Shown here one piece after another: positions 1 to 64,000 of a DNA stretch of 64,000 nucleotides. A model generated the notes under the pieces. The model ran no database searches and had not been told where the DNA came from. It saw only the letters and a program-made list of their open reading frames with translations. Numbering within the stretch: the first letter of the stretch is position 1; each line of letters begins with the position of its first letter. The position numbers and the translations under genes are program-made. This DNA comes from Melastoma dodecandrum (taxonomy: Eukaryota > Streptophyta > Magnoliopsida > Myrtales > Melastomataceae), in contig JARUPY010000537.1 of the NCBI GenBank assembly GCA_029817715.1, positions 372,001 to 436,000 of the forward strand. Direction: 5' to 3'.

Positions 1-802
1 TATGCAACCATTCTTAAATAGCCCGGGCGTGCAGACATCAGAGATGAAGCCATGCAATAACTTCGAGACGCACTTCGCCCTGAAAAGCTCCTTCTCCGGG
101 AGACAGAACAAGACATTAGCAAGCGTATCGGGGCATAATTTCACGAAAAAATCCATTTCCATGGCTACCCGGGTTCTAAATTACTGACTTTCCACAAAAT
201 ACGAAGGATTACGGTCCAGGACGATTGGACCCTGAGTCTTAAGCCTACAAGTGTCAGGGTCGGTTGAAATAGCCATCAGAAACAAACCAACCCAAAATTC
301 CCCAGGACCCAAAATCCGAAAAGGAAACAGAGGGATGCTTTACGACCTTAGAAAGCAATGACAGCTTTGGTGAATCTCGGAAAACAGAGCATTGTGAACA
401 GATGAAGGAGCTCTGTCGCATTGAAATTTTCGAAAACAGAAATCCCTAAAGCTTTCGACTCGTCGATTGGTCAAAAGTTGGCGCCTTGAGGGAATAATCA
501 AGCAGATTTGATAGTGCTCCAAAGATCGATCCTTCTTCTTTGGCTGGATACGAAGACCCAACACACAATAATTTTAAAAAGATTATGATACAACTTAAAA
601 GTTATTTGATATCAATAATTTACAAACACATAATAAAATTATATAAATATAATTTTATTTATGACAGATAATTTGAAAGGTGATATTTGGTATTTTCAAA
701 ATTCCTCTTTACAAGTAAGAATTCTGAAAGATTTGAATTTTGTTATTTTTTTCTTACTTTAATTAAAAAACAAAGTTGAATATTTTCTTTTAAATTATAG
801 GA
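1..802. other. No recognisable gene
   Basis: The only open frames are short, on both strands, and none resembles a family I know. The last 250 bases are AT-rich. I see no terminal repeats or RNA gene here. Confidence 0.5.
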
Positions 803-811
803 ATGTTTTAG

Positions 812-1971
812 GGAAGTTGCTAATGATACGTGCACATAACCGTTACGTTATTTATTAAATTTGCTTCGATTTTTAGTAAAATTTACTAAAAATCATTTTT
901 TTTAGTAAAAAGACATCATAATTAGTAAAAAATTTGGTAAATTTTACTACTATTTTACTGTTCATTTCCCCTGATCATGTAGGCGAGAGAGGAAGGAAAG
1001 GTCTATATTGATACCCTTTTATCTTGGATTCCACCTGTACAGTCGGTTGAAGATGGTTTACGGGTTAGATGCAGGTATTCCGCCTGCAATCGAAGAGGAA
1101 GAAGCTGGATTCCACCTGCAAAGTCAATACCTATCTAATTAAATGTTTACTATTGGGACTAATCAGTAAAAATTACTAAACTAATGTAAAAGATTAGTAA
1201 TTAGGTTAGTAATATATGACTAGCCAGTAAAAATTACTAAACTAATATAAAAGATTAGTAATTAGATTAGTAATATATTTCGTAAATTTATTCAGGGGGC
1301 AAAATGGTAATTTCACAGCGACCGTAGGTTTGTAATTAGGTTCGGGTATCACTGTTCGGATTAGTAAATTATGAAAATAATTAGTAATACTTCACCAAAA
1401 CTTTGTTAAAAATCCACGAAGAAATTAGTAAAGAGTTACGAAAATCGTACTACTTTCCAAATACTTTTACTAACTTAAACAGTGTTTTACTAAATATCAC
1501 GAAAAAATTAGTAAGCTATTACTAAATTTAGTCAACTTTTACTAATAAAATTTGGTACTTTTTACAAAAAATAAACAGTAAAATATTAGTAAAAAGTACT
1601 AAACAAAAAGTAGTAAAAAAGATTGAAAAAACAAAACTTTTACTAACAAAATTAATAATCGTTTACTAAAAGTGAACAGTAACTTTTTCATAACAAGTTA
1701 CTAAAAATATGATGATTTATCCGACATTTTTAGTAAATCATTACTAAAACTAAAGTGGAAATTTTTTAAAAAAACTCAGTAAAATTACTAAATATGAATT
1801 AATAAAATTTACTAAATATGAACAGTAAAAAATAGTAAAGTTTATAAAATTTTATACTAATTATGACGTGATTTTAATAAAAAAGGTGATTTTTTAGTAA
1901 ATTTTACTAAAAATCGAAGCAAATTTAATAAACAACGTAACGGTTACGTGCACGTATCGTTAGCCGCTTCC
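812..1971. mobile_element. Non-autonomous Mutator-like element (MULE)
   Basis: The two ends form long, nearly perfect terminal inverted repeats of at least 80 bases. The left end runs from 812 to about 893 and the right end from about 1888 to 1971; both begin GGAAG read inward and share the stretch GATACGTGCAC. The element is flanked by an identical 9-bp direct repeat, ATGTTTTAG, at 803-811 and 1972-1980, which is the target-duplication length of the Mutator superfamily. No transposase frame exists in its 1,160 bases, so it would depend on a transposase made elsewhere. The interior is AT-rich and filled with short TTTACTAA / TTAGTAA words in both orientations. Confidence 0.9.
1157..1278. repeat. 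Tandem duplication of a ~61-bp unit inside the MULE
   Basis: Two adjacent copies of about 61 bases, 1157-1217 and 1218-1278, differ at only a few positions. Each contains CAGTAAAAATTACTAAACT followed by AAAGATTAGTAATTAG. The duplication belongs to the element's interior. Confidence 0.85.
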
Positions 1972-1980
1972 ATGTTTTAG

Positions 1981-2539
1981 TCTTCATTAAGCCATATACA
2001 AAGAAATCAACTTTTCGTTTCCCTTCTCCTCCGCGAAACACACGTATTATAAGTATTTTTCTATTCAAATGTTTTCGATTCAATTCCACCTACTTTTCTG
2101 TCTCGAAACTTTCCAATTCGTTCATAAATTTTATTTTTCATTCAGAAAATGTAGAAAGTTCCATAGATCGTTACTTCTTTTCTCACTCATTTATAAAGAA
2201 CCACATATCAGAATTACCTTTTAATTTTAAAATTTTGATTTCATGTCGACTTAGTTTTCCATTCAAAACCTTATTCTTATGCAAAGAAGTAAATTAATTA
2301 ACGATAATTGTTTGTCTTGACATATAAGTACACGCTAACATTTTCATCCCATGAGTACTCCAAAGGAAATTCTGAAGGCATCTCGCTGGAGTGCCAGGGA
2401 GCAAGGAGTTGTTCGAGGATTGGAACATTGAGCATGAAACGTTTTTGCCTATTTCTCTCTGCATTTATCTACTTAAATGAGATAGACAAAGAAAAAAGAC
2501 TAAGATTATTAGTCCATTCCACTCATTTCTCAAATCTTT
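1981..2539. other. AT-rich spacer, no gene seen
   Basis: This stretch follows the MULE target duplication. I see no conserved frame, repeat boundary or RNA gene. Confidence 0.5.
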
Positions 2540-3047
2540 AAACCAAACACGCCATTAGTTGCTAGATAAGTAGGTAAATGCTTCCCGTCCTCGATATTCA
2601 AGCCCCCGAACACTCCTTTGTGGTCCTTCAAGATTATGCGTTCCCTAGGATGAAGAGGCTTCTTCATCACACACTTTCAAGGTATATGTTACGATGCCTC
2701 GATATCAAAAGTGAATGCAGCTCACAACTTGAACAATCTTCTTGCCATTCCTCACTTCGTGGAGACGAAGAAATTCCATGAATAAATGCAAGCAACTATT
2801 CGGATCATGAGAATCCCGACTAATAAACACTTAATAGAGGTGGCACTACTGCCTCATAAAAAACACCATGAATGGGTTGTCCGTCGCATTTATAATGGCC
2901 CCAGAAGGAGATCGAGATCGTCCCGCATAACATTTCCAAGATGTTTAACTCAGGACTCCATGCTTCGAAGAATGCACACATAATATTTGTGTTCCAATTG
3001 TAGCTATAACATGAGCAGAAAAATGCGTTGATTATCCGAGCATCCAC
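2540..3047 (-). pseudogene. Plant mobile domain (PMD/MAIN-like) remnant
   Basis: The minus-strand frame at 2820-3047 encodes about 75 residues that resemble the plant mobile domain (the aminotransferase-like PMD found in MAIN/MAIL proteins and in transposon-borne genes). The family signature is an FEAW..E.N segment, then a glycine-serine-isoleucine stretch (normally GEISISLWDL) and G.PI.G..Y.E.V.P. Here these appear as FFEAWSPELN, GTISISFW and GQPIHGVFYEAVVPP. The frame then stops, and further weak similarity (GVFGGLN..GKHLPTYLA) follows in broken frames down to about 2540. The gene is therefore a decayed fragment lacking most of the ~400-residue domain. PMD genes are often carried by MULEs, but the MULE at 812-1971 does not include this one. 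Confidence 0.6.
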
Positions 3048-3089
3048 GAGAATGGCCTTGTTGTGAGATACTGTATCTTCTTGCCATTC

Positions 3090-5185
3090 CCATGTTACAC
3101 TAAGAGGGGAGGTGAATTAGTGTTATGATCCAAATTATGATTTTTAACTCTTTTTCACAAACCCCGCAGTGGATGAAAGCTTTTGTTAAACAGAACGTTC
3201 GATTGTGATTGCGAATTTGTTTGATGGACACAGAGCTTTTTATAGTGGTTCGGCAAATTGCCTACGTCCACTCTTCACCCAGAACACTGGATGGTTATCA
3301 CTCAAACCCAATGTAGTAACGATTACAAGAATTGTAATGAAAACAACTTTCTGTAGTATAGATCAGTAGGTTCTATGCCACAGAGGACTGAGTGATAAAG
3401 CACAGACCAAAAGGTTCCGTACAGTAGAGACTTGTTATGTAGCACAAGCCCGAAGGTTTTGTACTTAGTAACTCAAGCACAATACAGACCAGAAGGTTCT
3501 GTATCGAAGTAAATTAGGCACCACACAGACCAGAAGGTTCTGTGTCGAAGTAGCTTAGGCACAACACAGACCAGAGGTTCTGTGTCGAAGAAGGTAAGGC
3601 ACAATACAGACCAGAAGATTCTGTATCGGATGTGTTAACCCTTTATAGCACAGATCAAGAGATTCTGTACTAAAAGTGTCAACCTTCCATAGAACAGATC
3701 CAAGGATTATGTATCACAAAAGGTATAGCACAGACCGTAAGGTTCTATACCAAGAGTATGTCAATCCTTAACAAACCAAAATGGTTCGTATTAGAAATGA
3801 CTTGAGGTAAGCACAGACCGTAAGGTTCTGCACTGAAGTAGATTCACTGACCCAAAGGTTCTGCACTACAGTGGTTGTACAGACCCGAAGGTTCTGCACT
3901 ACACTAGGTAGCACGCGTTAACGGGACTAACAAGGTAACAAATGTGCAATCCCCTCAAGGATAACGACTTCGTGGTGTACCCCACGCGAGCACGTAGCGA
4001 ACCCTACGCAAGCGGACAGCGACCCCTGTCCAAGGATGGATTTTCACTCCGGCGACTCCACACGACCTGCACGATCTCCTCGAGATAGCGACTATGTGGC
4101 GTACCCCACACGAGCACGTAGCGATCTCTACGCAAGCAGACAGAGTCCTCTCTGTCCTAGGGTAGACAGCATTCCCTCTGTCCTAGGGTCATACACATAG
4201 ATCTCTACACAACAGAAACATGTTAGTCCCTCACCTTTTGCGCTCCCGAGGTTCAACCCTTCTCTCCAGCCCGCTACACGTTGATCACACGACCTCCAGC
4301 AGCGCTTCCCACCAACGTAGCCTGCAGCTTCCAGCAGAGTCTCTCGTGGCCCCCGAGTCACTCTCCCATAAGGTTTCACCAACGATGCAGCCTCCGCAGG
4401 TAGTGTTCCTCGTGTGACTAACTCAAATGAAAAAAAGAAAAGGGAGCTGAAGCACACGCTCTCTGATCAGAATGTTACAATGGGCATAGATGGAATGAAT
4501 GATGTGTTTTTTATTATGGGAGAGAGCGTGGCTATTTATACAAAAAGTCTAGGACTAATAATAAGGAAGGGAATCATGAAGATTGGCCTTCTGCAAAATT
4601 AAAAGAAAATAATTAGTCAGATAACAATACAATATATTATGTACAAATTCGTCCCCTAATGCAGAGATTCGCTTAGGTAACAAATTATATCAAATTGATA
4701 AGGATATAAAATAGTTGCCACGAATTCTGTTTTACAGAAGGTTCTGGTCAATAACCCTCTATAGATGGAAGTAATCGAAGATTATCTTCCATAAAGGTGG
4801 GGATCGATTCCATTCTGTACAAGACACAAAAATGAATGTATCTAGACAGATGGTTATGATTAGTATCATCAAATAGTGGTTACTTGGTGGTCGTATCAAT
4901 CCACATAAGGTTGCAGGCAACCTTACAAAACATTTCCATATATAGAGGATTATATTTCCTTCCATGAGAAATATTATCCCTAATATTTGAAGACTAATCT
5001 ATTTAATTTGATCAGATAACATCTTGATCAAATCTTAGTTGATTTATCATTAATTAATGATTAGACAAATAATTAATCACGAAATTAATTCTTACAAAAA
5101 GTCTTCAACATGGGAAGCTTCTGTAGAATAGAATGTTTGACTTCTGTAACATAGAAGGTCAGGCTCATCATCAAAACTAGTGAAG
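3090..5185 (-). mobile_element. LTR-like dispersed repeat, copy A
   Basis: Read on the minus strand, this region starts near 5180 with GTTTTGATGATGAGCC, passes through AT-rich sequence with ACAGAAGG/CCTTCTGTA words, and continues through a block (4450-4150) with GGTGAAACC, GGGGGCCACGAG and GTGAGGGACT. It then reaches CCCGTTAACG and an array of GGTTCTGT-type repeats. The same order of landmarks appears in copies B (30200-31479 plus 40134-40375), C (43653-45200) and D (62752-64000). The GTTTTGATGATG start resembles many plant Copia LTRs, but no polymerase is attached, so the exact class is uncertain. Short frames inside (for example 4128-4457) are repeat sequence, not genes. Confidence 0.6.
3400..3910. 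repeat. Degenerate tandem array with a GGTTCTGT core
   Basis: About a dozen units of roughly 40 bases carry the core ACAGACCAGAAGGTTCTGT. This core is itself a short imperfect palindrome (ACAGA...TCTGT). The spacers vary (TCGAAGTAGCTTAGGCAC and similar). The array lies at the distal end of repeat copy A. Confidence 0.85.
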
Positions 5186-5773
5186 TACATGTAACTTCGG
5201 TCCTTTGTTGTCACACTAGTTTTCTCTCTAAAATAGATGACTCTGCCAATAATAAGAACACGATAAGTTGTTCAAACATTAATATTTTAAAAAATAGATA
5301 TTATTATTCATGAGAACACTATTTTGGATCAAACAAGACTCGTTCGGAAAAATAGAGATGTCATATTCAAAACATCAAATGGATGTTACTTTTCACGGAT
5401 AACAGATTAAACTTAACTATTCTCTGCATGTGTCAAAAATTTTTTTGTCCCAAAATCTCCTAACATGGGACTGAAAAAAGAGTAAGAATTTTTCGTATGT
5501 TGTATAAGTGAGGTTAGAATATCTAGTCACATCAATACCGGTGAATATCCTGTTTCGATACTTGAAAGATGATGAAAATTGAGATGATCCAAACTCATAC
5601 GAAAATATAAATTTACTTGAAATTTTGACAAATTATTTGTCAAAAAAATTAAAGTAAAGTAATACAGCAAAAACAAATAAATAAATACAATTAAAAGTTT
5701 GTGCAGGACATTTTCATTCACAAAATTCAAAAATTATAAATAAGATTTTTGAACTTTTTATAAAATTCACAAT
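5186..5773. other. Spacer downstream of the CNL gene
   Basis: This AT-rich sequence has no supported gene. Part of it should hold the 3' untranslated region of the minus-strand CNL gene that ends at 5774. Confidence 0.5.
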
Positions 5774-8700
5774 TTACATCATCAAAGCAAGTTTTTTAAA
5801 ATTTTTAGTGAACTCAAGTTCTGGGAGGTATCGGACGAGGGGCCAATAAACACCGTTGGGCTTCGAGCATTTCTTTTCTATTAGTGGACAGCCATAAATG
5901 TGGAGCGTTTCCAGCGAGTCTGGGAGTCCGTCGTCCGGCAACCATCTCATCCTCGGAGAGACACAAATCCCCAAAAAAATAAGGGAGGTGAGGTGGGCTC
6001 TGAGTCCGCTTGCCACCCTCTCCAGCTTCTTCATGTTGAAAATACTCAAAGTCAAGAGGGATGAAGGGAGCAGGCGACCCCATGCATCAGGAGACGGTGG
6101 AAAGCACTTCATCTCTTCCATGCATTCAATTTCTCCCCAAATGGTCAAATATTTTAAGGAGGCGAGACCACGCAAGCCCCATTCCTCAATTGGTTGACTC
6201 AGATTCCGGCATGCCCCTATGCAAAGCACACCCAGATTTGGAGGCAAACCTCCTCTCGGAAACGTCGTGATGCCGTCGCATTCCACAATTTCTAGACTTT
6301 TGAGGGATGTGAGGTCATGCATGTCACGAGGCAAAGACTTCACCTTTGGACACCCGACAAGAGTAAAACTTGACAGGTTGCAAGGGAGAGCAAGGAAGTT
6401 GCCGATCTCTAGTGCTGGGCAATCTTTAAGAGTAAGCTTGGAAAGGGTGGACAAGTGTTGCAAGCTGTCCGAGAGAGTCACGAGGGATTCGCAGTGACTT
6501 ATGGACAATATCCGCAGAGATCGAGAGAGTTGACTACCCACAAATATATCCAATATCGACTCGAGTCCCTCGAGATTTTCTATGTTAAGCTCCTCGAGAG
6601 ATTCCGGAAGTCTGTTGCTGATGAGCTGGGACTGCAGGAGACTCGGACATATCCGAAGGTTCACTTTTCTCAACCCAGGAGGCAGACCCGCCCTTGGGAA
6701 GGAAGAGAGCTTCCCGCAATTAACAATACTCATCTCATTCAAAGATGTTAGCCCAGATAAACCTTCTGGCAACCTCTCTAGATCTTCACAATCTTCTATT
6801 TCTAGTTTCTTCAGTTTAGGGGGCACTTGTTCCTCGCCATCCCCATCAACGAAGGTCTTAAATTCAGGACATCGCTCAATCCTAAGCTCTTCGAGCGCAA
6901 CCCAAGAGGTCGAGAAATTCTTTTCAAAGTGAACGAGCTGCGGAATTTCGCTAATTTTCATCTTCGTCATAGAAGTAAGGCTGACCAGACATTTCAACAA
7001 TCCTTCATCGCAATCTTCAATCTCAATCTCAGTGAGAGATGGAAGGCTAAGAGTGTACCCTCCTTTCAATTTGGGACAATTATTCACACTTAGTTCGTGG
7101 AGACAAGGGAATGGATGGTCGTTCTCGTAGTCTCCATTGGATGACCACTTCTCCCAAGCATCCATTTCCGTAAAGATCAATCTCTTCAATGACCGAAATG
7201 ACCTTTCGATACCGTAAAACTCGGCCCCTATTGAAGTGATTGCTTCAAGACCCCCAACGAAAAGCGATTCCAGCAGTGGAAGTCGTCCAATGGGTGGCAA
7301 CGAATCCACACTTTGGCATTCTACCAAGGCTAAATGTACAACATTATTCAAGCAATGATTATCAAACCAGGATGGAAATGTTTTGCCCCCATAGGAAAGT
7401 ATAGCAAGATATTCAATCTTTCTCGGAGGTTGTAGATAGTCTAGGAGCTTCAGTTGATGGTCATCTTGGCTTGAAGTTTCTGAAATCGACCCCCAATCCA
7501 AAGTTAATTTGTGAACCGCTTCTTTTTTAGATAGATTAGCAATCTTTGCATCTTCAACATCATTAACGTCGAGCAAATTATGGACGTGCAACTCTCGCTG
7601 AATGCATTTGAGCGGTCCCAGTTGCTTCAACTCTTGACCGGCTTCTTTGCCCACGACAAAGCTGGAGAGTACCTCGAGATTGGTCATGTTGCCGATATGG
7701 GGCGGCATCTCCTCCAAACTATCTGTATCGAATATGTCGAGATGGAGAAGATTTGTCAGCTTATGTATGTCCCTAGGCAACCTCTTAAGCTCTTTGCACC
7801 CTCGTAGTAACAGAGATTGTAACTCGACCAAGTTACAAATTGATTCTGGCAACACTTCGATTTCTGTGTAAGAAAAATCAACGGACCGCAGGAGCTTCAA
7901 CTCTCCAATCTGGTCGGGCACCTCTCTGATTCGAAAGTAACGCAACGACAACATCCTCAGGTACTTCATATCCATTATCAACCCTTGAATCACCTCCGAG
8001 GAGACAAAGACATTCGGTTCTACAGTTCTTAAAATTTGAAAAGGCATAAAAGTTCTCAGCTTTTTCATTGACCGATACGCGTCAAATCTCTTGGAAATAC
8101 AACATTCCCCATATAGTGCGACCATTGCCGCATGACGCACTTTGCCGAGTGCCTCCTCAAGAGAGGAGTCTTCCTTATCCTCATCCGAGCTGAAGTATGA
8201 GTTGACAACTACCAATTTCGCGAGGTCATTGATGAGATCGTGCATTAAATAACAAGTCTTCTCATCCCTGGCTTTCTGAAGAAGCGACACGGCTTCTAAA
8301 CGACATAGATTTTCCATCCCCACCTCTTGGTATGTTGTAGCGATCCCCTTGTGCAACAAACCCTGTATAATCCATAGAGGAATTACCTCGTCTTGGTCGA
8401 ACATGTAATCTTTCGGGAATAACGCGCATGCTGCGAAACATCTCTTCAAGTGAACCGGGAGATGGACATAGCTCAACTTTAATGCCGGAGGAATCTTTCC
8501 ACGTCCGTCCTCTTTGTCCCAAATTCCGTGTGCTAACACACGCTCCCAACTCTCATCGTCGGTTTTGAAACGAAGCAGCCCTCCGATCGTCTTAATAGAA
8601 AGAGGCAGCCCCTTACACTTTTCGGCTAATCGAACCGCAATATCCTGAAGATGAGGGTGTCCTTCAAAGGTTTCCTCCCCAATGGAGTGATAGGCGAGCA

Positions 8701-9721
8701 AGCACAAGCAATCCTCCTGCGGCAGCTGGTCCAATTGCCTCGGATCACGGTCCCCGACCAATTTGGCGACCTCGAGGTTTCTTGTAGTGACTAGGATCCT
8801 GCTTCCTTTACTCCCAGAATACAAGGGCTTAAGAAGAGAATCGAGCTCGACAAGGTTATCATTCCAGACATCATCCAACACTATAAGGAACTTCTTCCCA
8901 GAAAGTTTCTCATTGAGCAACTTCTGCAGCTGATTTAGATCCTTCTCCGCTCTCGACGAAGATGGTGCTACCTCCTCCAGGATGTTCTTCGTAATGGTGG
9001 CACTGTCAAAGACGTCGGAAACACAAGCCCAGGCTTTCACTGTGAAGTCTGCCTCTTCCAACGATTTGTGATGATACAACTCTTGTGCCAGGGTTGTTTT
9101 ACCAAGTCCGCCCATTCCCACGATTGAAACGACGGTAAAGGGTCGTATGGAATCCTCGGTTGCTTCGGATCGGGTCAGTCGAGCGAACAACTCCTCCATT
9201 TGTTTCTCCCTGCCCACGAACTTGGGCTCGCGAACGGAAGTGGTGATGAAACGAGGCTTGTCGTGCTGACTTCGGCTTCCAGGATTCCGAACTAACCCAA
9301 GAATGGATATGCGGCCGAGGATTTCCTCCAATCTCTGGTCAACCTCCTCGATCTCGTTGGCCATACGACGACCCAAGAACAGGGCGTGTGGGTTGAACCG
9401 ATAGCAGCAATCGATCAGGGAGTAAGGTAGTTTAGTCGACCGCGACAGGGCCCTCACCTTAGATGAATTCCGCTTGGCTTCGACGGACAACTCCTCAAGG
9501 AGGTCTTCCATGTCATAGGTGACGTTCCTTAGATCTGCAAGCCATCGACCTACAGCAGGGTCATCATCCAACTGCTTTCTCTCGGCAGAATCCATGACGT
9601 CTTGGATCGTCGGCAGCTTCCTCCCCCACGTCTTGAGCTTGTCGGAGATGTTGTTCATCCGGGCATACTCGGTGAGGAGGAGAGAGCCGATCAGGTTGAG
9701 GACGGGGGAAAGGAAATCCAT
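5774..9721 (-). CDS. CC-NBS-LRR (CNL) immune receptor, RPP13-like/R13L1 type
   Basis: This is an uninterrupted 1,315-residue frame beginning MDFLSPVLNL. I chose this ATG because the frame upstream has only a TTG. An N-terminal Rx-type coiled-coil carries WLADLRNVTYDMEDLLEEL (about 60-78). The NB-ARC follows, with P-loop GMGGLGKTT (202-210), kinase-2 FLIVLDDVWN (278-287), RNBS-B GSRILVTTR (306-314), GLPL (371-375), RNBS-D CFAACALFPKDY and an intact MHD (493-495, YLMHDLIND). The remaining ~800 residues are leucine-rich repeats with many LP..L..L and C..L..LP units, ending with the typical IEKKC...W.....LPE tail. Such proteins are intracellular ATP/ADP-switched sensors of pathogen effectors; the LRR usually sets specificity. 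No stop or frameshift is present and all NB-ARC motifs are canonical, so it is probably functional. An ATG at 9821 opens another frame overlapping the start and could act as an upstream ORF. It is unrelated in class to the TNL at 58 kb. Confidence 0.95.
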   Translation of the reverse strand: MDFLSPVLNLIGSLLLTEYARMNNISDKLKTWGRKLPTIQDVMDSAERKQLDDDPAVGRWLADLRNVTYDMEDLLEELSVEAKRNSSKVRALSRSTKLPYSLIDCCYRFNPHALFLGRRMANEIEEVDQRLEEILGRISILGLVRNPGSRSQHDKPRFITTSVREPKFVGREKQMEELFARLTRSEATEDSIRPFTVVSIVGMGGLGKTTLAQELYHHKSLEEADFTVKAWACVSDVFDSATITKNILEEVAPSSSRAEKDLNQLQKLLNEKLSGKKFLIVLDDVWNDNLVELDSLLKPLYSGSKGSRILVTTRNLEVAKLVGDRDPRQLDQLPQEDCLCLLAYHSIGEETFEGHPHLQDIAVRLAEKCKGLPLSIKTIGGLLRFKTDDESWERVLAHGIWDKEDGRGKIPPALKLSYVHLPVHLKRCFAACALFPKDYMFDQDEVIPLWIIQGLLHKGIATTYQEVGMENLCRLEAVSLLQKARDEKTCYLMHDLINDLAKLVVVNSYFSSDEDKEDSSLEEALGKVRHAAMVALYGECCISKRFDAYRSMKKLRTFMPFQILRTVEPNVFVSSEVIQGLIMDMKYLRMLSLRYFRIREVPDQIGELKLLRSVDFSYTEIEVLPESICNLVELQSLLLRGCKELKRLPRDIHKLTNLLHLDIFDTDSLEEMPPHIGNMTNLEVLSSFVVGKEAGQELKQLGPLKCIQRELHVHNLLDVNDVEDAKIANLSKKEAVHKLTLDWGSISETSSQDDHQLKLLDYLQPPRKIEYLAILSYGGKTFPSWFDNHCLNNVVHLALVECQSVDSLPPIGRLPLLESLFVGGLEAITSIGAEFYGIERSFRSLKRLIFTEMDAWEKWSSNGDYENDHPFPCLHELSVNNCPKLKGGYTLSLPSLTEIEIEDCDEGLLKCLVSLTSMTKMKISEIPQLVHFEKNFSTSWVALEELRIERCPEFKTFVDGDGEEQVPPKLKKLEIEDCEDLERLPEGLSGLTSLNEMSIVNCGKLSSFPRAGLPPGLRKVNLRICPSLLQSQLISNRLPESLEELNIENLEGLESILDIFVGSQLSRSLRILSISHCESLVTLSDSLQHLSTLSKLTLKDCPALEIGNFLALPCNLSSFTLVGCPKVKSLPRDMHDLTSLKSLEIVECDGITTFPRGGLPPNLGVLCIGACRNLSQPIEEWGLRGLASLKYLTIWGEIECMEEMKCFPPSPDAWGRLLPSSLLTLSIFNMKKLERVASGLRAHLTSLIFLGICVSPRMRWLPDDGLPDSLETLHIYGCPLIEKKCSKPNGVYWPLVRYLPELEFTKNFKKLALMM

Positions 9722-10131
9722 TCTCTTTCTCTTCAACGACTTCTGCTTCTTCGTGGTCTACGCTTTTCAGAATGCCTTTCTCAATTATGGTGGCGTTGAC
9801 CAATACATCCCCTCCAGCCAAAGTCCTTTCTAAACTTTATTTTATTTGTTTATTGAGTTTATTTCATGTTCACATTTCATCCTCCAAAAAAAAAAACCCT
9901 CCTTTGACTGTTGGATGGGTTTGATTTGAATGTTAGATTCATGTTAAGAAGAAGAGCCACTAAAAATCTATTTTTTTAGGCTTTGTCATAATCATAATTT
10001 AATTAAATAGTACTTTTAATTACGTCAATTCAAAATACATTGCTCATAAAAAGAATTGACCGATAATATTTAATCCTAAATATAACTTAGAAGATAACAT
10101 AGTCGACGTGCCAATGGCGGCATCTGGGCTT

Positions 10132-10192
10132 TTGCTTCAACGACTGCTGCTTCATCGTCATCTACCCTTTTCAGAATGCCATTCTCACAATT
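10132..10192. repeat. Partial duplicate of the CNL 5' end
   Basis: About 60 bases here match 9728-9788, the region around and just upstream of the CNL start, sharing CTTCAACGACT, TCTGCTTC-type and CTTTTCAGAATGCC blocks with a handful of mismatches. It is probably the stump of a second NLR copy or of a local tandem duplication. Nothing of the NB-ARC follows. Confidence 0.8.
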
Positions 10193-11339
10193 TCAGTCTC
10201 TGGTTCTAATGAATGGTGTGTCCTCCCTTGTAGTTATTGTTTTTACCCACCAAAAAGCAAATTTGGAGTGATTATTTATTTATATGTGAATATTTATTTA
10301 TTTCGCCTTCTAATTCTCAAATTTTATTAAATTCAATCCTTTTTGGGTTTGAGAATTGAAATTTTTTTGATCTGGGTTGTGTTATGTTGCAGCTATGTTA
10401 CTAAATGAGGTTAGTTGAAAAAATAATTCGAAATGCAAGTGCAATCGGTAGTGTCAATACAGCAATCGAGCTGGACCGGGCTGGCTTTTTTTATACTACT
10501 GTTGTACAGTAATCAACACCAACTGTGCTAAAAGTTCGAACTTGAGGTGAAAACGTGACATGATATATATTTTCATTTTTAACATAAAATACCCAATAAA
10601 CTTCTGTTTTATTGAGGTGTTTATGTACAGTCTCCTAACCCACTCTACTATCTAGTTTTATCCGTATAGAATAAACTAACCACAAAATCTCTTGATTTAA
10701 GAAATAAATTTAAAGATGGAGGTCAAAAGACGATCCAATTTCTTTGAGGTCGATGGATTTAGAATTCCCAAACTTCGGGGAATATTCTTTTGCCTTTCAG
10801 ACAGATTGTTCGGCAATACAAATTTTGGACCCTGAGTACTTTTAACGGCTTGTGGGTTTGATGAAGAGAGAGGCTCAAAATATGCTGTGATCTGGAGCAA
10901 AGTAGCCCGGTGAAAGCTTGTGGGCGACAGGGTTGCTAAGCAAAAGATAGCAAACGACCATGACTTGGTGATATGGGTAGAGAAGCACATCAGGCGAAGA
11001 CTAGTGGGTGAAGCGCTTATACGTTGAAGGACGTCGGAACTATGGGATCGCAACCATATGGCATTTTTTTTACTAACATCGACATTGAAAAAGTCGAAAC
11101 GAGATGGTTTTGATAAGAGCAAGTTCATTTTGGTAATCAACTTTGATACTAATATAGCCGTATTCTTAGGACACTTTATCGTGAAGGTGAGAATTACCTT
11201 AATCAACTAGTCACCATTTAACACTCTCCCGGTTTTAATAATTTTTTAAAAAAACCAATCTTACCATTGCAAATTTATATTAAATTCCTTGAGAAGACTA
11301 AAATAGGCGTGTCCAAAATTCATACATATCCAAGGCCAA
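10193..11339. other. No recognisable gene
   Basis: The longest frame (10697-11206, minus, about 169 codons) has no recognisable motif and no conserved start context, so I do not call it a gene. The remainder is AT-rich. Confidence 0.45.
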
Positions 11340-12360
11340 GATCTCTTGGCATTGCGAAAATGGCAAATTAAAGTGGGTAAGCTATGTTCGCCACATATAC
11401 CACTCGCACAAAGGGTATATTTCCGCCGGGGATAATTTAGTAATCTCGAAGAAAAATGATTTGAGGATTCAATTGCTAGAAAATGATCTACTGACTGTTA
11501 GACAACAAGAATTAGAAATTCATTTGTTTCTTACTAGAGTAAAGTCATCTCGAAGCTAGACCAATGATCCAGGATCAGTTAATAGGATAAGGAGGATAAT
11601 TATTCTAGGGAACGGACAAAGTATAGGGGATTTATTGTGGTGGTTGAAGGACGGCCTACACCGCCGTAGCTAGAAGATTTAAAAAAGATTTATTAGCTTA
11701 TCAGGAGACGCTAGCAAAATAAATGGCATATGTCACAATAAAAAATGAAAAAGATGCCTCATATAGTAACAAGGAAAAGAGCCATGTTAAGAAAAAAAGA
11801 TTCTCACGAGTTAGTAAACGTGGATGACGAGAGTAGCAACCCAACTAACCACACCGAGAGAAGAAACAACTAATGCCAACTCAGTAGAAAATGCTTCAAT
11901 TGCAACAAGAAGGGTAATTATACGAGAGACTGATGGTCTAAGAAAAATAACATTGAAGGAAATGCTGCCACACAAGTAGTCAAAACAGGGATAACTTTGA
12001 AGAGGAGTGGATCCTTGAAGCATCCCTCGTTTTGTTGAAAGAAGTGCAACCGTTGAAAAACCAGACTCTTATAGTTCACAATAAATCTGAGGACTATGAA
12101 TAGAACTGGATATTAGACTCCCGATGCTCCAATCACATGACAAGAGATGGAGAGAAGTTGCAGGAGTTGTCAGATTTCAAAGGGCTAGAGAGTCGTCACT
12201 GCCAACTCCTCATGACTGCTAATCATCCACATCGATAGGACTATCATAGCAGGTGGTGATAGTTCCAACAAGATCCAACTACAAGGAGTTTATCATATCC
12301 CAGTGTCGCGAGTAGATCCCGTTTCTGGTTTCATCTAAAATGGATATCCTTCCTTGATGA
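11340..12360 (+). mobile_element. Ty1-Copia gag-protease remnant
   Basis: Broken plus-strand reading frames resemble the Copia polyprotein N-terminal half. A retroviral-type zinc knuckle is recognisable at 11892-11933 (CFNCNKKGNYTRD...WSKKN). The His of CX2CX4HX4C is Asn and the last Cys codon is a TGA stop, so the finger is dead. At about 12100-12170 a stretch reading WILDS.CSNHMT matches the Copia aspartic-protease/pre-integrase start (usual DSGCSNHM). Many stops interrupt it. It may be the 5' part of the same element whose later parts lie at 14108 and 16235. Confidence 0.75.
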
Positions 12361-14107
12361 TAAGGCTTCGGATTTTGAAAACGTGAAGAAGTCTTCACTA
12401 ACCTATTTTAAGTTCAGGTTAGAAAAACTGTAAAGATTGATTTAGGTTCGGGAACTAGAGATTACTAAATCGCACGCATCACAAAGAAAAGGAGGCCTTT
12501 TATCGTGTGTTCCGATGTCCAAATTTATTTGAGCTTGGGTTTAGAAAAAGAAATATTTTGACATTAAAAAGATAATCTCGACTTCAATAATGCTTCAAAT
12601 GTCTATGTGAGTCATCTTTTAGAAGAAAGAGTTTTTCGTTAAAAATTACTTTGGACAAAATGCAAGAAACATAGATTGATTAATGCCCTCAACAATTTCT
12701 AAGCCGAATTGAACTCAAGGGAGAACCGAATATGTGATGAGCGAGATTAATACCATTTCTCACCTCCCTTAGTGCACCTGTTAGCGTTGTACCTTTCGAT
12801 GTTGTTTTAAAATAGGTCTACATCGAACTTGAAGAGTCGCTGATGCCTGACGTTGATGAGTACGGAGCCGTATTCTAAGAGATTTGATCTTCGAGAATCC
12901 AAATAATCCCTCTAATATATATCCTCCGTTGATTCTTGTCCCCAGAGCGTCGAACGGAGAGCATGCCTTGGTTGTCCACAAGGCACGCCCTCTAGAGTAT
13001 CTGCATGAAAAAAAGCACGAAATAAAAAGTTTTGTCAATTGAGGGAATCAAAGGCGTCATTGATCACTCATCACTGTTTACAAAGGAGTGACTTGGAGAC
13101 TGGGCCGAGGCTTCTCCTGAGTTGGAGTAGAGCCTGGAATAGCGTGAAAATAAATCCCGACGGAAAAATCGATTCATTCGGTTGTCAGGAAGATAGATCT
13201 GGAAATCGGAGTTGCGTCTGCTGCCATAAGTCAAGGAAAATCAGCCGTCTGGTAGTTGGGGCTTGGGCTTTGAGAATTGTTGCTGGTGGGAATCCGTGAT
13301 TGTAATGTTGTTGTCGAAAGGGCTCCGGAGGAACATTCTGGGGATGCTTGATGGAGGGACTGGGGACTGCGGCCGGTCAGTATGGGGGTTGAATGGCATT
13401 CAAGGTGGAGATTGCAGCCAACTCAGAGCGTGTCATAGCTTCCCTCAAAATTTTACAGCCCCGATGATATTCCCTCGTCTAGACGCAGATGCGCAATGGA
13501 TCTGGGAACATATTGTCATTTGCTTCTATATTCCTGCAATAGAGGGAGAGAAACGATAGACAAAGCCATTGAAGAAACCTCATGCTCGTAGAATGAAACG
13601 ATGTTACCAGATACAGATGACTCGAGAGGCGTAGCATGTGATCCCAATAAAAGCAAAATTATCATCCCAAACGGTCGAAAACACCTGGTTTAAGACAAAA
13701 CCAAAACCCAGACTTGGCTCAGTAGGGGGTTAGACAGAAACGCCTTTACAACCTTTGTGCTGGATGATCAGAAAACGGTATGAATGTTATTTAGAAAAAC
13801 TCTTCTCGGCCACCCCTTTGACAAGAAGATGGTCACCTCCTTCTATAACCTTTTTTGATTTCCCCCTTTTGATTATTTGTTCCCTTCTTCGTCTAACATT
13901 TGATTTATTTCTTTTTTTGATTAGGAACAAAAATAATTTTTGCCTTTGTGTCGTGATTTTGATTTAATCCCTTTTTATTTTGGTAATTTTTTGTCTTGAT
14001 GAAAAAAATTGGACCCAGGAATAAAAAAGAACTTTGTTAGTAGCCTAAATGACAGCCCCGAACAATTTTGTGGTGTTTGAACTAAAAGATGTCGGGGTGT
14101 ATCATGA
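12361..14107. other. Unassigned; possible non-LTR RNase H trace
   Basis: No gene is supported. At about 13130-13480 the plus strand shows a weak likeness to the RNase H domain of plant LINE-type elements (W..VKINPDGK near the start and a VEIAANSERVIASL stretch in another frame), with frame changes and no intact catalytic set. I treat it as a tentative trace only. The rest is AT-rich and unrecognised. Confidence 0.3.
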
Positions 14108-14390
14108 TCTATAGTTTTCTCAGACACCATTAATGAAAGAACGGAAGGTAAAATCCATCTGTGTTATGTCCGCAAAATCGGTATACATAGATAGAGTGAA
14201 GAAAAACGGGATGGTAGTAGAACCATGGCATAATAGGCTTCGGCATGCTTCGTACCATAAGTTGAAGATTATGATGAATAAGGAGATGCTGAAGGGACTT
14301 CCGCAATTGGAGATGAACTTCAACAACGTTTATTTTATGGTCACATCCTATAAATATGTACAAGATGAAGGCTCGCCCAAATAGTTTAGT
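14108..14390 (+). mobile_element. Copia GAG-pre-integrase fragment fused to RT start, duplication copy 1
   Basis: The frame from 14133 encodes the Copia GAG_pre-integrase domain (recognisable HNRLRHASYHKLKIMM and MLKGLPQLE). It then jumps directly to a sequence that precedes the Copia reverse transcriptase (VTSYKYVQDE). The whole integrase core is missing at this join. The identical join is present in copy 2 (24108 onward), so the deletion predates the duplication. The RT continues only after an intervening insert, at 16235. Confidence 0.8.
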
Positions 14391-15165
14391 GGTGTACGCG
14401 CGCCTTCTGGCCTAGCGAGCGCATGGCGGTTCGGACAGCCCGAGGATCTGGACCCGCTCCCCCAAGGCCCTACCGGTCGATGTCCAAACTTGAGCGTCGG
14501 ACGCTACGGAAGAGAAATGGGTTGAATCCTCCCTTGGTTCCCAAATGGGCTTGCTGGACGTTTTGCCAACCGTCTCCAGTTTACTAGAGGGGACGTGCGA
14601 AAGGCTGCGTAAGGCCTCATCTCGGAACTTTAGGGAAGAATCAGGGAGCGGCTTGTGTTCCCGTTACCCATCCAAAATGGCTCCGTAAAAACAGTTGGTG
14701 TTGTTTAACCTTGGTAAACTAAACTGAGTTGCCACCGACTTTTTTACAAAATCTGTTTAAGTCGGAAAAAACAGTGGTTCAAGGATTCCTAATTACTAAC
14801 TCTTACATCTAAACATATGAAAAGGTGGCATTTGCTCCAAAAGTTTGCTTTTAGTTAATGGGTGTTGGACCCGATTTGGGCATGACTCCTGACTCATGTC
14901 AATTTTTTACGGGCGTTGGACCCGATTCGGGCTTTAGACCCGAACTCATGTGTGTTTGACAAACAACATGCGACAATAAACCTATGGGGCTAGGACATGC
15001 GGACAAGAACAAAATATTATTGAGATAAAAAAGAACGGGGAAGGGCGGTGAACTTGGGCCTACAAACCGTTACATGTGGAAATAAAGAAAAACGGGAGGC
15101 CTGCACCTCCCTCATGTACCTGAGGCACGGCCGGGGCGGCTTTACATCGACTGGGGTCGTCAGTT
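14391..15165 (+). repeat. Dispersed repeat R, copy 1
   Basis: This block is closely similar, in opposite orientation, to about 48160-48945. Shared landmarks include GTACGCGCGC, a GGCGGTT.GGAC block, CCGGTCGATGTC, AAAATGGCTCCGTAAAAA, GAGTTGCCACCGACTT and two GGACCCGATT / GGTCCAACA-type motifs. It is probably part of a large LTR element; no coding domain is attached. It interrupts the Copia fragment of duplication copy 1 and is absent from copy 2, so it arrived after the duplication. Confidence 0.8.
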
Positions 15166-16234
15166 GGGCCGCTTTCGAGACATACTTCCACAACGATTTA
15201 TTTCCTGCACGCCTTCAGTCTATTTTTTGCCTTCGAGATTCATCTTGTCGAATTCGTGAAATAATGCTCAGATATTCATGTAATGAAAAGAAAAGGATTA
15301 GAAAATTTTAATATTTAAGACGTCAAAAAATACATGAATTTTTGATGTATTGAAATTTTAAAATGAAAGGTTTGCCAAACATTTTAAAATATATTCAATT
15401 GTACTGAAATTCAACGATCAATAATGATATATGAATAAGCCAAACCAAAAGTTTTTTTAGAAAAAAAATCATAAATAAATTACTAATCGAAACTTAACAT
15501 TCAGACGGACGCGCGGACTAAATTGACATTTTATTAAAACATTCATGCGACGCAAATAATAAATTGGCATTTGATTTGGGCACGCACACGAGGATTGAAT
15601 TGGGGGTCTTGTTATATTAATAATAATAATGATAATGATAATAATGAAATAATAATAAAAAGTTAAAAATAAAAAAGGTAAGCAAAGCACACGTTATATC
15701 ATCTCAAAGAATTAAAAAAAATGAAATTGTTACCTCTGAAGGGCCTGAGTTCCCAAACACGGCCATGGCGAAGAATGCGTCCTCAAGAGTTGGTCCCGGC
15801 TAGAGAAGAGGAGGCTGGAGCGGTCCAGGAGACAAAGCTGACGAGGGAGACGCTAGGTGTCTGGTGTGAGTGAGCTCGTTGGCGGAGATCTTCCATGTGT
15901 CGTCCGGTACCTATTTTTCGTCCAGCACATGTAGGTAAGTCGATCAGAATACAAAACGACTTCTTGTAGTGCTGTTGTACAGCTGCGGGAAGTTTCAGGC
16001 GTCGGCACTCAATGACGGGGAAAGGAGCAGCTAGGCTTATGGTTTGTCGCCGTCGCTGGTTTGGGCTCCGTCGATGTAGGAGTTTTGGTTGTTTGTGACT
16101 TGGGGTCGCTAGATGCAGGGGGAAAACGAACGTCTGATGGCAGGAGTGTCCGTGTGGGAGCGTCTGTCTCCATCGGGGCTCGGTTTCCCGTTCCCATGTC
16201 AATGCAATGAGTTAAAAAATACGAAAGATGGTCG
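15166..16234. other. Unassigned insert sequence with (AAT)n microsatellite
   Basis: This is the remainder of the insert that separates the two Copia halves in copy 1. A 139-codon minus frame at 15783-16202 has no recognisable domain. An imperfect AAT/GAT trinucleotide microsatellite occupies about 15613-15660. Confidence 0.5.
15613..15660. repeat. (AAT/GAT)n microsatellite
   Basis: This is a run of TAATAATAATAATGATAATG units, purely simple sequence. Confidence 0.9.
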
Positions 16235-16960
16235 GTCAGCCATGCTCTAAGGTGAAAGGGTGACTACGTGGTTATTAGATCGAGTAATCTATATGGAAGT
16301 TCTGGCTGATGGATGTGAAAAATGCCTTTCTACATGGAGTATTAGATCGAGTAATCTATATGGTCCAACCACAATATTTTATAGTAAGAATCATCTCAAT
16401 ATGTCTGCAAGTTAAAGAAAGTTTTATACGAGTTGAAGTAGGCACCGCGGGCCTGGTGGTAAGATTGCAGAGTTCCTACTCTTTAGTGGATATATATTTG
16501 CATGAGTTGACTTAAGCCTTTTCTTCAAAATTTGATGAAAAGTTGAATGAATTCCGAAAAATCTATTCCTGTCACGACAAGTATGCAAATGAGCTGCTAA
16601 AGAAGTATGAGATGCTCAAGTGAAAGTGAATATCAACCTCCGTCGAGTTCAACACCAAACTAATCATCCACAAAGGAAAAGATTTTGAGGAACCGACGAC
16701 GTATCGTCAACTAGTAGGAACTCTAATCTAACCCACGCATACATGACCAGACATATCATATGAAGTTGGTCTGGTAAGTAGATTTGCGATCGTCACTGTG
16801 TGACATAAGTCCTTGTTTTTTGCCTTCTCATAGTCGACACTGCACGCGCCTCCGGATTCCGTGACAGTTTCTTACTTGGTGAAGGAGATCATTGCTCCGA
16901 CAGAAGATGTTCGTGGGGTCACACCTGTTTGACTTAATATTGGAACTAGACTAAGTCATT
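16235..16960 (+). mobile_element. Copia reverse transcriptase remnant, duplication copy 1
   Basis: The frame at 16309 reads MDVKNAFLHGVLDRVIYMVQP, the hallmark of the Copia RT finger. Further broken frames carry KVNINLRRV and YRQLVGTLI.LTHT.PDISYEVGLVSRF, the RT/RNase H connection. Compared with copy 2 (24108-25150) about 150 bases holding the catalytic YVDD region are deleted. A short direct duplication of ATTAGATCGAGTAATCTATA (16276 and 16340 areas) marks the join with the insert. It is non-functional. Confidence 0.85.
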
Positions 16961-17522
16961 GGATCCATGTCGGACCACTTTTCCCCGTTAAGGCGGCTGA
17001 GAAATTATGTAAGCGTGAATGGTCGTTCAACGATTATCATTCTTGGAAATTATGAAAGACTACAACCCCAGCAATATGACCCGGATCCAGGATCTCGCTC
17101 GACGTTCAAGATATCAACTTCACGATCAGGTGTATGAGACAAACTTAGCGGCCAGCATGGCCTTGAAGAAAGGCACGAGCTTCTCTTTCTCAGGGAAGTG
17201 AGCAGCCCCGATCGAGGAACCCGTGAAATTCTTAGCCCACTCGCATAACGCAGGAAACCTGTCCTCGGTCAAGATCCTCACCCCTGTCACCTTCTCTCCG
17301 ATCAATATAGCCCAGTGTGGCAAGAAATTCGCTGCGATGTCCACATATCCTATGCTGTCTCCCCCAAAGTACTTCTTGTCTCCTTCCTTGAGAAGACCTT
17401 CAAGCTTCTCCAGCATCCCGTAAGCTTCCTCACACGCCGCCTCCCCTCCCCCTCCCGGCGGACTCCACAGAGCCTTCCGCACGGCATGATTGACCTGCAT
17501 TTAATTTCTCTCAATGTTCACT

Positions 17523-19170
17523 TGTTTGCGTAGAAACGGATCACGTCGGAAATATTTGGCAATTGGACTCACAGGAATTCAAGTGTGGTCGCCAGAAAGA
17601 TGAATTTCAATGATTTAAAAGAAAACAGCTATTACAACTTTAAAGGTTCACGAAAAAGAAACGAATGCTTACAGCCATAAAAACGAAGGAAAAATGGTGA
17701 TGGGAAGTGCTGTAGACTCGCTGCTGGAACTATGACTGGAGCTGACGTCACTGCTGACGCTGTGGACTCGTTGCCGCGAACATAGACTTTGGGAGAACGT
17801 CGATACAAATGATGGAGGCGATGTAGACTCACTGCTGGAAACGCGACTGGACCTGACGTCACTGCTGACACTGTAGACTTGTTGCCGCAAAATGTAGACT
17901 TGGTGCTGACGTCACTGCTGACGCTGTAGACTTAGTACAGTGCGCTGTAGACTTGAACACCTGTGAAGCAGAGTCTGGTTGCTGACGCTTGATGGACTGG
18001 CGATGGTCGAATGTATCGTTGGATGTGAACTCCAAGGCTTCAAAAAGAGACCTTGGTGGCGGAGATGCAGGTGGAGGAAGATCACTGGAACTACGGTTGC
18101 TCGTTCCATCAGTGGAGATGATGGCGGAGGTTGGATGTCGAGACTACGGTTGCTCGTCTCGACGGTGGGGGTGCTGGCGGAGAGTTGTTGCCCCGGTTAC
18201 GGTTGCTCGCCGAAACGATGGAAGTGCTGGCGGAAGGTTGATCACTGGAGCTACGGTTGCTCACTCCGGTGTTGGAAGTGATGACCAATAAACCCAGGCC
18301 GAGGTATCTACTAAAACTAAAGGTGACGAGCAATACAAAGCTTGTGTTTTTGGCTGATTGATCGTCATTTTCTTATGGAGGATCTGCCTCCTTTTTATAC
18401 TGAATCTTACTTGCCCTGCACGCCTTACACGTTCTCAGAGTAATTCCTTAGATCGTGGCTTAATCTTAACTTCCCTCCAAGAATCTTGGAATCTGTTTAA
18501 TGCATCTTCTTAATTTTCTCTGAGTCATGTATTATGGCATCGCGTGCAAGAACGTGTGTGATCTTCTCCCTTTTATACCAAATCTTTGATTAGGATGTAT
18601 GCCACATTCTTCGTGGCCCTCTCAATCAAATCCCTAAAATCTTGGTAATAATCTGATAGTGGCTTTTATCCAAGTTAACCACTTCTCTTTCTTATATTAA
18701 ATTAATTAAATCAAATCCCCGAAAGATCTTTCCAAATGAGATCGTGGTCCCATAATCTCCTTCCAAAAAATCTCAAAGTCAAGAACTTTTATGATCCTCG
18801 TAGACTCGACTCCCGTAGACTTGACCCTCGTATACTTGGCCCTTGTAGACTTGACCCCCGTAGACTTGAGCCCCGTAGACTTGACCCTCGTAGACGCGGA
18901 CCCACGTAGACTCTAACCCTCATAGACGCGGGTCCTCGTAGACTTAACCCTCGTAGACTTGAGCCCGACAGTCCTTTGTAGACTTAGTACTTCTCTGGCG
19001 GGCTCACATAATAGTGGGCCAATAAACACTGTAAAAGACCCCTGGACTCATGGGCTTTTATAAAATAAGCCCAAAACTTATGTCACGGTCTTGTAGACTT
19101 GATATGTGTCGTAGACTTAGAACTACCTTCATGGGCTTGTAGACTTAACACAGGCCCAAGATATTCTACA
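17523..19170 (-). mobile_element. Solo LTR in the GST intron
   Basis: Read on the minus strand it begins TGTAGAATATC..GGGCCTG and ends GACGTGATCCGTTTCTACGCAAACA. It is colinear with the LTRs of the complete element at 51461-55471 (shared CTTATGTGAGCCCGCC-type, TTTTATGGCTGTAAGCATTC, CTGGCGACCACA and CAAATATTTC blocks). It is longer, mostly because of extra GTAGACTTG repeats. I see no clean 5-bp target duplication, and no internal region remains, so it is a solo LTR. Confidence 0.8.
18798..18965. repeat. Tandem CGTAGACTTGACCCT array
   Basis: About eleven units of roughly 15 bases (CGTAGACTTGACCCT and variants such as CGTAGACGCGGACCC) lie inside the solo LTR. The complete element at 51.5 kb has the same motif in fewer copies (AGTCTACGAGGGTC on its strand), so the array expands and contracts between family members. 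Confidence 0.85.
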
Positions 19171-19233
19171 GTGTCAATATTACTAGACGATGAAATTTCT
19201 TTAAAGCAGAATGCATGTACTACACACCCACTA

Positions 19234-19335
<102 letters not shown>

Positions 19336-19663
19336 TCAATAATGACAAGGGACTCGGCAATGGGTTTCCCGTGGTGGATGAGCACGGGAACCTTCTTGTG
19401 AACAGGGTTTAACTCGAGTAAGAGGGGGCTCTTGTTCATGAGATCATCCTCACGGTACACATAGTCAATGCCCTTCACCGCGAGGGCCATCCGAATGCGG
19501 CGGACGAAGGGGCTCCCCCAGACACCCAACAGCATCAGATCACCTTCCATTATGCTTTTGCTTTGCCCTTCTCTTTTCTTGGTTTGTTTTGTGAAGATCG
19601 CAGTCGGTGGTTGTCCTGTTTTCCTGCACGACTATTTATTTGGATGATGATATGCAAGATCAG

Positions 19664-19683
19664 TGACGTAAGCACTTACCCAA
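19664..19683 (-). promoter_or_regulatory. ocs/as-1-like element upstream of GST copy 1
   Basis: TGACGTAAGCACTTACCCAA lies about 115 bases upstream of the GST start. It matches the first half of the ocs/as-1 palindrome (TGACGTAAG) exactly and the second half (CTTACGTCA) partly. TGA-type bZIP factors bind such sites, which drive xenobiotic, auxin and salicylate induction of tau GST genes. An AT-rich TATA-like stretch (ATTTATT, 19635-19641) sits between it and the gene. Confidence 0.65.
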
Positions 19684-20229
19684 TTCCTATGTCATGGATA
19701 AAATCAGCCCATCGACCACTCTTCTTCTTCTTCGTCTTATTCGAGGTTGACCTTTTCTTTTCTAATCATATGAGGAAAGTCCCAATAGAAAACTTCACTT
19801 TTCTAAATATAAATACTTCTATGAATATATTTAAAAATAAATTTCCAAGCAGTTTAATTATTTTGAACGAAAAAAGTGTTTTCTGTGAAATTTTACCTGA
19901 AAAAATGAAGTTGCAAAAGAACTGTTCACAGTACTTTGAAAAAAAAAAGAAATTTACTAGCAAAAACGAGCATCACTTAGTAAAAATCAAAATTTACTTT
20001 ACGAAAAAGTCCATGCTGGGCCGAACTTTACCATCCAAAAGAGGAATATCAATAATGCTCTGTTTTGATGTTTCCCAGCGGGGTAGAAAAAATGCATGAC
20101 AAAATGGTAAAAAAGTATTAGAAAATTTCCGACATTTTAAGGGATTCGTGGATTCGTTACAGGGAATCGAGAATTATTTAGGGAATTGAGGTCCGTTTTT
20201 GGGAATCGATGTCCCCACTGAGAAAAGCT

Positions 20230-23200
20230 TATCCGCTTCTAAAACGAGCCGAGCCGTTCGCGAGCTAGCTCGGTCAAAGCTCGGTTCGAGCTCGACTTTG
20301 AGCATGCTCGAGCCGGCTCGTTAACAAAACGAGCCGAGCTCCAGCCTAATTTTATTTTATAATTTATTAATAAAAAATTAATAAAATTACCTAGAAAACT
20401 TTTTTCTTCCCCCTCCCCACACTCTGTGGTAAAAGCAAACCATAAAGAAAAAAACATCTCTCTCCCTCTCCTTTTGACATGGCGATCTCCTCTCTTTATT
20501 TAGGTAAGCGGAAAATAATCGGCATTCTCGTACTCTGTATCTCGCGAGGATCGGCCAAAGCGAGCGTCAAAAAGTACCGAAGATGAGCTAGCCGGATTTT
20601 ACGCCTGCGAGTAAGCGACAGATAAAGGTGAAGGCGCCATAGTCAAGGTACGCTCCCCATCCCTTTACCCTCTCATATTGTGTCTGGGCATGATGATTCA
20701 AAGCACACTTGAATAGGAAGATCTGATTCCCTCCCCTCGCTTGTTGGCTCATCGATGATTTTCGATGCTGTGTTTTTCCAGAATTTTCTTTTAAAAAAAT
20801 TTGGATTTCGTGGTTTTAAATTATCTATGCAAATGATTTGAATGATGAAACTTTATCAAATGGCTTATGCATCAAGTGCTAAATATTGTTCTCCGACAAA
20901 TCTTTTTTAACAAAACGTCTAATGTTCACTTTTCATCTGTCAAATGTATGATAAATTTGGTCAGTTTGCTTCTTATGATGGTGAATTTTAAAATTTTCGT
21001 TCTTCCGAGATTTTTGTCATGCGGAAAAATATTGGAGACCAGAACTGAAGAGGCATGGCTTGATAATGTTCTTGTTCTAAACAGCACCTAAACTTTTCAA
21101 ATTCTTAAGCATGCATTAACTTCTTCATTATTATCCATGAATTATTTTTATGCGATGAATAGTCTTATACCGGTTATATATCTAGTGCAGAGGATCTCAT
21201 ATCCTTTCTCTATATTGATTTGTGCAATGTATAAATAAACTTCTCAATGATGATGATATTAAGATGACGAGTCCCATTGAACTTCCATTCTTCTAAATCA
21301 TGATGTCTATTTTGAGGCATTTGTCTGAGAGAAGTTTTGTTTCCTTTGTTCTCTTTGTTTTTAAATTCATTATACAGCGGTATGGCATTATGATGAACCT
21401 AATTATACCATCTGATTCTCTGACAAATAAACCTCCTACTCATTCTGAATGCCTCACTATTAAAAGAACTTGCAATTTTTTGCGTGTCATGATTTTAATT
21501 TTTGGTGCTTGTTTAGCTATGTTTGCCTTTTAAAACTGTTCATAGTGGGAGCAACTAAAATTTGGCCTTAACCAGGCTTTTATCTTAGATGCATGCATCG
21601 TGGTTGGGCGTTGTTGGTATTTGTGTTGGGGTCTGGACTTCTGTTGGTATTTGTGTTGGATTCATTTGGTCTCACATCTTTTCTTTATTTGCTTTGTCTG
21701 TCGGAAACAAATATGTCAACGGATTATACGTCTTCTGCACCAGCCGTAGGGAGTGGTGTTGTTGAAAGTAATGAATTGAGCAAGGAGCTTCAAATCCAAA
21801 CCGAGGCATTGGAAAGGATAGAGCTAAATTCGGCTGGTGAAACTAATAATGCAACAAAGAAGGATGCACTAGAAGATGTGAAATTCAAAGCAAATAAAAG
21901 GAAGAGAGGTTCAGCGGTTTGGGATGATTTTGAAGAAATTTTGGAGAATGGAGAGAAGAAAGCTAAATGCTCTCATTGCTGCCATCTCTTAACAATTCTT
22001 AAATCGGGGAGTACATCTCACTTAAAGAGACAAAGAGATAATTGTTTGAAGAGGAAGATGAACTTGAAAGAAGCTGAAAGACAGGCACACTTGAATTTTC
22101 CGTCAATCGATGGAGCTACACTTCTAGTTCCCACGTTGCATTCCGAGAAGTTTGACATGGGACAAATGCGGGAGGCAGCTGCACATTGGATTATGATGCA
22201 TGAACATCTATTTTCCATTTTGGATGAACAGGGATTCAATATGATGATGAAGTTAGGGATGCCCGAATGGAAAAAGATTGGTAGAGTTACAGGCAAGACG
22301 TTTTGTATGAAAGTTTATAAGATTAAAAAGACGAAGTTGAAGAACAATCTTCAAAGTGTTAGCCAAATCAGTTTGACAAACTGATTGTTGGAAATCAAAG
22401 AACCAAAAGATAGAGTATATGGTTGTTACAGGGCATTAGATTGATCAATCTTGGAAGTTGCACAAGAGAGTCTTGAGATTCTTTCACATTCCACCCCTGA
22501 GAACAGGTATTCTGATTTTCGATGTAATTTTTAAATGCATGAAAGATTGGGCTATTGAGAACAAGGTTTATTTTGTTACTGTTGATAATGCATCTAGTAA
22601 TGATGTTGTTATCAAGTATTTGAAGGAGACAATTCAAGTATCAAGGAAGTTATTGAGTGGAGGAAAGTTATTTCATGTTCAATGTTGTGCACATGTTCTG
22701 AATCTTTGTGTTCAGGATGGATCGGATGAAATTAAAGACATCATCCAAGTAGAGAGGCAATGTGTAGAATATGTGAATTGTTCCGATGATAGGCTGATAA
22801 AATTTGTTGTGTGTACAATAACTACAATTGAAAGAAAGGAGATTGGTTCGTGATTGAAAAACTCGATGGAACACAACTTTCGAGATGCTTAGTTGTGCTT
22901 TAAAGATCAAGGATGCTTTTAGAATGTTCTATCAACGCGATTCATTATTTGATTATTGCCCTTTGGATGAACATTGGGATAAAGCTCACAAGATTTTTTC
23001 CTTGTTGGAGTCATTTTGGACAGCGACACATATTATTGCAGGTAGTGAGTATACTACTTTGAATTTGTATCTTCAAGAAGTTCGGAAGGTAAAATCGGCC
23101 TTAGATATTGCTGTTGAACATTCAGTTGAATTTATTAAGGCATTAGCATGCAAGATGAAGCTCAAGTTTGACAAATATTGGGGCGAACGCAACTTATTGA

Positions 23201-24060
23201 TGGTTGTTGCTGCGGTGCTCGACCCAAGTCAAAAAATGATGGCAGTTGATTTCTGTTTTCCAAAGCTTTATTCTGACAGAAATGTTTCAAAGAATAAAGA
23301 TTCTGTTGAAAAACAATTAAAGGCCTTTATGAAGAATATGTTAGAGAGCATTCGAAGGCATCTTCTGACTATTCGAATTATGAGAGTTTGGGTTCTTCTA
23401 GCAGTGTTGACATGCAAGCAAGTATTACTCAAAACTGGGATGATTTTGAATCATATTGTGAAAAACTTGAGACTTCAGGGCCTAGAAAATCTGAATTGGC
23501 TGAATATTTGGAAAAAAAATCATCTGAAAAAGAGTAATATTGCCAAAGACTTTTCTTTTTTGGATTGGTGAAAGATGAATCGGTACATTACTTAATTTTG
23601 TCAAGAATGGCAGCTGATATTTTAGTCATCCCAATAAGCTTAGTGGCTTCTGAAGGTACTTTAGTGCTGGAACGAGGGTAATTGATGATTATCGTTCATC
23701 TCTTTCTCCGAATACAGTAGAAGCATTACTTTGTGGAGAAGATTGGCTTCGACATTTACATGGGATGAAAAAAAATGAAAAGGTAAGTTTTTTTTCATTT
23801 AAGGTTTTTTCATTTATTAAACATGTTACTAACCCAAGCTTTTTATTTCTCTTTTTGTTTCTTTTACAGAAAGGAAAAACATACCAAGAGATATTTATTC
23901 AAGTACCTAATCCAACTTCTTGAAGTAAGGTACGTTACATACTTCACAAAATTTTAAGATATTTATTGTTTTATTATTGTTATGGTGATTGTAATGCTCT
24001 TTATAATATTCTATATGCAGGTGATGATGCTTGTGATACTATTATGATTTGGTAATGAAG
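20230..24060 (+). mobile_element. Decayed hAT transposon (BED-finger, RICESLEEPER-like)
   Basis: The left end (20240-20345) is rich in GAGCCGAGC / GAGCTCG words, typical of the subterminal regions of plant hAT elements. A leader with intron-like GTACGC...CTTAG sequence follows, then the transposase (21713-23780). I find no matching GAGC-rich right end before the Copia fragment starts at 24108, so the 3' end is probably deleted or overwritten. The element lies between the two copies of the GST duplication. Confidence 0.7.
21713..23780 (+). pseudogene. hAT transposase pseudogene
   Basis: The start MSTDYTSS is followed by a BED zinc finger (AVWDDFEEILENGEKKAKC, then C, H and a final C; about 21910-22050). 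After a stop near 22382 the frame resumes at 22458 with the catalytic core: IPPLRTGILIFDVIFKCMK, ITVDNASSND-type (VTVDNASSNDVV) and GGKLFHVQCCAHVLNL. It shifts again at about 22851. The stretch 22885-23571 has YCPLDEHWDKA, FWTATHIIAGSEYTT, KYWGERNLLMVVAAVLDP, the domain usual in DAYSLEEPER/RICESLEEPER proteins. The hATC dimerisation segment (LSRMAADIL, PISLVASEGT) survives in a different frame at about 23600-23690. At least four breaks rule out function. Confidence 0.9.
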
Positions 24061-24107
24061 TTATATCGTGAAGATGTTTTAAGAGTATGGTTCTTGTGGT
24101 TCATCTA

Positions 24108-25150
24108 TGAAAGGACGGAAGGTAAAGTCCATCTATGTTATGTCTGTAGAATCGGCATACATAGATAGAGTGAAGAAAAACGAGATGGTAGAGCCATGGC
24201 ATAATAGATTTTGACATGCTTCTTACCATAAGTTGAAGATTATGATGAGTAAGGAGATGCTGAAGGGACTTCTGCAATTGGAGATGAACTTCAACAACGT
24301 TTATTTTAAGGTCACATCCTATAAATGGGTGTACAAAATGAAGGCTCGCCCAAATGGTTAAATTGTGCGTGGCTCGTCTCATCGCTCAAGTATTCTCACA
24401 GCAATATGGCTTGGGTTATGAAGAGACCTTCAATCTAGCCACTGAGATTACAACAATTAGATTATTACTCGCCATAGTAGCAAGTAAGTTGTGGAAGCTC
24501 TGGCATATGGATGTGAAAAATGCCGTTCTAAATGGAGTATTAAATCGAGTAATCTACAAGGTACAACCACAATGTTTTATAGCAAGAATCATCTCAATTA
24601 TGTCTACAAGTTAAAGAAAACTTTATACGAGTTGAAGTAGGCACCATAGGCATGGTGGTAAGATTGCAGAGTTCCTACTCTTTAGTAGATATATTTTTGC
24701 ATGAGTTGACTCAAGCCTCTTCGTCAAAATTTGAGAAGAGAAGATTGTCATTGTACTCGTGCACATGGAGGATCTAATCATCATAGGAAATGAGTGCACC
24801 GAGATTAAGCAGATCAACGAAAATCTTTTCATACGATTTCACATGAAGGAGCTTGGAGAACTAAAGCACTTCCTCAAACTGAAAGTTGAACGAATTCCAA
24901 AAAATCTATTCCTGTCGAGACAAGTATGCAAATGAGCTCTGAAGAAGTCCGAGATGCTCAAGTGAATGTAAATATCAACCTCCGTCGAGTTCAACACCAA
25001 ACTAAGCATCCACGATGGAAATGTTCTTGAGGAACCGACGACGTATGGTCAATTAATGGGAACTCTAATCTAACCCACGCATACATGACCACACATATCG
25101 TATGAAGTTGGTCTGGTATGTAGATTTGCGATCGTCACTGCTTGACGTAC
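24108..25150 (+). mobile_element. Copia GAG-pre-integrase/RT remnant, duplication copy 2
   Basis: It opens with the same integrase-deleted join as 14108 (HASYHKLKIMM, MLKGLLQLE, then VTSYKWVYKMKARPNG). It continues with RT sequences at 24354-24614 (QQYGLGYEETFN, KLWHMDVKNAVLNGVLNRVIYK). At about 24740-24890 the catalytic region reads [16 protein letters not shown], in which the expected Y-V-D-D is [17 protein letters not shown] follows. It is dead but less deleted than copy 1, and it lacks the 1.8-kb insert. Confidence 0.88.
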
Positions 25151-25479
25151 GTCCTTGTATTTTGCCATCTCATAGTCGGCACTGAACGTGCCTGCAGATT
25201 CCGCGACAGTTTCTTACTTGGTGAAGGAGGTCATCTGGTCATGGCTCCGACCGATAACGTTCGTATGTTCGTACATATTTGACTCAATGTTGTAACTAGA
25301 CTAAGTCATTGGATTCATGCCGGAACACTTTTCCCTGTTTTGGCGGTTGAGAAATTATGAAGGCATGAACGGTCGTTCAACGATAATCATTCTGGAAATT
25401 ATGAAAGACTACAACCCCAGCAATATGACCAGATCTGGGATCTGGCTTGACGTTCAAGATATCAACTTCCGGGATACGA

Positions 25480-26353
<874 letters not shown>

Positions 26354-26960
26354 TCAGCTCTTCGTGTTATTCCAGGTTGACCATTTCTTTTCTAATCATA
26401 GGAGAAAAGTCCCATTAGAAAACTTCACTTGTCTAAATATAAAATACTTCTATGAATATATTTAAAAAATAAATTTCCCAGCAGTTCAATTATTTTGAGC
26501 GGAAAACGTGTTTTCGGTGGGTCCACAAAAAATCATTTTACATAATTTTTGGGTGACAAATTTAGCCGAAAACGAAAATATCTTATAAAGAAATATAAAA
26601 AAATTGGGAAATTACAAAAATAGTCCATTCTTCTTTTGACTTTTATAAACTAATTTTTTCATATAAAAAGAAATTTCACGTCGAGAAGATGAAATTGCAA
26701 AAGAATTGTTCACACTACTTTGAAAAAAAAAAAGAAATTTGCGAGCAAAAACGAGCACCTCTTAGTAAAAAACAAAATCTACTATACGAAGAAGTCCATG
26801 CTGGACAGTACTTTACCATCAAAAGAGGAATATCAGTAATGTTCTGTTTTGACGTTTTCCGATGGGGTAGAAAAATACATGACAAAATGGTAAAAAAGAA
26901 TTTAGAAATTTCCGACTATTTGGAGAATCCTGAATTCGATAAAGGGAATCGAAGATTTGC

Positions 26961-27443
26961 TTTCTATAATCTCTCCATATAAGTAAGTCTTCATACACCT
27001 CTTTCTAACATTTAATTTCGTTCCCGCTAATAATGCCTTAGAAATCTTAGGATTAGAGACTACTCCCCTTGTACCTCTCGTGTTGTTGCTTTGATTCTGT
27101 TGCGCCAGAGTAGCGCGATGCCGGACACCGCACCATCCGAGCCTATCCTATGCCTGGCCAATTTCCTTCCGTCCTGATACCAATTGGACGAGTCGTGACC
27201 TCTAAGCCCTCTGCTCGGACCGGGCACCGAAATGCGACTTCTCCCTCTGCTTACACGTAGATATCTTACAATGTGTAGTCGGGCTAATACATAATAATGC
27301 AAAGATAAGACACGTCTCCCACTTTAGTAAACTTCATTTTTACTTTTACACTTCGCCTATAAAATCCTTTTTGAGTTTGCGTGAAGCTTTTGGACAGCTC
27401 TCCCACATCGGAGAAGTTAAAGTAAAAAGATTAGTTGTAAGGA
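26961..27443. other. Spacer between GST copy 2 and the UGT pseudogene
   Basis: No supported gene. A moderately GC-rich block at 27060-27290 has no domain I recognise. The last 140 bases should include the former UGT promoter. Confidence 0.45.
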
Positions 27444-28950
27444 ATGAGGAACGTTCATGTCGTCAGTTTCCCATTCCAAGCCCAGAGCCACATTGGAGCA
27501 ATGCTAAAGCTAGCCATGAGCCTCCACCACAGGGGCTTCTTTGTCACTTTCGTCAACTCCGAGTTCACTCACCAACGTATGTTCCGTTCCGGCGGCCTCA
27601 CCTCCCTCGAGGGCCTCCCCAGCTGGCGTTTCGTTTCCATTCCCGATGGACTCCCTCCCTCGGATGCAGATGCCACCCAGGACCTCCCTGCCCTATGTGA
27701 TTCCTCACGGAATTTGATGGTTGGCCCCTTCTAGGATCTCATCGAGAAGATGCTCAAGGAGAGTTCGGATTTCCCACATGTCTCCCACATCGTGGCGGAT
27801 GGTTTGTTGAACTTTGTTACTAGCCCTGCTTCCGAGAAGTTCGGCATCCCGCTTGTACACCTGTTCACTATAGCAGCTTGCTCCATGCTTGCGTTGAAGT
27901 ATTACAGGTCGTTCTTGGAGAAATGCATCAAACCATTGAAAGGTATGTAATCCTTCGTTACAAGAGAATGGCCGAGGTTTTCCTCGAAATAATGTATTTT
28001 GATAGTTGTATTGTTCTGCGAAGATGAACCTGACAAGATATTTGGTATCGGTGGGTCAGAAAGCACCATCAATTGGATCCTGGGAATGAAGAACATGAGA
28101 CCCTGCGACATGCCATACCTTTTCAGGGCAGTTGACGAGGAGGACACGTTCATGAGTTTCATCAAGGATGTTTTAGACCGAACTGATAAAGCCGATGTCA
28201 CAATCATTCATACTTTCGAGAAGCTAGAGCGGAATGCACTGGACTCAATTTCATCCTTGATACCAAAGACTTAAACGATTGGCCCTTTCCATTTGCTCCT
28301 TGAGAAGATACACCAAGAAAACTCCATCTCAGAGCACACCCATGGAAATCTTTGGGAGGAGCATGTTGAATGTCTACAGTGGTCGACTCCAAGGAGCCCG
28401 AGTCCGTACTCTATGTGAACTTTGGGAGCGTAGCATTCCTGACACATGGGCAACTGACTGAGTTTGCCATGGGACTCGCAAACAGCCAATGTTCCTTCCT
28501 CTGGGTCCTAAGGCCCATGAACGGAGAGACTGCGACCCTCCCTCCATCGTTTGTCAACCAGAAAGGAGAGAGGTTTCTTGTCAGGTTGGTGCCCACAGGA
28601 TAAGGGGCTGAAGCAGAGGCCAGTGGGGGGAATCCTAACTCATGGTGGATGGAACTCGCTGCTAGAAAGCCTAGGTGCAGGGGTGCCAATGATTTGTTGG
28701 CCTAACTTTGGAGACCTGCAGCCAAACGCAAGGTACTCATCCACGGAATGGAAGGTTGGACTGGAAGCTTGCCGGGAAGCGTGATCAGGGGTGAGATTAA
28801 GGATGTCATACGGGAGCTGTTTGCAGGCGAAAAGGGGAAGGTAATGAAGAAGACAGCGATGGAATGGAAGGGAAGGGACTCGCCAAAGATGCCTTGAGCC
28901 CGTCCGGCTCCTTGACTTGGAAGAAGTGTTTGGACAAGCTCTCGTGTGAA
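27444..28950 (+). pseudogene. UGT85-like UDP-glycosyltransferase pseudogene
   Basis: The start MRNVHVVSFPFQAQSHIGAM matches the N-terminal acceptor domain with the catalytic His position (QSHI). SWRFVSIPDGLPPSDADATQ is typical of UGT85 proteins. A TAG stop interrupts at about 27732. The frame resumes at 27750, and an apparent intron begins at about 27944 (GGTATGT). The second part resumes near 28020 (INWILGMKNMR, MSFIKDVLDRTDKADVTI) and then shifts frame repeatedly after 28270. The donor-binding PSPG box is recognisable at 28587-28720 (WCPQ, ILTHGGWNS, MICWPNF, ending in Q). It once transferred sugar from UDP-sugars to small molecules; several stops and shifts rule that out now. Confidence 0.88.
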
Positions 28951-30199
28951 TGAATAAATCTTGTACCAAAATACAACAGTTAAAAAAAAATCGTGTCCCT
29001 TTGTGAGAAAAGATGATCCACTTTTGAAAATCAACTATCGAAGAACTGAATATCACTTTAAGAGATTAAGGTCCGTTTTAAATAAAATTTATTTTTTCAA
29101 ATCTTAATAAATATAATTAAAATATTAAAATAACTCGTGAGGTTACCGTTACAAACTTCACGTCCAACGTTAGAGGAGCAGCAATAATGTTCTATTTTGA
29201 CGTTTTCTGACGGGTTAGAAAAATAGAGGACAAAATGGTAAAAAAATATTTAGAAAATTTGAGCCCTGCGGAAAAGTTATGATGCGAAACAAAAGGTAGT
29301 GGGACCCACCGTCAAACGGAGCATCATGTTCAGTTTTTTACTTCATCATCAGGTGGAGTTGGTGGGATTGCGAACAAATTTGGGGGATAAACTCCCTGAA
29401 TAATTAAATAAATATATATATAATATAATTATTTATAGAATAGCTTACCATCGTCATCACAAAAAATGGTAAAAATACGCATTTTATGAATAATAATATT
29501 TTTCATAACTAACTAATTATAAGAACACCCAAGTGATATATAAGAGGGTGTTGCTTTGCTAATGTCCCCAAGTTTGAACCCGACGCTGGACATATCCTTA
29601 GAATATGGAGGCCCCGTTGAGATAAAATTCCAAGAGTCTTCTTCTACATGTTCTTGCATGAGCCAGAAGAGGATGTTATTTCGCGGTACCATAAAATTCC
29701 ATGTTTAAGTCTCATCTATTACTATAAAAGGAAACACAAAGTAAAAGAAATTCAAAATATTGACAACAAACTTTGCTCGAATAAACATCAAATATGATTA
29801 CACCAAATCCATTGTAAATTCATATTAGTTTCATATATTATGAACAATTTCATATCATGTCATATCTGTTTGAGTATTTTTGTCACTAAAAATATGGGTA
29901 TCATAGGTGAATTTGTCAAGAGTGTTCCTTCCAAAATTTTCGGAGAAGAACACGCTGACCCGTCCCCAGTTGTTGGGAGTTTTGACACTTGATAGGGTTA
30001 GTATAAGAATTTTTGCCTTGTAAGGAAGTTTCTTCTAAGTTCTCTTGCATATTGAGCCCCTTCGGTCGCAAAAAAATGAATACAACTTTAAACTCGTTGT
30101 TTCGATATGTGAATTTACGGTTAGTAATTCAAAAATAGATAATTCAAAGTCTGGATACTTTTTATTTGTAATAGAGATTATCTGATGACGTGCTTTTCC
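28951..30199. other. AT-rich spacer with one GST-upstream fragment
   Basis: Apart from the short repeat at 29160-29265 I see no gene, terminal repeat or RNA. Confidence 0.45.
29160..29265. repeat. Third copy of the GST upstream segment
   Basis: About 100 bases (AGCAATAATGTTCTATTTTG, GGGTTAGAAAAATA, GACAAAATGGTAAAAAAATA) match the far upstream ends of both GST copies (about 20050-20130 and 26830-26915). No GST coding sequence accompanies it. Confidence 0.75.
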
Positions 30200-31479
30200 T
30201 GTAAAATGTAGAAGGTGATACATGATCGGTCCTCTATAGCATATGCACCCGAATGTACTACACTTTTACAAGTTTGCACAGGTTAGCGTGACTAACGGTT
30301 TGCACGGGTTAATGTAACTAACAATGGTAACTAGGTGGTTGGACGTTCTCTTCCTCAGACAGTGTCTTCGTTAGTTGCACAGCTACCCGCTGCGGCTTCT
30401 ACTTTGCTCCTCACCGAGTAATCCTTTGGCACCTCACCAAGTAGGCATAACAATATGCTACGACTTCCCCTTAGGTCCTCACTGAATAATCCATTGGCTC
30501 CTCACCAAGAATATTCCACTCCTCGTGAAGACTTCTCCTCGGCTGCTCACCGACGTTCCTGCATAAAACCACAAAAGAACATAGTTACCGAACCAGGTCA
30601 ATCCCTCACCGTCTGTGCTACCAGAGTTCTAGCCTTCACTTTGGTCACTACATTTTGGCTCGTACACAGCCAGTAATCCTCCCCCGGATCCTGCTGCACG
30701 CCCCTCCAATGCCACAGCCTCCAACCGAAGTCCATCGTGTCCCCGAGTCACCCTCCTAGGAGCTTTACCGACGATACTGCCTTTTGGAACTTACTCTCCT
30801 CTCGCAGTGTGCAAGAACACGAACGACACACCGAAAACAAAATCAACCAGATGTAATCTCTATAAATCTACCGATAATAATGTCGAATTAACTTATTTAT
30901 AACTAATCAAACGAATCTAAATTAGGCTAATAGTATACAGGACGTCGGGTTGCTATAGATGGGAAGTATCTTGCTGCATACAAAAGATATGATTTGTTAG
31001 CGTAATAATCATATAAATCACATGAGATTACTTCGATATTGTGACAACATGACGTCAATCAAAGAATGATTGATTTTGTCCAAGCAAGTAACAGAAGGGC
31101 AGAAGGTTCTGCAGACGTGTAACCTTCTGTAAAAGGAAATAATCCTTGATCTATTTTCTAATCTAGTTGATTTCGTCCAAATATGAGAACACATGTTCCT
31201 GAACGTTATCTCTAGTAAAAAGCTATAAGAGTTCAGTCCATATCAAAATACAAATGAATATGGATCTCTTTAACCAACATAAGGTCAGTATAGAACCTTC
31301 CAAAGAGAGAAATATATTATTCCCAAAAAAGGAAGATATGATCTCATCATTTCTTTTATAAGAAATTTTCTCATTAATACTAAGCAGATATGATAAGGTT
31401 GACAATATTTTAATGGGATATTTTCTTTTATCTTTAATTAATTAATTAATTTGATGAATTAAAAATATATTTATGGAAA
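30200..31479 (-). mobile_element. LTR-like dispersed repeat, copy B (main part)
   Basis: Minus-strand landmarks follow the order seen in copies A and D: GTAAAGCTCCTAGGAGGGTG, GGGGACACGATGGACTTCGG, GTGAGGGATTGACC and GTTAGTCACGCTAACC. The 5' part of the repeat appears to resume at 40134-40375, so the 8.65-kb element at 31480-40133 interrupts it. Confidence 0.6.
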
Positions 31480-31615
31480 GGCTTAATTATCAAATATGTC
31501 CTCAACTTTACTCGTTTTTTTCCGATCTAGCTTGAAGTTTAAACCGTATCTCTGGGGGGCCTGTACTTGCGACCTGTTTCAATTTTATCCCTATTTTCTT
31601 AAGTCCCTCAGATAC
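31480..31615 (+). repeat. Left terminal inverted repeat
   Basis: It starts GGCTTAATTATCAAATATGT, contains TTTTTTTCCGATCTAGC and ends near AAGTCCCTCA. It pairs with 40020-40133 on the other strand. Confidence 0.7.
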
Positions 31616-31653
31616 TTTTTCTCAGACAATTAAAAACTTAATTTTCCTTAAAC

Positions 31654-31666
31654 GGCTCTAATACCA
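31654..31666 (-). other. tRNA-Met primer binding site
   Basis: TGGTATTAGAGCC on the minus strand differs at one base from the caulimovirid initiator tRNA-Met primer site (TGGTATCAGAGCC). It defines the origin of minus-strand DNA synthesis and, by convention, position 1 of the viral genome. It lies only about 40 bases inside the left inverted repeat. Confidence 0.8.
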
Positions 31667-31833
31667 ATAAATCCTTACAGGAATCGAACTTAAGAAGAGT
31701 TTTTCAATTGTCTTTGTCGCCGGCGTTCTGCCAACCTCGAATACTCATTAGAATACCTCGAACTTGCCGTATACCCAAGATTGGATTTACCTTCAAGGAA
31801 ATATTCCTCAAATTCACTCTGCAGAAGAGTCAG

Positions 31834-31998
31834 CTATTCTAATTTCTTAGAGTAGCTATCCACAAGCTCTATTAGCTGCTGTATTTGCGATGAGAGGCCT
31901 GCCAGTCGATCTACTACAGTGTTTAGAAGTCCAGTAGCAGAATCCTTGCCCACACCGTGATCCAAATGTAGGAGCTCGGGGTTTGGACAATCAGTCAT
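31834..31998 (-). CDS. Short ORF in the pararetroviral leader
   Basis: A 54-codon frame starts at ATG 31998 with a leucine-rich, coiled-coil-like C-terminal half (LLNTVVDRLAGLSSQIQQLI). It lies between the promoter and the primer site, where caulimovirid leaders carry short upstream ORFs. It could be such a leader ORF or a small virion-associated protein; I cannot decide. Confidence 0.4.
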   Translation of the reverse strand: MTDCPNPELLHLDHGVGKDSATGLLNTVVDRLAGLSSQIQQLIELVDSYSKKLE

Positions 31999-32252
31999 AA
32001 GACTCGTGCTTTCGCAACTGTCGTGCTTTGGCACCACCTTCACAATCTTATTAGATCATGAAGATTATCATAAACTACACAGCGGAAAGTTTATCATACC
32101 TTAACTCAGTGGGTTGCTCAGAGGGTTCACCAAGCTTCCACAACGATAGAGATCCAATAGTAGCACAATTCTCAAGCTAGAGAATTCAGCGAACGCATCC
32201 GCAAACTGGAGAGGCTCTTCTGTGTCGTTCCAATGCCCTTACACTGAGGGTC

Positions 32253-32260
32253 TTATATAG
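32253..32260 (-). promoter_or_regulatory. TATA box of the pregenomic RNA promoter
   Basis: CTATATAA on the minus strand, followed by GACCCTC, resembles the TATA context of the 35S-type promoter. It lies about 590 bases upstream of the primer site, the normal leader length in the family. A second TATA-like run at about 32488-32498 lies further upstream and is a weaker candidate. In this linear copy the promoter sits at the downstream end and cannot drive the coat protein ORF. Confidence 0.65.
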
Positions 32261-32595
32261 ACACTCCTCATCCAAGGTTTCAGCCCAAGGCTATACTCCC
32301 TGCAAGGTTCTTGATCTTTTGATCTGACCTTCCGTTAGTCTTAACCAATGTTGATTAATCCTAACCACCTTACTCTTGGTTTCTTAAGGTATTCGGAGAG
32401 CGATTCAGAGATTTTCTTACTCAGAGTTTTTGAGAGAGAATTTCTCTATTTGATTCGCCTCCCCAAATGAGGTAGAGGGCTTGTGAATATATATACAAAG
32501 GAGCTGGTGCCTATGCACTGTTTGCCAGCTCAAAAATAAAAGGAATCTAAACTGTTGCAAAAGTTAGTGGGGTCCTAATGACCGACAAAAATGTC

Positions 32596-34852
32596 CTAGC
32601 CTAACTTTATACAGCTATCTTCTCTCGTCTGCATTGGTGCGCTGTCTTGGGAGTCTCCTTCATTGTTGTTGGCTCTTGACGTTTCGCCAACTCCTTCTTT
32701 CTCTGAGAGTCCCGGTGGGTCTTGGACCGCTTTAAGAATTTGTTGGGCTCTCTCATCATGCTCGATTTGCTGATTTAAAGTCTTGTCTGTAAAATCAGCA
32801 ATCTTGCTCCAAACCTCGAAGGTGTCGGTTCGGAAGTGCAACTTAGAGTTCTCTCGCCTCCAGAAGCTATCCAGTAGGTCGAGCATTCTCTACCATCCTC
32901 GGTCTCCTGCTTGTTCATCGATGAGGCTCAGATTCGACCGAAGAATCGTGACGGTGATCATACCATCACAGAGCACATAGTATTCGTCCTTTCGGGCTAA
33001 CACATGCTCCAGCACATCTTTAAGGAACTCAACCTTTATGGCCTTCCGGACGATTTTGTCCTTATAGTATTTTCGCCATAAACCTCTCTGATCGAGGTCC
33101 TGTCGTTGAGGTTCTACCAGACGTCTACTCTCACATGGATGGATATTCCATACTTGCAGATTTTGAAGTATCACCTTCTCATACTGCGGATGGTCTTCCT
33201 CCTCCATTATTGTGCTAGTAATCAACGCCGTGGCATACTTTGGTCCGTAGCCTAGGCATCCGAGTACAAACCTTACTAACGTAGGCAGGGGTGCCATACA
33301 TTCTGGATCGGATCTGTCGATTTCCAGCATGTCAACAAACCCAGCATACACGTAGGGTGCTGCTATTCCCACCATATCTGAGTGAATTCTCAGAGACGGC
33401 CACTTCCCCGATATCCAGTGTAGATACGGTTGAAGCACAATGTTTTCCTCAAGAGAGGATTCACTCATGTCTACTGTTACCCTTGGGACGTCATAATCTC
33501 TAACTTCCCCCGGTATTATAGACATCGTTGTGGAGAATATCTGCTGTCTCTCCTTTTCAACTCGGGACAGCTCCTCCTCACCTGAAGCCATAATCGATAG
33601 CTTATACTCCAGATCTTTGATGTACTCAACGGTCTTTCTTGCGAAAAACTCAATCTGGTGCTTGTCATCATGTTTGATGCCACCCATGAGTCCTCCACAG
33701 ACCACAGCCGCATCCCAACTCAGGGATTCGTCCTCAAATGAGTCTTCATCAAAAAACCAGGATCCTCCTAGATCCTCATGGCCTTTGCCATCGTGGTTCT
33801 TACCACCGTGACTGCTTTCACTAGACTCCTTGACTGAGTCTCTCACAGGAATTGCTTCCTCAAGGCTTTCTTTCTTTTTAAGATTGCCTTCCAATGCTGC
33901 GTAAGCGCTTCCAAAGTCCAAGTACTGCTCACACTCAATTGCAGCCGCTTCCTCTGGTTCTCCCCTTGGTTCAAGGTCTAGCACTTGAATTGGCTCACCA
34001 ATAATGGCCTTGAACTTAGCCTCTTCCTCAGCATACTGTGTTTCCATGTTCTCCTTCTGTTCCTCCTTGCTTTGTAACAAAGCCTTGTAGGATTTCACAG
34101 CTTGATTAATGGAAATTTTCTGCTCTTTGGCTAAGTGCTACCGGCAGTAATTGAACTGCTCCATGGTCAACGGAGACCACCAAGGTTCTTCAACCTTTCT
34201 GTCCTTCTTAGGACCATCCTTTGCAGAATCATCCCCCTTGGGACCAGAAGACCCAAGCCTCTTGGCTTTCCTCTTTTTTTCTGGCCTTCTCCTCTGACTC
34301 GGCTTTTGCCTTGTCTTTCAGATATGTCATTTTCACATCTCTTTTGGAGTTTTCCTCCTTCAGATCTGTCATCTTCTTTTGAAGATCTTTCTTCACATCT
34401 CTTTCAGAGTTGGTGTTATCCTTCTCCTTCAGATCTGTCTTCCCCTCCTGGGAAACTCTTGCTTTCTCCTTGGGATTGGTTATTACCTTTCCCTTAGATC
34501 ATGCCATCCCCTTCTGGGATTCTTTCGCATTTCCCTTAGATCTGGCCTCAGCCTCCTTGGGATTAGCCATCTCCTTTTGGAGATCTGGTTTCGCCTTACT
34601 TTCGGAGTCAGCTTTTGCTTTCTCCTTAAGTTCAGCCTTCCCTTTCTAGGAATCCGCAGTTTTCAGCTTCTTGGGACATTCGTAAGAACGATGTCCTAGT
34701 TGCTTGCACTGCCAGCAGAGTACTGCCGCCTTCGTTCCTGAAACGGAACCAGCATCACTATGCTCACCATCTCCCTTATTAGGACATACCTTTCGGGAGT
34801 GTCCCTCCTTCTTGCATCCCCAGCATATCTTTCTCTTTGCAGCAGGATCCAT
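32596..34852 (-). pseudogene. Fourth pararetroviral ORF with two zinc knuckles
   Basis: It starts with ATG at 34852 inside the RT 3' end. Two CX2CX4HX4C knuckles follow (CWGCKKEGHSRKVC and CWQCKQLGHRSYEC, to about 34670). Next comes a Lys/Glu-rich region of repeated decapeptide-like units (KEKAKADSES, DLQKEMANPK, DLKEKDNTNS, DLKEENSKRD), probably a charged helix or coiled coil. From 34098 a 402-codon open stretch has an acidic region (FFDEDSFEDESLSWD) and a C-terminal folded part I do not recognise. Breaks are stops at 34646-34648, 34499-34501, 34138-34140 and 32890-32892, and a frameshift near 34271-34281. The position downstream of RT suggests a transactivator/inclusion-body-type or unknown accessory protein; that assignment is inference only. 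Confidence 0.7.
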
Positions 34853-36011
34853 CTGCAGAGTTTTTAGAAAGAGAGGTGTTTGCAAGTTCTCTAGAGAGAG
34901 AGTCAGCTATTATGTTGTGGTCGGACTTAATGTATTCGACCTCATATTTATAATAGCTTAATTGTTCCTGCAACCTTAAGAGCCTAGTATGCCTAGCTTC
35001 CTTAAGGTTCAGACTCATAAACCTTTTTACATAGGTCGAGTCAGAGCGCACTAAAAATTCTTTCGGTGCCAAAAAGATGTAAAAAGCCTTTATCCCGTAT
35101 TTTAAGGCTAATACTTCTTTTTCATGTATCGGGTACCGTAATTCATACCCCTTGAAGCTTCCCGACCAGTATTTACACACCGGTTCTGGTTTTCCTCCTC
35201 TAATTTTGAGGACTGCTCCCCAATATTCTTCAGAAGCATCAACTTCCAAGACTAACTCGTCCTTGTCAGAAGGTAGAGCAAGCTGTGGCAAATTTTTCAC
35301 CTTTGTTTTAATCCTTCTAATGGATTGAGTATCTTCATCTTCCCATTTCCAAGGATTTGTAGAAGAGGTTTTCTTCGCAATCCTACCTAAGTCTCTGGAA
35401 AGATCTTTCACAAACTTTCTTGCATAGTTAGCGCATCCACAGAATCTTTGGACTTGCTTTCTATCCTCAAGTCTGTCAGGAAAATTAATTATTTTCTCAG
35501 CAATATGATTTTGCAGTTTAATTTTTCCCTGCTCAATCTCCATGCCTAGAAAATTAACTGATTCCCTAAACCATTCTATCTTTTTCTCTGATAGAATCAT
35601 GCCCTCTCGCCGGAAGGCATCAGTCACCTCATCAAGGTGTCTCATGTGTTCATCCTCAGTCTGACTGTAGATTAGCACATCGTCAATATAGACCGCACAA
35701 AATTTTCGGACCTGCTTGAAAGCATTATCCATTTTGCGCTGAAACACGCCTGGAGCATTTTTCAGGCCGAACGGCATTACCAGCCATTCAAACATTCCTT
35801 GCGGAGCATTGAAGGCAGTTAGAGGAACCGACTCTTCCTCCATCTTGACTTGCCAATATCCACTTTTCAAGTCAAATTTAGAGAAGAACTTTGGTTGGCT
35901 CAGACTTACCCTATCAATTAAATCTCCCACAGTGGGAATCTTATAGCCATCGTCTTTTGTAGCTTTGTTAAGCTGACGATAATCTATAACCATTCGTGCT
36001 TTACCTCGCAC
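34779..36011 (-). pseudogene. Pararetroviral reverse transcriptase-RNase H
   Basis: This is a 410-codon frame in register with the preceding ORF, separated from it only by the TAG at 36012-36014. RT motifs are present: ARMVIDYRQLNKAT, FSKFDLKSGYWQV, MPFGLKNAPGVFQ and the catalytic YIDD (35679-35690). The RNase H domain has its acidic set in VDASEEYWGAVL, HEKEVLALKYG, VRSDSTY and SDHNIIADSLSR. No integrase follows. The domain itself is uninterrupted. Its 3' end overlaps the start of the next ORF by about 70 bases in another frame. Confidence 0.9.
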
Positions 36012-38282
36012 CTAGTCGGCATGATTAATAACCATAAAGGCAGGACTAGAATGTGGACTGTAACTGTCCCTAATCAAGGCTTTCCCAAGCAACTCAAGAA
36101 TTTGTTTGTCAAAATCCTCAACCATCTCAGCCGTATACGTAATGTTTCTGGCTCTTATAATGGTTTCGGGATCTTTCAACTCTAATCTAGCCTTTAGGCC
36201 ATTTCGAGTCCATAACTTTAGTGGATCTTCACTAAAATTATCGGCTAGTTTTATTAGGAACTTATCCCATTTCGTTCCTATTAACTTAACAGCCATACAC
36301 ACTTCTTGTTTTGGAAACAAGTCGTCATACCAACTAGAACTTCTGGTATTCGTTGGAGAAAACAGGGTTTGTTCCCATGAATCGTTCTCATCCAACCGTA
36401 TATCACCACGTTGAGCTCGCACTCTGAAAGCTCTTTCACATGGGATATCGCCACAGTATTCTGTCCGTTTTACCGGATAAAAGCCAAATTTTAACCGAAG
36501 TCTAGGCTCTTGTAGAATACTTATTTTTACCCCACCGATGGAAACATCATTTTCATTCTGCACAAAAGGAAGGTTTTCCTTCTGTCCCTTCAAAAAGGCG
36601 TTACCAATAATGATGTCGGCCTCTAGTAAAGGATGTGCAAGAATCTCTTTAATGATGAACTTTTGTCCACCAATAAAGACAGGCACGTTGCTTGCCTTAT
36701 GACCAACAATTGTGGCCATACCATCGACGTTAACCATGTGGATGGGTTTCTGCAGTGGTTCCCACCACTCATCTGGCAGAGCATTGAGTCTAGCACAAGT
36801 TATGCTACACCCAGTGTCTATCAAAGTATCCAGAGAATACTCATAGTATCCAGGAAATTTGAAAGTTAGAGCCACATATGTGCTCATGTCTTCCTTCCTA
36901 ACACTAAACCCAATATTCTCAGGTACCTTCTGGGATGGTTCTATCATCCTCCAGATATCGTCTATCGCAATAGACCTTTGCTTGGCTATCTGCTCGATAA
37001 CCTTACAAACTTCAGGAATCTCAGATAAAGAGCTACCAGTATTGGTTATTCTTAACATCCGTATGGACTCCTCTCTCGTTTGATCTATAGGGTCTTCATA
37101 GACTGGTAATGATACCTGTCTATACCCTACGATTCTACCCGTATGTTGCGACGGGGCTCTCGAATCAACAGACCCTCGAGACATCTCTTCTATTAGCGGA
37201 GGTGCACTTGCAACCTCTGGTCGAGAAACTATTACTTCTTCTCCCACATCACTAGCTCTTGAAGAGACTTCAGAGGGCGCTCTATTGAGCGGTTCTCTCA
37301 GGAGTGGCATCCTCACAGGCAAATGCCTGTCAGCTCTTTCGCTAAGCATAGGCAAATGCCTATCAGCTCTTTCACTGACCCTTGACGGATCTCCTAACAT
37401 AAGAGTAATTTCACTACCCCTCTGTCGGATGTTTGCCGCACTAATGGGCCTAGAGCTACTACCAGGTTCAGTCATAACCCAACTCCTTGGCCAGGTTAAT
37501 TCTAATGGATTCACCTCACGCCTATGGAACTGTTGGTAGTTGCTATGACCTTCCTCGAACAACTCAGTAAGTCTTGAGATGTTCCTCACACCAGGACTAG
37601 TGGTATTTACCAATCGATAGATTACCCTAGTGTGATACGCCAAATACTTGGCCTGGGGATTCACACGATCCATATTCATCGACTTGATTCTTAAGGTCAA
37701 TGAAGTCCCCAAACAGCGATTATTCAGGGCCATCATGAAATTTGAATGGACTTGGAACCATACAGGGCCATGTGCTAAGTTGGCCTGTATTCCTGATATC
37801 AGCTGATCTCTAAACTCTCGCCACCGTTTGTCGATCACTGCTGCTACCACAGGACTATCCGCTGGTAAATGAAACAGCGGGACTAATCCTATCTGGATCA
37901 ACCCAATGTGTATATGGTTATATACACCTCTCGTACTACGCATGGTATCTCTTATGCGCTGTACATTTAAGAGTGGGATATCCAAAGTCTCAAGCTCAGT
38001 GCTCGTGACTTGTACCGTCGCCTCAGTCTGCGATATATCTATAGTGGATCGAAACCTAAATCTCGATACTTCATAAACCTCCCTCGCATTTACAATTGGC
38101 AATCTCCATTCCAGAACTGATTGGGATGGATCTTCGTACTGGTGGGTTTCCTCCAGTACCTGATTCGTTGTTTCCAAAGGAACTAACTCATCACCATCTC
38201 CTTCCCTCTCTGCTCGCATCATGAACAGATGTTCGGTCCAGAGATCAGAATCATCATCTGAGTCTGTATCATAATTAGACAC
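36012..38282 (-). pseudogene. Pararetroviral movement protein-protease ORF, stop before RT
   Basis: This is a 756-codon frame. Residues about 110-240 match the 30K/caulimovirid movement protein (NHIHIGLIQIGLVPLFH, ANLAHGPVWFQVHSNFMMAL, YRLVNTTSPG). An aspartic protease follows with its active-site DTG at about 489-491. The frame then runs into the start of the RT region and ends at an in-frame TAG (36012-36014). The RT frame continues directly in the same register. The first codon of the open frame is GTG at 38282; the first in-frame ATG is at about 38222, so the start is uncertain. The movement protein would let the virus pass plasmodesmata; the protease would process the polyprotein. Confidence 0.82.
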
Positions 38283-38297
38283 AATCTCATAAATCGA

Positions 38298-39995
38298 TTA
38301 TACTTCCGAGTCTAAGTCGGAAATCTCTTGCTCATCTATTGGTTCATAAGCAAGGACCTCTTCTTCACGACTCCTGTCATCTAAGAAGACCATACGGAGT
38401 CTTTCTCTCCTTTGATTCTTCTTTGGACAACTATCCGCTTTGTGGTCTTTTGAACCACAAAACCAGCAGCAATTACAACTGCTCAAAGGTTTCCCTTTAG
38501 GACATTTAGGCTCTCTACCATGCTTTCTCTTGAAAGCATCGATCCTATCTTTATCCTTCAGGTTATCCCTTCTCCTCACAAACCTTCTTGGTTTGTAAGC
38601 AGGACCTCCCTTTTGCTTACGCTGGAAGTCCTTCTTGGGCCAAACTTTCTTTTTGTTGTACCCAACAAACTTCCTCTTACGAGGAAAGTTCCTTCTCTTC
38701 AAAGAGTCTCCTGGAGTACTGCGAGTATCGCATCCATACCTTCCAGGCACATACTCTATCTGAGAACAACAGCTCTTGTTCAGGTAAGGTAGCTTCTTAG
38801 CTGCCTCTTTCACCTGGAGCTCAGTACATGCTTTACGCATTGCGTACTTCACCGCCTGAATTTTACCTCCGAGTCCAGAGACAATCTTTTCCTCACTCAG
38901 AAGTAATTCATAGGCCTTTTGCGCAACTTCCGGCCAAGGTTCGGGAAGTTTTGCAAAAAAGGTTCCTAATATGAACTGTTGTGATACTACATCCAGATTG
39001 TAATAATACTTCTGGAATTCACACACGTAGCTATCAAACCAGCACATATCACAGATCTGTAGTTTAACTAGAGCGGTCAAGGACTGCTCTTTTTCCACAG
39101 TTTCAGTGGATAATGAGAAACCACAGAACTCTCGTTTCAGGGCATCAGCGATTATTGCCAATACTCCGTCAACCGTCAGCGCTTGATCTATCTTTTCCTT
39201 AATGTCTGTGTGCGCCACTAAGGTTTTCCAGTATTTTTGCGCTGTACCCATGAGGGCTGCTACACATAATTCGTAGACTGCCCCAGGAGGTACTCCTCCT
39301 GCAGACGCCGTCATCCGAATAAGTGATAACCACTCATCTATCTTTTCAGATACGTGCTTTTCACAATCAATGTCCAGAAAGGCACCAGGGGTAATTATCG
39401 GCTTTAGTACATTATCCCTTGGAACAAACTCTTGTTTAGTCCTATGGGGATAATCAGGCCTATAAATTTCCCTCTTCGCAGTTACCAGTTTGTTAAACGT
39501 TCTATTGTCTAAATGAACTGGGGTGTCCTCTTCCAGACCTAAGGCTTTTCTTAGGTCTTTTGCCAACTCCCCACTCTGGGAGTTCAAGTTTGCACTTCGC
39601 TTTTGTGAGTCTAAAATGAAAGGAGCTACTGACTCCCTATACATTTCATCCACACTTTTGCCTTGATTCTGTTTGGAATTTCTTCCTCCCAGATTCAATC
39701 TTTCGACTGGTTTTCCCGTGGTACTTTCCAGTCCAGAGGTCGCCTCGGCTTCAGGCCTTTTTAAACCTCTTTCTCTTTCCAGAGCGTCTAACATTGTGTT
39801 TACAATGGAGCCTACTTCCTTTGCCATTTGGTTTCGGCTTTCTAGACTTTCATTGCTCCCCTGAATGGTTAGCTGAGTTAAAATATCATTTATACTCTTG
39901 CTAACTCCAAAAGGAGACAATCTAGCCTCTGGAACGAACTCCAAACGCGATGGAGTCCCAGAAGGATTTTCCGAAGCTTTTCCTTCTCCAGCCAT
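38298..39995 (-). CDS. Pararetroviral coat protein-like ORF
   Basis: A 565-codon open frame begins with ATG at 39995. The central part (about residues 190-400) is a helical capsid-like region with Trp and Tyr positions typical of caulimovirid coat proteins. A very basic stretch follows (about 435-500, many KR, KK and RR pairs). A single CX2CX4HX4C zinc knuckle lies at about 510-523 (CWFCGSKDHKADSC), and the tail is acidic. These features define the nucleic-acid-binding coat protein of the family. The frame is intact. The next ORF starts 16 bases after its stop, implying reinitiation or polycistronic translation. Confidence 0.85.
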   Translation of the reverse strand: MAGEGKASENPSGTPSRLEFVPEARLSPFGVSKSINDILTQLTIQGSNESLESRNQMAKEVGSIVNTMLDALERERGLKRPEAEATSGLESTTGKPVERLNLGGRNSKQNQGKSVDEMYRESVAPFILDSQKRSANLNSQSGELAKDLRKALGLEEDTPVHLDNRTFNKLVTAKREIYRPDYPHRTKQEFVPRDNVLKPIITPGAFLDIDCEKHVSEKIDEWLSLIRMTASAGGVPPGAVYELCVAALMGTAQKYWKTLVAHTDIKEKIDQALTVDGVLAIIADALKREFCGFSLSTETVEKEQSLTALVKLQICDMCWFDSYVCEFQKYYYNLDVVSQQFILGTFFAKLPEPWPEVAQKAYELLLSEEKIVSGLGGKIQAVKYAMRKACTELQVKEAAKKLPYLNKSCCSQIEYVPGRYGCDTRSTPGDSLKRRNFPRKRKFVGYNKKKVWPKKDFQRKQKGGPAYKPRRFVRRRDNLKDKDRIDAFKRKHGREPKCPKGKPLSSCNCCWFCGSKDHKADSCPKKNQRRERLRMVFLDDRSREEEVLAYEPIDEQEISDLDSEV

Positions 39996-40017
39996 TCAGA
40001 AAATATTATTTTGGGAC

Positions 40018-40133
40018 TTTGATGGATATTTTTGAAACTTGGGTCAAAGTTTAGGACACAAAGAGATATTTCTTAAACTTGAGGATAGATTTGAAAATTT
40101 TTGTAACTTGGGGATATATTTGATAAAGCGGCC
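40018..40133 (-). repeat. Right terminal inverted repeat
   Basis: Read inward on the minus strand it starts GGCCGCTTTATCAAATATAT, contains CTATCCTCAAGTTTAAG and TCCTAAACTTTGACCC, and ends near AAAGTCCC, about 20 bases before the coat-protein start. Confidence 0.7.
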
Positions 40134-40375
40134 ATATGGAAATAAATTTTCATATTTACCAAAGTCAGTACTGCATCGCAAAAATACTTTCGCTCATCAT
40201 TCCTTTAACTAAGGTAATGATTTTACTCACAAAACGTTCCTTATAGTGACTTTTTGTAACGTACAATATAAGCTTTTATAAATTACATGATCACCTTCTG
40301 TATCGTATCATACATGCTTTCGTATAATATAAAGACAAGGTCCTATATGGGTATTATCAAAATCATATTAACAGA
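40134..40375 (-). mobile_element. LTR-like dispersed repeat, copy B (5' part)
   Basis: On the minus strand, from about 40375, the sequence reads ATTTTGATAATACCC, then GATACAGAAGG, comparable to the start of copy A (GTTTTGATGATGAGCC then TTACAGAAG). It should join 31479 downwards if the 31480-40133 element is removed. Confidence 0.45.
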
Positions 40376-41495
40376 AGCTGAAGTGTTCCACGATGAGGAA
40401 CAGCCACCGTCTAGAGTGTATAAACATCAGAGGGTGACTCTTCAATCACACGGGCATGTTCTCCCCATCATCGGTATTGATCCCGGTGGTATGGCCATCT
40501 TGTCATTAATCTTCTTATGCAAGGTTATCTTTAGAATCGTGTAGAAGAGTTATCTCCTCTTCTTGGAAACCTTCAATGATGACCTCTTCTTGCGGACAGT
40601 CTCGTTATGCCTCTACGATGTCCCTACTAGATGTATGGTGCATAGCTAATCAATACGTTGTACAGGTATCGGGAATCCCATTGATACGAGGTAATTCCTC
40701 CAAAATGTCTTTCTCTGCATGAAGCATATAATATCGCACAAATGATTTACCTAAACAAATGCAAATTCATTTATAATAGAAAGTGGAATACTCACTGGAG
40801 CTTCCCATTCTTCATATGTAAAGCCTACGGGGACTACATTGTGGGATACTATCATCACGGAGAAACAATATGATTCATCTGTTCATTTTACATGGATACA
40901 TGCAGGGAATGAATGTAATCCGGATTGTCGTGGCACTTCCACACAAATCGATCCGATAAAGACGCGCGATCGTGTTGTACCTGGTTAGACTAGTTGACCA
41001 TCTCCAAACTCTATCTATAGGATTCTCTAGATCTTGAGGAAGTAAACTAGTGGTACACGTTTGCGCTAAACAATGCTAACCCTCAAAACAATAGTGTTAA
41101 TCTAGTTCGTTCATTCTCTCTCTCTCAACAAAACCTATATAAAAAAAAACTTAAAACCATGATGATGACGATGACTGAGGAAGTGTTTGCCGCTGAGGTT
41201 AACAGATTAAAAGGGGAGGGGTTTCAACCAACTTCATGCTAATTGTGCATAGTTCGTTTCAATAGTCATGAGTGTCAGCAATCAACTAGAATAACTTGAG
41301 GGGAGGGGTTAATGGTTTCTTAGGTTTACAATGTAGGCATTGCTGTCATCACGGAAAGGCTAGAAGAGGTTTGGTTTTGAGTAGGTTTGATTTTAATGGA
41401 GAAGTCATCCGACCACGATTTTATCACTTGTTTTTGAGTCAGGAGTCTTGTTTTTACGTGACTGAGTTTTTTTTTTTTTTTTTTGTTCTTCTAAG
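40376..41495. other. Unassigned spacer, then intron-like sequence
   Basis: No gene is supported. The last part ends in an 18-base T run (about 41467-41484) and TTCTTCTAAG, a good polypyrimidine tract and acceptor for the RHL1 exon that follows. Confidence 0.5.
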
Positions 41496-42170
41496 GATTG
41501 GATGAAGTTACTTGGGACTATTGTGTGTCCCAAGAATAAGTACTTGACCCTGCAGTTCTCAAGAGCGGGCAAGAATGCAGGGTGAGTTGTAGCACAGAAC
41601 CGGTCTCTCCTTTGCCTGTTCTTTATTTAATGAGTTTAAGCCTTTCAAACATTTCTTATTTATAACCTAATCAGTGAACTCATAGTAGTGGGTGGTTTTC
41701 TATATGCACTGGCTAAGTGAAGCTTCTTCTGGATAGTCTTCTAAAAGTGAATCTGATGAGGCTGATACAGAAATACCAAAGGTTTATATGGGGCTTTTTA
41801 TCAATGATAGCTATTTAAAAATGTCAAGATTTTGCGGACACTCCTGTTTCTTGTTTTTTTAAGGGGTTATTGATCTTTTACCTTAATGGTTAGAACCAAG
41901 CCAGAAGTGCCTTCTCATCCTTTGCTGAGGCGCAAAGTGGAGATACCACACATAATATCAAGCAGGATCGCGACCATACCAATTCTGCAGATCAGCCAAT
42001 CTCTCCGTCCATGTCTTCAAGGACAAAGTTGAAAGACACGGCTCAAGCTAATCAAAGTTCTCTTGCTCAGGCCAGGATCTCTACAATGTTTAAGAAGGCA
42101 GGCGATAAGGTTCACATTTCCTGGAAAGATGTGTCAATTGATGAAATTGATTTCATGACTGTAGTCTTTT
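41496..42170 (+). pseudogene. RHL1: RHL1 (topoisomerase VI complex subunit) fragment
   Basis: Three exon-like pieces resemble plant ROOT HAIRLESS 1, a subunit of the DNA topoisomerase VI complex needed for endoreduplication. Piece one (41496-41581) reads WMKLLGTIVCPKNKYLTLQF then SRAGKNAG and ends at a GTGAGT donor. Piece two (about 41715-41790) has EASSG, a stop, then SSKSESDEADTEIPK. Piece three (about 41892-42165) has FAEAQSGDT and near its end LAQARISTMFKKAGDK, like the conserved C-terminal tail. The N-terminal third and the exon with the conserved DYFDNM region are missing, and there is an internal stop, so this is a broken partial copy. Confidence 0.72.
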
Positions 42171-42462
42171 GATTCAAGCTAATGAAATTGTTTCTGTCAT
42201 GATAGATGGCTTCTTTGATACATTCTTTAAAATGCACTAAATTGCTTGACGGTCTTTTGCTTCTTGATATGTAATATTTCTTGTCAGAAATAGGTTTCTA
42301 AAAGCTCTTTTAATTTTGTGATGACGCTGGAGGATTTCAGAGCACATCAAGGAACAAGGAGAAATCTGAATTGGTACAGCTACGAGTGTGTGATCCGCTT
42401 TATGGCGCGCCTTCCCTCCTTTTCCTATAACAGGTACAAAATTTATGTTGCTTTTAGTGGGA
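42171..42462. other. Spacer after RHL1 fragment
   Basis: No gene is recognised. Part may be RHL1 3' untranslated or intronic sequence. Confidence 0.4.
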
Positions 42463-42645
42463 AACACGATATAGCCTAGTGCTTCCAAGAGTCTGGGCAG
42501 AAAGCAATGTTATTAAAGGCACGCCCCGATAAAGCTTAGTGCTTCCAAGAGTCTGGACAGAAAGCAGTGTTATTAAAGGCGTGCAATGATATAGTTTAGT
42601 GCTTCCAAGAGTTTGGCCAGAAAGCAGTGTTATTAAAGGAGTGCG
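42463..42645. repeat. Three tandem copies of a 60-bp unit
   Basis: The unit (TAGTGCTTCCAAGAGTCTGG, then CAGAAAGCAGTGTTATTAAA and GGCGTGC) repeats with an exact 60-base period three times, differing at a few positions per copy. Confidence 0.9.
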
Positions 42646-42790
42646 CGCCTGAGGCTGCATGGCGCGGCGGGGCACGGCCGGACCGCCCTGGAACTCTCCA
42701 GGCGTGCGCCATAACAAAGGCGCGCCTGGGGCACGCGCCTTACCCTGGCCGCGGGGGCACACCTAAGGCGCAGGGTGCCACTTGAGGCAC
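42646..42790. repeat. GC-rich palindromic GCGCGCC block
   Basis: A short, strongly GC-rich stretch has repeated GGCGCGCC, GGCACGC and CCAGGCGTGCGCC words in both orientations. It continues the last 60-bp unit (TTATTAAAGG.GTGCGCGCC). Similar AAAGGCGCGCCT blocks are common in plant repeats, but I cannot assign a class. Confidence 0.55.
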
Positions 42791-43652
42791 CCTTAACAAA
42801 CAGGCCGGGGTCTGTTTTATGTTGCCCTAGTGGCTGGCGAGGAAGGAGAAGCAGCTTTATCTACAGATCTCAAACTATTCTCTAGATATTGTGGGTCATC
42901 GAAATCCATCTGGTGTGTTGATGCATGGCTTCTGTTTGTCCATGATCCGGTGGAACGATTCTGAATTCTATCTGGGATGAGGTCATCGGGCGAAGGGTGG
43001 TCCATCCTCATACTAACTGATACATGTGCACATTAGACCAGATCCATTATTTTTATAGCATGCTGCCGATGGGAAGTCCGGTTTAGATGTGGAAAGTCCA
43101 GGAAGTCTGGTTTGCCGACACGAAAGTATTTACTCCGTGGATGTGGCGAAGCTCGAATTGGACCATTTCTTTCCACGGGTTCTCCGAAACATTTATATCG
43201 ATAATGAAGAACGTTGTTTCTTTTTCTTTTCGACTATTCGACCAACTTAAAGTCCAAAAGGGAATACTCCCAAACAAGAATAGACCTTTGTTTTAGTTAA
43301 CTTCGATGGATCATGTGCCAACCTTTTGAAAATTCTCAATGGAAGGATACTCACAGTAGCCCTAGATCACTCTCTTTACATGTATCCCATTTAAAACAGC
43401 CTCAATGTGTAGCAAGTGCAGGTGCTGCTTCATTTCTTTAGAAGGTTTTACAAAGCATAGGGAAGGTTAACCCAGGGGGAACAAAACATCATCATTCAAT
43501 TGTTTAGCATCTTAACCTGAGTTATGAGGAATCAGTTGGCTTTGTGAATTCATCAGGCAGCATGATAGCATTGCACTCGACCCTCCCTTCTGGCTTTGTA
43601 CTCGAAGTTCCACTTTTTAGTGGATTTTAGAGTTCTCCTGAGTCGTCGAAAA
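42791..43652. other. Unassigned spacer
   Basis: Short frames on both strands show no recognisable domain. Confidence 0.45.
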
Positions 43653-45200
43653 TGTTGATATGGTTTTGATGACGTGTCAGCTAAATTAAATTTGACCTGC
43701 TATGACATTACAGAAGCTGTAACCTCCTGTAACGAAGATATGCTTCCTAATAAAGGAAAAATATTACGAAAATAATTTTTACATCCTCCCATGATCATTT
43801 CAGATCAAATGACATGATTAGAGAATATTTCTATAATTAATTATTGATTATTTTAATTATTTTATCAATTCAAAAGCGAAATATTCTTAGAAATATTATT
43901 TAAATTAATATTAAATAGTTATCTGGAGAAAGTAAAAAATAAACTATTTTTCCTAATCAAGGAAATTTTTTTGTCATTTTTTATAATTTCTATCTAATCT
44001 TCTCTAACGTTATTTAGAAATCACTTTCAAATAAACTTTTCACCTAAATTTCATCCAAATACAATGATAAATCTATCGGGAACGAATCATCTCATTGTGG
44101 AAAGAAATTATTGAATCAATAGAAGGTTTTCCCTTTATTCTGACCGAACCTTCTATAGTGCATTATCTGGGGATTAAAACGTCGAATTAAAACGAAATTA
44201 ATTCTGGAATTTCCCAATGAATAATTGCACGAGCCTATAATCAGAATTTTTAGGTTGGAAATAAAATATTTTTATTTCCAACTATAGAAGGTCGTTGACT
44301 AAATTTGGCTCCAACCTTTTGTAGCGCAATATGTGATGCTAGGATAATCTCATTGATGCGAAAGAAAATTATTCCCAATCATTTGATGAACCATGGGAAT
44401 AAATCTAGTCTCATTTTGTTTTTAGAAAAATAAATTCCCTTAAACAGAAGGATACAAGCGTTGTACAAGAGAGAAACACATAAACATTTTGTTTCTGGTT
44501 AGATTTCGGTGGTGGTAAGTCTAGGCAATTCATATAACGTTATTAAGGTGCTTTGATGAGTGTGTGAGTTTGTAGGACGGATCTTGAGGCGAGCGTTCTC
44601 GCAGGAGGTGACTATAGCGAGTTGAGCGTGGGTGAAGCCGCTCCGGGGACTCCGGTGGTTATGGATCCAAGGGACTCGACCGGAACACTGTTCGTAACAT
44701 CAGACTGCGTGCAATAGTGTCTAGGGAGAAGGGTTGCTGTTTGACGAGTCAGCGTACAGATTGGTCGGAGAGAAGCAGTTCATAGCAGGCGTAAGCAGTG
44801 AGGGACTTCCAACCTTCTGTAGTTGGTTGTTTAATTGTCTGTTTGTTTGCAGCAGGTGTGCATTGGTGAAGCCACTCCGTAGGCGTTGTTGGCTGCAAAT
44901 CTGAAGGACTTGGCATGTGAAGCTGTCCGTAGTGCCGGGTTGGCGTACAGTAGGTTCAAGAGAAGATTTCTGCAACAGGCGCAAATGGTGAGGGACTGCA
45001 GCCTCCTGTAGATGTTTATCTTTATTGTTGTGCAGGTTATATAAAAAACACAAAAAGAGAATCACATCAGACGACGTCCGAATACGTAGAGATAGCGTCG
45101 TCAAGTATGTTTGCAGATCCACAGAAGGGACAATCCGCTGCAGCATCACAGACGGCTGAAGCTTCCAGCCAAGGTTCTGTGCTAGCCAAGTCTGGTTGAT
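43653..45200 (+). mobile_element. LTR-like dispersed repeat, copy C
   Basis: It starts TGTTGATATGGTTTTGATGA at 43653 and continues with ACAGAAGCTGTAACCTCCTG, AT-rich sequence and repeated AACCTTCTGTAG words (44160, 44310, 44815, 45005). Near 44600-45000 it has the GGTGAAGCC, ACTCCGG and GTGAGGGACT landmarks of the family. It is in plus orientation, like copy D. Confidence 0.6.
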
Positions 45201-45689
45201 TTCCTTATGATTCGACATAGACTCATCCCAAAATGGACATAGGTGTATTCACCGAAAATCACTATAAAAACTTTTGTGTTCTCCGAATTCATTTCGAAGT
45301 CCATTACAAAAGCATGGACGAAAGGTTCTGTTTTACGGCAACTTGCTTCCGCTATAAGGGTTGTGAAAAAGCGTTAAAGAAATCCTTAATTGGACTTAAC
45401 ACTAATTCATGCCCTCCTCTTATTGTAATCTTTGGGCCAACAGAAAGTATACCCCGGACATCCTAACTGACTATTGAATGGTAACACGTTGGGATTACTT
45501 AGCTACTATCTCTTTTGTTCATCAATTGAAAATAGATGGCGTAAGGCCGAAGAATGGTGCATTAGATGTCTTGCCCTGTCCCAAAACAATTTGCCTGTAC
45601 CCTTTTGAGGCAGGTCCCCGTCGGGTTCGGGATTTTTTTGCCCCATGAACATCCTTAATTTCTTCAATGGACGAGTCATCTCATTAAGC

Positions 45690-46085
45690 ACAGAGTGATT
45701 TCGATTGGGCAAGTTGTCCCTTGACACATAAATCAACCGCGGGTCATTTCATAACCCTATCTGGATCCAGTTTTGAAGCTGAATATCAAGTTATGGCAAG
45801 TATAGTTAGTGAATTTATCTTGTTACGAAGCGTATTATTATCTTAGCTGAAAGCCACAAGGACTTTTTGTGATAATCAGGGCGACAATACATGTAGCGAC
45901 AAATCCAATCTTTCGCAAACGAATGAAACACATCAAGATGATTGTCACTTTGTCTGTCACTACATCAAAACCAGATTAATTGTTGCTTCTCATATGCCTA
46001 CACCACTTCAACTTGTTGATGCTTTCATTAAAGCGCTTGGGCGTGAAACTACTTCTTTCCTGAAGGGGATTGTAATACCTCAAAT
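45690..46085 (+). mobile_element. Copia RNase H / polyprotein end remnant
   Basis: Broken frames read FITLSGSSFEAEYQVMASIV, FCDNQGDN, a dead KHI/DCHFV segment (DDCHFVCHYIKTRLIVASHM) and LQLVDAFIKALGRE. This is the typical C-terminal RNase H end of a Ty1-Copia polyprotein. A stop and frame changes are present. The preceding 200 bases show no intact RT. Confidence 0.82.
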
Positions 46086-48159
46086 TTTAGATAATAATAA
46101 TAATATAAAATATGAAAACAGAAAAAAAAAATTCTTCAATCAATCCGAGATTTTAGGGGAGACCTTTTTCATCTAATTCCTCACTTTTACACGCTATAAT
46201 CACTCCCCCAAAAAGTATCTCGTTTCCCATTAAATAATATATTTTACCTTCTTTGTCTCGATGAACTTAGCCACAATCCCCTTCACATACCCAATATGTA
46301 AAAAAAGAAACAATCAACAAGACAATTATCAGGGACGTAAAAAAGAAAAAAAAATTCAAGGATTCCCTTAACAGAGATTCTCTGAAATACTAAGAGCCAA
46401 AGCCTCCCCAGCCCCATCAGATACAATCTCCAATTAGAGAATCAAGTCCCTCTCCTCCATGACATTCCACCCCTCTGAGAAATCGGAGGCACCCCTCTTC
46501 AAACAATTCTCGGAGACAAATTCATCTACATACAACTGGAGGCCAACTCCTCCCGACGTACCTACAGAAACCGAAGCCAACGACTCCCCCTCTCCAGTGC
46601 TGACGAGCCAAAGTCTCCCGACCAGCCTACAAGCCGATACCCTCCCGGCGTCGTTCATCCTCCTCGAGCCATCCCGAAGCTAGATAACCCCTCGGTGAGA
46701 CTTCCTCTTACTTTGCTAATTCCAGCATGCTTCTACCATGTTCGATATGTTGATTCTGTCGTTCCCTTTCTTCTTTGGATACTACACACACCATGGGGTG
46801 AGGAACGAGCCTTCAGACAAGATCATGACAGCCGAAGTTACAAACAAGGGATAGCCGGCGCGCTACCTTCCTCCGGTATTGGATTACGGCGAAAAAAGGT
46901 CGTAATCACATAAACTCCTCCCTAACACATTTTCGTACGTCTCTTAGACGTCATAGCTTTCACAGTAGCTTTGGAGGTCGATTTTGCATTCATTTGTGCC
47001 ACGGAAGTGTCAGGACATCTCCCGGCCTTCTATTCCAATTATTTTCTGCGGCAACGCCTCCAAAGGCTGGTATTTTCGAAGAGGTTATGGACACTTTCGA
47101 ACCTCAAACTCAAAAGGTCAAATGATCTAAATGAGTAATGATCTTGGAGATATTTTTATTTTAATTTTTTGTTGATCGATGATCGGGTTATTCCCCCCCG
47201 AAACAGCCGCTACTTTCGTTGGCCGCAACAGGACATTGTCGCTTTCCGGGGATGTTTCATGAGATCTAACCGTTGGATCTTACTTAGATTTTTCGAAGAT
47301 AAACTAAACTTCAAGGAGGTTGTATTAATATATACATGAACCACTGACGTTTCAAGCATAATATGAAACAATCTCCCGAACAGACTGTATACTCAGTAAA
47401 GTATACTGAATGTTGCAATCTTTTTCTTTATGTTACAACGGCAGATCCCATCATTGGATCATCCTCATATTTTGTTATGTCTTCTTCATTTCATCACGGT
47501 GATTTTGACATATTATTCAAATTTTTTCGTTTTGAGGATAAAAAGTTTTTTCATTTTTCTTCCTCGAACTTTCCCGGCCGAAGTCAGATCGAGTCTACAA
47601 AATGGTCTGACATTTTACTCCTGTATATCTTACGATCTAACCATTGGATCCATGTGAAGGTTTACATATTCTTCATAGCTTTACCTTTCTGTGAAGTCCT
47701 TTTGCCCTCCAATCAGTTATTTGCGACCAAGATATGATTGGAAAAACACCGTCTGTGCAAACTGTTCCGCTTTTCCGGATATGCACATTGGTTCCTTGAT
47801 CTTGATAAATTGCACCATTAGATTTTCATAAAATTTTACAGGCACACTCTTCATTAAGTTTCAAATCTGTTGGTTAAATTTTGATTCAATGAGATAATTT
47901 TTGCCAAAGTTATAGTCCGTTTTCTGAACTGTGCACAATCTCTGTTCGTTGTGATTCGTGATTTCGTAACTCTTGATCATCGTTGATTTATGTAAAACAC
48001 ATGTGAAGTCTTGCGCTCTACTATCTCGCACAACTTACACTTTGCCTTTTTGTCTATGCATGTACAATGGATGCATAAGTTTCGAAGGCCCAGCCCGAAC
48101 CTCTCGAAGGGCTTTAGAATGTGCGTGTACGTGAATCCTTCCGTGTGTAAAACCGCGAT
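46086..48159. other. Unassigned, probably LTR/repeat sequence
   Basis: Over 2 kb without a supported gene. A short ATAATAATAAT run lies near 46092. Two similar GATCTAACCGTTGGATC / GATCTAACCATTGGATCC stretches at about 47263 and 47635 suggest LTR-derived DNA. No domain is recognisable in any short frame. Confidence 0.4.
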
Positions 48160-48945
48160 GTCAAGACCATCAACGGCTCCACCACATGAGGTACATAGGG
48201 GAGGTGCGGGCCTCCCCGACAAGATAGAAAATCTACTTGTAACAGGCCGTGGGCCCAAGTGCATAGGCCTACGGTCACCATTCTTCCCCGCCCTCTTTGA
48301 TCTCAATAATTGTTTGTGCTTGTCCGCATGCCTTAGGCCAATAGGTTAATTGTCGCATGTTGTTTGCTTTCAACAAATAGGAGTTCGGGCCTAAAAGCCC
48401 GAATTGGGTCCAATGCCCGTAAAACACTGACATGAGTCCGGAGTCATGCCCGGATCGGGTCCAACATCCGTTAAACAAAAGTAAATCTTTTGGAGCAAAC
48501 GCCACATCCTTTTTTGCATGTTAGAATGTAAGAGTTAGTAAATAGGAATCCCCGAATCCAACACTGGTTTTCCGACTTAAACCAGTTTTCAAAACTAAGT
48601 CGGTGGCAACTCCGTATAGTTTACCTAGGTTAAACAACAATCTTTTTACGGAGCCATTTTGGATGAGGAAGGGACGACACGAGCCGCTCCCGATTTCTCC
48701 CGAAAGTTCATTTTTCGGATCATGCTCTGTCTTTCGCCTGCCGCCTCTTAGGAAAACAGAGACGGTGAGCGAGGGACCGAGCAGGCCCAGTTAGGATCCC
48801 TAGGAGGGATTACTCAATTCCCTTCCACAGCGTCCGAAGCTCGAGTCGTGACATCGACCGGTTGGGCTTTGGGGAGCGGGCCCGGATCATCGGGTCGTCC
48901 CAACCGCCACGAGCGTATTAGGCCGGAATGCGCGCGTACAGGGAT
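48160..48945 (-). repeat. Dispersed repeat R, copy 2 (inverted relative to copy 1)
   Basis: Reverse-complement match to 14391-15165 across its length, with small indels. Landmarks on this strand include AAGTCGGTGGCAACTCCGTA, TTTTTACGGAGCCATTTTGG and GACATCGACCGGTTGGGCTT. Confidence 0.8.
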
Positions 48946-50004
48946 CATTACGAAGGTTAATATTCTTTACCATACAAGCGTTACTCGCTTTACAAAAATG
49001 AGTGAGTTAATTTCGTTATCGGATAATATGTTCAGCTAAGTTTCTTCCTTCAAATGTTATAAAGGTTGAACGCTTAAACGTACATTCTTTTGCAATAACG
49101 AGGCAGACTTCCGATTTACCTGTAGATAATCTGGAACTAGGGAACATTAAATTTCTCACATAATGCCTTCTTGCATGATCTCTTCTTCCTATAGGTAGAT
49201 ATGTCTATGATGAGTACGAAAGGTAACCACAGGATAACGATTAGAAAATGTAAACTCATGAGGAACAGACGGCGATAAAATCGCTCAGACTGTAAGCAAA
49301 AGGCGAAGATGGGATGGTGCAGGTTGTGTGCAGCTATTATGCTCGAAAGGTATGTCCTCTGCATCTCTTGGTAAGACTAACTGTATCTGCAGCAGTTATG
49401 CTCAAGTAGACAAAAGGAAAGATAGATTCATAGCATGAAATGAACACTTTGATAACACCAATTAATATCCTTTCACATTGAAGAGAATTGGGAAATTTTG
49501 GGTTTTAGGAATTGGGGATGGTGACAATTGGTGCACGCTAAAATCCCGTGGATGGGATTTCCATGATTTTGGACATGTCGGAGTGTATGTCAGTTTACTG
49601 TACAGATATGTCGAAGCATTGTTGGCACATGTGCATGCTTGATTCGTACATGTCGGTTCACTGATAAAACATGTGTGAGACAATTGGGAAATTTTGCACG
49701 ACGATGAAAATTTCAATTTGGTCCTTGTAACGTTTAAAAGAAAAGCCCTCCAATTTCAATGGAAAAAAGACTAAGCTGCTTTGGTTCTGCCGAAGCTAAA
49801 CGAGAATCTGTTCAGACAATTGCTCGTGAACGATTCTCTTACATCCGGCAGCTGTTTTATTCGGATGAAGATTCTTAGACATGTAGTAACGTTTAGTTCT
49901 CTAAATCGTGGGACTCCCGCCGGATGTTACTAGGCTGTACCATTCTGAGGTATCCGCCCACGGTGGTTTTGTCATGACTCGTCGATGCAATGGACGGGGG
50001 AGTG
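48946..50004. other. Spacer upstream of the Gnk2 gene
   Basis: No gene is recognised. The last ~100 bases are shared with the upstream region of the Gnk2 duplicate at 62140 and therefore probably contain its promoter. Confidence 0.5.
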
Positions 50005-50005
50005 T

Positions 50006-50012
50006 ATAAATT
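50006..50012 (+). promoter_or_regulatory. TATA box of the Gnk2-like gene
   Basis: TATAAAT lies 40 bases before the chosen ATG and is conserved, with its flanks, at 62234-62240 in the duplicate. Confidence 0.55.
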
Positions 50013-50052
50013 ATTGAGAGTTCTGCGTTGTGAGATATCTTGTTGTCGGGTT

Positions 50053-50454
50053 ATGGCTATGCTTGACAGGAGGATGGTGACGATGATGGTCAGCTTGTGT
50101 CTTTTCATTTGTTGTTGCACGAGAACGGGATGTATACCAGACATGACTGTGGTTGGGTACGACTGCAAAGGCGAGTACAATCCTTTGAGTGATTATCAGT
50201 CGGCGGTCGAGAAGGTCAAGAAGCGGCTAAAGCTGGAAACGCACTCCCATGGGTACAATTATTTAACCTATGATGTATCTGGGAATAGCAAGTGCTTCGG
50301 GCAAGGAATATGTGACTCACGGCTCTCTAGAGAAGAATGTATGATTTGCTTGGATACAGCAGACATGGAGATGCTAATCCGCTGTCATTTCCCGGTAAGA
50401 GTTGTGATGATCCTCAGGCAATGTTCATTGAAGTATCAAGACGTCCTCATCTGA
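50053..50454 (+). CDS. Small secreted Gnk2/DUF26 cysteine-rich protein
   Basis: A protein of about 133 residues. It starts MAMLDRRMVTMMVSLCLFIC, a plausible secretion signal, and the mature part begins near CIPDMTVVGYDC. The Gnk2 (DUF26, stress-antifungal) signature CX8CX2C is present (CDSRLSREECMIC), and the end RQCSLKYQDVLI matches the usual C..RYE.Y.F end of the domain. Such single-domain proteins act in the apoplast; ginkbilobin-type members bind mannose and inhibit fungi. The start codon could also be one of the next in-frame ATGs. The stretch between CLDTA and RQC is slightly unusual (HFPVRVVMI), which may indicate a small compensated indel. A decayed duplicate lies at 62140-62690. Confidence 0.68.
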   Translation: MAMLDRRMVTMMVSLCLFICCCTRTGCIPDMTVVGYDCKGEYNPLSDYQSAVEKVKKRLKLETHSHGYNYLTYDVSGNSKCFGQGICDSRLSREECMICLDTADMEMLIRCHFPVRVVMILRQCSLKYQDVLI

Positions 50455-51455
50455 AGAGTGCCAGGAAACGTCTTCCATCATCATTCATGCTTTTTAAGCC
50501 GCTTCACGTCCAAACATCAAATAATTAGTTAGTGAGATAAGAACTAGGAGGCCTTCTGCTCTTGTTTTGTACTTCCGATCTTCACTCGGTATAAGAATAT
50601 GTTTGGTCACATTCGCAGTTTTCAATGTCGATTCTACTAAAGCTCAACCACAAGCTTCCTAATGATGAAACTTCGTCGATACGAATACTAAAAACTGTTT
50701 CGAGGGCAAGGCTCGAGACAGCAGCTCCCATATGTAACCGAAGAAAACGGAAGAAGAAGTAGACAATTTATATGACCGATAATTCAATCATCCTTTTAAT
50801 CAAGAATCCTCTCTTGCACTCATTGTCAACGGCGGCCATTTGATTCGTCAAAACGCATTGCTCCCGCGTCATACAGAAGCACCGATAAGGGAAGAAGGTC
50901 AATGAGCTTATCAGCTGCCATTATCTATCAACTTCCGATGGACATTCGTATAGCCTAAACTGAATAACCAACATGAGGGATCCCCCACCTCGCATTTCAC
51001 TCTGCCACCAGTCTCGCCATCACCCGGCTGTCGACTCCGAGATCGCCTTTTCCTGTAGGCATAATAACTATATATTACATTGCAAAAAAAATCAAACTCA
51101 TCTTATCCATTTCGTAATAAAAATCCCAAAATTTATCTTAAATGACTTTTTTTGTTCAGCTCTAAATTTTGAACACGTAAAATTAAAACATTATTTACTC
51201 ATAAAAAATTATAATAGAATTTAAAACCTTTAAATTTTGTTTTAGAAGTAATTAAATTTGTAATTTCCCTCCTCCTCAACTAATCTCACCGAGGAAGAAC
51301 ATGGTTAAGGCATATGTGTAAGCATTTTACAGATCGTCTCAAACTTGTAAAAGTCCAACTTTTCTCGTGAAGGAAGACGGAGGTGAGCAAAATGACCCAT
51401 TCCCTTCTCGACTCAAGTTGGGATATCTCGAGCTGAACCTTTTCCGCATCAGTAT
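50455..51455. other. Spacer between Gnk2 gene and LTR element
   Basis: The first 100 bases are shared with the 62.6-kb duplicate (CTTTTTAAGCCGCTTCACGT). No gene is seen in the rest. Confidence 0.5.
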
Positions 51456-51460
51456 GGAGC

Positions 51461-52693
51461 TCTTGGCATGGCAAAATCTCGGGCTTCATTATGAGGAGCC
51501 CGTAAATTCATGCCATTTTATGAGAAATCCACAAACTCATTTCACCGACCCATATCAAGTCTACCAAAACCGTGACATAAATTTTAAGCTCATTTTATAA
51601 AGCCCATAAGTCCATGGGTCTTTAAGAGTATTTACAAGCCCACCATTATGTGAGCCCGCCAAGGAAGTACTAAGTCTACAAAGGCCTGTCGGGGTCAGAG
51701 CCTACGAGGGCCAGAATCTACGAGGGTCAGAGTCTACGAGGGCCAGAGTCTATGAGGGTCGGAGTCTACGAGGAACTAGAAAAAATCTTGACTCTAAGAT
51801 TTTTGGAAAGAGGATTATGGGGCCACGTTCCCATGATCTGAAAAGATCTTCTGGAGAAAATCTTGGAATACGACTCTAATTCTTTTAATTTAATATAAGA
51901 AAGAGAAGTTGTTAATTCGTGGATAAGAGCCACATTTCCAAGATCAGGTTGTTACCAAGATTCTAGGGAATTGATTGAGAGGGTCACGACTTGTCATGAA
52001 CGTAGCATACATCCTAAGCATATCAGAGATTTAGTATAAAAGGGAGGAGATCTTCCTTGGAAAATTCACGAACAAATCAGCCAACAGAAGCTTATCTTGC
52101 TCGTCACCCCTTAGATTGTTAGGATTCCCTGACCTGGGCGAAACCCTTAAGGTTTCATTGGTCTTCACTTCCACCATCAGAGTGAGCAACCGTAGCTCTG
52201 GTAAAAAATCCCCGCCTTCACTTCCACCATCAGAGTGACCAACCGTAGCTCTTATAACAAATCCCCGCCAGCACTCCAACGCCAGGACAAGCCATCGTAG
52301 TCCCGGTACACTTCTCCGCCTTCGACACCGCCACCAGGGTGAGCCACCGTAGCCTTGGTATCCACATCCGCCTCTAAATTCGACCACATTCCGTCTACCA
52401 AGCCCAGCAACCAAGTTCTGCCAGCCAAGGAGTGAAAGTTTACAATCAAGTTTACGACGACGCGGCCTAGAATCTCAAGTCTACGACCCCATTCCGAGTC
52501 TACGGAGCCCAGCAGCCAGTCTACGCCCTTACTACCGTCCTTGTTTTTTTTATGGTTGTAAGTATTCTTTACTTGCTGTAAAACTATTTATATTCGATCT
52601 ATTTCATTCAATTACTTACTGGCGACCACATTTACAATCCCTGTGAGTCTTATTGTGAAATATTTCTGACGTAATCTGTTTTCGACGCAAACA
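51461..52693 (+). repeat. 5' LTR
   Basis: 1,233 bases, with a short CTACGAGGGTCAGAGT array near 51710-51775 and a GAGCAACCGTAGCTCTGGTA-type array near 52180-52260. Confidence 0.92.
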
Positions 52694-52739
52694 CGTTTTC
52701 TACGACCACAGTGGGAGACAAAAAAACTTAAAGTTTACA

Positions 52740-54053
52740 GATGCAAAGAATACCAGGAGTGGGGTTAATCGTGACCCTCCACCTCCATTAGATGGAGACG
52801 GTCAGAATATAGCAGGATACGCAAATGAGGAGACCACGGCTCTAGGAAGCCAAGTGGCTGCAACTCAACCCTCTTTCAGGGCACATACTCAACCCTCTAG
52901 GCTTGAGTTCTATAAAGAATTTAATGATATGAAGAACTTGATGGACAGGCGTATCACCGGGCTATAAGACAATCTACTTCAGATACTGGAGCAAATCAGT
53001 GTCTTAAACCGGCCAAGCGCCGCCGTAAAGCCAAATAACCTTGTAGATAGAGAAAATTCTTTTATGGGAGATTCTCGACGCACAGATAAACGTGTTGTGT
53101 CATTCCAAGAGGATGATGTATGGGGAAATACCACTCAGGGCGATGCGGATGTCTTTGGTGAGAAACTGTCTCCTTCTGGACCTTCCTCCCAGCCACCTAG
53201 TCATAATAGACTGGAGCAGCCTCGTAGAGAAAGTTTATATACGAGAACCCATGTAGACGACTCAATCTACAAAGCGAAATTATTGGTGAAACAATTTGTA
53301 CCAGATGTCCATAGAAAAGACATGTACCCCTACGAAAATTCATATTCTGAATACATAGACTAGGAAATGACTCGTGAGAGTCTACGAGAATGATCAGTCC
53401 TAATCATGTCTGCGAAAACGACGATGTAGACTGGGATGAGTATACTCCTAGAGCCAATAGAGTCAGACAGCCCAACTCTTTCGTCCCGGCACAAGTCGAA
53501 AACTTCATAGATGAGGGCTACAAAACAAATGAGTATGCGAATAATTACTCTAACAATGCTCCCCACTCCCGAACCTCCCGTAACAAATTATTCATTCGTA
53601 CCAAAAACCCCCGTGGAGGAGTACGTGCCCATAACAACATCTCCTATTGATGTAGATGTCAGAACAAACCCGTCGCCAGAGGTTGATAGAGTTGAAGAGT
53701 TTAGTCTGCCAACTCTCAAAGATGTTGGGATACAAATGGTAGAACAAGTTATGCCAGATTTTGTGCCCATAATCGATGTCCAACCATTAAAAAATGAAAT
53801 TACAATTCATATTTTTCATGCTTTCCAAACAGAGGTTGACATCGTAGAGAACCTTGAACTTCCCGAGCATGAACCGTGGGCACCTGGAGAAACAATAGTG
53901 GCAAACCCGTTATCATGGTGCCATTTTCCCTTTGATCCGGGCGGTTTGCAACACAACATACGCTTGAATCGACAACGTCTCGTCCAACAAGGCAATGAAT
54001 TTCTATTTCCGCGACACTGGCAAATAGCAGGGGATCACACCGTCTCGTGTTAG
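52740..54053 (+). pseudogene. Internal gag-like ORF remnants of the LTR element
   Basis: Broken plus-strand frames cover the interior: an early stretch (52740-52965), 53064-53363, 53390-53650 and 53511-54053. The last is an open 180 codons including VVEQVMPDFVPIIDVQPL-like and GETIVANPLSWCHFPFDPGG. I do not recognise a domain; their position after the 5' LTR suggests gag. No zinc knuckle or polymerase motif is visible. Confidence 0.5.
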
Positions 54054-54169
54054 GTTTCGAATCCCCATGTCTTCCATTCTCTTAAAGCTTCTTTGTTCGT
54101 ATTCAAACCACTTCAGAATGCTGGGTAAGACTCTCAGCTACGATTGTCTCACCCTTAGAGGGGGGTTTA

Positions 54170-55471
54170 TGTTGGCATGGCAAAATCTCGGGCCTGATTA
54201 TGAGGAGCCCATAAATTCATGCCATTTTATGAGACACCCACAAACTCATTTCACCGACGCATATCAAGTCTACCAAGACCGTGACAAAAAGTTTGAGCCC
54301 AGTTTATAAAGCCCATAAGTCCAGGGGTCCTTAAGAGTATTTACAAGCCAACCGTTACGTGAGCCCGTCAAGGAAGTACTAAGTCTACAAAGGCCTGTCG
54401 GGGTCAGAGTCTACGAGGGCCAGAGTCTACGAGAGACAGAGTCTACGAGGATCTAGAAAAGATCTTAACTCCAAGATTTTTGGAAAGAGGATTATGGGGC
54501 CACGTTCTCATGATCTGAAAAGATCTTCAGCTGGAGAAAATCTGAGAATACGACACTAAGAAAGACAAGTTGTTAATTTGTGGATAAGAGCCATGTCTCC
54601 AGGATCAGGTTGTTACCAAGATTCTAGGGAATTGATTGAGAGGGCCATGACTTGTCAAGAATGTGACATACATCCTAAGCATATCAGAGATTTAGTATAA
54701 AAGGGAGGAGATGTTCCTTGGAAAATTCATGAACAAATCAGCCAATAGAAGCTTATATTGCTCGTCACCCCTTAGATTTTGTTAGGATTCCCCGACCTGA
54801 GCTAAATTCATGAACAAATCAGCCAATAGAAGCTTATATTGCTCGTCACCCCTTAGATTTTGTTAGGATTCCCCGACCTGAGCGAAACCCTTAAGGTTTC
54901 ATTGGTCTTCACTTCCACCATCAGAGTGAGCAACCGTAGCTCTGGTAAAAAATCCCCGCCTTCACTTCTACCATCAGAGTGAGCAACCGTAGCTCTGGTA
55001 ACAAATCCCTGCCAGCACTCCAACACCAGGACAAGCCACCGTAGTCCCGATACACTTCTCCGCCTTCGACACCGCTACCAGGGTGAACCACCGTAGCCTT
55101 GGTATCCACATCCGCCTCTATATTCGACCACATTCCGTCCACTAAGCCCAGCAACCAAGTTGTGACAGCCATGGAGTGCAAGTCTACAGCGCTCTGTTAT
55201 CAAGTCTACGACGACGCGGCCCAGAATCTCAAGACCGGAGTGCCCAGCGTCAAGTTTACGACCCCGCTCCAAGTCAACGGAGCTCAGCAGCCACTCTTCG
55301 ACCTTGCTGCCGTCCTTGTTTTTATTTTTATGGCTGTAAGCATTCTTTACTTACTGTAAAACTGTTTACATTCGATCTATTTCATTCAATTACTTACTGG
55401 CGACCACATTTACAATCCATGTGAGTCTTATTGCCAAATATTTCAGACGTGATCCGTTTTCGACGCGAACA
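54170..55471 (+). repeat. 3' LTR with internal ~78-bp tandem duplication
   Basis: 1,302 bases, colinear with the 5' LTR. It is longer mainly because the segment AATTCATGAACAAATCAGCC to CCCCGACCTGAGC occurs twice in a row (about 54724-54803 and 54804-54881). Confidence 0.92.
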
Positions 55472-55476
55472 GGAGC

Positions 55477-56730
55477 ATATTCATTTTCATATGAACTTTG
55501 CGGCCGAAAATTTTGTCAAGCTTTGCCATTACTTCAGAATCTGTTGCTTCAGTTAGGAAGGGGTGTGCTTAATTATTTATAGTTGCCTGAGAAGTTTCCG
55601 TCCGCGATTATTTGCCGCTTGCTCGAGTAATTTGCACGAGTGTCCGTGGAGTTGTTCCAGCGCGAGAGTTACGTGTGCGAAGTTCGTGAGATTTATTTGA
55701 AACGTGGAGTGGCAACAATACCTGGGAGGACGAAGTGACGATGTATTTTCCCTGAAAGATTAAGTTTACTTTTGGTTTGAATTGAATCGACTGACGAGGC
55801 ATGTGGGTGTGAGAGGGCAAAACATATCCGAGTTAGGATAATTATTTTTTTTTTGGTTATCTCTTTATAATTAACCTTTTCGTGTTTCGGGCAACAAGTC
55901 TACAAATTGTTTATTTTTATTGTATGATAATTTGATTGAGCAATGTATACAAAGTGATTGAATTAAATGTGTTTGGTTGTTTTGGTTGACGTGGCATCCA
56001 AATCTGTAAACATGGAATTGATTTTAATTGGTGAGGTTGTCAATTCACGGCTTATACAATTCACTTGTTGTTACTTCGTTCGGCTATCATGATAATGATA
56101 TAGGGCTAACCATTTGAGAGTACACGACACGACACGACACTACACGATTTAAAACGTATTCGAATTTTTCATTTAGTCTGTGTATTGTGTCTAAACGAGT
56201 CGAATCATTTATACACGATACTATTTTTACATCCGAGTTTGTGGTTTTAGGTAATTCATTTATAGACCTAAAAGATCTATCTCGAGAAGCGGTAAATTCG
56301 ATTGTGAGGAGGAGTACTTAACGGTGGTAGCTTAATTTTCACCTTCTTATGAAATTTATTTTTTTAAAATATATGTTAACCCGTTTAGCTCATATAATAA
56401 TTGTACGCGGTTTTTCCATTTGATTTTTGACAGGACTAAATAAACGGGTCGTGACACCTGTGAAAATTATATATTAGTAATTAAATATATTTTTATCGGG
56501 AAGTCACGGTATTCGCCATTTTTTTTTCATTTTTGTTTATATTTTTCGGATCGGATCAAGGAAATTATACTCTTTTAATTCACTTGTTATTTATCATTCG
56601 TCTTAAAAGAGTTTTTAGAACACAAGCAGAAAAATTCGTTTCAAAACATTTAATAATTTTGATTTCACTCGTTATTTAAAAAAATAATTAATGAATTATT
56701 TAATTACCGATTTCTTGTTTTTTCATATCA
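55477..56730. other. Spacer with an ACACG microsatellite
   Basis: No gene is seen. CACGACACGACACGACAC (about 56124-56146) and later AACCCGTTTAGC and AAACGGGTCGTGACAC words resemble a truncated non-autonomous hAT-like repeat starting TAGGGCTAACC at 56101; I cannot find its other end. Confidence 0.45.
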
Positions 56731-56739
56731 TATATTCAT

Positions 56740-57816
56740 GGCCAAATTAACAAATATATCCTATACTATATCTCATTTTTCCGATCTATCCCGTCGTTTC
56801 GTAGAGTAACCCCAACTTAAGACGTAACTTCGACGTTATCCTCCGTTAGGTCCCATCTTTACGGAGTCCGACATGTCGCACACGTTACTCTAACGCCGTT
56901 AACGGCCAAATTAGTAAATATATCCTGTAATATACGTCATTTTTCCAATCCATCGCGTCGTTTGAAACGTATCGTACAGTAACCCAACTTAAGACGTTAT
57001 CCTCCATTAGGTCCCATCTTGACGGAGTCCCGACGTGTCGCACACATGACTTTGTCGCCGTTAAAATATAACGGCTGGCCAAATCCGATAATCGAAAAAC
57101 CTAATTTCTCCACCTTTCCCTTTCTCACCCAACCCCATACCCATGCTCCATGTTGCTAAGGCCTGCGAGGTATTCATGGAATTGGTTGACGCCGATGGTG
57201 CCTTCTGCCAAAGAACTCGTCTATGAACAACACCCTAAATTCATCAGGACCTACTGGGGAGCAGTGAGCACTGCTTTCTCCTCAAGAAGGAAAAGGTTTC
57301 ATCCATACAGGGTGGTCGTGGCTAACGGCCCTACTTTCGGATGTGTCCTTATGATGGATTTCCTGAGCTCCCTTACTAAGAAAATCAATTTCAACGGTAC
57401 TGGCCTTGAAAACTATCGCCGCATATACATTCCCGATGGCATCCCCTCAGATGTGATCCTGAGGAACCTCTAAAAGTGGGAAATAATACGAAATTGACAG
57501 CCGGGGGTTTATTTCATTATTTCCTCAAAAGGTTCAGGAGCTCGAGCTAATTTTATACTATATGGATCTTTTATATTTTTGGCTTAATTTGCAATTCTGT
57601 CCTGTACTTTTTCTATTTTTTCCGATCTATCCTATGGTTCAGCTAACGGTGATTTTTAACGCCGTCATAGCCACGTATGCGATACGTCGGACTCCGTCAA
57701 GACGGGACCTAACGAAGAATAACGTCAAAGTAACGTCTTAAATTGGAGTTACTGTGCGATACTGGGATAGATCGGAAAAATGGGGTATAGTACATGACAT
57801 AATTGCAAATTAGGCC
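56740..57816 (+). mobile_element. Pack-MULE-like element with perfect 9-bp target duplication
   Basis: It is flanked by identical 9-mers TATATTCAT at 56731-56739 and 57817-57825. The terminal inverted repeats are about 170 bases: left from 56740 (GGCCAAATTAACAAATATAT, TTTTTCCGATCTATCCC, GTTAGGTCCCATCTT, GGAGTCCGACATGTCGCACA) and right inward from 57816 (GGCCTAATTTGCAATTATGT, TTTTTCCGATCTATCCC, GTTAGGTCCCGTCTTGACGG). The left repeat is tandemly duplicated (second copy about 56906-57075). A partial third left-type end starts at 57581 (GGCTTAATTTGCAATTCTGT). The interior carries a 107-codon ORF and no transposase. The ends belong to the same family as those at 31480/40133. Confidence 0.9.
57150..57473 (+). 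CDS. Unidentified ORF inside the Pack-MULE
   Basis: A 107-codon open frame occupies most of the sequence between the inverted repeats. It ends ...GIPSDVILRNL and has a hydrophobic middle (VVVANGPTFGCVLMMDFLSS). I do not recognise the family. Genes inside such elements are usually captured fragments of host genes; whether this one is translated is unknown. Confidence 0.35.
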   Translation: MLLRPARYSWNWLTPMVPSAKELVYEQHPKFIRTYWGAVSTAFSSRRKRFHPYRVVVANGPTFGCVLMMDFLSSLTKKINFNGTGLENYRRIYIPDGIPSDVILRNL

Positions 57817-58016
57817 TATATTCATTTAAGAGAATAAATCAATTGCAGACGACCTCTGTCTTTTGGTCAAGTTCGATTGCAGTTGTACATTATTTAGAGT
57901 TAATCTGGATTGTTCATTCCTAAACTATTATCAGGTAACGACAACAAAGGCAACTTGTATAAGCAGAACCAGCTTGTTCGGATCCCGAAACCTCAATCAT
58001 TTTTCGGCTGTTTGGG

Positions 58017-61000
58017 ATGGCGGGGACATCGGCAGCAGGGACTAGTCACAGCACTGAGAACACCCTAGCCGGATCAGCTTACGATGTGTCCGTTAGCTTC
58101 AGGGGATCCGACACCCGATACGACATCACTGATGTCCTTTATGTGTTCATGAAGGAAAAGGGGATCCGCGTGTTTAGGGACACAGAGGAGATCCGTCTCT
58201 GTGAAGAGATCGGGGACGAGCTCTGTCGAGCTATCCCGGATTCTTGGATCTATGTTGTTGTTTTCTCCAGGGGCTACGTGTCGAGCGTGTGGTGCCTCCG
58301 AGAACTCGCCATGATGGTGGACTGCCGCGGAGACTCGACCTCTGGGAAAATCATCTTGCCCATCTTCTACGAGGTAAGCCCCAACGACGTGAAGCTGCAT
58401 ACCAATCTGTACCGGGCCGCCCTCGACAAGCACAGAGAAAAGTACAAGGAAGAGGATGTTAAGAAGTGGGAGGAAGTTTTGAAGAAGGTTGGGGGTATCC
58501 GTGGTCTTGAATACAAAACAGATACAGGGTATAACTCATCAGCTTAACCTTTTCTTTATTCTTCTCATTATTATTATTTGTCTTTGGTTGTGGCTTTTTC
58601 CAAGTTGTTAGTCGGCAGTTTGTTGAGCAACTTGATCTCCATTTGATTTTGGGCAGGAAGGGCAAGTTTGTTAGTGATGTGGTTGCGAATATTCTGAACA
58701 AGCTGAACATTAGTGATAGGATATTGCCAGATCATCTCATAGGGATGGATGATCGTGTGGACAGTCTAATGGGCATTCTGAATTTGAGATCTCACGTTGA
58801 ACGACTAGTCGTGATGGTGCATGGCATGGGGGATATTGGGAAGACAACGTTGGCGAATATCATCTTCAACAAAATCTCTTCCCGATTCGATGGATGCTGC
58901 TTCCTGCGAGAATCGTTGTCGACTGGCGTGGTAGGTGTTGAAAAGTTGCAAAAGAAGCAATTGAAGGATATCTTCGGTAAATTGGATGGGGAAATCAGTG
59001 ACTGTAGTGATGGATTGAATGAGATTCGGAGACGGCTCAGAAACAAAATGGTCCTTATCATTTTTGACGATGTGAGCGAGAATATTCAGCTCAAAAAGTT
59101 GGTTGGAAATTTCAATTTCTTTGGTTTGGGAACGAGAATTATCATCACGACGAGGAATAGTAGTGTTTGCGAGGGCCTCATGAGATCTAGTGATATTGTT
59201 TATGAAATGGAGGGAATGAGTGATGACCACGCTCTGCAACTCTTTAGTCGGCATGCCTTTGGTGGAGAGGGGCCTCCAAATGACTTTGTTTCCCTATCAA
59301 AGCAAGTTATTCGTATGACCGGAAATCTTCCCTTAGCTTTGGAGGTGATTGGAGGGCACTTGCTCCAAAAGGAAAAGAAAGTATGGGAATATACATTGAA
59401 AAAGCTTGAGCGAGTGCCTCACAAAGACGTTTTGAATAAACTACGGATCAGCTACGATGATTTAGAAGAGAGTGAGAAACACATTTTTCTGGACATTGCA
59501 TGTTTCGACCATAATGCGATGACTAGGGAGTATGCCAATTACATGTGGGAAGCATGTGGTTTTTATCCTAAATGTGGATTGGACGTCCTCCGAAACAGAT
59601 CTTTGATAAAGGTCCTGAATGTCGACGATGACGCTTATAAGAGACATAAAGACATGTACTGGATGCACGACTTAATTAGAGAGATGGGAAGAGAGATTGT
59701 TCGTTCAGAGAGCCTTCTTCATTGCCCTGGCTTGCGCAGCAGGCTGTGGGATCAGAAAGAGGCCTTTAAAGTCATACGCCAAACACAGGTCGAGTATAAT
59801 AATAATTTCCTAATTTTTTGGATTGAACTCGTGTCTCCAGGCTTCCTCATTTCCTTGTGTTTCGTTACCAGGGCACCGATCAAGTTTTAGCCATCGATCT
59901 GGGTTTGCTCTTGGGTGAAGACAGGATCACAGTTAAAGAATTCGAGGGCATGTCTAATCTCAGATTTCTCAAGTTAGGAGATGGACAGTTAATTGGGAAG
60001 TGCAGCCACTTGCGGACGAAGCTATTGTGGCTACGTTGGGATCTGTTAATGTGTCGTGTTCCTTCCCACTTCCTTCAAGGTGGACAACCTCGTTGTCCTC
60101 GAGATCTCAGGGAACAAATTTACGAACTATTCATTGAAAGATTTGGTATTAATTCCCTTTCCCTTGTTTCCATATGGGAAGGCAGAACATCAACATTAAC
60201 TAATGAGGAATACTTTCTTTTCTTTTGCTTTTGTGATTTTAACAGAGGATGGGTAATTTGAGAGTACTAGATATCAGAGACACCCAGATCACAAGAATGC
60301 CTAACCTCTCTCAGTGCTTAAAGTTGGAATTAATTTGTCTCAAATGTTGCCACCAATTGATAGAGCTTGACGGTTCTATCGGTGTACTACAGAATCTTAA
60401 ATGCCTGAAAATAGAAGGTTATGAGTATCTGAGAAGCTTACCGAAGGAGCTTGGATTCGCAAAAGCTCTACAAGAGCTAATTTTAGTAAATTGTGACCGC
60501 ATCCAAGAGCTACCAGAGTCTATTGGGGGGCTAAGGGACTTGAGAATACTACGTGTGAATGGGACAAGCAAAAGGAACCTACCATTCTCGATCGAAAGTC
60601 TAAAGAGCCTCGAGGTGTTGGATATCGACCGATCCCCCAGTAGAATGTTGCTTGAAACTTCTTCAAAGGAGCCAACCCTTGCAAGGTGTGATCTATCCGG
60701 ACTCTCCAAGATCCGCTCCCTTAATTTATATGGTCTCAATGAGCTGGGGGAGCTATTGGGGATCGAGAAGCTATGTGGGTTGAAGAAACTGAAGTTGAAT
60801 ATCTGTGGCAAGCTTGTTCTTCCGTGTACCAAGTTGGGTTCCCTGACCATGTTGGAGGAACTCTATCTGGGTTCTGGGGACATTTCATCAGGATCACAGC
60901 TTCCTTCATCCTTGCGTAAATTTACTCTCGTGGGATACCCAAGAAAGGGTTGTTATTGGTCAATGTTGAGTGAGACGACTTGGCTGGACGGACTAGATAA

Positions 61001-61351
61001 GACGGGAAATCTGAGTGATTTGTCTTTAGAAGGGTGGATGCATATCAAGTTGTCAAATTTAGCATCGTTGAGGAGGCTATGCTCTTTACGTCTGGTGGGA
61101 TGTAGACGGATCGACTTTTATGGGATGGAAAGATGGAGCTCTTGGAGGAGTTACTTGTCCTCTGTTGTCGTGACTTCCTAGGTGAAATCCCGGACCTGTC
61201 GAACTTGAGAAGATTGAAGAAGGTGAAGTTCTCTTCATGCCACTCTCTGCAAAGCGTGCCCTGTATGGAGGGAGACTGTCACTTAAGGATTGTTGGTTGC
61301 GACAAACTGGAGCCATTTGAAGGCCCGTACTCGCAATACCACGACAAATGA
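58017..61351 (+). pseudogene. TIR-NBS-LRR (TNL) immune receptor, frameshifted
   Basis: Exon 1 (58017-58528) encodes a TIR domain: YDVSVSFRGSDTR at residues 22-34 and the NADase catalytic Glu at 96 in WCLRELAMMVD. Exon 2 (58657-59788) joins in frame and encodes the NB-ARC: P-loop GMGDIGKTTLA (Asp where Gly is usual), LIIFDDV, GTRIIITTRN, NLPLALEVIGG, DIACF and an intact MHD (YWMHDLIREMGREIV). Exon 3 (59872-60145) starts GTDQVLAIDLG but shifts frame near 60079. Exon 4 begins at 60246 with LRRs (MGNLRVLDIRDTQI, LPESIGGLRDLRIL). A second frameshift lies near 61140, after which GEIPDLSNLRRLKKVKF continues in another frame to 61351. All introns have GT/AG borders. TNLs cleave NAD+ on activation; TIR and NB-ARC are intact here, so a truncated TIR-NBS protein could still be made. 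Confidence 0.88.
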
Positions 61352-62139
61352 GTCATGAGAATTGGAAGTTAGCATTGTATCATTTGCCTCAATATAACTA
61401 TTTTGGTTAAAAAGTCAAACTTTTGAATTACTGTTCTTTTAATTGATTAGTTAGAAAGGTTAGGCCATGTTTGGTATCCGAAAACTAGTCGATTTTTCTA
61501 ACCTCAATTTTCAAAATTTTTTTTAAAGCATGTTTGTTGTAAATACCTGCCTCAGAAAAAAATTCTACAACAATTTCACAAAGATAAACAGTCGAAAGCT
61601 TTGTCCAAAATCGTTTCCATTACGAAGTCATTGTTCTATTATATGAAAAAAAAAAGTGGTAACATAAAATATGCACAAAAAAGAAAAAAATGTAGAGTTG
61701 ATCAAATAAATATTATTGCAAACAAAATTGATTACGAACAACAAATTCTAGTACGACATTTTTAAAACATATTTCGTATTTCAGAGCTGTTTTTACTTAC
61801 AAAGTAGCATAAATAATGTTATAAAATGATATGCATTAAATACAAAATATTTCCTACTTGTACAAAATATTTGAAAATTTTGTTTTGCTTTTCATTTTCT
61901 CAAGACTAACATTCGTATGTGACACACTTATATCTAAATTAATAACAGAAGGAAATACTAGCTACATATACGATCATGGTTATTTGACATGTCTTTAACA
62001 TTATAATACGGTTTTAAAAGTTCTTACAAAACCCAAAATGATTTACTTTGCGTGAGGTTGATGCTATGTGCAAATCATTTGGCATTCAATTACAGCAACG
62101 AACACATCGAATACAAGGACAATCAAACCACTCCATCAA
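61352..62139. other. AT-rich spacer after the TNL
   Basis: No gene or repeat boundary is recognised. Confidence 0.5.
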
Positions 62140-62690
62140 CGTCGCCCTCCGGAAGTTACTAGGCTGTACCAGTCTGAGGTATCCGCCCATGGTGGTTTTG
62201 TCGCGACACGTCAATGCAATGCAGGGGACAGTGTATAAATTATTGAGAGTTCTGCATTTGAAGATATCTTGTTGTCGTGTTATGGCTATGCTTGACAGGA
62301 GGATGGTGATGATGACAGTCAGCTTGTGTCTTTCATTTATTCTTGCACAAGAACGGGAGGTATACCAAACATGACTGTGGTTGGGTACGACTGCGAAGTT
62401 GAGTACAATCCTTTTGAGTGATTATCAGTCGGCGGTCGAGAAGGTCGTGAGGCGGCTAAAGGGGGAAACGCAGTCCCATGGGTACAATTATTTAACCAAT
62501 GATGTAACTGGGAATAGCAAGTGCTTCGGGCAAGGAATATGTGACTCGCATTTATTGAAGTATCAAGGAGTCCTCATCTCAAGAGTGCCGGGAAACTCTT
62601 CAGCTTTCATGCTTTTTAAGCCGCTTCACGTCCAAACATCAAATAGTTCGTTAGTGGGATCATATTTTTTTGCAACATATTGTTGAGGCC
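62140..62690 (+). pseudogene. Gnk2/DUF26 duplicate, decayed
   Basis: The upstream region, TATAAAT box (62234-62240), signal peptide (MAMLDRRMVMMTVSLCLSF) and mid-part (DYQSAVEKV, GETQSHGYNYLTNDVTGNSK, CFGQGICDSHL) copy the gene at 50053. Frameshifts occur near 62345-62400, and about 100 bases are deleted between CDS.L and LKYQGVLI, removing the CX2C part of the signature. Its similarity to the intact copy begins upstream at about CGGAAGTTACTAGGCTGTAC and extends past the stop. Confidence 0.85.
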
Positions 62691-62751
62691 TTTTACTCTT
62701 GCTTTGTATTTCCGATCCTCGCTAAGAATATGTTTGGTCACATTCTCTAGG

Positions 62752-64000
62752 CATGGTTTTGATGATGAGTCATATACAAATCTGACATTCTGCGAGATAG
62801 AAGATTGGAATACAATGAATAAGCCATTACCTTCTCTCTGGAGATGTTTTTATTAAATAATTATTTAGTTAATTATTTATTTATAAGATTAAAAGAAATA
62901 TTTAATTAATTTTGTTAATAAAGAAATTAAGGAATTAATTTATTTCCTAATTATCTGTTTATTGAAAAGTTCTATAAGGTTATCCTAAAATTATATTATC
63001 CATTAAAAATTATTTATTGCATAATTATTCATCTCATATATCCAAATTCATTGAATGATTGGGCAAAATGCAATTTGGAAATAAATTTTGATTAGTTTCC
63101 AAATACAAAAGGTTGTGACGTGTCCATCTCGGTACCTTCTGCAAATACATATTTCATGAAAGCTTCATTAAGTCATATTTTAATTGTTTCAATCAAAAAT
63201 CCCAACGATTTGGAATGATTAAATTTAATTTGCTAGTAAGTTGTCATTTATGTGCATAAGCCACTTTTGTCGAATTTCACCTTTTATGTTAAGCCTAGAA
63301 TTTGTCTATAAATAATAACCATTCCCTCACATTATAAACCAACCATCCAACGAAAAGAGTGTATCATTCTGTTCAGAGAGAGTGTGTTGTGAGCTTGTGA
63401 TTCTTTCGTTCGTGTGCTTTTAGGTTTTGTTAGCCACACACGAGGGACATGAGCTACAGAAGGCTGTAGCATTGGTGAAACCTTTAAGGAGAATAACCTA
63501 GGGGCCACGAGGGATTTCGGTTGGAGGTTGCAGGAGACGTTGGTGAAGGCGTGTGGCTGAAGGCTGGCGTGGCCAACGTGCTGTTGGCCGAAGAGAAGGG
63601 CGAATACTTCAGGAGCACAGAAAGTGAGGGACTGACCAGCTTTTGTGATACGTTCTGTGCATGCAGGATAACCTTGGGCAAAGTTCTGTGTCTGCTTAGT
63701 TGCTGTCTCGAGGGACCGCGCTGGATAACCTTGGGCAGAGGTTTTGTATCTGTTTAGTCGCTGTTTCGAGGGATTATGCAAGGGAAGTCGCAACTAGCTA
63801 TTGTTCAGGTGGAGATGCCACCGGAGTGAAAAATCTCGAAGGAAGCTGCAGTGGATTGCTGTATAGGCGAGGACACTGCCCGAGGGAAACGTTTAAACAA
63901 CGATTACTATTTGTTAGTCACGTTAACGAGAGCAACGAGTTACTTCTGGTGTAGAACCTTCTAGTTTGTGTTGTAGAAGGCTGATCACACATAACCCCAG
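62752..64000 (+). mobile_element. LTR-like dispersed repeat, copy D (runs off the window)
   Basis: It begins ATGGTTTTGATGATGAGTC, then AT-rich sequence with AAAAGGTTGTGACG and GGTACCTTCTGC, then from 63420 GGTGAAACC, GGGGCCACGAGGGATTTCGG, GTGAGGGACTGACC and ACGTTAACGAGAGC, ending in AGAACCTTCTAG. It matches copies A and B on their minus strands. The short frames 63332-63793 and 63521-63757 are repeat sequence. Confidence 0.65.

What the first reader, a model, noticed from the sequence alone, without database searches (positions are those of the whole stretch)
31480..40133. A whole pararetrovirus genome sits between Mutator-type terminal inverted repeats
Seen: ~130-bp inverted repeats at 31480-31615 and 40018-40133, 9-mers TTATGGAAA / ATATGGAAA immediately outside them, and virtually only viral sequence between (primer site ~40 bases from one repeat, coat-protein ATG ~20 bases from the other). 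The flanking DNA looks like the two halves of one LTR-like repeat, so the inserted unit ends exactly at these repeats. Known: Mutator elements make 9-bp duplications and Pack-MULEs carry foreign DNA. Inference: either a virus DNA integrated into a small MULE, or a MULE captured a complete 8.4-kb viral genome and moved it. The second would be a transposon route for spreading viral fossils without viral integration.
Basis: partly seen in the sequence, partly recalled or inferred. Interest (0 to 1): 0.9.

Follow-up and report, generated by a model that had tools for sequence, protein, structure and literature searches.

The report
Plant virus bounded by transposon ends
A plant pararetrovirus sits in its host's chromosomes in many copies that begin and end with Mutator-type transposon ends, and its genes show that it was a working virus while it carried those ends, so it seems to have borrowed the host's jumping-gene machinery to insert itself.

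Summary
The inverted repeats bounding 31480-40133 are significant. In the same plant assembly, 31 of 38 other copies examined have both ends where expected, flanked by matching 9-mers (25 identical, 5 with one mismatch, 1 with two; one shares the window's own site). Insertion as a Mutator-type unit is established.

The idea of a dead fossil carried by a Pack-MULE is not. Copies differ under strong purifying selection in CP, MP, RT, ORF4 and a small ORF5: dN/dS 0.10-0.19 in the true frame, 0.71-2.05 in wrong frames. The window's stops are mostly private. The primer site is perfect in 10 of 10 other copies. Target duplications differ by 2.2%, the repeats by about 12%.

Some copies carry a second, unrelated ~155-bp pair of inverted repeats at the same two places, with 10-bp pyrimidine-rich duplications, and fall among type-1 copies in the CP tree.

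Best reading: a replicating pararetrovirus whose genome carried exchangeable MULE ends and integrated through host MULE transposases. Transposase and episomal circle were not found; those searches did not complete.

The parts
31471..31479 (.). left 9-bp target-site duplication (TTATGGAAA)
   Evidence: 25 of 31 other paired copies have identical 9-mers
31480..31615 (+). left type-1 terminal inverted repeat, begins GGCTTAATTATCAAATATGTCC
   Evidence: 20 of 20 left ends fetched begin here
31655..31666 (-). initiator-tRNA primer-binding site (1 mismatch here; perfect in 10 of 10 other copies and in 15 of 17)
31690..32055 (-). approximate place of a small ORF5, open for 112 codons or more in 9 of 10 other copies, broken here; dN/dS 0.17 in its frame
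32614..34047 (-). ORF4 of unknown function (Melastoma relative of 481 aa), broken here by a stop at 32890 found in 0 of 10 other copies
34779..36011 (-). reverse transcriptase and RNase H stretch
   Evidence: purifying selection
36012..38297 (-). movement protein and A3 protease stretch, same frame as the RT stretch; stop at 36012 found in 1 of 10 other copies
38298..39995 (-). coat-protein stretch, same frame; stop at 38298 found in 0 of 10 other copies
40018..40133 (-). right type-1 terminal inverted repeat, begins (minus strand) GGCCGCTTTATCAAATATATCC
40134..40142 (.). right 9-bp target-site duplication (ATATGGAAA)
56740..57816 (+). non-viral Mutator-type element with ends related to the left TIR and perfect TSD TATATTCAT

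Best explanation
This is one decayed copy of an endogenous pararetrovirus (Caulimoviridae) whose genome carries Mutator-type terminal inverted repeats between its primer site and its coat-protein gene. Shown: the unit TIR-virus-TIR inserted at many places with 9-bp duplications, and its viral genes evolved under purifying selection. Inferred: the virus replicated as a circular episome through its own RT, CP and MP, with the two TIRs abutting in its leader. Also inferred: host MULE transposases acting in trans cut at the TIR ends and inserted the genome into chromosomes. The ends can be exchanged: the same virus also occurs with a second TIR pair that makes 10-bp duplications.
For: Shared junctions and sharp ends: of the 40 scored left-junction hits (window included), 38 cover the whole query or all but two bases; of the 40 scored right-junction hits, 22 end exactly at the last TIR base and 38 within five bases of it (the other two are the window and the copy that shares its flank). 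TSDs: both ends in place in 31 of 38 pairs (25 at 9/9, 5 at 8/9, 1 at 7/9), against 26 of 930 cross-copy pairs at 8/9 or better. In 10 further TIR-selected copies, 7 at 9/9, 1 at 8/9, 1 at 6/9, 1 without right end. Selection: dN/dS CP 0.10 (496 of 496 pairs below 1), MP/CP 0.13, PR-RT 0.15, ORF4 0.19 (55 of 55 each), ORF5 0.17; the same stretches read in the two wrong frames give 0.71-2.05. PBS perfect in 10 of 10 and 15 of 17. TSD divergence 6 of 270 sites against TIR divergence of 11.6%. Of 40 TIR hits, 39 were looked at and lead into virus. Second end type with a 10-bp TSD, among type-1 copies in the CP tree, 31 of 41 matches ending within two bases of its terminus. The outermost 25 nt of the left TIR are more conserved (6.5%) than the whole (11.6%).
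Against: No episomal circle or TIR-TIR junction was seen; the pattern search for it did not complete. The search for a MULE transposase did not complete either, so no partner with these TIRs is known. A linear copy has its intergenic (presumed promoter) region next to its far end, so how it would make a terminally redundant RNA is unexplained. 5 of 38 pairs lack a right end without explanation (L085, L090, L106, L107, L109). The one viral-contig scan found no relative. The noncoding control is not at 1: the intergenic stretch without ORF5 gives 0.56-0.70 in all three frames, so the method leans low, though far less than in the coding frames. In one search shared intergenic variants read in ORF4's frame gave 0.24, which traces to ORF5. 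The right TIR is hardly like the host MULE of the window.
Confidence: 0.68

Rival explanations
1. Pack-MULE: a non-autonomous MULE captured one complete virus once and then spread it as passive cargo by DNA transposition.
For: TIRs, 9-bp TSDs, one shared junction, no transposase recognised inside.
Against: Purifying selection in five viral gene stretches; mostly private stops; TSDs far less diverged than the copies; a second end type on the same core.
Confidence: 0.12
2. A purely intracellular hybrid transposon: MULE ends plus viral proteins that help it multiply (for example RT-made copies), without particles or spread between cells.
For: The same selection and end data; I have no evidence of particles or episomes.
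Against: The stretch at the CP/MP boundary (37780-38820) is under selection as strong as RT, and a movement gene is not expected to be kept by a transposon confined to one cell.
Confidence: 0.12
3. A TIR-less exogenous virus repeatedly replaced the interior of resident TIR elements by recombination, and those elements then transposed.
For: Cores look alike while intergenic regions and ends differ, as recombination would give.
Against: 17 of 17 RT-selected copies with both virus ends in the fetched stretches have inverted repeats there; no TIR-less copy with both ends was met. It needs a fresh transposition after every replacement.
Confidence: 0.06
4. The virus merely integrated into an existing MITE at this locus.
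For: An element with related ends and no recognised virus exists (56740-57816).
Against: The same junctions at dozens of sites with different flanks and TSDs.
Confidence: 0.01

Closest known systems
Teratorn (piggyBac-herpesvirus fusion, medaka; PMC5601938 and PMC10175614, passages read)
   Same: A whole virus lies between DNA-transposon TIRs with that transposon's TSDs, in many copies, with viral genes kept.
   Different: Teratorn is about 180 kb, a herpesvirus, and encodes its own transposase. This is a reverse-transcribing virus of about 8.65 kb with no recognised transposase and with at least two alternative end types.
Pack-MULE / non-autonomous Mutator-like element (recalled, and listing)
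   Same: Long TIRs, 9-bp TSDs, foreign DNA inside, no recognised transposase.
   Different: The cargo is an entire viral genome under purifying selection while carrying the ends.
Endogenous caulimovirids (review PMC10377300; passages and section 13 read)
   Same: CP, MP, protease, RT-RNase H, tRNA primer site; many decayed copies. [quoted passage not shown]
   Different: The passages read name double-strand-break repair, LTR-retrotransposon routes and reinfection; none describes TIRs, target duplications or DNA-transposon ends on a caulimovirid. The CAULIFINDER paper (one passage, PMC9719215) reports no TE-caulimovirid chimeras in its test run.

Membership tests
Mutator-like element (MULE) | long terminal inverted repeats | tested here: met
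Mutator-like element (MULE) | about 9-bp target-site duplication, different at each site | tested here: met
   31 of 38 pairs; 18 of the first 20
Mutator-like element (MULE) | TIRs related to a host MULE | tested here: inconclusive
   left TIR against both ends of 56740-57816 above all shuffles (57 and 49); right TIR 37 against a maximum of 33 and 28 against 30; no transposase-bearing MULE compared
Mutator-like element (MULE) | encodes a MULE transposase (autonomous member) | tested here: not met
   no transposase among Pfam hits of the unit's four long minus-strand stretches; ORF4 has no Pfam match above cut-off
Mutator-like element (MULE) | partner transposase with matching TIRs in the same genome | not tested
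   PF10551 search of the own genome did not complete
Pack-MULE | captured DNA is passive cargo | tested here: not met
   purifying selection
Caulimoviridae | CP, MP, A3 protease, RT, RNase H | tested here: met
Caulimoviridae | tRNA primer-binding site | tested here: met
Caulimoviridae | genus placement | tested here: inconclusive
   best named virus among the 120 of 301 RT hits listed is Cassava vein mosaic virus at 38%; unnamed relatives 46-49%; no tree made
Teratorn-like transposon-virus fusion | virus genome between transposon ends with that transposon's TSDs | tested here: met
Teratorn-like transposon-virus fusion | own transposase gene inside | tested here: not met

The most novel reading that the evidence does not exclude
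A reverse-transcribing plant virus in which no integrase is recognised has taken up Mutator ends as part of its own replicating genome and swaps between end types by recombination. It thereby hijacks at least two host transposases with different target preferences (9-bp A/T-rich and 10-bp pyrimidine-rich sites) as interchangeable integrases.
Probability: 0.5. Interest if true: 0.96.

Novelty: new variant of a known kind. Interest (0 to 1): 0.9.

Why it matters
How endogenous pararetroviruses enter and multiply in plant genomes without an integrase is an open question: the Teratorn review (PMC10175614, passage) calls the mechanism unknown, and the caulimovirid review lists hypotheses only (passages and section 13). 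Here the mark of a mechanism, TIRs with target-site duplications, is preserved at dozens of sites in one genome, so the question becomes directly testable. If right, a virus can gain a chromosomal integration system by acquiring 115-160 bp of transposon end on each side and using the host's enzyme.

Tried and rejected
Rejected: chance inverted repeats; a single integration into a MITE; a dead master copy. Led nowhere: structure prediction of ORF4 from a two-sequence alignment (mean pLDDT 34), so no fold search was made; viral-contig scan with the RT stretch (no relative); Pfam on ORF4. My first impression that four RT-selected copies have no inverted repeats was wrong: one search showed a different pair. 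An earlier count said ORF5 is open in 8 of 10 copies; the count is 9 of 10. Not tested: empty sites, flanks as halves of an LTR-like repeat, genus tree, full-length tree, other caulimovirids of the same genome as a control.

The 20 RT-selected copies were 20 of the 40 rows, chosen because their ends had not yet been seen (1 row is the window, 14 had already been met or 47 with a type-1 junction, 5 were left out); the share of type 2 among them is therefore biased upward. Interior stretches were fetched for 10 of the first 20 copies only. In some searches multi-allelic and poorly covered sites were dropped; and 139 codons with gaps or stops were dropped; the TSD date left out L005, which shares the window's site. 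TSDs of the type-1 copies in the second RT batch (L163-L172) were not scored formally.

Full report
What is there. The window is plant DNA (three plant snoRNAs; NLR genes). It lies in a 373-Mb assembly. The only two relatives found for the unit's ORF4 are Melastoma candidum proteins (84%, and 72% over 40% of the query), so a Melastomataceae host is likely (inference). On the minus strand 39995-34779 one frame, cut here by stops at 38298 and 36012, carries a Caulimovirus coat domain, movement protein, A3 protease, RT and RNase H. ORF4 follows (34047 to about 32614, broken at 32890). Then come an intergenic region with a small ORF5 open for 112 codons or more in 9 of 10 other copies and the primer site at 31655-31666. 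TIRs of 136 and 116 bp close the unit; their alignment scores 75 against a shuffle maximum of 37.

It is a mobile unit. A query across the left junction gave 40 scored hits (window included) of 527 candidates, the others at 88-95%; 38 cover the whole query or all but two bases, one starts at base 15 and one at base 48. The right junction gave 40 of 536; 22 end exactly at the last TIR base and 38 within five bases of it. In the first 20 fetched left ends the element starts at the same base; the flanks differ, except that one copy shares the window's flank and one pair shares a flank. Over all 38 pairs fetched from TIR-junction hits, 31 have the right end at about 8.65 kb. Their 9-mers agree 9/9 in 25, 8/9 in 5 and 7/9 in 1, while left and right 9-mers of different copies agree at 8/9 or better in 26 of 930. 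Of the seven pairs without a right end, two have one farther away (21.5 and 28.6 kb: nested insertions inferred) and five are unexplained. Ten further TIR-selected copies gave 7 at 9/9, 1 at 8/9, 1 at 6/9 and 1 without right end. Of the 40 TIR hits (the window among them) recur, 5 have a right end, 12 were fetched and lead into virus (two of them for only about 86 bases), and 1 was not examined. These ends are therefore virus-bound among the best hits.

It was alive. Variants shared among copies show N:S at 0.15-0.27 of expectation and private variants 0.30-0.55, with 0 of 300 permutations as low in each of four coding stretches. Pairwise dN/dS is 0.10 (CP, 31 copies and the window), 0.13 (MP/CP), 0.15 (PR-RT) and 0.19 (ORF4; 10 copies and the window each), every pair below 1, and 0.17 in ORF5. 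Controls: the two wrong frames of the first four stretches give 1.19-2.05, and of ORF5 1.40 and 0.71; the intergenic stretch without ORF5 gives 0.56, 0.57 and 0.70 in the three frames, so the baseline is below 1 but well above the coding values. Earlier intergenic controls that included ORF5 gave 0.96 for private and 0.24 for shared variants and 0.33 pairwise with 55 of 55 pairs below 1. The window's stops recur in 1 of 10, 0 of 10 and 0 of 10 other copies, so most decay followed insertion. The primer site is perfect in 10 of 10 others and in 15 of 17 RT-selected copies. Target duplications differ at 6 of 270 sites, against 11.6% mean divergence of the left TIR. If both drift at the host rate, most divergence arose before insertion; a virus with a faster rate would give the same picture.

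The ends can be exchanged. RT hits (40 scored of 513) allowed a choice of copies not made by TIR. Of 20 such copies, 17 have both virus ends in the fetched stretches, and all 17 have inverted repeats there above 100 shuffles: 9 of type 1 and 8 of another sequence (two of the 8, L146 and L170, seem to share a site). Type 2 (GAGCTYTG...) does not resemble type 1 (scores 25 and 29, chance level). Four type-2 copies with both termini aligned have 10-mer duplications at 9, 10, 10 and 10 of 10, while 9- and 11-mers match at only 2-5 places and cross-copy pairs reach 9 or more in 0 of 56. L146 and L170 have a CACCTTCTTT repeat. For L149 and L168 no duplication was found. Type-1 targets are 94% A+T (25 sites) and type-2 targets 86% pyrimidine (5 sites). 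A type-2 right-junction query gave 41 matches from 40 scored of 451 candidates; 31 end within two bases of the terminus. In a CP tree of 59 sequences the type-2 copies lie among type-1 copies; type-2 L182 and type-1 L108 are 1.7% apart and sisters with support 0.96, and L162 and L091 are sisters with 0.91. The tree rests on 600 bases.

Mechanism. Shown: insertion as a TIR unit with TSDs; selection on viral genes; two end types on one core. Inferred: the circular viral DNA held both TIRs in the leader between primer site and CP; a host MULE transposase joined those ends to the chromosome; ends were exchanged by recombination during reverse transcription. Not shown: the transposase, the circle, or any present activity. 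How the first virus met the first TIR is open.

Known ground. Searches for such a case in print (titles and abstract starts of the papers listed, which for searches are 30 of 91, 20 of 48 and 12 of 444) showed none; only open-licence PMC papers are held. [quoted passage not shown] the present data would be an instance of that broad idea with a DNA transposon. CAULIFINDER (PMC9719215, one passage) found no TE-caulimovirid chimeras in its test run. Troyka (PMC12440569, passages) is an LTR element and not similar. Teratorn (PMC5601938, PMC10175614, passages) is the nearest precedent in concept. Hence new variant of a known kind, the kind being a virus fused to transposon ends. It is new, as far as these searches go, for reverse-transcribing viruses, for Mutator, for the lack of a recognised own transposase and for exchangeable ends.

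Noticed in passing
L005/L025 (G000 C366) against window 31400-31620: A second locus shares the window's own flank and TSD with about 91% identity over the left end: a duplicated or allelic copy of the insertion.
   Followed up: partly
L115 and L119: Two type-1 ends with the same flanking 9-mer keep only about 86 bases of virus next to the left TIR, then differ from the window: possible deletion derivatives or another interior.
   Followed up: no
L146/L156, L170/L180, L149/L159: Ends that align poorly to type 2 (GAGCTTTGTTCC... and another): perhaps further end types.
   Followed up: partly
L112, L113, L116, L117, L120, L121: Type-1 copies whose intergenic region is much more diverged from the window than that of the first copies: deeper lineages with the same ends.
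   Followed up: partly
window 56740-57816: A 1077-bp Mutator-type element with perfect TSD lies just upstream of a TIR-NBS-LRR gene (57963-61181).
   Followed up: partly
window 5774-9757, minus strand: Long open CC-NBS-LRR resistance gene of 1327 codons.
   Followed up: no
window 20968-21448: Cluster of three plant C/D-box snoRNAs.
   Followed up: no
window 22858-23571: hAT-like transposase fragment.
   Followed up: no
P0055 (Melastoma candidum protein): A second, distant caulimovirid (39% RT identity) in a Melastoma genome; its ends were not examined.
   Followed up: no
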